Assembly (NCBI RefSeq): GCF_000189635.1
Contig: NW_002476216.1
Location: 1 to 64,000, forward strand
Length of the DNA: 64,000 nucleotides
Source: Tetrahymena thermophila SB210
Taxonomy: Eukaryota; Ciliophora; Oligohymenophorea; Hymenostomatida; Tetrahymenidae
Reading direction: 5' to 3'
The notes beneath the pieces were generated by a model that saw nothing but the letters and a program-made list of their open reading frames with translations, did no database searches and had not been told where the DNA came from. The translations under genes and the position numbers were made by a program. Below are positions 1-64,000 of the stretch, piece by piece. Position 1 is the stretch's first letter, and each line of letters begins with the position of its first letter.

Positions 1-477
1 CAAAAAAATCTTAATTATTATTTTTTAAATTTCATACTTTTTTACATTAAAAAATTTTCCCTTATTTCATCACTTACATACATATATATATATATATGTA
101 GAGTATTGTTTACAAACTCATAAAATTATTATTAAATATAATGTTAATTTTAAGTTAAAAAATTTTTAAGAAAAGTAAATGATGGGGAGGAAGAGGATAT
201 AGCTTAATTAATATGTATTGATAGTTAATTTTTTTCAAAATTGTAGTTTAACTCAAATTTATTTTAATAATATTTGCAAATACAGCATTAAAGAAATTTT
301 AAATCCTTTGAAATAATTGTGAACGAACATAAAATAATAGCTATAACTCAAATGAAAGTAAATGTAAAATATATTTATTTATTTATTTTATTAAGAATAT
401 AATATTTTTTAATTAGTTAGTTGTTTAAGTGTATTTATTTATTTATATAATCCGATTGAAAATTGTAGATAATTAAT
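1..477. other. AT-rich intergenic stretch, 3' of the PI3K gene
   Basis: Very AT-rich sequence with short TATA and ATTT runs (for example (TA)n near 82-100). I see no reading frame with coding character on either strand and no RNA gene. It lies just beyond the PI3K stop codon and probably includes its 3' UTR. Confidence 0.6.
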
Positions 478-6994
<6,517 letters not shown>

Positions 6995-7393
6995 ACAAAT
7001 GTTTGACGAATTAATTCTCAAAATTTGATCAAATTTAAAATTCTTAAATAATTCCAAAAACACAAACAAACAAAAAACCAAACAAGCAAACGAATAAAAA
7101 TCATTTAACAAAATAAAAAAACATGATCATATTGAATACAAATCCGATAGATATTAATTTGCCTTTATTTTTGTTTATTATATAGCAAAGTTAATACCAA
7201 AATCTACTAAACAATAAATCGAATTTTATTTAACTAGAGCTATCTCATAAAAATAAAAATTTGGATGGCCTTGAATTATTTACAAAATTATGAATACTTT
7301 TTATATCAAAAATTTATTTATTAGCTTAAATTACTAAAGAAATAGAAATACAAAAAATTGAAAAAGGCTTCGATGCTAATCAATTAATATTTT
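6995..7393. other. Intergenic stretch between two minus-strand genes
   Basis: AT-rich, with A-rich runs and no convincing coding frame. It must hold the PI3K promoter and 5' UTR and the 3' UTR of the neighbouring gene. No element can be assigned. Confidence 0.5.
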
Positions 7394-8821
7394 TCATTTA
7401 TATAAAATATCTTCTAAATCTCTTGCTTCAATTAATTCTTTATATTTATCACCTTTCTGTTTAAGTTCTTCTATACTCATTCCTTTTAGCTCATTCGTTA
7501 GATTATTTATACGTCCATTATTTTACTTTTATGATTCCTCCTTTTAAGAAGCATAGTATGGTTTAGAAATTTCTTTTTTAGATTCTTCTTCATCCTCAAT
7601 AACTTCCACCACATAAGCTTATCCATCGATTAGATTCTCAAATATTTTATTGGCTTTTATTCAAAAATAATATTGCAATTTACACAGTAAAAATTGAATC
7701 AATGAATTGAATACTTAATATAATTAATTAATTTAATTTTATATTTAAGTGAAAATTAATTATTAAATAATTGAAATTTAATAAATCTTTTAGTTTGTAT
7801 AATATGTTTTAATTAGATTTTTTTTTAAATCGTATTTTTGTTGAATTTATGGAAAATTGTATGTTATTTCTTTTAAAATGTTTTTTTAATCATATTCAAA
7901 ATACCTTTTTTGATATGTGGATTAAGTTATGCTTATATTAGAAATAATTTATAAAAGCTGGCTATAATTTATATTAAAAGGGTTTATTTATTTATTGCTT
8001 TTTTCTATGTATATTTTGTTATTGATTGAATATAATTAGCTTAACTAGATTTATTAGCCTTTTAATATAGATATTAATTGTTAAATAAATACATGATTTT
8101 TAGACTTCTTTTGAGGTAGCATGCTTTAACACTAGTTAATAGTTTCCTTTGAAAACAAAAGAGAAACAATATTATTCATCTATGTCAGAAAATTTTAACT
8201 TTCCATCTAAAATATCAAATTAGTTATTGTAATGATTGTATTTTATAGTCACTTTTCCTGGTACAGGCACATGTTTTTCAACTTCAACTTTTTTCTCTTC
8301 TTACTATTTTGGAGCTTATTCCTTTACGGGTTACTAAACAACTTCTGTTTTTTTTTCTTCAACATGTGCTTACTGTTTCTTTTGTGTTTCATCACTTTGT
8401 TTTTGCAATAACTACTATTTTTGAGGAGAATTATCAATTTTTATTTTTTCTGATTGAACTTATATTGGCTTTTTATTTAGATTTTAGTTTGCATTTTATT
8501 TCGTAGCTAATGACTTCAAAGGAACACCTTTCTAAGGGTTAGAAGGTTTATTGTTTTTATGGATTTGGGAATTTTGCATTGAAGACGAAGCAGCTTTTTA
8601 GTATAATTTATATTCTAAATTGATTTTAAGCTTACTATTTTAATTTTACTTGAAACAGTTGATGCATTTTGCTGCAATAATTTATTTTAGTTTGCTTAAG
8701 AAGCTGCTACATTGGTCTATTATTTGCTTTAACTTTAAGTTTTTGCTGATATGCCTTAAACAAAAAATCCCTAAGATGTATCTGGCTTAGCTTTACTTTA
8801 TGGGATAGGTGTTTTTTTCAT
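7394..8821 (-). CDS. Hypothetical Gln/Lys-rich protein, multi-exon
   Basis: Not recognised. From ATG at 8821 the frame opens MKKTPIPQSKAKPDTSQGFF and is low-complexity, rich in Q, K, S and N. It continues through a QQ/EEKK segment into a more ordered part (KVTIKYNHYNNQFDILDG, FVFKGNYQLVLKHATSKEV at about 8110-8230). An intron of about 440 nt (roughly 7658-8098) joins this to an acidic C-terminal exon containing NKIFENLIDGQAYVVEVIED and ending EARDLEDILYK, TGA at 7394-7396. A frame change near 8610-8650 implies a further short intron, tentatively only about 35 nt, or a sequence error. The ordered block may be a small beta-domain; no family is claimed. Confidence 0.7.
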
Positions 8822-10131
8822 TACCTAATTTAATTTTAATTTTTTGAGATAAGATGAAATGATTTATTAAAATCAAATTAGCTATTTGCAAAAACGCTGA
8901 TTAAAAAAAATAAATAAATATATAAATAAATAAAAACTTATATTAGCCACACTTTCTTTTGATTTATTTCAATTATATAAAAAAGTATTGATATTTTTTT
9001 CTAGATTATCTGGTAATAACCACAACAAATAAATTTTACATTCAATTTTTTATCTATAATTGCAAATTTTTGTAAATATTCATTATCAATTTAATGCTAA
9101 AGTAAGTTAATTTTTTATGTTTATAAAAATCTATTCTAAAAACTTACTTTAATATTTCATGATAAACCAAAATATTTAATATGATTGCTTGTATTATTTA
9201 AATTTCTAATTTCTAAAAATCAATAAATATATTTTTGTATTCGAAAATTTGTAGTTTTTCTATATGTTATCATAAACTAAAAATTGATTTTAAATAAAGC
9301 TTAGCTTTAGAATTAGCAAAAATGTAATTTGAGAGATATTTTTATTACAAAATTCTTTTTATTGAACTAATTTAATAAAAATATTGGCCTATTCGTTATT
9401 TTGTTATTAAAAAATTGAAGTTAAAAAGAACTTACCACTCTTTCTTTTTAGTATCTCCTGAATTTTTTAATAATTTTAAATTTAAAAATAAATGGAATTA
9501 ATTATAGAAGGTTTTATTTATTAAAATGAACTAAAAATTAATTAATTTGCAAAAGAAATTTTCAACCAAAATTTTTAAATAAATAAATAAATTTTGATTT
9601 TGGATAAATTCTTTTCATAAAAATGAAGAAAGATTAGATTGCTAAATTGAATCATATTTTTTTAAAAAAAGCCTATTGTTTAAAGAAGATATTAATCATA
9701 TGAAGGAAACAATTTATATAAGAAAAAATGAGTTAAATCTTGCTTGTACTTATAAAGAGTATTTTGATAGACATTGTAGTAAACTATTTGATGAAGTATA
9801 AATAAAAAGTTAGATCTGTAGATAGATCTATTAATAATTGATCTGCAAAGATTTATTTATTTATTTATTTTATAATCATTTGGAGATTCTTACTTCTATG
9901 ATTTTATATAGGATTAGGAAATATTATTTTGATAAATAAAATAAATAAAAAAGATTATAAAAATTTTTTAAATTATTTGTCAATTGTTAAATAGATACAT
10001 AGATTGATTGATAGATAATTTCATAGGAACTAAGAAAAGATCAAGGATTAATCAACGTTCAATTATATTAAAACTGAAAGATTAAGAAAAAAAGAAAAAT
10101 TGATTAAATTATATACTTAGTTATTGTAAGA
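8822..10131. other. Divergent intergenic region with one short unexplained open segment
   Basis: Separates the minus-strand hypothetical gene from the giant plus-strand gene, so it should hold both promoters. Mostly AT-rich with ATTT/AAAT runs. At 9700-9801 an ATG opens a coding-looking stretch (MKETIYIRKNELNLACTYKE). I could not splice it in frame to the downstream gene, so it is either an upstream exon of that gene or a chance frame. Confidence 0.4.
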
Positions 10132-13100
10132 ATGAATTACAGTCGAAGTTTTCAGTAATCGGGCATTCAGATAACATAAGTCGAATTAAAGGATTTTGAA
10201 ATAGATGGTCCCATTAATGATAGCATCAGCGCATATTTTGCCAAGAATAAAACAGATTCAAGCATAGTTTATCTGATGAAAAAAATAATTTTTACTACTC
10301 CTTCTGAGAGATAGGTTTGTCTAACATAGATATAGCAGCAATCAAATTTAAATCTAAAGGGATTTATCTTCCCAAAAGCTATAAGCTTGGAAATGAGAGA
10401 TGAGCATGAGCATATTCTCTATTTGTTTTATGAGAAGAGAGAAGGTTCTCTCAAAGAAGATATAGAAAAGAGACAGCGCACTCGAAATTTCTACTCTACA
10501 GCTGAATTAAAGGGTATGATTGAATATTCTTTTGAGCAGCTTCACAAGTTAATTCTTAAAAATACATCACATTTAAATATAAAACCTTCTAATATGATTC
10601 AGAACAATTAAGGATATTACTCATTTTCTGAAGGAGGATATCCTTCCTAAAATGTTACTTTAGAGAACGACGTTTTTCGTTCTCCATAACTCCTAGAATA
10701 TCTCAAAGAAAAAAAGCCAATATTAAAAATGTCTTCTGAGTTGAGAGAATCCTCTGATATTTTCTCTCTTGGTTTATGCTACGTATAGGCTGCTACTTTG
10801 ATGACTCCAAAATAGCTAAGATGCTTCAATGACGAGAGTTATTCACCCTAAGAATCAAAAGAAATTTTGGATACAATCCAAAAAAGATATGGTAATGACC
10901 TATTTAAATTAGTATCAACCATGACTAGTTATGATGATGATAGAAGATCAAGTTTAGATGCAATTAAAAATAAAGAATTTAGGAATTTTTAAGAATCAGA
11001 TGATAAGCAATTTAAAGGTGGTCCTGATAGCTTAGATAATAATGGCATAATACAAGCAACTCCAGGTAAAAACAATACTTTTATTTTTAAAATCTTCTTT
11101 GTTGTTGTTGAGTCAATCAATCAATATATGAAGTAAAAAACAAAATAAATACTGGCCTTTTATATTTGAAACTTAAAAGATATTGTAGGAATTAGAAGAA
11201 TAAAATTTATTTTAAAGCAAAAATTAAAAGAGAGGAGGAAACAAACAACTATAGATATTAATTTATTTTTAGCAAGTCCCATTACAAACAGAAATTTTTT
11301 TAAATATTCAGCAATTATTAAATTTTATTATTTATTTTTTGTTTAGGTCAGTAAAATTTTCATTCTAAGAAAGAACGAATTAAATAAATTTCAAAAAAAA
11401 AATTTGGTAAAAACGCTGAATGAAATTTATTTAAGTGAAGAAAATAAATAAAAAGTTGATTTGAAAATATAAAATAAAATCAAATATTTAATTAGATAGA
11501 AAGAGCAAATTAATAAATAAATAAATTATATTATTAAAATTAGAGGATGATGCATTTGTCAAGAAGATCAAATAAAAGTGTGCATAATATTGTGAAAATA
11601 GGTCATAGACTTTGCCTGACTTTTTTAGCAAATCAGATTAATATGATAAAATAACTAAAACTATTACAAAGTACGAGTTTAGAAGATTAATCGAGCTTAT
11701 GGACATAAGGTTAACTGATTATGAAGTCAAGTCTATAAATAGAGTTTTAGATCCTAATGACACTGGTAAATATAATATGGTGGAATTCTTCAGAGATTCA
11801 AGTACTATAAGTTAATCGAATATGTTGTTAAGTCAAATGCTGAAAGACGACCTACCTTCGCTTGGATCTGAAGAGGAAGAGCTTCTTCTATAAAGTGCTC
11901 TAAAGGTAATTTTTTGCTAAAGCTGTTCTATTTAAAGTTCCCATAACAATACAAGAATAAGCAATCAACTAAATAAGTTAGAAAAATCATAGGAAATAAA
12001 TTATAAAAATTAAATTAAATAATTTTAGCTATTTGCATTGAATTATTTTTAATTTATGACAAAAATTTTAATTTAAAAATAAATTTTGAAATAATAATTT
12101 ATTTTTTGATCATTCATTTTTGATGATTTGATTTGATTTGATTAGCTTATTGATGAAATTTTTAAAAATACCTCTGCAATAAATTTGTTAGAAAATTAAT
12201 AGAAAATTAAATAATATTTTATTTTTTGTAAAAATAATTAGAAAGCATACAATTTTATTAAGAGAGAGAATATCAATATAGAAAGTTAGCTAAAAGAGGA
12301 AGATAGTAGGTAAACAGGATGGCTGACTTTCGAGCAATTTAATAAAGTTATGAATAGAAATAGTATTATCTTTAGAGAAGCTGAATTCAATAGTATAAAA
12401 GTGAAATTTGATCTTGAGTTTAAAAAGGAAAGAATTTAATATTTGAAATTTTTAGAAGCCATGAAAAAATCATTCTCAGGTAAAATAATATTTTAATTGA
12501 ATTGAATTCAAGAAGTAATTCAAAATGTTTAATCTAAAAGTTGGAGACTAAGAATTAAAGGACTAGCTAAATATAATATTTTAATCTATATACAAAAACT
12601 TTAAAAGCTTTGATGATTTTCTTCATAAGTAAGCAAAGGATAATCAGAGTTATATCAGCTTCGCTGCTTTTACAACTTATCTTTCATATGATGGAATCAA
12701 TATTACTGAAAAAATGAATAATAAGCTTAAGGAACTCTTGGATCCACATGTGTCTGGATAAATCTATCTCTCATAAATTAAAGAGGTTTTCCAACCAAAT
12801 ATAGAATCTCATTTGTTAACAATTATTACAGATTTAGCTAATCAAATTGATAAGAAAAATTTATCATTTTCTAGTTTCATCTCAAACTATTTTCCAAAGT
12901 CTTATTACATTAAAGTAGCTACTTTTGCAGAGAAATCTTATGAAGTTTGTAATTACATTTATTAACTTATTAGCGTTTATTTATTTATTTAATTTTCAGC
13001 ATTAGTATTTCAATTTTTTCTATACTATTTATTGATTAAATATTTTTATATGAAAAAAGTGAGGTGCAATATTGAAAGAAAAGATGTTTCTTTTATGCTT

Positions 13101-16100
13101 GAATATTTTAAAATACAACCAAATACTTAGGATGAATTCCATATTAATAAACTCAAAGAGGAGATAGCAACCTTTGCAAAAAAGAATAAGATTGTCTATG
13201 CATAACAAATATTTGGGGATTCAAATGCACCTCTAAATGAGTCTGTTAGGCAAAAAAGTAAATTAAAATAAATCTTCTTTTTTATTTAGAAAATTAGTTT
13301 ATGAAGTACAAAATAAATTAATTAATTAATTAATTGATTGATTTTTGAAAATATAAGCAAAAAAAAATTGAAAAAAGTCTTTAAATTTCAACCTTAAACG
13401 CAGACAATAATTTTTTATTCTAACAATTATTTACATTATTTAATAGGGGATTCTGATGCTAATTTAAGAGGCAGTGAAAATTAAAGTAATTATGGAAAGA
13501 AGAAAGATTACAGTTTCTCAGCCATTATAGCTGATTTGAAAGAAGCTGCTAGAAGTTTTAAAAGACAAGATATTCTTAAATTTTATGGACTATCAGATAA
13601 GAAAAATGTCAGTCTTAATTACGATACATTTAAAAAATATCTTGATTTCTTTAAGCGCATGGAAGAATCTGAGATATCTATTTTATTTAATTAGCTTTCC
13701 AAAAATATAAATAATGTTAAAGTAGTAGATGCAGTTGAATTCTTAAGTTTATTAGGTAATTTTTTATCTCAAATAAATAAAAAGATAAAATAAAATAAAT
13801 AATAAAATAAAATAATAAAAAAAATAAGAACTTTTTTAAAAAATAAATATCGAATTTAACTAAAAAATTTTATCAATTTATTTTTATTTTTTGGAAGATT
13901 TAAAAAGGGTATTTTTTTTAATAATTATAAGATGAAATTATTTTAGTAGAACTTTTTAAAAAATAAGAAAAAAAATTAGCTCAAATAAAAATTATTTATT
14001 TATTGAATTGATTTATTGATTTATTACTAAAAAAAAAATTATTAATTTTAAATTAGATATAAAGACCTATGATGAGGCTGATATCAAGCCTGCTGAGTTG
14101 GTTGGCGGTTTTAATATAAATGATGTGTAAAAATACTCCCCAGTTTTTATTGAAATAAATAGATTATTGAAAGATAGAGGAGTAGGTGCTAAAAGCCATT
14201 TCTCATCTCACTAATCTATTGTTTAAAGATCATTTGTAGAGTAAAATAATTAATTAATTAATTAATTAAGTTAATTACCAGTTTTTAAAAAATTAATTTA
14301 ATTGCCAATAGGGATAGACTGAGAGAGTTAAATTTCAAGGTTGACGACTTTGGTAGAGAACTTGATATGATTTTCTAATAAATTGGTGGTAGAATTGACA
14401 GAGTTGAAATTTAAAAGTTTGTGGATGTAGTAAATCACTTTGAAAATATAGCTAGCAACAAAGTGGTTCTTATTGAGAATAAAAGCGCTATTGTTTGGTT
14501 CATTAAAATTTACAAAGCTATGCAAGACACATCTATTTCTTTGAATGCATTTAATAGACTTATTTCTGGCAGTGATAGAATAAGTTAAGATGACTTTACA
14601 TATAAAATTGAGAGAGAGCTTGGGTTGAGAAAAGATGATAATTATCAAATTTTCTTAGAGTCTATTTCACACAAAAATGGTGATATTTCCTTTACAAAAT
14701 TTGAAGAGGGTTATATAAAAGAAGAAAAGGCTCTAAAGGCTTTGAATGTAAAAAATACTTTTAATTTATTTTATTTTTTTTGCTTTAAAAAATTAATGAA
14801 CTCAACAAACAAACAGATCAATAAATCAAGATTTATTTTGGTTTCAAAATGAAATATATTTTTTATTTGAATGTAATGTAGGATATCAGATTAATGACTA
14901 AGTCCAACCAAAAAATAATTTCTTAAGCATTTTCTAACATGGACATTAATGGCGATGGGTTGATAACTAAGAATGAGTTTATAGAGATGATGCCAGTCAT
15001 AAACTCAAGTTTAAATAAAGAAGAACTCAATTATCTCTTTGAAAGATTAGATTTAAATAATAGTGGAAATATTTCCATAGATGAATTCAGAGACAATATT
15101 ATGGGCAGAGACGCAGTTAAAAATTAATAAGATTATGAAAGCAATTTAAAATCTTTCTATCAAGAACTTTAACAGTAAATATTTTATCATTTTTTCTTTA
15201 AAATGTTTGAAGTATTTTAAATTTTGAGATTATTTTTTTATTGAAAAGAGCTTGCTTAATTTTTATCAAGCTATTTAAATTTTTAAAATATTTCCAATTT
15301 TCAATGTTAAATATTTTATATTTTAAAGTATTTTTAATATTAATATGGATTAATCTATCTTTAATTTATTCTTATTTTTTTTCATTTATTAAAACTTATT
15401 TAAAGAGTAATTCACAATTCCAGAAAAACATTTGATGATCTCTTCTTAGATACAAAGGAAAAATAAATGACTACTGCAGAGTTTGAAAAGATTTTAGGCA
15501 GATTAGGATAACGTCTTGATGATAAGTAAAAGGTAATTTTTTGTAGCTATTTGATTGACTTTTCATAAGTAATTATAATTAAATGAAGATTTTAATGGTT
15601 ATGGAAGATCTGACTTTTGGAGGTGTTGTGTTCAACAGAATGAGACTTAAAAAGAAATATCAAAAGTATGTTGATAATTACAAAGAATAACAATACTAAA
15701 ACTCTAAGAGCAGCAATATGAGTGGAAATTCTGCTAAATAAGATGCTTACGAATTTGTTAAAATTATTAAAAATTCTGTTAAAAGTCAAAATCTTTATTT
15801 TGATGATGTGTTTAATAGAAGGAAAAATTATCAAAAAAGTGATTTCAGCGACTTGCTTTACAATAAGCTGAATGTAAACACTAAACGCTATTCTGATATT
15901 TTTGACAATTTTTGGAGCTATTTTAAGGATTAGTACAATAACGAACTAGAATTTAAGCTTTTTGAAGAAGTTTACAAGTAAATATTTATCATGAAAAATG
16001 TTATATTTATAAAAAATAAATAATCTTTAAAGCGATTTAAGAGAGAATATGAATGAGAGCAGCAGTAAAGGACAGGGCAGAGATAATTTTGGCTCGAAAG

Positions 16101-19100
16101 ATAATTATGCAAAAGTTTTAGATAAATTTTTAGCTGATAATGCTAAGGATTGTGATAATGAGTTTTAGAGATTCCATGAAAAATCTATCACAATAAATGA
16201 GGTAATTTGTTAATAAAAATTTTAATTCATTTAGCTAATCGAATTTGTATTCAATTAATTAGTTCTTAAGAGCTATCAAAAAAGTTGGGTTAGATCAATA
16301 ATTTAGAGATAAAGATATTGAAGATTATTGCTAAGAGTACAATGCAGTTCTTAAAAATGGAGAAATAGATTACCCATTTTTACTTGAAAAAGTGAAAAGA
16401 AAGCAACGTGATGATAGAAATGACGATAGAGATAGAGATAGAAGAGAAAAAAATAGAGATGATTATGAAGATAGATAAAGAGGGGATAGAGATTTTGATA
16501 GAAATAAGAGCCAAAGAGATTTCGATAGAAGCAGAGATTTTGATAGAGATTAAGATAGAAACAGAGATTAAGATAGAAATAGACAAAATGATGATAAAAG
16601 AAATAGATTTAGAGATGATAATGATGAAAGAGATGATAGAAGAAGAAGAAACGAAAGAGATGATGATGAGGACAGAAATTAAAAGTTTAGAAACGAAAGA
16701 AACGATTAAAATAGGAGAAGAAATGATGATGACGAAGACGATGATGATAATAGAAGAAATTAAGGAAGAAAATAGTATGATAAAAGAGACTATTAAAATG
16801 CTTTAAAAAATTTCCTTGAATAAATGATTTAGAATAAGTGTAATATTTTTGATGTAATTAAAGATGCTAAGTTGGATAAGTACAAAGAAGGATTAGTTGA
16901 TGAAAGGGATTTCTGGGAAGAAATGAAATTAAAGAGAGTCAAAATTTCTAGCAGTGACTAAGAAATTATTGGAACCTATGTAACAAATAATAAAAGAATG
17001 CTTGATTATTAAAAGCTAGATGGAGACATTAGAGCTTTTATTGAATAGGCTAGGAAGGCCAAAGGTGGTGACGATAAAAAGAAGAAAAAGAAGAAAATGA
17101 AATCAGATGAACTTAATAAAATTATTGAAGAATTCAGGAAAGACATGAAAAAATATCTTGAATCCAAAAACGTTGGTGTTAGGTATATTTTCAAAAGGTT
17201 TGACAAGGATATTGATAACTTTATTTCATTTTCTGAATTCGAAAATGCTCTAAAAGATAGTAAACTCTGTCCATTCTTCGAGTAATATGAGCACATAGAT
17301 GGAATAGTAGAAAGTAAATAAATCATTAATTTTTCTTATTAAATGGATTAAAAGACTGTTCGAAAATTTCAAATAAATAAATAAATAAAACTTTCATTAA
17401 CCATTGAAATTTAAATTAGAAAATAAACTAACTTTTACTTTTGGTTTTAAAATATAAAAAATTGTTTGTTTTTTAGTTTTTTTCCAAGATTATTTTGCAG
17501 ATTTTTTTTAATTAATTTTTTGGTTTAGTTTTTTAAGTTTTTTTTATTTAAAATAAACTAAAATTTTAATGAAAAATAAATAGATATTTTCGATGTTTTT
17601 GATGAGGAAAAAGAGCTTAAGATTGACTTAAGTTAATTTACTAAAGTTCTCTTCCCTTAATAGAGTAATATTTAAATTGAACCAATCATGAAGCAATTCA
17701 AAACAGTAAGATCCTATAAGAAGAAAAATATTCTCAAAAATAATTTATTTATTTATTTTAAAAATAAATAGCTTATTAGTGGCTCAACTGAAGAGGATTT
17801 GAGAAGAGAGTATTAAAAAATAGATAAAAATGAAGATGGAAAAATTTAATTTAGTGAATTCCAAAAATATATAAAATCTTTTACTAAGGGCAAAATGTCT
17901 GACATAGAAATAGAAAGTTTATTCTAGCACTTCACTAAAGAACAAGGAACTGATACTATTTCTATCGACCTTTTCATTAATGTCATTTTAGATGATCACA
18001 TGAATTTCGAAAAAATTAGGTAAAAAATCATAGAATACAAAGATAAAAAGGATAGGACATTAAAATCAATATATGACCAATACGCTGGTCCTCAAGGCTC
18101 TATTAATCTTCACTCTCTTTAGGTAATTCTACAAAAATTAACTTTCAAAAAAGCATTAATTAATTAATAAATTAAATTTATATTATTAAATATTCTTCAA
18201 TAAATGAGTTTTATTTGAAAAACTCTAATTTTTATTATGTTTAATCAATCAATCAGATGTTCTTTTAAGTTTTAAAACTTGATTTCAACATGGACTAGCT
18301 TGATGAGCTGTTTTCTTTCTTAGATAAGAATGGTGATGGTATTATTTCTTATGACGAGTTCTATGATGCTATTGAGAAAGCAGAGGTAAGCTTATTCTAG
18401 TTGCTGAAAAGAATGAGAAGAGAATTTGTAAAAGCAAAATGCGATATAGCAAAGGAACTTTCAAACAGATCATTTGGAAGAGGTAAATCTTATTTTTTTA
18501 AGCATTCATTCATTTTAAATGAATTAATTTGTAAAAATATTATTTTTAATGAAAGACACTGTGGGTTTTGGTGATTTTAAGGACTGCATTTAACAATTTA
18601 AGGTGGAGGTTAAACCTTTTGAATATGATGCTTTATACAAGAAATATGGAAAAAGCGATTATATTTTGTATAATAACTTTTTATAAGACTTACTTTCAAA
18701 TAAATATGATATTGAACCAATAAAAAAGAAAATTAAAGAATATATCAATAAAGAAGGCTTAAACTATGCCTCTTTCTTTGATCTTTTTACTAGTTCTCCC
18801 GATTTGTTAAATTTCCCAGATTTCTAAAATATGTTAGCATAGTGTGAGGCAAATATTCCTAAAGATGAGATGCTTGAAGCATTTTCAGCATTTGATTTAA
18901 ATAATAGTAGAAAAATTCATAAAAATGAGTTCATAGATGTGCTTGAGGGCAGAATAGCACCATAAGCTGCAATTGGATTCAATAATATGCTTTAAAATGC
19001 TATGAATTACCAACCAATGAATTAAATGGATTATTCGCTTTCCGCCTCAGTTAATATGGGCCTTACAAATATGCTAGGATATGCTGGATATGGATAAAAC

Positions 19101-22100
19101 ACTGGTAATGTTGTAGATAATTAAAGTATGGTTCAATCTTAGTTTGTTTAGACATAGTATGGGCTTCCCCCTAGACCCTCAATCTTAATTACGAATCAAT
19201 AAAATTGTATTTATTTTTAATTTGTAAATTATATTAATTAATTAAACAATTTATAATTCATATTAGAGTTACAACCAGCTATTCCTAATAGTGGCTTTGC
19301 TCCTTAGAATAATTAAAATAATTAAACTCCATAAATAAATGTTTTAGATGCTAATAAAGAGGTTGTTTTAAGAGGAGACTGCTCAGTTGAAGAGATTATT
19401 GACTAAATAAAATAAGTGTGTTAGAATAAATATATCAACCCTTTCTATTTATTCGTCTAAATAGATACAAAGTTTATTTGCGGATATGATAAGTAATTAA
19501 TTTTAAATTTGTTATCTAATTTTCATTTTTTAAATTTATTTTACCTATTTTAATTTTTAAAATGAAAATACTTTTTAGCTGTAAAAAAATAATTTAAATA
19601 TGTTTAGAATGAATAAAGATTTTTGAATGTTTATTTTATATCGAAATAAACCATTTTTCTATTAATTAATTAATTAATTTATTAATAAAATGTCAAACAA
19701 ACTTTTTAAAAGTAAGTTTTGGTAACATTATTGAAATATCTTCTACATTTTATTAAAATAATTAATTTTCATCTATGAAAAAGTTCTACTAATTATTTGC
19801 TTAATCAAAACTTTATTCTTATTCTTATTAATTAGAAATATTTCTATTGTCTTTTTAATTGAAGCTATGCGTTTGATTTTATATATCTTACACATAAATA
19901 TCTTGATTAAAAGAATTATCTTCAATAATCTATAGAATAATATATTTATTTTTCAAGATTTTGTAAGCTGAATTTATAAATATTATATATAGAATTTTAG
20001 CATGATTGATATTAAATAAAAAATTTAAAATTATTCATAGTGAAAGTGACATAGAAGAAGTTATGAGCAAAGGATTAGGCATGAAACTTAGAAATTCTCA
20101 TTATATTGACATATCATAGAGGTTTACTATAAAAGAGAAAAAGTTACTGGCCTATTAAAATATATTGAAAGATATTATAGGTTTAGTTTCTCTTGTGAGA
20201 TAATGCATGCTTTACTCAATCAAGGTTCAAGGCATTACTTTAGAAGCTTTTATTAATAATTTGTTTACTTAGTATAAGACAAAGCAATTTTCTGGTGATC
20301 TTCTAAAAGCATACATTTAATACAGCTTAAATATAACTACAGCTACTCCATAAGAAGTTTAGGAATTATTCAATAATATTATGTAACACAATAAAGAGAA
20401 ATTCACTATTTATGATACAATTGCATCTTTCCTTTCAGTCAATGTGAAATATGATGGAGTAAAAAAATATTTATAAAAAAAAATTTTTATTTAAATTTAC
20501 ATATTAAAATAGAAAATGGATAGCATTAATAAGATCGATGTACTCACAACTTCAGGCATTTTAAGCTAAATGAAATTATTGTGCAGCTAACTAAGAATAT
20601 CTTTGATTGATGTGTTCTAGCTTTATGAAAGTTAAGGCCTTTACAATATTAACCCAAGACAATTTTCAAAGATTTTTGAGGATTTAGATATTAACTTAAC
20701 AAAAAATTAAATTGATTCTATAATTCAGTAATACTAAATTGAAGGCCAAATAAAGATTCAATATCCTATATATGAAGCAGAAGCCTTCCCTGAAACGTTT
20801 AGAAAGTTTTGTCTTAATGTTATAAGATGCAATAAGATGGGATTCTAAGATTTCTTCTCACATTTTGCTCCTTAAAATTCTTAAAGATGGACAAAGCAAG
20901 AAATAAAATTGTTGTTCTCTAATTTCCACATTTTTCCTAGTGAAAAGGAGATTGATAGTCTTTATGATGTTATTGCTAAAAGTAATAGTAGTATATATCC
21001 AAACTAATTAGCAGATTTCTTAGGAATTCAATCTAACCTCTCAAGCATTCAGTGTGTTTAATATTACGAAAATATACTTAACAATGTGCAAACAACAATT
21101 AATGAATACAATAGAAATAGACCTGCTCTTTTAAGTAGGTTGTCAGCAATGCCACCTCAAATTAACCCTTATGATGCTCAATATCTATAGAAAAATGCAA
21201 TGTTTGTATAGACCTAAACATAAACACACATAAGATCTCCTTCTTTATTAAATGTGAACCCTCAATAAAGTATGAATGATTTCTAGTTTTAGAGAACAGA
21301 AACAGTAGTCAGCTCTGCATAGCCTTAAAAGCAAGTTTAATTTTCATAAAATAACTTCTACGAAGAACCCTAAAAAAGATATGATCAATAGCCTTAAGGA
21401 TATGACTAACAAAATCAATATGATCAAAGAAGACCTTATGATTAAAACTACCAAGGTTAATAATAGTATGATTAAAGAAGACCATACGATCAAGGCTATG
21501 ATTAAAAAAGACCATAGGACTAAGGTTATGACTAAAGAAGACCATAGGACTAAGGATATGACCCAAGAAGATTTTAAGATTAAGGTTATGATTAAAGAAG
21601 ACCCTAAGACTAAAGATAAGGCTAGAGAAGGTACGATTAAGAGTTTGACTAAAGAGGATACAATTAGTCATAGTATTAATAGCAAAACTAACCGTTTAGT
21701 TAACAACAAAGTTAATAGAATATAAACGAACTAAATAGAGGACAGAATAGCTAATTTGATCCAAGAAGAAGTATGAACTAGTTTGATTAAAGAAACTAAT
21801 TCCAAGATGTTAAAAATAACTCATAAGGCTAAATACCATTTGAACAAAACATGAAAAATAAGCAGATTATTGAAGAATAGGCTAATCTATTATCTATAAG
21901 TTTGAATAATAAAGGCGGTATTGAATTGATAAATAAAGCAGGAAAAGAAGGCACTATTAACCCTGGAATATTTGAAGGAATTCTAGTCAAATTCTATGAT
22001 ATGTTGAGTTCTCCACAACTTAAAATTTTCATCGATAGTCTTCTTGACAACTCTAATATGATATAATTACAAGCAGTATTTAACAAATGCTAATATGATC

Positions 22101-25100
22101 ATAGAAAATTCATAGATAATCAAGAAATAAATAAGTAGTTAGGTGTTGGAAGAAAACAAGATTTGCCTTAAGGATCAAAAGTAATTTTTTAATCATTAAT
22201 GATTAATTTAACAACAAAATTACAATAAACTTTAGCATTTATTTTTGAATAAAATTATTACATTCACAATAAATTATTTTAAAATTTATTAATTTTAACT
22301 TTAAAATTTAATGATTAAATAAAATCTTCATGAGCTTATTAAATTAATTTATTAAACAAAAAAGGCTGTTACTAGTAATGAACAATAAAGAGTTGAATAA
22401 ATTAGATTAGCTCTCTTAGATATATATAAAAACGATTTCCAATAACTCAGTGAAACATTCTTCATGAGTACCCCTTTGATAGATTTATAGCAATTCCTTC
22501 AAATAACAAAGCAGATTTTCTCTATGTCAGGCTCTTAAATTTAACAACCTCATGAAAAGGAATTGGAATGGATGTTTAATGAAATCGATGCAAATTAAGG
22601 AGGAACAATTACATACAATGAATTTGAGTTATATTTTGCTGGAAGCTAAGAAGTTGTTCAAAAAAAGCGCAATAAAAAACTTAGCATTTCACCTCAAATG
22701 GAATAAGAAATTCTTGAATTGTTCAAAGTAGTAGATGTCAATGGTGACTAGCAAATAAATGCTGATGAGCTCAACAGACTTTTCTCAAAAATAGGAAGCT
22801 TTGCTTCAGCTTAGGAAATAGAGGAATATATAAGAAGGTATTTATTTATTTAATGAAAACTAACTTTTAATAAAGCTAACTAACTTTTTTTATTTTGTTT
22901 CAAGATATGATAAAAACGGAGATAGAACTTTAGGATTTGAAGAATTTAAAATGATCATGGAAGAAAAAATAAAGAATGAAATGATGACCTCAGAATCTAT
23001 TATAGATGACTTGAAGAAGGAATTTAAAAAAGTTGACCTACAAAACACAAGAAGCTTAAATATTGGATAGTTAGGTTAGGTCTTCAGTAATATGGGAGTT
23101 CAATTAAAGCCTTCAGAATTAAGTGCATTATTCGTAGAAATAGATGTTGATGGCAGCAGAACTGTTGATATAGACGAGTTGATTGCATTCATTACTAGAA
23201 ACTCAGATGGAGTCAGCACTCTAGCTTAAACAGCCATTTTAAATGTATTTTTATTATAAGATTAAAATTCTTTAAACTAAAAATTAGATTTAATGAATTA
23301 AAATAGTTTATTCAATTTTAAATTTTATTATTTATTTTCTTAGATAAGATCAAGTAGAAAATTTTCTATTAAGGATTTACTTGATACTTTTAAGTAGATG
23401 CCATCAAATTATAGACTTTCTTTTATGAGAACTCAATTTTAAAGAGGCTAAAACTTACCAAGCTCTACTTTGCGCCCTAAAGTAACAGCTTCTCTAATCT
23501 ACTCAGACCTTCATTATGATAACCCAGGAATAATTGATAACAATTTATCAGTTCTTGATCACAAATATAATTAATCTGCCTTCTAAATTGAATTGACATT
23601 TAAGAGTGCTACTGGTATACCGATACCTGATGTAAATGCATTCCCTCGTGATCAAATATTTAAGAGAATTGCTTATGTGTCACTATATGATGGTAATAGA
23701 CAATATTTAGGAAATACATGTAGAATAGAATCATTCTGGAACCCTAATAATGAAGATATATGGTAATATCATTTATTTATTTCTCTTATCATTCTAATAT
23801 TTTTTTTATTTAATTTAAAATGCTAAATTTATTTATTTTTTAGCAAAGCCTAAAAATATTTTAATTACTAAATTTAAAATCCAATTAATAAATTATTATG
23901 CTTGTCGAAAATTGTTTGCATAACAAATAGATTCAATCTGAAATAGAATTTCCATTTTAATATAAAAATAAATTTTTTAATTTAAATATGACTAAATAAA
24001 TGAAGCATAAAATATTTGCAAATTTAATAAAAAAATTATAAGAAAACTATGCTAAAAAAATATTTTATTTACTTTCAAAAATATATTCTGAAATGAAATG
24101 AAATTGATTAGATTTTTCAAAGAAAAAAATTTATGAATTGATAATAAATATTTTTATTTTAATTTAGGGAATTTGAAAAATAATAATTTGGAGATTAAAC
24201 TCTATTTGTTCGTTTTAATGGATATGATAAAAATAAGCACACTAACTTAAATATTTGTATTGAGCTTGTAATGAACTATCTTCCTAAGAAGAGTAATTCT
24301 AAATGTGATTTGGAGATATCTGTTTCTCATGTTATTATACCATTTACTAGTCTTAGCAGAAATGGAGAATATTCTTTTTAACTTAATGGAGGAGAACCTA
24401 CTAAACCTGCTAACATAAGACCTGAAGATATTAGAGCAAAGAGATCAGGAGTTTCGGCTTTGGTAATTTATTTTTAATCAAAGAGTTTCTAATAACTTTG
24501 TATTAAAACATAATAAATAGATTAAGACTTTCAAAAAAGTAGAATCGCAAATTAAGGTCAACATAAATACAAATATTACAAATAAAAATCATCTAAATGA
24601 TTTAGCAATCATGCCTGACATGATTGTCATGAGAAGAACTAATCTTCCCTTCTTCACTATATACAGAGAATACTTTGGTTTCAGGAGCATTTGTAAGAAA
24701 GAAATTGATATTAGCTTAGCTTGCGACCCTATATTTAAGACATTTAGCAAAGTTATTGACTGCCCTGACACTGTTAATTTTATTGGAGATTTTTGGAGAA
24801 ATGAAGTAGTGTAAGAAATTTATTTTTAATTGATAAAACCTAAATATTTATTTATTTATTTATTTATTTTTGAAATAAATAGAGTAAAAATTTAGAAGTT
24901 AGAAGATCAAAAGATTGCCTTCTAAAAAATTATGAATCACCTTTATTTGCTTTTTAATTATGATAGATTTGCATTTGCTCCTAATGATCCTACTGCAAGT
25001 GTTTATTGCTTCCCAATGGTAATTCAAGAAAGAAATAGGTTGCTTAATTTATGTATAGAAGATTTAAGAATTATGCTAGGCCTTAAAATTGGATAACCGT

Positions 25101-25323
25101 AAATTAATTAATTAATTTATCTAATTTATTAATCATTAAAATATTTATTTTTGTAATTATATTTATTTTCCAAAAATTAATTAGATCTAATCTTAAGATT
25201 TAAGAGAGCTCTGTTCCTTTCACAATAGAAGAATTATTAGATGATAATCAAGAAGATGATAACAACATGTTCTAAGAGTTTTTAGCAAGAAAGTCTTCAT
25301 AGTCTATTTTATCCAGAAAATGA
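10132..25323 (+). CDS. Giant pseudokinase / multi-EF-hand protein with C-terminal C2-like region
   Basis: One gene spanning about 15 kb, with many introns and perhaps 3,500-4,000 residues. The start at ATG 10132 (MNYSRSFQQSG) is the first in frame. Exon 1 holds a kinase-like lobe: HLNIKPSNMI replaces the catalytic HRDxKxxN, no DFG is visible, and SSELRESSDIFSLGLCYVQA matches the APE/alpha-F region, so catalysis is doubtful. EF-hand loops follow: DPNDTGKYNMVE (~11750), DINGDGLITKNE (14942), DLNNSGNISIDE (~15050), DKNEDGKIQFSE (~17825), DKNGDGIISYDE (~18327), DANQGGTITYNE (~22590), DVNGDQQINADE (~22737), DKNGDRTLGFEE (~22912) and DVDGSRTVDIDE (~23146), plus degenerate ones. An Asp/Arg-rich tract (16400-16790) and a Gln/Tyr repeat (21375-21720) interrupt. 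The C-terminal ~500 residues (23340-25323) are beta-rich (QTLFVRFNGYDKNKHTNLNI, CDLEISVSHVIIPF) and C2-like. Stop TGA at 25321. Inferred calcium-responsive scaffold, perhaps cortical or ciliary. Confidence 0.85.
10159..11065 (+). other. Kinase-like (pseudokinase) domain in the first exon of the giant gene
   Basis: The exon runs uninterrupted in ciliate code to a GTAAAAAC donor at 11066. A hydrophobic strand (SSIVYLMKKIIFTTPSE) and an HILYLFYEK hinge-like strand precede FEQLHKLILKNTSHLNIKPSN, the catalytic-loop counterpart. Asp of HRD is replaced by Asn, and the DFG position reads FSEGG. The helix alpha-F motif SDIFSLG is intact. The same SELRE...SDIFSLG pattern occurs in the HRD- and DFG-containing kinase at 31-33 kb, suggesting the two domains belong to one kinase branch. 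Confidence 0.7.
16395..16800 (+). repeat. Asp/Arg/Asn-rich low-complexity tract inside the giant gene
   Basis: In the coding frame the stretch alternates D, R and N with some E and Q (units such as DRDRDRE, RDFDRSRDFDRDQDRNR, RRRNERDDDEDRN). At DNA level it is a GATAGA/GATGAT purine-rich imperfect repeat, purine-biased on the plus strand. It lies between ordered segments (FLLEKVKRKQ before, ALKNFLEQMIQNKC after). The frame stays open on both strands and in two frames here, so other frames through it are shadows. Probably a flexible charged linker. Confidence 0.8.
21375..21725 (+). repeat. Tandem ~10-residue Gln/Tyr/Arg repeat (YDQRRPQDQG type) in the giant gene
   Basis: In frame, the protein repeats a decapeptide of the form YDQRRPQDQG about eight times with variation (YDQRRPYDQ, YDQKRPQDQG, YDPRRFQDQG), followed by a Gln/Asn-rich tail. 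The DNA period is 30 nt, with units such as GACTAAAGAAGACCATAG. The many TAA/TAG codons are read as Gln. Composition (Q, Y, R, D) resembles prion-like or condensate-forming sequences; that role is inference. Confidence 0.85.
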
Positions 25324-26236
25324 AGAAAATAATAAATGATCCATTCATACTAACAAGCAAAACTTGAATTAATTTTGCAAGCAATAAAAAATAAATTTAC
25401 AAATAAACAAATCAATCAATCAATCAACAAATCTATCTATTTTTGAAATTTTATACTTATTATAATAATATTTTAATTTTTTATAGCTTCTTAAATATGT
25501 AAATATTTTATTTATTATAAAGATGTCAAGAAATAAAAAAAAATTTATAAAAAATTATAATAAATCTCTAAAATCAAACATACAAGATTAGAAAATATTT
25601 TTTAAACATTTTTTATTTATAAGAATTTGTAAATTATTTATTTTCTTTTGGTTCAGTTTCATATTTAATGTTCTCAGTTATATTTTTTAGTTATTTTTCG
25701 TGATTTAAGTTAGCAAAACTGTTTAAAAATATTTAAATCAATAAAAAGAGTATTTTACATTTTGTTAATAAATTATTTAATAAACTAAAGAACTTAGAGT
25801 ATTTATTACTCATTTTAAATAATCTATTGTCATAGTTGAAGAAGCTTCTTAATTTCAATGAAGTATTAAATAGCAATTTTATTTTTTATTAATTTATAAT
25901 ACAAAATAATCTTTAAAATTGAACCAATCTTATTTTATAAATAAATTAAAAATTCTATCATATTTTTAATAAGATGATTGTTTGATTGATATTCATTAAT
26001 TTATTTAAAGTTTTATAAATCAGTCAAGAAAAATATATTTTTAGATATTTAATCCAGTTATATATTTATTTATTCATTCATTCACTCATTCAATTACTTA
26101 ACTATTCAAAAAGAAATTCTTAGTAAGAAAGAAATTAGAATAATTAATGAGCTGTCATTAAAAATGTAAGAATTTTCCTAATCTTTAACCATAATCTGAC
26201 TATGGTAAGATTTTATCTGATTATAGGTATTTAACA
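25324..26236. other. AT-rich intergenic region
   Basis: Contains short repeats (AATCAATCAATC near 25408, ATTCATTCATTC near 26070) and no convincing gene. Expected to hold the 3' UTR of the giant gene and the promoter of the small downstream gene. Confidence 0.5.
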
Positions 26237-26477
26237 ATGTCTTAAAGGTAAAATTAGATTTTAAACTAATATAAATTTGAAATATTCTTATGTTAAAAGA
26301 TCAGGATTATAAAAATTGAAGGATTAGTTATTATTTGAAGGAAGAAATACAGCATCAGTAATGACAAACTTAAAGGCAAACAACGATTTATGTTTAAGAA
26401 GACTTGATAAGTATGAAATGCCTTATATTAATCAAGATATTTACAGATATACTTCAACTTACAATTAAAAATGGTGA
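26237..26477 (+). CDS. Small two-exon hypothetical protein (62 aa)
   Basis: Not recognised. Exon 1 is only 11 nt (26237-26247, ATG TCT TAA AG). A 52-nt intron (26248-26299) begins GTAAAA and ends AAAAG. Exon 2 runs to TGA at 26475-26477. The splice joins MSQ to RSGLQKLKDQLLFEGRNTA, and the protein continues TNLKANNDLCLRRLDKYE and ends YRYTSTYNQKW. Codon use and composition (K, L, N, E, R) look like real protein, clearly different from surrounding AT-rich DNA. No domain or signal was seen. Exon 2 could instead be the last exon of a longer gene whose upstream exons I could not find. Confidence 0.5.
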
Positions 26478-27071
26478 TAAATTATTGAAATTTATAAATA
26501 TATGTATAGCTTTTTAACAATCGTAAACATATATTAAAATAAATATATAAAGAAGGAATACTATTCTACAAACTTATTTTTGATAATTTAAAATAATTTA
26601 ATTATTTTTATTGAATATTTTTTTTATACTTGAATACTAATATACTATTTTATATTGTTTTAGGTTTGTTTCATATATAGATTTGTATTTACAAATAAAA
26701 TTTATCAACAAAAATTAATATCATTAAAAGTCTATCAAGTATTTTTTACTAACTATCAAAATATGAATAGAAAATTCAAAATCTTTAAACCAAAAAACAC
26801 TACAAATTAATAATAAATTGATTGAATTCTTTCATAATTTATTTATTAATTTAAATTATTTTATTAAACCTAGAAATTTACTTCAATTAATTTTTTAAGT
26901 TCTACTTTTCATTTTTAACTCAAAAAATAAATTAACACATATTCTTTTAAATATAAATTTTTATTTATTATTTTGCTCATTAGAAAATTACCCTAAAAGT
27001 TCTAAATTAAGTGTTTTTATACAAATAACCTGCTAAACAAACATCTTTGAAATAATATAAAATCATCTTAG
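26478..27071. other. AT-rich convergent intergenic region
   Basis: Lies between the 3' ends of the small plus-strand gene and the minus-strand membrane protein gene. No frame with coding character was seen; it probably holds only 3' UTRs. Confidence 0.5.
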
Positions 27072-29356
27072 TCAAATTAGAGATGAGAATATTCTTTTAT
27101 CTATTTCGTTTAAATTATCCTGATTATAGCATTTTTTAATAAAATTCTTAAGATAATCAAACTATTGTTATTCAGATATTGTAACTTCAAATAGTTCTTC
27201 AAAGTGACTCATCTTTTATTCTTTAATTAATTAATTATTTTAATTTTAATATTTTATCAAATTTACCTATGTTTTTGTTTAACTTCTTTTTCCAAAATGT
27301 ATCAGAAAGTCCTACATAAAATAAAGCAGCAAACTGGTCTTTAGTTAGAAGACTCGCAACAGCCTTTTTCAAGAAGATTATATCTTTAAACAATTTTTGA
27401 TAGTCTAAACTATAGTCGACCTACTAGTCTATTTGTAACTTAGTTTCATTATTTAATCCTATTGAATGTAAATATTCCTTCTTTTTGCAGAATCTTTAAG
27501 ATGAAATAAAAAATTAATATTTTAAATGAATAAATGAAAATGATATTTTAATCTAAATCCTAAAATTTTTTTTAATTAATTTTTACTTAAATTTGAAGAT
27601 GATATCTTTAATTTTTCTGGTTAAGAAATTATCCTTTAAAGTTTTTAATTTTTGATCTTCAAAAATTTTATTATTTTCAATTCTAACTTCCTGCTGGTTT
27701 TAATCTTGATTAACAAACTATTTTTTCATTATGTTTTTTTAATTTTTTTAGAGTTTTTATTGCCTTGTATTAGGTAAAAAATTCTTTAATTAGCTTTGTT
27801 CCTTCTAAAAATTTTCTAACCTCTTTATATTTTTAATCTCATTTGATTATTGTATGTTTAATGGACTTGGAGATGTCAAAACTAATTCATAGTTTAAATC
27901 CATTTATTTACTATTTTTAATTAGTTTATTATTAAATAACTCTTTAGAACTTACTAAAGAATGATCTTTTGTATTTTTTCGTTCTATGTTATTTTATTAA
28001 TACACTTAATTTAAAGTTTTTTCTCCAGATTTTGTCAAAAGGTATGGAATTAAAATAGGACTTGTATTCTCTTATTCATTTTAATCTGGGCTACAATCAT
28101 TATTATCATTTGTGTTACAATTACTTTTTTTGCTGCTATTAATTTTATCTTAATCACTTCGATTGTTACTATTTGTATTATTATCGCTATTATTATTTTT
28201 ATTGCTATCATTGCTATTATTTTTATTGTTATCGTTTTTCTTATTGTTTTTATTTTTATTTAGCAAAACATTATTCAACTGTAAAATTTTTTAATAAGTA
28301 CCAGAATATAAATTTTAAAGTATTAATATAAACAAATCCTGTCTTATTAAACTCTAAGCAAGCTATCTTCCAAAAACTCCAAAAAACATTAAAAAAGCTA
28401 AGGTACTATTGCAAATGGATAAAACTTCTGTAAAAGTTGGATATTAAATGTTAATTTATTCAACTTATTCATCTAAGGATATATATATTTACATAAAATA
28501 TTTCAAACCAGTTTACTTACTCACAGTTTATTAATCCAAAGTTTCTGTAAACAGCATGTACGAAATAGGAGAACTGTAACTTGATTCTAATTAAATCAAA
28601 GGACCATCTTTAACATATGTTATTTACTTTATTGCTTTGAATTATCCAATTAATAATTAATTATTAGACATTATAAAATTCTATTGCTTATAATTTGATT
28701 GCATAGACTTTAAAGTTATATTATATTGAGATGTAAATAGTTTTATTTTAATGGCATTCGATTGGTCAATTATATAATTTTCTATTTCTTATGGACTTGC
28801 GCAGTTATCTGGGACAAAATTTTTCTTCATATCAACATCTTAGCATCTATAAGCATTTAATTAAATGTAGGAATTCATACTCTCATTATTTCCAATTGTG
28901 ATCATTTTATTTTCAAGTTTTGAAGTATCAAGACATGAAAAGCCTTAAAGAGAAGGGGTTTTACATTTAATTATATCCAATTTAGTTTCACTTTAATACG
29001 AGTTATTATTAAACACAAAATAAGGAACTATAACTAAATAAGTTTTATTTTATTTATTTTGAATTTCATCTAAAGTTGTTAGGTTCTTCATAGAAAAAAA
29101 CTTAAAGCCGTACATGTCATTATCAAGTGGTATTTCTAATCTATCATTACTAACAAATGTTTAAGATCTAAATTTTGGATCAATTTAATTGCTAAAGTAT
29201 AGCAAAGACATATAAAACAAATAAGCTATTGTAGCCCCTAGTATTGTGATAGATAGAAAAGAGCCTACAATAGTTCTTTTTCTCAAAGACTACTTTCCTG
29301 AATTGAATTAGAAAGACTAAGAAAATATATCCAAGTTTTTTATAAATTCAGTAGGC

Positions 29357-29358
<2 letters not shown>
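27072..29358 (-). CDS. Two-segment membrane protein, copy C of a three-member family
   Basis: Three exons give 715 aa: 27587-29358, 27267-27493 and 27072-27220, with introns of 93 and 46 nt that restore the frame. The start is ATG at 29358 (MPTEFIKNLDIFSQSFQFN). A predicted membrane segment sits near residues 33-55 (IVGSFLSITILGATIAYLFY) and a second near residue 300 (SICNSTLAFLMFFGVF). Between them is a ~240-residue, Cys- and Asn-bearing loop that is probably outside the cytoplasm; after them comes a long cytoplasmic tail. The order and motifs (FVPDNCAS, IDPKFRSQ, LLTKDQFAA, near-C-terminal DKRIFSS) match copies A and B at 56 and 61 kb. Copy C is more diverged and carries an Asn/Ser/Lys-rich insert (28090-28265). 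Function unknown; presumably a ciliate-expanded membrane protein family. Confidence 0.85.
28090..28265 (-). repeat. Asn/Ser/Asp-rich low-complexity tract in copy C
   Basis: The coding strand is a run of AAT, AGC, GAT and AAA codons giving NKNKNNKKNDNNKNNSN-like protein. It sits just after the second membrane segment in the cytoplasmic tail and is absent from copies A and B, so it probably arose by trinucleotide expansion after the copies diverged. Confidence 0.8.

Positions 29359-29398
<40 letters not shown>
29359..29398. repeat. (GATA)n microsatellite abutting the start codon of copy C
   Basis: About ten GATA/TAGA units lie directly upstream of the minus-strand ATG at 29356-29358, so they fall in the 5' UTR or core promoter. 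Length is likely polymorphic. Confidence 0.85.
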
Positions 29399-31056
29399 GA
29401 TTGATGATTGGTGTGTTTTATTTATTGTTTTTTTATTAATTCAATTAGAATTTTATCTGGGAATATTAATTTATATTACTAATTTTCCCAGAATAAATTT
29501 TTAGAAAGCTTATTGAACATGTAATTAAAGTGTTAAATAAATAGAAAACTTCAGTTTATCATTGCTTATTTCGTTAATTAAAAGAAAATATATCAACTTT
29601 TAAAGGCGAAATAAAATTCTGTCTCTCAATCAATCAATACCTAATTGAAGCTAACAATAATGACTTTCATTTGAATAAACAATAAGATAAAAATACAAGG
29701 GTAAAATAACTTTTCATGTTCATTAAATTGAAATATTTTATTAGAACACTCAAATGAAGTATTAATGGTAAAAACTAATTCAATTTCTTCGTCAGCCAAC
29801 AAATTTTCAAAGAACATAAAACTCCATCTCTCAATCAACTAATTACCTTTGAAAAAACTCAGAATAAAATTTAAGTGCAATTTCTTTCTAATAAATCAAT
29901 TGACTTTTTTTTAATTTGAATTGAACAAAAATTTAGGGAAAAGTAGAATCAACCTCTTTATTAGCCGAAGAAAACCAAACAAATTCTGAAATAAAAATAA
30001 AAGCTAAATAAAATTTCTTCTCTCAATTAATCAACCAAAAAACAACTCTTGAGTAAGCACTGAAAAAATAGCTAAACGCAATCTATACTTCTTTCAATTA
30101 ATCAATCAATCAAATTTTTGAACAAATACTCGAACAAACCAATAATGGCAAAATAAAATGTTAGAATTCCATTCAATCAAATACTTTTGAACATAAATTT
30201 AAATGCAAAAAATAAAAATTTCATCCATCTCTTAATCTACTAATTAATTATTTTGCACAAGCATTAAAATGAAATTTGGGGGGGAGAAATAGAAGGGTTT
30301 TTTTCCTTTTAGAATTTATTTAAGATTAAAATTTTATCCCTTTATCTTATAAAAATAAAAAGAAAGGTTGATATATAATGATAGGGGAATTCTAAGGTTG
30401 TCTGTAAAATATTCCTTTGAGGGTAGAATACTCTCATTAGGGCGAAAATTTATAAAAATATCGACCACATATTGCTTATTAGGCAGATGATTGAAATTAA
30501 AACCCAAATTTTAGATTTCGTAAATAGAAGTTATTTATAGAGGGATATTTTTGAAAAGTAGTAATGAGTAGCCTCTCCTTTTCTTTCTTAGAGTTCTTCT
30601 CTCTTGATCCTAAAGATGGCGCCCCAAATGACTGGTAGGTAATATATTCAAAAAGAAAGTGTTCTTAAATTTGATTTTAATTTCCTCAAATTGAAACTTT
30701 TTTAGTGAAAGGGAGTATAATGTAAAGCGGAAAAGGATATTTTCTAGTTTTTCCATAAAATTAGCTGTTTATTCTCTTAAAAAAAATATATTTTGATAAT
30801 TTAGGAAAGATTACTATATAGTTTCTTACAAAATCTTTTATTTTTATTTATCGAAAAATTTTATATAATTAATTATAAGCATTTTTTTCATCTAAAATTT
30901 CAATCCTAATTAATCAATTAATGTGATTGATATATTTTTATTTTTTTAGTTATTAAATTTAAAAATTGATTTTCAATTTAATAGTTCCTACAATAAATTT
31001 TAGAAATGATTCGAAAAAAATATTCTTTCCTCAAAATTCAAACATAAATGTTCCAA
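29399..31056. other. Intergenic region with degenerate minisatellite and a GC-richer island
   Basis: From about 29620 to 30260 a loose repeat recurs, with a pyrimidine-rich start (TCTCTCAAT) followed by CAATCAATCAA and ACTxTTGAxxAA blocks, spaced roughly 70-80 nt in the best part (30010-30240). It is followed at about 30280-30680 by less AT-rich sequence containing a small ORF (listed separately). The rest to 31056 is AT-rich. No transposon ends were recognised. Confidence 0.5.
30564..30674 (+). CDS. Possible micro-ORF (36 aa), GC-richer than surroundings
   Basis: ATG at 30564 opens a 37-codon frame (including TGA) starting MSSLSFSFLEFFSLDPKDGA and ending CSQI. Its base composition, including GGCGCCCC near 30618-30625, is unusual for this window. 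GGTAGGTAAT at 30634 could be a splice donor, in which case this is a first exon; no matching downstream exon was found. It could equally be part of a non-coding RNA. Function unknown. Confidence 0.25.
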
Positions 31057-32847
31057 TCATTAATTTTTTTGATGTTATGATTGAATTTCTTCAATAGTTT
31101 ATATTAAAATAGAGGAATCAGGTCTATGGTCAGGATTGGTTTCTAGCATTTTTATTACTAAAAGAATAATTTAACTATATTTAGTATCTTTATACATATT
31201 CTTCATTAATCTAATTTTTGCTTATTTAAATATTTCATCACAATTAACTTATGAGATATCAGCTAGAGTGAGCATGTACAACAAGATCATTCCCAAACTA
31301 AATATGTCACTTTTAAAAAAATTAATTGTTTTATCTCTCTTCATTTCTCTCAACTCGGGAGACATCCATTTAAGAGTTCCAAAAGCTATATTATTTTAAA
31401 ATTGTTCTGATTAATATAATTCTTAAGCACATCCGAAATCTGAAAGATAATAGTTTTCTTCTCTAATTAATATGTTTGATGGCTTTAAATCCCTATGTAC
31501 TATTCCTTCATCTGAGTAGATTAAAGCTAAAGTTTTACCTATTTAGACTAAGAATTTTACTATTTCTTCTTGATTGAATTATTCAAGCTATTTTTAAGTT
31601 TGAATATTAAAAATAAAAATCAAAAAAATATTTACTAAAATAATTCAGTAATTTTTTTAATTTTTGAATTAATTTAAGTATGTACATCAGCTTGTTTTTA
31701 ATTGATTTATTCTTGTAAATTAGATTCAGCTAAGTCTAAAATGAGGTAAGTTGATCTGTTTGATACAATATAATTTTATAGTTTTTTAACATAGTCATAT
31801 TTTTTTAATTTTTCTAAGACTTCTATCTCATGGAAGGCGCTACTGCTTATATTATCCATTTATTCAGAAACACAAATCTATTTGCACGCATAATAATCTG
31901 GCATATTTGATAAAATATCTTGATTTTTGATTATTTCTTTGTGCTTATTTTTGACTTTATAGACATCTCCATAGCTACCAGAACCTAAAGAATCTCTAAA
32001 ATCTATTTCATACTTTTTTTAAAACTGCTCTTTTGATATTTTGATTGCCTATTTAAATATCAGATCTTCAAGTCTAGCTAAAAACTTCTTGCCTTTTTTA
32101 GCCTCTTTTTTTTGTTTTAAAAACAAATAACAGAGTAAAAAAAAGGCATAGTATAGACTAAAATATTTAAATTTTAATTAATGCTAAATTAGTAGATAAA
32201 TAAGGGTTATTTAATTAATATGTTGAAAATTATTAATAATTAAAGTTATTATTTTATTCATCAACATATGTTACAATTAAATAATCTTTACTTTTGGATA
32301 AATAGATTGTTTAATTATTATTTTGTTAAGCATATTCCTTTACAAAATCATTGTAATTTAATATAATTTAGTAAATGTATAACACTTTTTAGCTGTTTTC
32401 TGAGCTTGGATCTTTATAACTCATCAAAAAATATGAATTACTCTGATATTAGTAATTATAGTTAAATTTAGGCAAATCTTATTTATTTCTAAAACTCTCA
32501 CTGAAGTCTTTTATTATTTTTAAGTGATTATCCTATGTAACATAATTGAATAAATAGATATTTGTGTTTGGTATTATTTAATCTATCATTTTATTTTTAA
32601 ATATGAATGTATTATATTTCGAAGATATTAAAGCTTAGTCTCCACCAAAGGATTGAATTTCCTCGAATTCATCTTCATCTTCCAAACAAAATATTTGTTA
32701 CAAAATTAAATAATTAACTTTTTATTTAATTTAATACAAGCACTTGTTTGAGTCAGATGTAAAAAAACCTAATTACATAATATTAGGTATTTAAATTTAG
32801 GGGATATAAAACCACTGCTTGCTACTCATACTGTTAATGTCATTCAT
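31057..32847 (-). CDS. Protein kinase with possible single membrane segment (receptor-like)
   Basis: Phosphorylates protein Ser/Thr by inference. From ATG at 32847 a ~225-residue N-terminal region (acidic LEDEDEFEEIQSFGGD, then Tyr/Asn-rich) precedes a hydrophobic segment (YFSLYYAFFLLCYLFL, ~32110-32160). The kinase domain then follows: glycine loop GSGSYGDVYKV, beta-3 Lys in YYACKQI, hinge YLILDLAESNL, catalytic HRDLKPSN, DFG in YLSDFGCAQE, SPE for APE, and SDIFSLGMILLYML. An intron at 31588-31685 (98 nt) splits the domain in frame. Stop TGA at 31057-31059. The N-terminal part and the kinase lie in frames differing by one nucleotide. The change falls near T8 and A8 runs at 32100-32150, so an unseen intron, a sequence error or real frameshifting is possible. 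All catalytic residues are present. Confidence 0.8.
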
Positions 32848-34261
32848 TCTTTTTATAGTATATTGAGATTTAAGAATATCTATAAAAAATTATATATTTT
32901 GTAAAAAATAGATCAACAAATATATCTTAACAGAAAAGAAAATCAAAACCTAAAATTAATAAAAAGCATAATCTTAATAGTCATTAATTAGATTAGTATT
33001 TGTTTTAAAATAATATGAAAAAATTATTTAAAATTTTTTAAAGTAAATATCAATGTAAAAAAATTATGTATTATCTTTTTATCAATAAATATTAAATAAA
33101 CATTAAATTAATTTCTTTTTTTCTCTTTATCTTCACAAAATTCAGCAATAAAATTTTTTAAATTATAAAAGGCTCAATATTTCTGCTCTTTTTACCTTAA
33201 AATGAGGGCAATTAAATCAATAATACAGTAATACATAATCTAATTATACTTGTTAAATAAAAGCATTAAATAAAATATGAACATTTTACTTTGTAAAACT
33301 TAATCTTTTTTATGGCTATTATAGAGCATAGCTGAATTCATTTATTGAAAAATATGCGTATTATAATTATCACTAAATATTATCAAATAATTAATTTCTG
33401 AATAATCTAATTAATTTAACAGTTCATTCGTTTTCGTAACTTACTATTTTTTTATTTAGCTGAAGCTAAATGATTTTAACAATATTTAATTAATTAATTA
33501 ATATGATTATTTGGAATGTTTTATACTTTTCGTATGAAGAAAATATCCTCTATCAGTATTAATTTAAGCATTAGCTATTACATAACTAATAAATTAATTA
33601 ATTATTCATTTCTTTCTCACCTTATCTATTATTTTATATTATTTAGATTTTATAAATCTAATATAAAAATTTAAAATCTTATATTTAAAAATTATGGTAT
33701 TTATTTCTTTTTAATTATAAAATATATTTCTTTTTGAAGTTAAATATCTATCTATCTATTATAATGTTAAAAAAAGTAAAGAAAATTATTTTTAAAATTA
33801 CATAATAAAAAAAAAGATGATTTATTTAAAAATCTTATGAATTTTTAATAAAAAAATTGACAGTAAGTAAATAAGGTTATAAAATTAATTAGGAATTTTT
33901 TTAATCATTTTAATACACGATATTTGATATTAATTTATTTTTAAACTTAAAAATAATTTTTCATAAATTCACATAAAATAATTATTAGAAAAATGAATAA
34001 ATATAATCTAAATCTTCTTTTATAAAGGACAAATCAATCATTTTTATTTATAACCTATATAATTTGATAAAATTCCTAAAGCATTTAATGGCTGAGCTTG
34101 TAAAAAATTTATGGGATTTAAGTATATTCAATATATTTAATAAAATCTCTCTATATTTTAGGTTAAAACATCTTATTTCAAAGTATTAAAAAATAAAACA
34201 TATTATATTCTATTATTCATATTGAATATTTATTCATCCATTTTTCGCCACTTGTTTGTCG
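32848..34261. other. AT-rich intergenic region
   Basis: No coding frame, RNA gene or organised repeat was recognised beyond short ATTA/TTAA runs. It holds the promoter of the kinase gene and the 3' UTR of the LRR gene. Confidence 0.5.
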
Positions 34262-37200
34262 TCAAAAAAAATATATTTTAAAGACAATTAATCTTTTTAA
34301 TTTAAGACACTTGCTTTTTATTTCCTCTTTTGATTCATATGTTTAGTTAATACTTTTATAATAAGTTAGAGTAAATTATTAATAAAATGAAATAAAATAA
34401 ATTTTTAAATTAAAGTTTTTATTTTAAATTAATAAATAAATAAAAATAATATTAGCAGAATAAAAAGATGAAGATAAATAAATAAAATAAAAAGTCATCA
34501 AATTAATTAATTAATAGCTTTGCTGTTTTAAATTTATTTTTATTATTAAAAATATCGTTATCCAAAATAAATAAACTGTTTTTACCTAAGACAAAGTATC
34601 AAATTTGAGAGATTAGTACAATTTGCTAAAGCAGAACCCAAGCGATATACACCTTAATCACCAATTTAATTATTACTTTTTAATTATTGAAAAAAAAATA
34701 AAAAATTAATTTTAGGAAAAAATGAATTAATAATAAATAAGTTAATTAATAATATAAACAAAAGTTGAAAATAATAAAATGAGTTAAATTAACATAGAAA
34801 CAAACAAAAAAATAAAATAAAAAGCTTTCAAATTAATAAAAAGAGCTTTATTGTTTTAAATTCATTTTTATAATTAAAAAGATAGCAACTCAGAACAAAT
34901 AAACTGTTTTTACTTAAGAAACAGTGACAAAGTTGAGAGATTAGTACAATTTGCTAAAGCAGAACCCAAGCGATATACACCTTAATCACCAATTTAATTA
35001 TGACTTTTTAATTATTGAAAAAAAAATAAAAAATTAATTTTAGGAAAAAATGAAGAAAAAATATGAATTAATAAAAAATAAGTTAATTAATAATATAAGC
35101 AAAAGTTGAAAATAATAAAATGAGTTAAATTAACAAAGAAACAAAAAAAGAATACAAGAATAAAAAAAATAAAATAAAAAGCTTTCAAATTAATATAAAG
35201 AGCTTTATTGTTTTAAATTCATTTTTATAATTAAAAATATCGTTATCCAAAATAAATAAACTGTTTTTACTTAAGATAAAGTGTCAAAGTTGAGAGATTA
35301 GTAAAATTTGCTAAAGCCAAAACCAAGCCTGATACACCTTAATCACCAATTTAATTTGCGCTTTTTAATTATTAAAGAAAAAATATGAATTAATAAATAA
35401 GAAATGAGTTAATTAATAATGTAAGCAAAAGTTGAAAATAATAAAATTAGTTAAATTAACAAAGAAACAAGAAAAAAAATACAAGAATTAAAAAAAATAA
35501 AAATAAATCAAATAAAAAGCTTTCAAATTAGTGAAATGAGCTTTATTGTTTTAAATTCATTTCTATAATTAAAAAGATAGCAACTCAGAACAAATAAACT
35601 GTTTTTACCTAAGAGAAAGTATCAAATTTGAGAGATTAGTATAATTTGCTAAAGCAGAACCCAAGCAATATACACCTTAATCACCAATTTAATTTTCACT
35701 TTTTAATTATTGAAAAAAAAATAAAAAATTAATTTTAGGAAAAAATGAAGAAAAAATATGAATTAATAATAAATAAGTTAATTAATAATATAAACAAAAG
35801 TTGAAAATAATAAAATGAGTTAAATTAACATAGAAACAAAAAAAAAATAAAATAAAAAGCTTTCAAATTAATAAAAAGAGCTTTATTGTTTTAAATTCAT
35901 TTTTATAATTAAAAAGATAGCAACTCAGAACAAATAAACTGTTTTTACTGAAGATGTAGTGACAAAGTTGAGAGATTAGTACAATTTGCTAAAGCAGAAC
36001 CCAAGCGATATACACATTAATCACCAATTTAATTTTCACTTTTTAATTATTGAAAAAAAAATAAAAAATTAATTTTAGGAAAAAATGAAGAAAAAATATG
36101 AATTAATAAAAAATAAGTTAATTAATAATATAAGCAAAAGTTGAAAATAATAAAATGAGTTAAATTAACAAAGAAACAAAAAAAGAATACAAGAATAAAA
36201 AAAATAAAATAAAAAGCTTTCAAATTAATAAAAAGAGCTTTATTGTTTTAAATTCATTTTTATAATTAAAAATATCGTTATCCAAAATAAATAAACTGTT
36301 TTTACCTAAGATAAAGTGTCAAAGTTGAGAGATTAGTAAAATTTGCTAAAGTCAAAACCAAGCCTGATACACCTTAATCACCAATTTAATTTTAACTTTT
36401 TAATTATTGAAGAAAATATATATAAGTAAATAGTTAAAAATAAGGAAAAATGAAGAAAAAATATGAAATAATAAGAAATGTGTTATTTAATATTGTAAGC
36501 AAAAGTTGAGAACTATAAAATTATAAAATGAGTTAAATTAACACAGAAAGAAGAAAAAAAATAAAAGAATAATAAAAAAAATATAAATTTAAATCAAATA
36601 ATATCAAATTAATCAAATGAGCTTTATTATTTTAAATTCATTTTTATAATTTAAATGATAGCAACCCAAAATAGATAAATAAACTATTTTTACTTAAGAT
36701 AAAGTGCTAAAGTTGACAGATTAGTATAATATGTTAAAGCAGAACCTAAGCCTGATACATCTTCATCATAAATTTTATTTTATCTTTTAAATTATGAAGA
36801 AAAAATATAGCTGATTTCAAATAATTTTTATATTAATAATGAATTTTTTTTAATTTATTTGAAATTGATTTTGCTATGCTACCTAAAAAAAAACTTTTTT
36901 TCGTACCCCCCCCCCCCTTAATAAAAATTTATAAAAAACAAATAACTTAATTTAAAATTATAAATTTTATTTTAAAAATATTAAAAAAAGGCTTTAATAT
37001 TTGATTTGAATATTAAAATCAAATAAACTGCTTTTACTCAAGATGAAGTACCAAACTTTAGAGATTAGTGCAATTTGCTAAAGTAGTGACTAAGCGTTAT
37101 GCACAATTTGCACTGATTTAATTTGAACTTTTAAAATTTTGAAGAAAAAATATTTTATTAATTATTTATTAAGAAGGAAAAAATATGAAATAATAAGAAA

Positions 37201-40200
37201 CTTCTTAAATAGTAATAAAAGCAAAAGTTGAAAAAAAAATGAGTTAAATTAATAAAGAAAAAAGAAATAAAAAACAAGCACAATAAAAAAGTAAAATAAA
37301 AATAAATTAAATAAAAAGCCATTAAATTAATTAAAAGAGCTTTATTGTTTTAAATTCATTTTTATAATTAAAATTATCATAATCCAAAACAAAAAACTAT
37401 TTTTACCCAAGATTAAGTGTCAAATTTAAGAGATTAATGCAATTTGCTAAACTAGTACCTAATACTGATGCATTTTAATCGCCAATTTAACTGCCACTTT
37501 TTAAATATTGAAGAAAAAAAAAATATATATATATAAATATAATAGTCAATTAGAAGGAAAAAATGAAGAAAAATATGAAATAATAAGAAATGAGTTAATT
37601 AATAATAAAATGAGTTAAATTAACATAAAAAGAAGAAGAAAAAATACAAGTTTTATAAATAAAAAAAATAAAATAAAAAGCTAAAAATTAATTAAAAGAG
37701 CTTTATTATTTTAAATTAGTGTTTAAAATTAAAAATATCACAATCCAAAATTAATAAATTGTTTTTACTAAAGATCTAGTGTCAAATTTGAGAGATTAGT
37801 ACAATTTGCTAAAGCAGAACCTAAACTGAATGTACCTTTATCACCAATTTAATTCCACCTTATTAAATATTGAAGAAAAAATATATAATTAATGAGTTAT
37901 TTAGAAGGAAAAATGAAGAAAAGTATGAAATAATAAGAAATGAGTTAATTAATAATAAAAGCAAAAGTTTAAAATAATAAAATGAGTTAAATTAACATAA
38001 AAAGAAGAAGAAAAAATACAAGTATAATAAATAAAATAAAAAGTTATGAAACTAATTAAAACAACTTTATTGTTTTTAAAATTCATATTTATAATTAAAA
38101 ATATCGCAACCCTAAACAAATATACTGCTTTACGTTAGATCAAGTGTCAAAATTTAAAGATTAGTGCAATTTGTTAAAGCAGAACTTAAGCCTGATACAC
38201 CTTAATATCCAATTTATTAATTATTACTTTTTAATTATTGAAGAAAAAATTTTTAATTAATTAGTTAATAATAAGGAAGGAAAAAATGAAAAAAATAAAA
38301 TAAAATAATAAGAAATGAGTTAATTAATAATGAAAGCAAAAGTTGAAAATAATAAATAAATTGAGTTAAATAACAAAGAAAAAAGAAGAAAAAACATCAA
38401 GTACATTAAAATGAAAAATAAATCAAATAAAAGTTATCAAATAAATTAAAAGAGCTTTAAAATTTTAAATTAATTTTTATAATTAAAAATATATTTACGC
38501 AAGTCTAAGTCTCAAATTTGAGAGTTTAGTGCAATTTAAAATAAAACTTAGTCCTTATGCACCTTTATCACCAATTTAATTCACTCTTTTTAAATATTGA
38601 AGAAAAAATATATAATTAATTAATTAGTTAGTTAGAAGGAAAAAATGAACAAAAAAGATAGATTTAATAAATAATAAGAAATATATTAATTAATAATTTA
38701 ATTAAATATAGAAAATAATAAAGTGAGTGAGTTAAATTAACAAACTAAGAAGAAAAAAAGCACAATCAAAAGAAAAAGTAAAATAAATAACTATCAAATA
38801 TATTAAAAGAGTTTCATTGTTTTAAATTAATTTTAATAATTAAGAATATATCACAATCCAAAACAAATACACTGATTTTACCTAAGATCAAGTTTCAAAT
38901 TTGAGATCTTAGTGCAATTTGTTATAGCAGAACCTAATGCTGAAGCACCTTCATTGCCAATTTAGTTTTATCTTTTTAAATATTGAAAAAAATATATAAT
39001 TAATAATAGGTGAATTAAAAGGAAAAAATAAACAAACAATAAATGAAAAAAAATCTGAAATAATAACAAATTAATTAAAGAGCTTTATTGTTTTAAATTC
39101 ATTTTTATAATTAAAACACAATCCAAAACAAATAAACTGTTTTTACATAAGACTAAATTTCAATTTTGAGAGATTGATACAATTTTTTAAAGCAGAAACT
39201 AAGCCTATAACTCCTTAATCGCCAATTTAGTTATTACTTTTTAAATATTGAAGAAAAAATAAATAAATAATTAAAAAGTTAGAAGAAAAAATATGAAATA
39301 AGTCAATAAATATTAATTTAAAAGTTGAAAGTATTAAAATGAGTTAGATAAACAAAGAAACAAGAAGAAAAAGCATCAAGCGCATTAAAAAGAAATAGAA
39401 AAATAAATCAAGTTAAGTAATAGATAGAGCTTTATAGTTTTAAATTAATTTTTGTTATTAAATATATCACACACAATCCAAAACAAATAAACTGAATTTA
39501 CTCAAGTTTAAGTGTCAAATTTGAGAGATTAGTGCAATTTACTAAAATAAAACCTAGTCCTTATGCACCTTTATCACCAATTTAATTCTATCTTTTTAAA
39601 TATTGAAGAAAAAATATATAATTAATTAATTAATTATTTAGTTAGTTAGTTAGTTAGAAGAAAAAAATGAAGAAAAAATTTGAAATAATAAGAAAAGAGT
39701 TAGTTAGTTAATTAATAATAACATTAAAAATCGAAAATAATAAAATGATTTAAATTAACAAAGAAAGAAGAAAAAAATTTAAGCACAATAAATAGAAAAA
39801 CAAATAAAATCAAATAAATAATTAAATAAAAAGAGTTTCCTATGTTTTAAATTAATTTTAATAATTAAAAATATCACAATTCAAAATAAATAAACTGATT
39901 TTACCTAAGATCAAGTTTCAAATTTGAGAGATTAGTACAAAATGCAAGAGAAAAACCTAAGACTGACGCACCAATTGCACCAATTTAATTATCACTTTTT
40001 AAATATTGAAGAAAAAATATATTATTAATTAATTAATTAGTTAATTAGAAAGAAAAGATGAAGAAGATTATGAAATAAAAGAAAATCAAAATAAATTTGA
40101 AAATAATAAAATCAGTTAAATTATCCAAGAAAAAAAGAAGAAAAAAAAATACAAGCAAAATAAAAAAGAAAAAGAAAAATAATTCAAATAATATTTATTA

Positions 40201-41830
40201 TTTTAAATTAATTTTTATAATTAAAAATATCATTATTTAAAAAAAATAAACTGTTTTACTAAAGTTAAAGATTCAAATTTGAGAGTTTAGTGCAATTTGC
40301 TAAACCAGAACCTAAGCCTGATGCACCAGTTGCACCAATTGAATTTGACCTTTTTAAGTATTGAAGAAGAAATTTTTTATTAAAGAGTTAATTAGAAGGA
40401 AAAAATGAAGAAAAATAAGAAGTAATAAGAAATGAGTTAATTAATAATAAAAGTAAAAGTTAAAAATAATAAAATCAGTTAAATTAACAAAGAGACAAGA
40501 AAAAAATACAAGCAAAATAAAAAGAAAAATAAATCAAATAAAAAGTTATCAAATAAATTAAAAGAGCTTTATTGTTTTAAGTTAATTTTTATATTAAAAA
40601 TATCACTATCTAAAACAAATAAACTGTTATTACATAAGTTTCAGATTCAAATTTGAGAGTTAAGTGCAATTTGCTAAACCAGAACCTATGGTTGATGCAC
40701 CTATTGCACCATTTAAAAAGTTATCATATGAGTCAAAATAGCTTTATTGTTTTTAATTAATTTTTTATGATTTAAAATATTACAATCCAAATCAAATAGA
40801 CTGATTTTACCCAATATTAAGTGTTAAATTTGAGAGATTAGTGCAATTTGCTAAAGCTAAAGCTAATTCTGATTCGCGAGTAACTTCATTTTCACTTTTA
40901 AGATTGAAAAATATATATATAATTAATTAATTAGAGGGAAAAGTGAAGAAAAAATATGAAATAATAAGAAATAAGGTAATTAATTAGTTTTAAATGAAAA
41001 AGTTCAAAATAAAAAAATAAGTTAAATTAAAAAGAAAGACGAAGAAAAAAACAAAAAAAATAAAAAAGAAAAAGAAAAATAAATCAAATAAAAAGATATC
41101 AAATAAATTAAAAGAGTTTTATATTTTTAAATTAATTATTTAATTAAAAGCATCGCAATACAATACAAATAAACTGTTTTTATCAAGTAAGTAAAAGTGT
41201 TAATAGCAAAAAATGAAGAAAAAGATATCAAATAATATTAAATAAATAAATAATGATGAATTAAAAATGGAAAGTTAAAATTAAGTTAAAATAGCTAAAA
41301 AAAATATTTTATATATTAAAATAAATGAAAATATATATATGAGAATTTCTATGAGAAAAATCATATTAGAAATAAATTCAAAGTTAAATATAAAAAAAAT
41401 GTTAACTATAATAATAATAATATATATAAATTATATTTACGTAAGATTAATATGGAGTACCTAATGAGATTGAAGAGAAGAGTCTATAAACTTTTTTTAT
41501 TAATAAAATAAACTTAAAGGATTATCATAAAAAAAATAAATAATTACTTCTTCTAAAACTTAGTAATATTTAGTCTATTATATCATTTATTTATTTCTTT
41601 TTTCAAAAATATTGAATAGCAATTTATGGAAATTTAATTAATTATAAATGGATAAAAAGAACAAATAAATTATAATAATTATCAAATTTTAATTTTTTAA
41701 TTAGTTTTGAGGAAGAGATATCACAAAAAGTTAGTGTAATATTAATTATTTAATCTTAATACTTCTATTTAAAGTGTCTACTTAAAAATATATAGCTGTT
41801 CCTTCCTTCATTTGAAATATCACGAACCAT
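34262..41830 (-). CDS. Leucine-rich repeat protein encoded by an array of one-LRR exons
   Basis: Ciliate-code frames on the minus strand give ribonuclease-inhibitor-type LRRs, one per exon. Each exon is about 90 nt, starts after (A)AAAG or CAG-like acceptors and ends at GTAAAA-type donors, all in phase 2. A typical unit reads xNQIGDQGVxxLGSALAN, then CTNLSNLxLxL. The terminal exon (34262-34313) gives KCLKLKRLIVFKIYFF and TGA. A short exon at 41441-41490 (FIDSSLQSHQVLHINL) and a first exon from ATG 41830 (MVRDISNEGRNSYIFLSRHF) are proposed for the N-terminus; the first exon's donor is unclear. The protein would be about 670 aa, mostly a curved LRR solenoid for protein binding. Exons sampled across the array have no TGA in the splice frame, so the array appears intact. 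Confidence 0.8.
34586..41190 (-). repeat. Tandem array of ~350-bp exon-plus-intron units (19 LRR exons)
   Basis: LRR exons, in plus coordinates: 34586-34675, 34914-35003, 35271-35360, 35609-35698, 35949-36038, 36306-36395, 36694-36783, 37038-37127, 37407-37496, 37769-37858, 38134-38226, 38499-38585, 38882-38971, 39147-39236, 39502-39591, 39905-39994, 40260-40349, 40634-40741 and 40811-40894. Fifteen are exactly 90 nt; the others are 84, 87, 93 and 108, all divisible by three. A decayed unit lies near 41165-41210. Introns are also homologous, sharing GAGCTTTATTGTTTTAAATT and AAATGAGTTAAATTAACA-like blocks on the plus strand. The unit of duplication is therefore exon plus intron, and similarity is highest at the 3' (low-coordinate) end. 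Confidence 0.9.
36906..36917. repeat. Poly-C (12) homopolymer in an LRR-gene intron
   Basis: Twelve consecutive C residues in otherwise about 85% AT intron DNA, next to A/T runs. On the transcribed strand this is a G-run. Confidence 0.9.
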
Positions 41831-42910
41831 GATATATGATTTGTTATATTTCAAATAATTTTTATATTAATTATGAATATTTTTTTTCTAAATCTTAATT
41901 ATTTTCTTTATATTTGATTTCAAATTAATTAAAAATTTGATTGAAAAATAAAAGATTGATATATATTAAAATTATCAATAATATTATTTATTAATTAAAT
42001 TCTATTATAAAATTATTTATTTTTACATAAATTTTTTTCAAATATATCAGCCATTCAAAAAAATAGTGATATCAATTCACTAAATTTTTGAATGGCATTT
42101 GGCTATAACATGAATATATTGAAAATTAAATATATTCACAACATTCACAGCTTTTAATTTTCATTTGAGTTATATTTTAATATAGTCAAAAATAATTTTT
42201 AAAAATGAACTTGTATGTTTTAATTCACTTAAGTAATATAAACTCATTAACTTTTTATTACTCTATAAGACAATTGAAATTAAAAAAATACATCAAATTA
42301 ATCTATGCAGTGATAGAGTGTGAGGATTATCTAATTAACTAATTCAACAATATACCAATTGAAGTGTATGGCATTCCATCAATAAATTACTCAAATTTAA
42401 TTTATTGTCAGTCACTCTTGATCTTTCATCCTTTCTAAAATCATTTTTCACCTCTCACCTAAAGAATAAACTTCTCAGCCTAATCCACTTTCTCGATGAT
42501 TTTCTATCAATCTTAAGCTAATATCCTTGAATTTTAATAAATTAATTTAAAGGAAATAGTTTCACAATAATTTTCATCCAATTTTAATAATTTAAAAATT
42601 TATATGAAAATCTCATCATAATATTCATTAACTAACAAGCGAGAAAAACAAACATATTAAATCAGAATTTTTAAAATACCTTATCAATAAGGATTTAATT
42701 ATTGAAGGGAATAATCTATAACTTTTAAAGGTAGAATTTTATTATTTTCTAATTACACCTTTACAAAAATTATTTAAAAAAAGATAAATTTAATTGATTA
42801 CATAATTAATTATTCTAATTTATTTAATATTTATTTTTACAGTTTTGAAACAAAACAATTTAACAAAGATATAATTAGTTTTTTTATCTTATTTTATATA
42901 TATTAATCAA
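41831..42910. other. Intergenic region with a near-perfect hairpin and a doubtful ORF
   Basis: Contains the inverted repeat at 42050-42096 (separate entry). A plus-strand frame from ATG 42205 to TGA 42703-42705 (166 codons, MNLYVLIHLSNINSLTFYYS...) stays open in ciliate code. It has no recognisable domain and an unremarkable composition, and TGA-only stops make such frames common, so it is not called a gene. The rest is AT-rich. Confidence 0.4.
42050..42096. repeat. 47-nt inverted repeat (hairpin)
   Basis: Arms of 20 nt (starting GCCATTCAAAAA and ending TTTTTGAATGGC, with inner TAGTGA/TCACTA) differ at two positions and flank a 7-nt loop TATCAAT. It lies about 220 nt upstream of the LRR gene's proposed start. 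It could be a small palindromic insertion or MITE remnant, or a regulatory or cruciform element. Confidence 0.85.
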
Positions 42911-45700
42911 TCAACATCCTTAAGTACGCAAATAAAAAGGAGGTTGGGAAGGACAATGTTCATTCATGTGTTCATAAGGGGTTATGCTATTGTATCCATC
43001 AGTTATAACATCCATAACGAATTTTCCCATTATTTAACAGTAAGGAAGACCGTCTTTATGACATTTTTCAGGCTTTTTGAAGTTCTTATCGAAGAATTTC
43101 ATTTAATAAACATCTCTTGGGGTAAATTCAGATACCTATTTTATTTATTTATTTATTTAATTCAATATATATATTTATGATTTAAAAGTGTTACATTTAT
43201 TTAGAGGTCACCAAAAAGACCACCAGCTCTCCAAACACCTGCAACAAAGGCAGAACAAACTAAAGAGTGACCATAAGAATATAACCAAGAGTCTTATTCA
43301 GGGATAGCAAAAACTTCAGCAATAGTGAGGTTTTTTTAGTACATGACCTCATATAACTAAACTAAGTTCAAATCTTAAGTTCCGAGTCTATGGTTGAGAC
43401 CTTCGTTGATGATTGATTTAGGTATAGATGGGTAGAATTTTTCAACAAGAGTTAAAGCAGAGTAAACAAAGTTGACATCAAGGATAGCAGGTAAACTTTT
43501 GTTTTCAGTATCAACCCAACCGTACAAGAAGGTAGAGTAGCCATAAGGGGTTCCTTCAAGATTTAAGAAGTATTCAACAGCAGCTGTATTATTGAATTTT
43601 TTTCTATTTTCTTCACTTAATGGTAAAACAGCAACATTAAATCCAGCATTTTTAGCCCACTATTTCCAATCTTTCCAAGTATTTCTCTATATACCATGCT
43701 TGGGCCAGTAAGTAGAGTCCTGAGATTCTACAGTACGAAGTTCTCCATCAATCTCTAATAAGGTTACAGAGTGGCCACTTCTAGAGCCAGTACCCCATTA
43801 AATCAACTAATCTAATCCATCCATTCTAGTAGCAATAATTAAATCACCAGGATGGACTTCAGTCTCATCTAAATCAACATATTTGTCTTCTCTTCTAAGC
43901 CATAAATAACCAGTTGCTATTTTTTTTTATTTAATAAATTTTATTTAAGTCAAATCTAATAAATATGAAAATTCTAATATTAATAATATAATTAATATGT
44001 AAATTTGATTGTTGAATTGCCTTATTAATCTAACTTTCAACCTATAAAATAAATTTATACTCTTTAAATTTACTCTTTCTAACAAGCAAAAGAAATTTTT
44101 AACTAAATTGATATTTTTATTTATGTGAGAGGCATTTTTTTGCAAATAATAAAAATATGTATTAATTGTTAAAAAATTTACCCTATTAAATAAACAAGGG
44201 ATTAAGTACTTCCATCCACCAGCTTGGCTTTGATCCGAAAAAGGGAATATCAGGATTTAAACCTAATCCACCTAAGGAAAGACCCAAACTAAGTAAAACA
44301 TCAGGTAAAATATTGGAGAATTTATCGCAAGTTTTAAATACTCTTAAGCCAAATTCTTCAATAGATTTAATATTTTAAGGCTTCAAATTTTTTAAAGTCC
44401 ATTTATGAGATTTATTGGGTTTGCCTAAAGCAAGAGAATAATAATTCATTGTAGATCCAATAACGTAAGATTCCTTACAGTTATCAGCAGTATCATTTCT
44501 TCTGTTACCTGAAGTGAAGATTAATTCTACACTTTGATCATTTATTTTAGTGTATTAGACAGTGACCTTTTATTTAAAGAAAATTCATATTAATAGATTG
44601 AAAAACAAAAAAGTAATTATTAAAAAATAATTTAGTAAAAATAAAGCACTTCCGCAAATAAAATATAACTTTTTAAGTATAAATAAAAGGCAAAATTTTT
44701 ATAATACTAATTGCATTTAATATACTTTTTATTTTTATACAGTTTTTATTCAATTTTTCATTAAGATTGAATCTGAAATAACCAATTTGTTTTCTATTAT
44801 GCTTCTATTTTATTTCTTTGAAATGTAAAAATTTTTATTTTTGAAGAAAAATATGAATTTTAAGTATTTGTTTTTAAATTCCTCTTCTTGCTTTTAAAGG
44901 AATAAATTCGATTTCATTTAAAATTTAAATAAAAATTGGTGATTTCTTTATTTTTTTTTTCTCAATTTGATAAAAATCCATTAAGAATTATGAAACTTAA
45001 GTAAATATCTCACTTAAATCATAATGGATCGCATTTTATATTTTGGATTAAAAATAAATATATATCATTGTTATCTTATTAATTTTCATTATTAGAGTGA
45101 AAAAAGATATGGAATATACTTTCACTAAAAAAATAAATGGTTTCTCCTTTTAAATTCTAGGAATAGGAAGAGTAATATAATCATTTATTTTTATTAAAAA
45201 AATTTTATGTTGAAATAAGATTTGATTTATTGCCTCGTGTAGATTTTTTAATTAATGATTTTAGTTATTTTTATGAAATTAATTAATAGTAACAAATAAA
45301 TAAAGGATTTTTAGTTTACTTAATCAAAACAGTCACCTTCTTTGGGTGTCAACACAATAGTTTCAGAACCATTAGGACCAACAACACCATCTTAGTCAGC
45401 TAAAAATTTGAAAAATCCTGGCTTAGAACCTTTAGAACATTAAATGAAAGCGCCTTTTTTATCTTCTAAAGTAAATGAGCTGATTGTTTTCATAAAAGTA
45501 GCATAAAGTGAGGGATCTTCAAAAACTGTCTTAAAACCATCAATCAAAACAGTATCGACAAAATCCTCAAACTCTTTTGTAAGTACCTTAAAACCAAAAT
45601 AGTTTGTTTCTTCTTGATAGCCTAACTTAGTTAGAACATTTTAGAGATTTAAAGCTGAGCAGAATGTGATTATTGCTAATGCAATCAAAACTTTTCTCAT
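42911..45700 (-). CDS. Secreted permuted papain-fold (NlpC/P60 or YiiX-like) amidase/hydrolase-like protein, 570 aa
   Basis: Four exons fit perfectly: 45320-45700, 44182-44566, 43195-43916 and 42911-43135, with introns of 753, 265 and 59 nt. The start MRKVLIALAIITFCSALN is a signal peptide. The third exon carries the likely catalytic module: HPGDLIIATRMDG, then GTGSRSGHSVTLLEIDGE, then VESQDSTYWP, and near the end YSYGHSLVCSAFVAGVWRAG. That is the order GD..., His, Glu, ...Cys typical of permuted papain-like amidases, in which the nucleophile Cys follows His. The C-terminal exon adds a Cys-rich tail (KKPEKCHKDGLPYC, HMNEHCPSQ, LRTQGC). Inferred role: secreted or phagosomal cleavage of an amide or ester, such as peptidoglycan fragments or lipids. 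Family membership is inferred from motif order only. Confidence 0.8.
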
Positions 45701-47303
45701 AGTACCGATAATATCAATATTAATATGAATATAGTTGAATTAAATATATTATAATTTTCTTTTTGTTCTTTTACTTACGCATTTAAGAAATAAATGTAAA
45801 AATTAAGTGCATGCCTTTATTAAAATTTGAGTAACTCTTGAATTGATAAACTAAGAATTAATCAATTATTTAACAAGAATCAATAATAAAAGAAATTTTT
45901 ATCATTACTTTAAAAGAATTAATCGCATCTTAGTAATTATAAATGTTGTAGATACGTTCGCCACAACTTAAAAATTTTTACTTTCTTAAATTACTCCTCT
46001 AAACATATTAAATAAGTACCAATAATAAAATTTTTTGCATAAATTAGAGAGAAACCTAAAGTTTTTAATTAACAATTCATGCGTCATTTTAGTTTTATAT
46101 TTTATTCATTTTATTTGCAATATTATTCATTAATTTTTCTTTATTCCTTATCAAATAAATTACTTAAAAAAACATTATAATATGCAATTAATTATTAGTC
46201 TATTTTGATATTTTGAAGACTTATTCATGCAAATAATTAAAATAAATTTAAATAAAAATAATTCAATTAAAAAAAACTATTATTTTTATTATTTATAAAA
46301 AATTTTGGTAAATTTACAATGTATTTTCGCATATTTTAGAATTTTAATGTGTGGATTACCAAAAATATTTCAAAATTGATTTACAAGATACGTCAAAATC
46401 ATCATTTGTATTATTTATATAAACTAATTTGAAATTATAGTTTAAAGTTATTTATCTAATCAATTGTAAGTTAGTGCATTGATTTCTAAAATGGAATTAA
46501 AAGTCTTATTTTCTCAAATAATAACTTTAATAAATTGTTGAATAAATGTATTAAGTCCCAATTTAATTAATTAATTAACAATTCTTTTGAAATGACATTT
46601 TTAATCTTCTTTTGTTTATTTACCATGTTTCTAAAACTACTTTAATTTGATTAAAGCAGAAATACTAAAAAATATTAATTGAGCATAAAAAAATATTTAA
46701 TTTTGCTAAAATCTAATTAAGAAACTTAAAATATTTTTTGTAACACACATTTTTATTATTAAAATTATTAGAATGAAAAAATATTTTGTTTGTTAAAAAA
46801 ATAAAATAAATAAATTTGATAATAAGAAATAAATTTCTTTTAAAATAGATTTTAAAAATATTTTATTAGAAATAAGATTTAATTCAATAAAAGTAGATTT
46901 TGTTATTTGTTTTTGAATATTTTTATCTAATTTTTATTCTGCTGATTTTAGAATCAATAAAGATATCAAAAATATTCAAATTCTTTTCTTGGTGTTAATT
47001 GAAATTAAAAATTGTATTGATATTTACTACTGGATTTTAAATAATATAAAAGTGAGTTTAGATAGTTAAATAAATGTAGTAGGAAAGATAAGATATTTCA
47101 TAGCAACCTTAACAAACATTCGGAGTTTAGTAGCCTTTTTAAAATTACTCAGGTGCATAAATTCAAAACAACTTCTCTTCCTTGCCAAATGCTTCAAGCT
47201 ATATGTTTGTAAATAGTTATTCAATTATGCATTTTAAATGATGTTTGGATCCATTTGTAATTTAAAATTTTGAATTAAGAATAGGACAGCAAGGGAATAA
47301 ACT
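45701..47303. other. Divergent intergenic region
   Basis: Separates two divergent genes, so it holds both promoters. Uniformly AT-rich, with no coding frame or RNA gene recognised and no repeat beyond short A/T runs. Confidence 0.5.
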
Positions 47304-50300
47304 ATGAATGATCCAATAGATAACGAGTAAATTTATTTAAATTAATAGTTAACTTACACGATATAAATTTATTTTAAATGTTTATACATAACTTTAATTT
47401 AAAAGTATGGCTTTGAAGACATTATATTCAAATTAAAAGTTTCAACCAAGTTTTGAAAATCCAGCAGCATCGATAAATGAGGAATAAAAATCAAATCAGT
47501 TAATAAGTTAATACAACTAGTAATAGCAACCATAAGATAGGTTGAACACATATTAATATTCTTATTCTCCCAACGAGGTAAACGTTTATGAATAGGATCT
47601 TTCTGAGTAAAAATTTAATTAGTAAATTCCTAATTCTACTCTTCCTCCTCTAGCCTAAATTCCTCCAAGGGGTTTTATTTAAGAGCCTGCTTATAGCACG
47701 CATGTAAGATCTTACTCAATAGAAAGACCTCCAGTTCCTGTTGTACCTTCGACTGCTCCTCCAAAATTAGCGACATAACTTCCATCACCATATAAGCCTC
47801 CTTAATAGCCACCATTAAATACTGAAAATTAAGATTATATAGTGTACTTAAATAACAGTCTTAGAGACTACTAAGAGAAATGCGAGCAATATTAATTTCA
47901 ACTTAACAAGCTTAGGGAATTCACAAGAGTAAATACATATTTTTTTGATTAAAGCTTAAAAAGTTTCAGATTAAATTATTTTATATTTAAATTATAATTT
48001 TAAAAGTTTTGAATTAATTTTTAAATATTTTATTATTTAGGAATAAGATAACATTATATCAGCCAAAATGAGTTTAATAGATACAATATAGTCAGAAGTA
48101 AGCAATTTATACTAAAATAGATATTAGCTGGATTATGAATATAATAAATTCTATTTAGGTAAATCTTCTGAGGGCAGAGTATGATAAGGTCTTCAATGAC
48201 CTCTTGTAATATAAGGACACTCTTAGAAAATTTTATACATTATACATGGACTAAGAATAGTTTATAAATGATTTAAAATTAAATAACACAGATTTGATTA
48301 TTGGAATTGATAGACAAGGAACTAAAAACATAGAATTGATGGTAACTTGGTTATTTTGTTTTTTTAAATTGATTTTCATTTTTCAAATTAGGACGAAGTA
48401 AAAAATTTATTAAGCGATAAAGAGATGCTTAGATTCAGAATGTAAGAATTTCAAAAGAAATAAGATTTCGACATAGAATCTATCAAAAAGTAAATGTAGT
48501 AAAGAGATGATGTAATTAATAAATAAACGAATTGTTTTAAAACAAACTTACTTTTTATAGTTTATTAAAATAATTATTTTTCATTTAAATAAATAAATAA
48601 AAAAATAAATAGGATGTCAGTAACATAAGGAAAAAATTGAATGAAGTAATTGAAGCAAAAAGAAGGGTTGAAGAGGATAAAGAAAAAGATCACTTTGAAA
48701 TTGAGCACTTAAAGAATAGAGTAAATTAAGAATAAAAAGAAAAAGAAGTAAAGATCATTTAATTTGAGAGAGCTATGCAAAAAGAATAAGAAGAAAAGGC
48801 CAAGATAATTAGCGAACTAAATTAGAAAGTTCATGATTTACAAATTTAAAATAACAAGTTGCTTGATGACAGCAAAATTTATGTAAAAGAGCTTTAAAAT
48901 CTAGCAAGAGAACTCAAAAATAAGGAATTTGATGTAAATTAATTTAAATTATTTTTAAAATGATAAATTTAAAATTTTTGGGTTGTTTTGCATTGATTGA
49001 TGTGATAAAATAAAAAGAGTTTATAAATTATTTTTGCAAATACTTATTAATTAAAAGCTTAAAGAGTCATTTAATGATTGGATAGATATACCAATCAAAA
49101 AATATATTAAATGTAAATTTTATGATTTTAAAGCAATTCTTGAAAAGAAATTTGCAAGCAAGGGATTTGATTTAGATTGCTTCATATAAAAATTATTCTT
49201 TAAACATAAATGAAAGCAAAAAAATGAATATTGTCGTACAAAAACTAGCCAAATAAGTTTTCATATTTTTGAATAATAATTTCATGGTTTTTTATAATAG
49301 TATAGCAGATTGAAAGAACAAAGTTACAACATGAATAAGTAACTTGACTTTAATTCAACGCAAACAGCTGAGATGATTAGGAAAGCATTGAAGGATTTCG
49401 CATTAAGACACGAGAAAAGTCATTTGGATAAAAGAAAAATACCATTAATGATAGACAAGTTTATGGATGTAATGCAAGAAAATAATAATAGATAGTCTAA
49501 AATACTGGCTATGAATCTTTGGAAAATAAAATTTATGCTCAGATAGAAAGAAAGATAAATAAAAGTGAGTTTATTCTTTTTTTTTTGGTTCTATTTAATA
49601 TTGGGACCTTTTTATACATTAGGAAATGACTAAAGATGAGAATGAAGCTGAAAGTATTTCTTCGAACTTTAGAAACCATAGCATATTTTTAGCAGAATTA
49701 GGAATGAAAGCTATGGAATATATTCGTTTGCAGGTTGCATAACTCAGTTATTAGGTATTTGATACAGTTCTTACTACGTGTAACAGATAAAAAATGTAAA
49801 GTTTTTTATTTTCATTATAAAAAATGATAGTTAACTAAAATATAAATTCGAAATTAATTAATTTGGTTAAACATTTTAAGCTGTACAAAAGTTAGTTAAA
49901 CAAATAAAATTACTTATGATTAATTTGACAGTTGATGCAAATTATTTATTTACTAGAATTAAATAACTCTTACATATTTCAACCAATATATAATTTTAGA
50001 AACTCGCTGATATTATTTGTAAACGAAGTGAAGAAAATGAGATCTTGGACAGCGCTAAAGATATCACTGGATGCATACTATTTAATTAAACAGAATTTGA
50101 TTGTTTTTTTAAAATAGATAAGGAATTTACAAAAGCTGACCAGTCTTGAAAGAAAATTAGAAATTAATACAGGGTAATTTTTAGTAGCAAAGGTTCCAAA
50201 CACATATTTATTTATGTTTGTTTGTATATTTGAAAAGGGAAATGTCAAACTTTAAGGTAGAAATTAGAGATAATATGAACTAACTTATTTAAAAATTGAT

Positions 50301-50493
50301 CAGAGAGGCTAATGATAGCAGAGAAAGAGACAGATTTGATGAGAATTCTAATGTTTGCTTCTTGTACAAGCTTCTTGCTATCAAAAAAAAGAGCAAAACT
50401 CCTCAAGATAATAAAATAATGAAATTTGACGAAGATTTGCTTATTGTCTTAGATGATAAGATTTGCTCTGCTCTTCGTTAAGAAGTAAGTTGA
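47304..50493 (+). CDS. Coiled-coil protein with Pro/Gln-rich N-terminus, multi-exon
   Basis: Exon 1 is short (MNDPIDNE from ATG 47304), then an intron of about 80 nt joins DMALKTLYSNQKF. A disordered Gln/Pro/Ser-rich segment (for example RPPVPVVPSTAPPK, PYKPPQQPPLN) covers roughly residues 10-190. From about 47830 the protein becomes coiled-coil, rich in E, K, L and Q: SLRDYQEKCEQYQFQLNKL, KEMLRFRMQEFQKKQDFDIE, NIRKKLNEVIEAKRRVEEDK, QNLARELKNKEFD. Later exons (49300-50493) remain alpha-helical (TAEMIRKALKDFALRHEKSH, SNFRNHSIFLAELGMKAME). It ends CSALRQEVS with TGA at 50491-50493; GTAAGT just before this stop could alternatively be a donor. No named family was recognised. Inferred structural, cytoskeletal or basal-body-type protein. 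Confidence 0.75.
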
Positions 50494-50801
50494 TAAAAAG
50501 CTAAACATAAAAAATACACACAAAAAACCTAACTATCCTAAGACAACCATGAAAAAATAACATACATTTAATAAATATATAAATAAAATGATAATTTCTA
50601 AATACTAAATAAAAATTCTATTTTATACTTAAAATATTTCCTTTTTGTAAATAAATTTCCTTTAATCAAATCTTAAATATTCAAATCTATACAAAAATTA
50701 ATTAATTTCCTTCTTTCTTCTATAAACAGCTTACATTTATTTTTAAATCTTTTCAATTTTAGAAGCAATTTTGCTTTTAAAAACAAAAAATTTTAATAGA
50801 G

Positions 50802-50870
50802 TTTTTAGGTTACTTTTACTGTGTAAAGCAGTATAATCTTTAATTAAAGTAACTCTTAGTGACCTAAAAA
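50802..50870. repeat. Imperfect inverted repeat able to form alternative hairpins
   Basis: Left arm TTTTTAGGTTAC and right arm GTGACCTAAAAA match at 11 of 12 positions. An inner GTAAC block (TTAAAGTAAC) can also pair with the same left arm (GTTACTTT), giving two mutually exclusive folds. Confidence 0.6.
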
Positions 50871-52746
50871 AAAAAAATCACTTAGACTCATCATAAAAAA
50901 ATAAATGATTTGAAAGTAACTCAATTTTAGAATCTTAAACTGAAAAAATCAAAAATTCGTTTAATTTTAAATTATAAAAAGAGAAAATCTTTCAAATAAT
51001 CTTTCTTGATTTAAATTTTTTCAGGTTTTAAAAATACAATTTATGTATTTATTTTATGTTATAGATCAAATTTCTGATTTAGTTTATTTCTTTTTATTTA
51101 GTAAGAATTCATTAACTTTTTACATAAATCAAAATAAATTAAGAAAGGAGTGAATATTTATTTGTTATTAATTTGTGAGGTAAACCAAATAGCAAATATT
51201 GAGTAAATATTAAATTTCTTTTAAATTTGATTTTATTTTAGAAATATCATGCAATACTTTAAAATAATAATATCAATAATTCATTAAAATCATATTAATC
51301 ATTTAAATAAATTAATCATAAAAAATAACCTAATTGATAGACCTTTTTCTTAATCAAATTTCAGATATTTGGATTTTAAATTATCATTTAATATTGAATT
51401 TAAGAATTAATAAGAATGAAAGAAAGCTTATAACAATATTTATTTATTTATATATTATTTTTAACTGGGGATATGACAATCAATCAATAATTTAAAAATT
51501 TATTTGTAGAAAGATTTATTGATAAAGTAAAGATAAAATAATCAATTCAAAGTTTAATGGGTTTTTTTTGTTTTAACGAAGGTTATTATAACTGTTAGCT
51601 ATTGTTAGCAAGAATTTTCAACTGCAAATCAATTAAATAAAGTGTTGTAGCTATTAGAATTACAATGTGATAAATAATATTCCAGTACTTTTATGGAAAT
51701 TTATCTATTTCAATCTATATTCTTTGAATTGACAAAAAATAAAAGAAATTAGCTTTGCTATTAAATTAAATAGAAAAATATTGAATAAAATAGTACTTGT
51801 AAGTGAACTAATCACTGGCCAGCAATCCGAAATAAAACAAACAAAACAAAACTATTTCATCGAAATTGTAAATATAGAATCTACTACTAATAATAATTTG
51901 ATGATTTCTTAATATAAGTTGTTGTATTTCTTTCTGCCGTTTTTTTATCAGTGAATTTAGCGTTACTAAGAACTTTATTTGTGAATTGAAAAATATTATA
52001 TTCTATGCTAAAGTCTTCTTTAATTTTAAAGCAAAAATATCTTAAATTTTTAATGTATTTAAATACTTAATAATCAAATCAGATACTTCTTTTTACTTAA
52101 TTATTATTGTATTGTTTTATAATTAAGAAAGAACTCAACTGAAAAATATATTTCTTATTATAAAAATATTCGAAAAGCTTTCATTATTTATTTGCTCATA
52201 ATCTAAATTTTTCTCCCTAATAATTAGTTTATAATATAACAAGATATAATTTTTTCTATCTGGCGCATTGTTTATTTTTAATGAAATTAAAGATTATCGA
52301 CTTACATAAATGTTAATTATAACTTTTATATACATAAAAAACTTAATATAAAATTGGATTATAAGAAATATTATTTGTTAATGGAATAAATGATAGAATT
52401 TATAAAATATCAAGCCAAATAATTTAAACAAATTGATGTTATCAAGGATATCTCTAAAATTTTAAATTTTGAATGGATTTATTTAATTAATTGCTAGCTA
52501 TTTTAAATAAAATTGATTGCTAGGTATGTCTTAAAAATAATTATGATTTTCAAATATTCAATTTTTTTGTGTACTTTTATATCATGTTTTTGTGGTTTGT
52601 ACTATTGAGAGGTTATATGAAATTATCTAAGTATTTATAGGTAAAGTTCCTAAAAAAACGTAAATTAATTAATGATTAATATTATCAAGATAAAAATAAT
52701 TATATATATTTACTATTTCTTTAAAAATAGATAAAATATATAGCTA

Positions 52747-52765
52747 GCTGCTGCTGCTGCTGCTG
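52747..52765. repeat. (GCT)6 microsatellite
   Basis: Six consecutive GCT units in a non-coding AT-rich stretch; neighbouring TAGCTAGC extends the local symmetry. Not within any supported reading frame. Confidence 0.9.
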
Positions 52766-53116
52766 AAATCATATAAATATTGGATATTAAAAATGTATGG
52801 AAAATAAATTAATAAAAATAGTGTATATAATCTTAATAAGAATTAGTTTAAAATAAAACAAAATTTTTTTGAATCCGTCTTCGAATTGCAAACAAAAAAG
52901 ATAAAAAACATAATTCAAAATTTTTTGATAGCAAGGAAACAAACAAACAAATAAGCAAAAAACAAGATCTAACAAAATAATCATTCACTTTAGATAAATA
53001 GGTTCAAACAGAAGCAATTATTTGTAATAAAATAAATAAATAACAAAAAATTCAATTAAATCAAAAAAAACAATAATTAAATAAATTAACAAAAACCCAT
53101 TCTACGATAATTAATT

Positions 53117-53440
53117 ATGGGAAGTTCTTGCGTCACTGGTAAAGCTAAAAACTATAAATCCAAGCCTGATAATGCTCCTAAGAAAGAAGGACATGTTGAA
53201 AATCCTGAGGAGTTCAAAAAGTAAGCTGATTTGATCACTTACTAACATAAATTCCCCACAATTAGACCTCTTTTAAATAACGATTTGTATAAAAGCAGGT
53301 TATCTTAGAATAGGAAAAATACTTTAGAATATATTGATTAACTCTAATAAGCTCAAGTCTAAAAGAAGATATCTTCTTAAAAAACATCATCTCTTTCATA
53401 AGTATCTATGAATTTTTAGGCCACCAGAGTAGTCATATGA
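53117..53440 (+). CDS. Small acylated (MGSSC) hypothetical protein, 107 aa
   Basis: A single exon from ATG 53117 to TGA 53438-53440. The N-terminus MGSSCVTGKAKNYKSK carries a Gly2 myristoylation-type signal with Cys5 available for palmitoylation and a basic patch, so it is probably anchored to the inner face of a membrane. The body (NPEEFKKQADLITYQHKFPT, NNDLYKSRLSQNRKNTLEYI) is helical and charged, becoming Gln/Ser-rich toward the end. The ATG lies in an A/T-rich leader (AATTATGG). It has a higher GC content than its flanks and clear codon bias. No named family; similar short dually acylated proteins in protists act at cilia or pellicle membranes (inference). Confidence 0.75.
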
Positions 53441-54360
53441 GTAGCTTTGAAATAATTTTTTTGGAATAAAACTTAAACAAATAGTTATCAAGCTCATTCA
53501 TATTTGATTGAGTGGAATCAAACTGAGTCTGTCTCTGCTCTGTCTCCCTTAATCCTTTACATTATATCTTTAAAATAAAAATCTTAAAATTAACATTCTT
53601 AGCAATATAAATATAATGCTAACTCAATAAATAAATATATATATATTTTCTACATCAAAAAAAATCCAACATCTTAGCTATCTCTGAAAGGTTTTTCCTT
53701 ACAACCTTAAAATGTTTAAGCAATAAATGATATCCGAATGTTCTTAATTAAAGAAATAGATTTTGTCATAGCCACTTTGAAACAAATTTTTGAGAATAGA
53801 TGGATGAAATGGAGATATAGAAAAAAGTAATTAGTCTAAATACTATTAAGTAGAATAATAATAATTTAATCTATCTTAGAAGTATTAAAAGACATGTAAA
53901 TAAATAAAATACTAAACCAAACAATTAATTAAATAATTTACTAATTTATTTATTTTAAGCATATTGCCTGCCTGCTATCTTCCTCTTTTTCTGCAATAAC
54001 TAATTAAAATCATCAATATAATAAATAACCTACATTTATATAATTCACATATAATTACTCTATATATTAAATATAATCTTAATTAAACTTGCTTTCATAT
54101 ACATATACACATCTCTTACATACTATACAATCTTATTTATTCAAAAATATGTTTACCATATTTTAAATCACTCATCATAATTTAACGTCCTCTCTGTATT
54201 ATGTATTTTTCTACTAATAAATAAATATCTTTAGTGCGCTGGCTGATTTTGTTTTATCATCACTTTTACTTAATGGCTGGTTAATTTTATTTAAGTTAGG
54301 TTATAATAAAAAAATGAACCGGCGACAATCATCAATAAATCAATAAACAATAAATAAATA
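53441..54360. other. Intergenic region before the tandem duplication
   Basis: Includes a short TTTGATT/AATCAAA stem near 53498-53519 in the probable 3' UTR of the MGSSC gene. A plus-strand frame from about 53740 is open for more than 200 codons but turns into repetitive A/T-derived sequence after the first ~35, so it is treated as chance. GC rises slightly at 54236-54330. No gene is supported. Confidence 0.4.
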
Positions 54361-57300
54361 ATAAAATCTATTTCAAATTTGAAATATTTAAATGCAGATT
54401 ATGTCAGTGATTTGCATTACATTCTAAGATAATTAAATATATTTATTTATCTAACTATTTAATAAATAAAATTTGAAATAAAATAATAAAAAGCAAACAA
54501 GTGTATGTATGAACTCCTCTAACTATTATCTACTCTCTTTTAATTTTGAGCCTTTTAATTATATTTTGCATGTTAATTTAATTTTTATGATTAGCATTAA
54601 TCCAATTTTTGTAGAGTTTGTTTGTAAAAAAAATTCAAATTCATTGATTAGCAAATTCGTGGTTTTATTTAATCATTCAAACATACTAATTAATTTCTTT
54701 TTATTAACTTACATCAATAATTAAATTTATTTATTTATTTATCTCTTTACCTCGTCTTCCAAAGAAAAGTAAGATTGATTTATTTATTTTTTATAAAGGA
54801 TTTTTAAATAGTTAGTGGTTAAAATTAATAATTTTATAATAAACAAATAACTTCTCTAGTAAGTATTTATTTTGAAAATCACTCTTGGTAAGAAATATCA
54901 TATAAATCAAATTTTAATGTCTAAATATATTAATTTAAAATAGCGTTCACCCCATTAAAATAAAATGACAATATATCTTTTTAATATAAAATTGAAAACA
55001 CATTCTTTTCTCTTTAAAATTGCTTGATTTTTTAGCTTGTTTATTATTCATTAACCTTTATGAATTTAGTTTTTCTTCTAAAAAATGTGGTAGGTGGATG
55101 TCTTACAATTAATTTTATTCATTATTAATAAATTTTTTAATTTAAATGATTCTCTTACAATCAAAATTTAATAGAATTTATTGGCTATTTAATAAATTTA
55201 ATTGCTAAAATATATTAATAGGTTGCGTATTAACTTACATAGATGTTTTATATTCATATTATAATAAAAAATAAATATTTTAGTTTATTTTTTATATTAT
55301 TTGCTCTTGATGAACTTCAATATAAATTAAATTAGTATTAAAGATACTTCAATTTAAAATTTATTTTCTTAACAAATTTTAAAATACTTGTTTTTAAAAA
55401 ATTTTAAGTTTAGAAATTTAAAATACAATTAACTAATTCTAAAAATGCAAAGTTATTTTTGTAAATTATGGTCCAAAATGTATTTATATTATTTTGCTTA
55501 AATAGACATAAAATAGGGTTATTATATTTTAGTATTAATAAGTGTTAATTAATTTGCCTCTTTTTCTTATTTTTTAATTCAGGTAAATAATCAGAAACAT
55601 TATTTGTATATTAAATGTGATTTATAATAATCTTAACATAATTTAATAACAACACTCTATAATACTAAGTAAGCAAATATTAAGAAAGAATACAATTTAT
55701 TTATAATATTTCCAAAAAATGTCTAAGATAAATTTATGATTATATTTAAAATTATAATATCTAAATAAAATTGAGTAAAAAATTATAAATTTACGAAATT
55801 TGCTGTGTGGAATTTTATAATATTTCTAAAATATAATAAAATAAAAATAATAAAAGAAAGAAAACCATTTTAAAGTAATTTTGATTTGACATAAATTTTA
55901 CTTTATTATGAATGAAATGATTGGTTAATTTTAAAAGATGGAGAATTATATTTATATTTTTAAAATATTTAGTAGAGTTAAATGACTTGATAATAACCAA
56001 ACTGATTTAATGAGGTAAAAATGAGTGACGAAAGAAAATGTTACCAACATTAAAATTTTGATGTATTATTAAATCTTATTAAAATAAAATTTAAAGTAAA
56101 ATTTTCTAACCTTTAAAATTTCTTCTTAATGATGAACCCAGTAAAAGAAATAAATAAAAACTAAAATTTAAGTTAGTTATAACCTTATTAATAGTTGGTG
56201 CTACCTTGAAATAAAAATAATATATAAATTAATTAAAAAAACAATACTTTAAGTATCAAAAAAATTATTAAAAAATTATAATAATTTACAATTTACAATT
56301 TTAAGATGCTTCTCTCAAAATTTGATTTATTTTCACAACCTTTCCTTTTTAATTTAAATAATAACCAGTTTAAAAAAGGAACAATACAGGGTTTACTTTT
56401 GTCTTTGGGAATCACAGGGACAATACTTGCATATTTTATTTACTTAACCTATCAATTTTTCTAAAATAAAATAGACCCTATTTTCAGATCATAAAATTTT
56501 GTCTCTAATGACCTAATAGAAGTGCCTTTGCACGAAGATTTGGTAGCTTTTTAATTTGTTCATAGTCCTTAATAGACCCTTGATTAGTTAGAACAAAAAA
56601 TGAATAAAACATATATTGTACCTATGGCTACTTTTGCATTTGAAACAACAGGTGCTTACAATTAAACTTTTCTAAATATCTCTAAATGCTCTAATCCTGA
56701 TCTTAATGGCTACTATTGTTTAGATTTCTCTACCTTGGCTAATAGTAGTTTAATTAGTAACTTTAAGAATAATATTTTTTCTGTTATAACACTCCTCTTT
56801 TATCCTTGCCCAACTACAGATAACATAAAGACATTCGTTCCAGATAATTGTGCTAGCCAAAGCGATATTGACAATTTTGCTAATGATGCTTATACTTCAC
56901 TTCGTTTAAGGCTGTTTACTTAATAATACAATACTACTAGCAAATAAACCCAAACTAATTTTAAGTAATTTTAGATGTTTCCTTAGTCAGATTAATACAT
57001 TTTGAATAGGTAATATGTATAAAACCAAATAACAAAAGTGAAAGATGGCCTTATCATTTAATCTGAATCTGAATATAATGCTCCTATTTCCTATACATAT
57101 GATAATCAATATTTTCCAAATTACTAGAATCCTTATATCTAAGTTAGTATTCAAATAGAAGAAGTTATTTACTAAACATCAATTTAATTTTCAACTTTCC
57201 CACAGATTTTAGCATTAGTTAACAGTGCTTTTAGTCTTTTAATATTTTTGGGAATCTTTTGTAAAAAATTTGCAAATAAGTCAATTTTGTAGGATTTTTT

Positions 57301-58687
57301 TTGCATTTTTTTGCAAAATATGCATTAAAATCTTTACGAAGAAGTTTTGAAACAAAATAATCTTTTTTAATCAAATGCTTGTAATACTCAAATAGAGACA
57401 TAATAAAATAAATTGATAATTGGATAAGAATTCACTGAAAGGGAAGTCCTTAGCAGCCTTAATATACCAAATTTCATAACAAAATCTAGAGAATATATTG
57501 AACTAAGTTAATAGCTATAAATAAATACCACCCGGAATGAAAAAGACGAAATTATCGAATCTGAAGAAGGTAGAATGCAGTCACAGCCTGATTAATATAA
57601 TAACAATTAATAATTTGAATTTTAAAATAACGTTATTAATTAAAATAAAAAAAATTAAAATTAGTAAATAGATGAAGGTAGTAAATTTGGTAACAATAAT
57701 TTTCTATCAAGTGATCGAAGTGACATAAGAAATTCAAATGAATAAACTTATCTTGAAAACTTTAATAGTTTACCTATAAGGTAAACAGGTCCTTATAGAT
57801 AAAGTCTTTTCTAAAATAGTAATTAAAATTCCTAAAGAGATGTTTTACACAATTTACATTCTTAGAATAACATTTCTAAAAAACCAAAAATTGAAAAAAC
57901 CAATCCTATAAAAACTCAAGAAATCAATCTAAATTTTTCATAATAGAGTCAAAACATTTAACAAAGCTAATCGAAATCTAACAATTTATAGGATTCCATT
58001 AAAATAAAAACTGAATAAAGTAAGATGAGTGATTAAGCCAAAAAAAAAATGAATACAATTGAATATTACACTTAAAAGCTGAAAGTTATTTAGGATATCA
58101 ATATTTTTAAAAAATTTACATCAATAAATTTCGGATATTGGTATTTAAATATATTTTTTTTTTAAATTTAACAATCTTTATTAAATTATTAAGGTTTTCT
58201 ATTTAGAAGAGACTCAAAAATTTTAAAATCTTCAAAAAATAAAGCGAATAACAGGATCAAACAAATCTAAGTTTATAATAAAAAACCTTTATAGAATAGT
58301 AAGTGTTAAAGAGTATGAGTATCATTGATCTATTAAAAGATATCATATTTATTAAGAAGTCAATCATGGTTCTATTAACTAAAGATCAGTTAGCAGCAAT
58401 GAAGCTTGTTGGTTACTCAGAGAATTATATCTAAGACCATTACCTTAAAAAAGACACTCAAAATAAAGGTTTTTCTTTTATACTAAATATAAAATGTTTT
58501 ATTTTTAATACTTTTAATATTAGATAAAAGAGGTACATACTTTGAGAATTAACTAGACATTTTAGATTCAACAGAATTATCTTGCTAATATATTAAAAAA
58601 TTCATTCATAAGTGCACCAATAGCAAAGTATTAGATAAAGTAGATCAAAGAATTTTATCTTCAATAAATAAAAATATAATTAAATGA
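54361..58687 (+). repeat. Tandem duplication, unit 1 (upstream block plus copy A gene)
   Basis: The stretch from about 54361 (AAAATCTATTTCAAATTTGA) to the copy A stop is repeated at about 59478-63863 with offsets of 5.1-5.2 kb. Matching landmarks include AAACAAACAAGTGTATG (54493/59595), GCGTATTAACTTACATAGAT-like sequence (55225/60297), GCCTCTTTTTCTTATTT (55556/60621) and GGTAAAAATGAGTGACGAAA (56014/61201). The ~1.9 kb upstream block differs by many small indels, while the coding exons are more alike. Confidence 0.9.
56306..58687 (+). CDS. Two-segment membrane protein, copy A (757 aa)
   Basis: Three exons (56306-58140, 58194-58468, 58524-58687) with introns of 53 and 55 nt; all splices keep frame. 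The N-terminus MLLSKFDLFSQPFLFNLNNN leads to a first membrane segment (GLLLSLGITGTILAYFIYLT, residues ~30-52). A ~240-residue loop has Asn-X-Ser/Thr sites (NKTY, NQTF, NISKC) and conserved Cys (SKCSNPDLNGYYCLDF, YPCPTTDNI, VPDNCAS). A second segment follows (QILALVNSAFSLLIFLGIF, ~310-330), then a long Gln/Asn-rich cytoplasmic tail. The C-terminal module (LLTKDQLAAMKLVGYSENY, DILDSTELSCQYIKKFIH, VDQRILSS) is the best conserved part in copy C. Glycosylation sites put the loop outside the cytosol. Function unknown. Confidence 0.9.
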
Positions 58688-59477
58688 TGAATTTATTTTT
58701 TTTATTTTTAAATGTGTGTTATTTGATGATATATTGAATTTTAAATTTACTAAAAAAATGTTTTTTTTATCTTAAATTAATTCATTACCTTTACGACAAA
58801 TACCAAAATTTTTTTTCATTATAACATTAAGTAATTATTAGCAAATTTTAAAAAAATAAGAAAAAATTATATTTTTATAATTAATTAAATTAAAATTAAC
58901 AGACAAACAAACAAACAAATAAAACACTGTGAAAATTAAAAAAATAGCAAAATAGAATGATAGGAATAAGATTTAAGATCAAATAATCTGGTAGAAGGTC
59001 TAAAAATCGAAATTTAGATAGTTACAAAAAATAATATGCAAAAAGAATTAAGTTATTTCGACAGAAAGTCATATAATGGATATTGGTAATGTTAACCCAT
59101 AAATATATTGCTAATCCAGGTATTAAAATATGATGAACTACATTTTTAAATTGTGAAAATATAAAAAATGAAAAAATAATTGTATTTACACGATTAACTA
59201 TATCCTAAAATTTTTAAATAGTCAAAATAAAATAATTTCTATGATTAAGATAATTTGTAAATATTTTTTATTTTATCAAAATATTATCATTTATCAAAAT
59301 AAAAAATAATTAAATCCCCATTTGATGCGAATAAAACCGTTTCTAACATCCTTATTTTTACCTCCTATTGCATCGCATTTTTATAAAAAATGTCATGTTT
59401 CCATTGTGTTTGTAGTCACATCAGCATATTTTTTCATAATTTAAATCCTTTATTTTAATAAACATATAATGATAATT
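58688..59477. other. Spacer between duplicated units
   Basis: AT-rich. A plus-strand frame from ATG 58957 to TGA 59131-59133 encodes a basic 58-residue sequence (MIGIRFKIKQSGRRSKNRNL...). It has protein-like composition but no recognised domain and overlaps another open frame, so it is left as a candidate only. Confidence 0.35.
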
Positions 59478-62400
59478 AAAATCTATTTCAAATTTGAATT
59501 ATTTAAGCATAGATTATGTTATTATTTGCTTAGATAATTATATTTATATTCATCAAAATATTTAATAAATAAAATTTGAAATGATATAATAAAAAACAAA
59601 CAAGTGTATGAATTCCTCTAACTTATTATCTACTCTTTTTTTGCTTTTTAATGTTAATTCAAAATTTATGATTAGTTTTCATTCTAATTTTAATAAATTT
59701 TGTAAACAAAATTCCAATTCATTTATTAACAAATTCGTGGTTTTTTTTAATCATTCCAACATACTAATTAATTTATTTTTATTAACTTACATCAAGAATT
59801 AAATTAATTTATTTTTCTCTTTAACTCATTTTCACAAAAGAAAAGTAAGATTGATTTATTTTTTATGAAGGATTTTTAACATAATTAGTGGTTAAAATTA
59901 ATAATTATATCACAAAAAAATAACTTCTCTCCTAAGTATTTATTTTTAAAATTACTCTTGATAAGGATTATTATTTAAATCATATTTTAATGTCTAAATA
60001 CATTAATTTAATAAAGCTTTTCAGCATAAAAATAAAATAACGATATATAATTTTTAATTTTTATTGAAAACACATTCTTTTCACTTTAAAATAACTTGAT
60101 CTTTAGCTTATTTATCATCAATTAACCTTTAAGAATTTAGTTTTTCTTCAAAAAAAATGGTGGGTGTATGTATAAAATCTAATTATATTCTTTATTAATA
60201 AATTTTTTAATTTAATTGATTCTCTTATTATCAAAATGTGATAAAATTTATTGGCTATTTAATTAATCTAATTACTAAAAATTTATTAATAGGCTGCGTA
60301 TTAACTAACATAGATGTTTTATATTTATATTGTAATAAAAAATAAATTAATGAGCTCATGAGGAACTTAAATAAAAATTAATTTATATTAAATAAGCTTC
60401 CATTTTAAATTTATTTTCTTAATAAATTCTAAAATCATTGTTTTCAAAAATTTTTAAGTTTAGATATTTAAAATTACAATTAACTTAATCTAAAAAAGCA
60501 AAATTAATTTTATAAATTATGATGCAATTTTACTTAAAAATCTATTTATATTATTTTGCTTGAATCGCCTTATAAAATAGGATTATTATATTTTAGTATT
60601 GATAGATGTTAATTAATTTGCCTCTTTTTCTTATTTATTAATTCAGGTAAATAATCAGAATTATTATTTGTGTTTTAAATATGATTTATAATCATCTTTC
60701 TAGAATTAAATAAACAATCTATTTATGCTAAATAAGCAAATAATAAGAAAAGTTTATTTATAATTTCCAAAAAATGTAAAAAATAAATGTATGATTTTTT
60801 TAAAATTATAATATTTAAAGAAAATTTACCGAAATTTACTATGTGGAATTTTTTTTATATTTCTAAAATATAATAAAACAGCAATAAAAATAGAAAGAAA
60901 GTATTTACTAAAAAGTTTTAAAGTCATTTATTGTAACTCAAGAAAATCAAAAAATAAAAATAATTAAAAGATGTTTATTTATTTAAATCTTTAGCAACAA
61001 TAACAAAAAAAAACAATTATATTTAGTTTTTAATGCATATTAAATGTAAAACCATTTTAAAGAATTTTTTTTTTCACAATAATTTTACTTTATTAAGAAT
61101 GAAATGATTGATTGATTATAAAAGATAGAAAATTCTATTTATATTTTTCAAATAGTAACTAAAGCTAAATGACTTGATAATAACAAAGCTGATTTAGTGA
61201 GGTAAAAATGAGTGACGAAAGAAAATATTAGCGACATAAAAATTTTGATGTATTATTAAATCATTCTTAAAATAAAATTTAAAGTGAAAAAATTCTAACC
61301 TCTAATATTTCTTCTTAATGATAAAACCAGTGAAACAAATAAATAAAATCAACAATTTAGGTTATTTATAGCTTTATTAATAGTTGATTCAACCTTCAAA
61401 TAAAAACAATATATTAAATAAATAATACTTTAAGTATCGAAAAAAAAAAAATAATAATAATAATAATTCACACTTTTAAGATGCTCTTCGCGAAATTTGA
61501 TCTATTTTCACAACCTTTCCTTTTTAATTTAAATAATAATTAATTTAAAAAAGGAACAATATAGGGTTTACTTTTGTCTTTGGGGATAATTGGGGCCATA
61601 CTTGCATATTTTATTTACTTAACCTATCTATTTTTCGCTAATAAAATAGACCCTATTTTCAGATCGCAAAATTTTGTCACTAATGAGCTAATAGAAGTAC
61701 CCTTACATGAAGATTTAGTAGCCTTTAAATTCATCGAAAGCCCTTAATATACTCTTGAATAATTCTAAAAGAAAATGAATTAGACCTATATTATACCTAT
61801 TGCTACTTTCGGGTTTCAATCACAAAATGGCTACAATATAACTTTCCTTAACATCACTGAATGCACTAATCCTGACCTTTATGGTTACAATTGTTTAGAT
61901 TTTTCTACCTTGGCTAATAGCAGTTTATTGAATAGCATAAAAAATAATATTTTTTCTGTTATAACAATCCTCTTTTATCCTTGCCCAACTATAGACAACA
62001 TAAAAACATTTGCTCCAGATAATTGCGCTAGCTAAAGTGATATTGACAACTTTGCTGATGGTGCCTTTACTTCACTACGTTTAAAAATGTTTACTTAATA
62101 ATACAATACAACAAGCAAATAAACTTAAGCTAATTTTAAGAATTTTTAAATGTTTCCTTAGTCAGACTAATACATTTTGAATAGGTAATATGTATAAAAC
62201 CAAATAACAAAAGTGAAAGATGGTTTTCTCATTTAATCTGAAACTGAGTATAATGCTCCTATTTCGTATTCATATGAAAATCAATATTTTCCAAATGACT
62301 AGAATCCTTATATCTAAGTCAGTATTCAAATTGAAGAAGTCATTTACTAAACATCAATTTAGTTTTCAACTTTCCCATCAATTTTAGCATTAGTTAACAG

Positions 62401-63863
62401 CGCTTTTAGTCTTTTAATGTTTTTAGGAATCTTTTGCAGAAAATTTGCAAATAAGTCTATACTGTAGGATTTTTTTTGTGTCTTCTTGCAAAATATGCAT
62501 TAAAATCTTTATGAAGAAGTATTGAAGCAGAATAATCTTTTTTAATCAAATTCTTACAACACTCAAATAGAGACATAATAAAATAAATTGATAATTGGAT
62601 AAGAATTAACTGAAAGAGAAGTCTTTAACAGCCTTACTATACCTAATTTCATAACAAAATCTCGAGAATATATTGAACAAAGCTAATAGCTATAAATAAA
62701 TACCACCCAGAATGAAAAAGATGAAATTATCGAATCTGAAGAAGGTAGAATGCAGTCATAGCCTGATTAATAGAAAAATAATTAACAATTTCAGTTTAAA
62801 AATTAAGCAATAAATTAAAATAAACAAATATAAAATTATTAAATTAATGAAGATAGTAAATTTGATAACAATAATTTATTAGCAAGCAGTCGAAGTGATA
62901 TTAGAAATTCAAATGAATAAACTTACCGTGAAATTTTTAATAATTCATCTAGAAGGTAAACAGGTCCTCATAGATTAAGTATTTTTTAAAATTGTAATTA
63001 AAATTAGTAAAGAGATGTTGTACATAACTTACATTCTGATTATAATATTTCTTAAAAACCAAAAATTGAAAAAACCAATCCTATCCAAACTCAAGAAATC
63101 AATCTAAATCTTTCTTAATAGAATTAGAACATTTAACAAAGCTAATCCTAATCATGTTAGTAATAAGATTCCATTAAAATAAAAACTGAAGAGAACAAGA
63201 TGAATGAGCAAAAGAAGAAAAAAATGAATACAATCGAATATTACACTAAAAAGTTGAAAGTTATTTAGGATATAAACATTTTCAAAAAATTTACCTCAAT
63301 CAATTTCGGATATTGGTATCAAAATATATTTCTTTATTAAATGTTACATTCTTTATTTAATTATTAAGGTTTTCTATTTAGAAGAGACTCAAATTCTTCA
63401 AAATCTGCAAAAAGAAGAGTGAAGAACAGGAACAAAAAAAGCTAAGCTTATAATAAAAAACATTTATAGAATAGTAAGTATTAAGGAGTATGAATATCAT
63501 AGATCTATTAAAAGATATCATATTTATTAAGAAGTCAATCATGGTTCTATTAACTAAAGATCAGTTAGCAGCGATGAAGCTTGTTGGTTACTCAGAGAAT
63601 TATATCTAAGACCATTACCTCAAAAAAGCCTCTCAAAATAATGGTTTTCTTATATTCTAAATTAAAAATTTTTTATTTTAATACTTTTAATAATAGATAA
63701 AGGAGGTACTTATTTTGAGAATTAACTAGACATTTTAGATTCAACAGAATTGTCTTGCTAATATATTAAAAAATTCATTCATAAGTGCGCAAATAGCAAA
63801 GTATTAGATAAAGTAGATCAAAGAATTTTATCTTCAATAAATAAAAATCTAATTAATCAATGA
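59478..63863 (+). repeat. Tandem duplication, unit 2 (upstream block plus copy B gene)
   Basis: Second copy of the block described at 54361-58687, in the same orientation. It carries an extra ~100 nt near 60920-61050 in the upstream region relative to unit 1. The window ends shortly after copy B, so a third unit downstream cannot be excluded. Confidence 0.9.
61481..63863 (+). CDS. Two-segment membrane protein, copy B (758 aa)
   Basis: Exons 61481-63315, 63369-63643 and 63697-63863. Exon 1 (1835 nt), intron 1 (53 nt) and exon 2 (275 nt) have exactly the same lengths as in copy A. Starts MLFAKFDLFSQPFLFN; membrane segments at GLLLSLGIIGAILAYFIYLT and SILALVNSAFSLLMFLGIF. Cys positions and the C-terminal module match copy A, while the extracytosolic loop (FIESPQYTLEQFQKKMNQTY) and the tail differ by scattered substitutions. 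Many changes are conservative and the frame is intact, so both copies look functional. Ends SSINKNLINQ with TGA at 61863+2000 (63861-63863). Confidence 0.9.
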
Positions 63864-64000
63864 CTTTATATTTTATTGTGTGTCATATGATGGTGATGTG
63901 ATTTCTAGAATTTTAAATTTATTTATATTATCTAAAAAAATTTTTGTTTTCCCAAATTGCCTTTAGCAGCCACCCAAATTTTTAATTTATATGAAATAAA
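63864..64000. other. 3' flank of copy B
   Basis: AT-rich; nothing recognisable before the window ends. Confidence 0.5.

What the first reader, a model, noticed from the sequence alone, without database searches (positions are those of the whole stretch)
34262..41830. One-exon-one-LRR gene: 19 frame-neutral exons in a homologous exon-intron array
Seen: 19 minus-strand exons, each a single ~30-residue LRR, all of length divisible by three and in the same splice phase, separated by introns that are themselves repeats of each other. Known: symmetric exons can be added, lost or skipped without changing frame. Inferred: the gene grew by unequal crossover of a ~350-bp unit, and alternative splicing or recombination could give LRR solenoids of different length. 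That would be a simple way to diversify a binding surface in a ciliate.
Basis: partly seen in the sequence, partly recalled or inferred. Interest (0 to 1): 0.85.

Follow-up and report, generated by a model that had tools for sequence, protein, structure and literature searches.

The report
Tetrahymena 90-bp-exon LRR gene array
This is one of the many Tetrahymena genes in which each small exon encodes one leucine-rich repeat, an architecture published in 2019; a closer look shows that its predicted binding-surface residues, which sit on both sides of every intron, change about eight times faster than neutral DNA, as expected of a recognition protein.

Summary
A 19-unit LRR exon array lies on the minus strand, 40894..34586: 15 exons are exactly 90 bp, three are 84, 87 and 93 bp, and unit 2 has lost its usual acceptor. 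The 18 recognised exons are phase 2. The genome is very probably Tetrahymena thermophila (TERT fragment 101 of 102 residues identical; median array intron 258 bp, 257 published). Architecture and unequal crossing over are already published (Xiong et al. 2019, PMC6564038, group III LRR genes). I add a gene model with conserved caps and a three-unit block duplication.

The main new result: codons 28, 30 (split by the intron) and 1, which map to the exposed x positions of LxLxxN, are hypervariable in 26 of 26 arrays with five or more exons and in 31 held-out exons. In 30 disjoint blocks they differ at 45% of nucleotides, against 5.5% in introns and 6.0% at fourfold sites; structural codons change less than introns. 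In this gene's own block duplication, introns differ 1/504 and exons 17/270, 12 of the 17 in those codons. I read this as diversifying selection on a binding surface. I saw no report of it in the searches made. Splicing choice and ligands are untested.

The parts
41548..41586 (-). exon 1 (N-cap), 39 bp, MIQQTKYYQVLEE; conserved start codon 41586
   Evidence: Same length and reading frame in 6 of 6 relatives fetched
41441..41490 (-). exon 2 (N-cap), 50 bp, FIDSSLQSHQVLHINL + 2 nt, ends in phase 2
   Evidence: Same length in 6 of 6 relatives; the codon before the last Leu and the last 2 nt vary
40811..40894 (-). LRR exon 1, 84 bp
   Evidence: 6 nt shorter than 5 of 6 relatives in the alignment (L032 does not align here)
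40634..40741 (-). LRR unit 2, usual acceptor lost; possible 108-bp exon from a cryptic AAAG acceptor
40260..40349 (-). LRR exon 3, 90 bp
39905..39994 (-). LRR exon 4, 90 bp
39502..39591 (-). LRR exon 5, 90 bp
39147..39236 (-). LRR exon 6, 90 bp
38882..38971 (-). LRR exon 7, 90 bp
38499..38585 (-). LRR exon 8, 87 bp
38134..38226 (-). LRR exon 9, 93 bp
37769..37858 (-). LRR exon 10, 90 bp
37407..37496 (-). LRR exon 11, 90 bp
37038..37127 (-). LRR exon 12, 90 bp
36694..36783 (-). LRR exon 13, 90 bp
36306..36395 (-). LRR exon 14, 90 bp; first exon of duplicated block, copy A (36395..35609)
35949..36038 (-). LRR exon 15, 90 bp, copy A
35609..35698 (-). LRR exon 16, 90 bp, copy A
35271..35360 (-). 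LRR exon 17, 90 bp; first exon of duplicated block, copy B (35360..34586)
34914..35003 (-). LRR exon 18, 90 bp, copy B
34586..34675 (-). LRR exon 19, 90 bp, copy B
34262..34352 (-). terminal exon (C-cap), INQTYESKEEIKSKCLKLKRLIVFKIYFF*, stop 34264-34262
   Evidence: Same kind of peptide (CLKSKRLVV.. then a stop) in 4 of 5 relative copies examined, with differing acceptors; not in L011; 3' module shared with 39 other places

Best explanation
The locus is one gene of the Tetrahymena 90-bp-exon LRR family (group III). It encodes an LRR solenoid: a two-exon N-cap, 19 repeats at one exon each (unit 2 damaged), and a one-exon C-cap; a Pfam scan of exons 3-19 passes cut-off only for LRR families. SHOWN in sequence: a three-unit block has been duplicated. 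Three codons per repeat (28, 30 and 1) are hypervariable; they align to the x residues of LxLxxN, and codon 30 is split by the phase-2 intron, so each intron sits inside the variable strand. These codons differ about 8 times more than introns and fourfold sites, while structural codons differ less than introns. INFERRED: unequal crossing over adds and re-pairs half-strands, selection favours new residues at the exposed sites, and the product is a recognition protein, probably in the cytosol, whose ligands (bacterial food, pathogen, toxin or self) change. Alternative splicing is possible but not needed.
For: Family: 15 of 19 exons are exactly 90 bp and the 18 recognised exons are phase 2. In window + L001-L028, 317 of 329 exons found are 90 bp, median intron 258 bp against 257 published for T. 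thermophila group III. TERT fragment 101/102 identical to PDB telomerase chains. Conserved caps. Selection (outer introns chosen, middle intron as yardstick), 30 disjoint blocks, 60 exon pairs: intron 407/7419, fourfold 42/704 (ratio 1.09, 0.77-1.43), variable nt 244/540 (ratio 8.2, 6.9-9.8), rest pos1+2 266/3240 (1.50). pN 0.453 at codons 1 and 28 against 0.027 at structural codons. 26 of 26 arrays with at least 5 exons show variable sites >2x the rest. Held-out L036-L040: 31 of 31 exons 90 bp, pi 0.60 against 0.13, introns 9.0%; 5 of the 8 most diverse nt are the predicted ones, the other 3 in codons 6-7. Window block: introns 1/504, exons 17/270, 12 of 17 in the nine variable nt (P 3e-10). 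7 of 9 variable nt are 36-58% GC (two are 11%), against 16% in introns and 15% at fourfold sites. Codons 28, 30, 1 of one repeat align without gap to x of LxLxxN in 5irm, recalled as NOD2.
Against: No RNA or protein evidence here. Gene-level Ka/Ks in the 2019 paper is below 1 (median about 0.4 for young LRR genes) and was read as relaxed purifying selection. Non-variable exon sites also exceed introns (1.50x at pos1+2; in the window block 5/243 against 1/504, P 0.016), so some intron homogenisation cannot be excluded. Synonymous classes disagree: fourfold equals introns but two-fold sites are lower (18/657; all synonymous together 0.81, 0.59-1.03). The fourfold interval at the tightest setting is wide (0.67-2.57, 7 blocks). 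In other repeats of the PDB alignment a two-residue gap falls at varying places, so the strand register is not fixed. The L011 C-cap does not fit. Unit 2 is damaged, so this particular gene may be decaying. Signal peptide and membrane spans were not tested.
Confidence: 0.78

Rival explanations
1. Targeted mutation: a mutagenic process (for example reverse-transcriptase-driven, given the REP retrotransposon neighbours reported for this family) hits the exon edges, and selection only filters the outcome.
For: The variable codons sit within about 8 nt of the splice sites and differ strongly while flanking introns differ by 1.6-5.5%. A non-LTR element is reported beside such arrays in the germline.
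Against: Codon 29, between variable codons 28 and 30, stays conserved (pos3 differences 0.000, 0.000 and 0.028 in three bins). Asn2 next to codon 1 is 97% conserved, so an adenine-specific, DGR-like process does not fit. Fourfold sites match introns.
Confidence: 0.07
2. Introns are homogenised by gene conversion and exons escape, so the introns are a false clock.
For: Interior introns of the window block are nearly identical (1/504) while exons differ 17/270, with 5/243 outside the variable codons. In low-divergence pairs chosen on introns, exon third positions also exceed introns (2.48x).
Against: The excess is inflated by choosing low-divergence introns. With the outer-intron design, fourfold sites equal introns (ratio 1.09, 0.77-1.43). 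It cannot explain why codons 1, 28, 30 (and less so 3, 6, 7, 15, 26) are fast while structural codons are slower than introns.
Confidence: 0.1
3. Relaxed constraint: exposed residues are simply free to drift.
For: The residues are variable and predicted exposed. The 2019 paper reads gene-level Ka/Ks as relaxed purifying selection.
Against: Drift cannot exceed the neutral rate; the observed divergence is 8.2 times introns and about 7.6 times fourfold sites. Base composition at 7 of 9 variable nt is far from that of introns and fourfold sites.
Confidence: 0.04
4. Decaying pseudogene array with no product.
For: Unit 2 lost its acceptor and exons 1, 8 and 9 deviate from 90 bp. Its exons outside the variable codons are more diverse (pi 0.21) than in 23 of the 25 other arrays.
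Against: 0 TGA in 520 codons; the three length changes are multiples of three; caps intact.
Confidence: 0.12

Closest known systems
Tetrahymena group III 90-bp-exon LRR genes (Xiong et al. 2019, PMC6564038)
   Same: Exactly 90-bp exons, phase-2 introns, ~257-bp repeat introns in T. thermophila, tandem arrays, unequal crossing over proposed
   Different: This gene has irregular exons and its last six units are 75-78% identical to the best full-length relatives in the genome. The hypervariable codons are not described in the main-text passages and sections I read, and a term search of the main text found 0 'hypervariable' and 0 'positive selection'; logo figures and supplements were not seen
Human NLR LRR exons (NLRP3 and kin; PMC6642158, abstract and passages seen)
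   Same: LRR modules map onto frame-preserving exons that can be skipped; alternative splicing is shown there
   Different: Part of nucleotide-binding immune receptors; skipping is untested here
Plant NLR/LRR receptors and lamprey VLRs (recalled)
   Same: Diversity concentrated at xxLxLxx exposed strand residues
   Different: No signalling domain seen here, no evidence of somatic assembly of cassettes as in VLRs; intron inside the variable strand

Membership tests
Tetrahymena group III 90-bp-exon LRR genes | Tandem (>=3) exons of exactly 90 bp | tested here: met
   15 of 19 exactly 90 bp, runs of 5 and 10
Tetrahymena group III 90-bp-exon LRR genes | Phase-2 introns on both sides | tested here: met
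   18 of 19 units; unit 2 only by a cryptic acceptor
Tetrahymena group III 90-bp-exon LRR genes | Intragenic repeats detectable at nucleotide level, introns near 257 bp in T. thermophila | tested here: met
   Median 267 in this gene, 258 in the sample; repeats
Tetrahymena group III 90-bp-exon LRR genes | Masked by one of the published consensus repeat sequences | not tested
   The consensus sequences were not on hand
Tetrahymena group III 90-bp-exon LRR genes | REP retrotransposon neighbour in the germline genome | not testable with these tools
   No germline genome held; the assembly size (101 Mb) suggests a macronuclear one (inference)
Tetrahymena thermophila (species) | TERT identity and intron length peak | tested here: met
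   101 of 102 aligned aa; 258 against 257 bp, and 232 in T. malaccensis; that the PDB chains are T. thermophila is recalled; TERT of other species was not compared
RI-like LRR fold | LRR profile match | tested here: met
   PF13516 LRR_6 E 1.7e-31; ribonuclease inhibitor and RanGAP chains, and 5irm/5irl (recalled as NOD2), among 20 PDB matches
Alternatively spliced LRR receptor (NLRP3-like) | Transcripts lacking single LRR exons | not testable with these tools
   No RNA data
NLR immune receptor | Nucleotide-binding domain joined to LRR | tested here: not met
   No such domain in the scanned exons 3-19; caps were only read by eye; the kinase-like frame 31620-32351 is a separate minus-strand frame
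VLR-like somatic assembly | Somatic rearrangement of LRR cassettes | not testable with these tools
   One assembly only

The most novel reading that the evidence does not exclude
A germline recognition repertoire in a single-celled eukaryote: many LRR solenoids whose binding residues reach near-saturated turnover before neutral DNA has diverged about 5%. Introns placed inside the binding strand let every crossover (and any exon skip) make a new half-strand pairing without breaking frame and almost never creating a junction stop.
Probability: 0.45. Interest if true: 0.85.

Novelty: new member of a known kind. Interest (0 to 1): 0.58.

Why it matters
[quoted passage not shown] The 2019 paper suggested recognition from numbers and domain company. 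A strong, site-specific signature of diversifying selection at predicted exposed strand residues turns that suggestion into a testable statement, names the residues to test, and shows that each intron lies within the variable strand, which may be why intron phase and position are so strictly kept.

Tried and rejected
One search joined exons before unit 2 was resolved, so its long translation is meaningless; the correct joins are. One search used too strict a motif (11 exons) and was replaced. The low-divergence pair analysis picks pairs by intron similarity and so overstates ratios (25x in its first bin). In one search the 0.06 setting had dropped block pairs whose middle introns shared few 12-mers (77 candidate rows); one search puts them back and bootstraps by block: 8.2x (30 blocks) instead of 8.9x (27 blocks); the 0.03 and 0.04 settings are unchanged (9.6x with 7 blocks, 9.1x with 14 blocks). 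The pN/pS classes still rest on the 27 filtered blocks. A DGR-like adenine-specific process was considered and rejected on Asn2 conservation. Linkage: residues 1 and 28 vary independently within an exon and across the intron (MI not above shuffles), while 6 and 7, and 28 and the last two bases, are linked. The junction intron of the window block (13-14 against 16-17) differs 24/243 with 7 gaps, and no sharp crossover point was found.
Full report
OBSERVATION. On the minus strand from 40894 to 34586 there are 19 LRR-coding units. With code 6 (TAA/TAG = Gln), 15 of 19 exons are exactly 90 bp; exons 1, 8 and 9 are 84, 87 and 93 bp; unit 2 has lost its usual acceptor, and a cryptic AAAG would give an in-frame exon of 108 bp. 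The 18 normal units are phase 2. The 17 introns measured are 175-313 bp, median 267 (my count). The coding frame has 0 TGA in 520 codons. In the window and 28 own-genome loci the same simple rule finds 329 such exons, 317 of them 90 bp; three Markov-1 controls gave 0, 2 and 1 exons of any length and none of 90 bp. The window gives 17 of its 19 by that stricter rule.

GENE MODEL. The 5' flank (41794..40992) is shared at 72-80% with 42 other genome places by long matches (my count). In the window and 6 of 6 relatives fetched it holds a 39-bp exon (MIQQxKYYxxLEE type) and a 50-bp exon (FLSSSLLSHQVLHIxL type) that ends in phase 2. So the gene probably runs 41586..34262.

WHAT IT IS. The genome is 101.0 Mb in 445 contigs. 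Its TERT RNA-binding stretch is identical at 101 of 102 aligned residues to PDB telomerase chains, the one difference at the edge of the match (that these are T. thermophila is recalled). The median intron between 90-bp exons is 258 bp; Xiong et al. 2019 give 257 bp for T. thermophila and 232 for T. malaccensis. That paper describes thousands of such genes: exactly 90-bp exons, >98% phase-2 introns, tandem repeat units, unequal crossing over and a REP retrotransposon nearby (I read the abstract, sections 8, 9, 11, 17, 19, 27 and search passages; not figures or supplements). The finding as stated is therefore a member of a known kind.

HYPERVARIABLE CODONS. Across 317 exons the amino-acid entropy peaks at residue 1 (3.62 bits), residue 30 (3.37, from 270 junctions; the codon split by the intron) and residue 28 (3.01); next is residue 7 (2.37). 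Leu 12, 16, 22, 25, 27, 29 and Asn2 lie at 0.10-0.40. In a PDB match to 5irm (listed as uncharacterized protein; recalled as NOD2) one repeat aligns without a gap, so that L27-x28-L29-x30-x1-N2 is the LxLxxN strand motif; in other repeats a two-residue gap falls before or inside this stretch, so the register is likely but not fixed. The x residues of that motif are the usual exposed binding positions (established knowledge). The intron thus lies inside the variable strand.

RATE TEST. I chose pairs of blocks by their two outer introns and used the middle intron as the neutral yardstick. In 30 disjoint blocks (60 exon pairs, outer introns <6%): intron 407/7419 = 5.5%; fourfold sites 42/704 = 6.0% (ratio 1.09, 95% block bootstrap 0.77-1.43); nine variable nucleotides 244/540 = 45% (ratio 8.2, 6.9-9.8); pos1+2 of the remaining codons 266/3240 = 8.2% (ratio 1.50, 1.25-1.76); other synonymous sites 18/657 = 2.7% (all synonymous together 0.81, 0.59-1.03). 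With outer introns <4% (14 blocks) the variable-site ratio is 9.1 (6.8-11.5) and <3% (7 blocks) 9.6 (7.1-13.1). By codon class, on the 27 blocks of the earlier filtered version, pN is 0.453 (codons 1, 28), 0.212 (3, 6, 7, 15, 26), 0.065 (other) and 0.027 (structural), against pS 0.065 outside codons 1 and 28 and an intron value of 0.049. Synonymous change no higher than introns argues against exon-limited conversion or general exon hypermutation. Leu29 stays conserved between two variable codons, which argues against a local mutation hot spot. Variable sites are near saturation, so 8 is likely a lower bound. 26 of 26 arrays with at least five exons show variable sites more than twice the rest. 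Five loci fetched afterwards as a held-out set give 31 of 31 exons of 90 bp, pi 0.60 against 0.13, all-pairs intron distance 0.090; 5 of the 8 most diverse nucleotides are predicted ones and the other 3 lie in codons 6-7.

IN THIS GENE. Exons 14-16 and 17-19 are copies of one three-unit block. The two interior introns differ 1/267 and 0/237 (plus 14 gap bases). The three exon pairs differ 5+7+5 = 17 of 270; 12 of 17 fall in the nine variable nucleotides per exon (P 3e-10), and exon against intron gives P 1.5e-7. Five differences lie outside (5/243 against 1/504, P 0.016), which I report against a pure reading. This block is first in the list ordered by intron identity, so it illustrates rather than proves.

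HOW IT MAY WORK. Frame-neutral units let crossovers add or remove repeats; a first base of T in 84% of exons means most junction codons cannot be TGA (0 of 153 forward joins among the 18 recognised exons of this array, 210 of 100,489 joins in the sample). Residues 1 and 28 are in linkage equilibrium within an exon and across the intron, as expected if half-strands are re-paired freely. The germline mutation rate is very low, 7.61e-12 per site per division (PMC5585995, abstract), so even 0.2% neutral divergence leaves a long time for selected changes (inference). Function as a recognition protein is inferred; the 2019 authors suggested bacteria recognition.

PRIOR REPORTS. Searches for Tetrahymena with LRR plus hypervariable (3 papers), leucine-rich repeat plus diversifying selection (2), LRR genes plus 90-bp (1), leucine-rich repeat plus pathogen recognition (12; one listed), and at least three of ciliate, leucine-rich repeat, positive selection, concave (82; one listed) gave listings (titles and abstract starts) in which I saw no report of these codons. 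The 22-strain T. thermophila paper has 0 'LRR' and 0 'leucine-rich' in its main text (passages). Most subscription journals are not covered. PMC6642158 (abstract and passages) shows frame-preserving LRR exons and exon skipping in human NLRP3.

Noticed in passing
window 36917-36906 and 36851-36814 (intron between LRR exons 12 and 13): An insertion of about 100 bp with a run of 12 G in a region of about 18% GC; a 38-bp part is 95% identical to the gene's own 5' flank (41885-41848). It may be a leftover of an eliminated germline sequence (inference).
   Followed up: no
window ~41220-41100: The long intron after N-cap exon 2 carries a stretch that matches the array introns, preceded by what looks like a relic of an LRR exon end; it aligns in the window and in the six relatives L030-L035, so an ancestral first repeat may have been lost.
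   Followed up: partly
window 56306-58318 (+) and 61481-63493 (+); similar opening at 27199-29520 (-): Tandem pair of 670-aa frames that look very similar by eye, and a 773-aa frame that resembles them; no Pfam match for the three.
   Followed up: no
window 31620-32847 (-): Protein-kinase-like frame (Pkinase E 1e-6, below cut-off) just downstream of the LRR gene, overlapping an upstream Met-started frame with a hydrophobic stretch.
   Followed up: no
window 826-1299 (-): PI3/PI4 kinase domain, E 2.6e-31.
   Followed up: no
window 16053-22856 (+): EF-hand matches in the two frames scanned, 16053-18218 and 22311-22856; between them a 30-bp tandem repeat at 21467-21630 within the frame 20063-22333.
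   Followed up: no
L009, L012, L013, L015, L025 and others: Several LRR arrays lie at or near contig ends (for example C229, C231, C414), so repeat number near breaks may be an assembly matter.
   Followed up: no
L012 (G000:C377): A few short introns (113 aligned bases) recur in this array, close to the sharp 122-bp intron class reported for T. thermophila.
   Followed up: no
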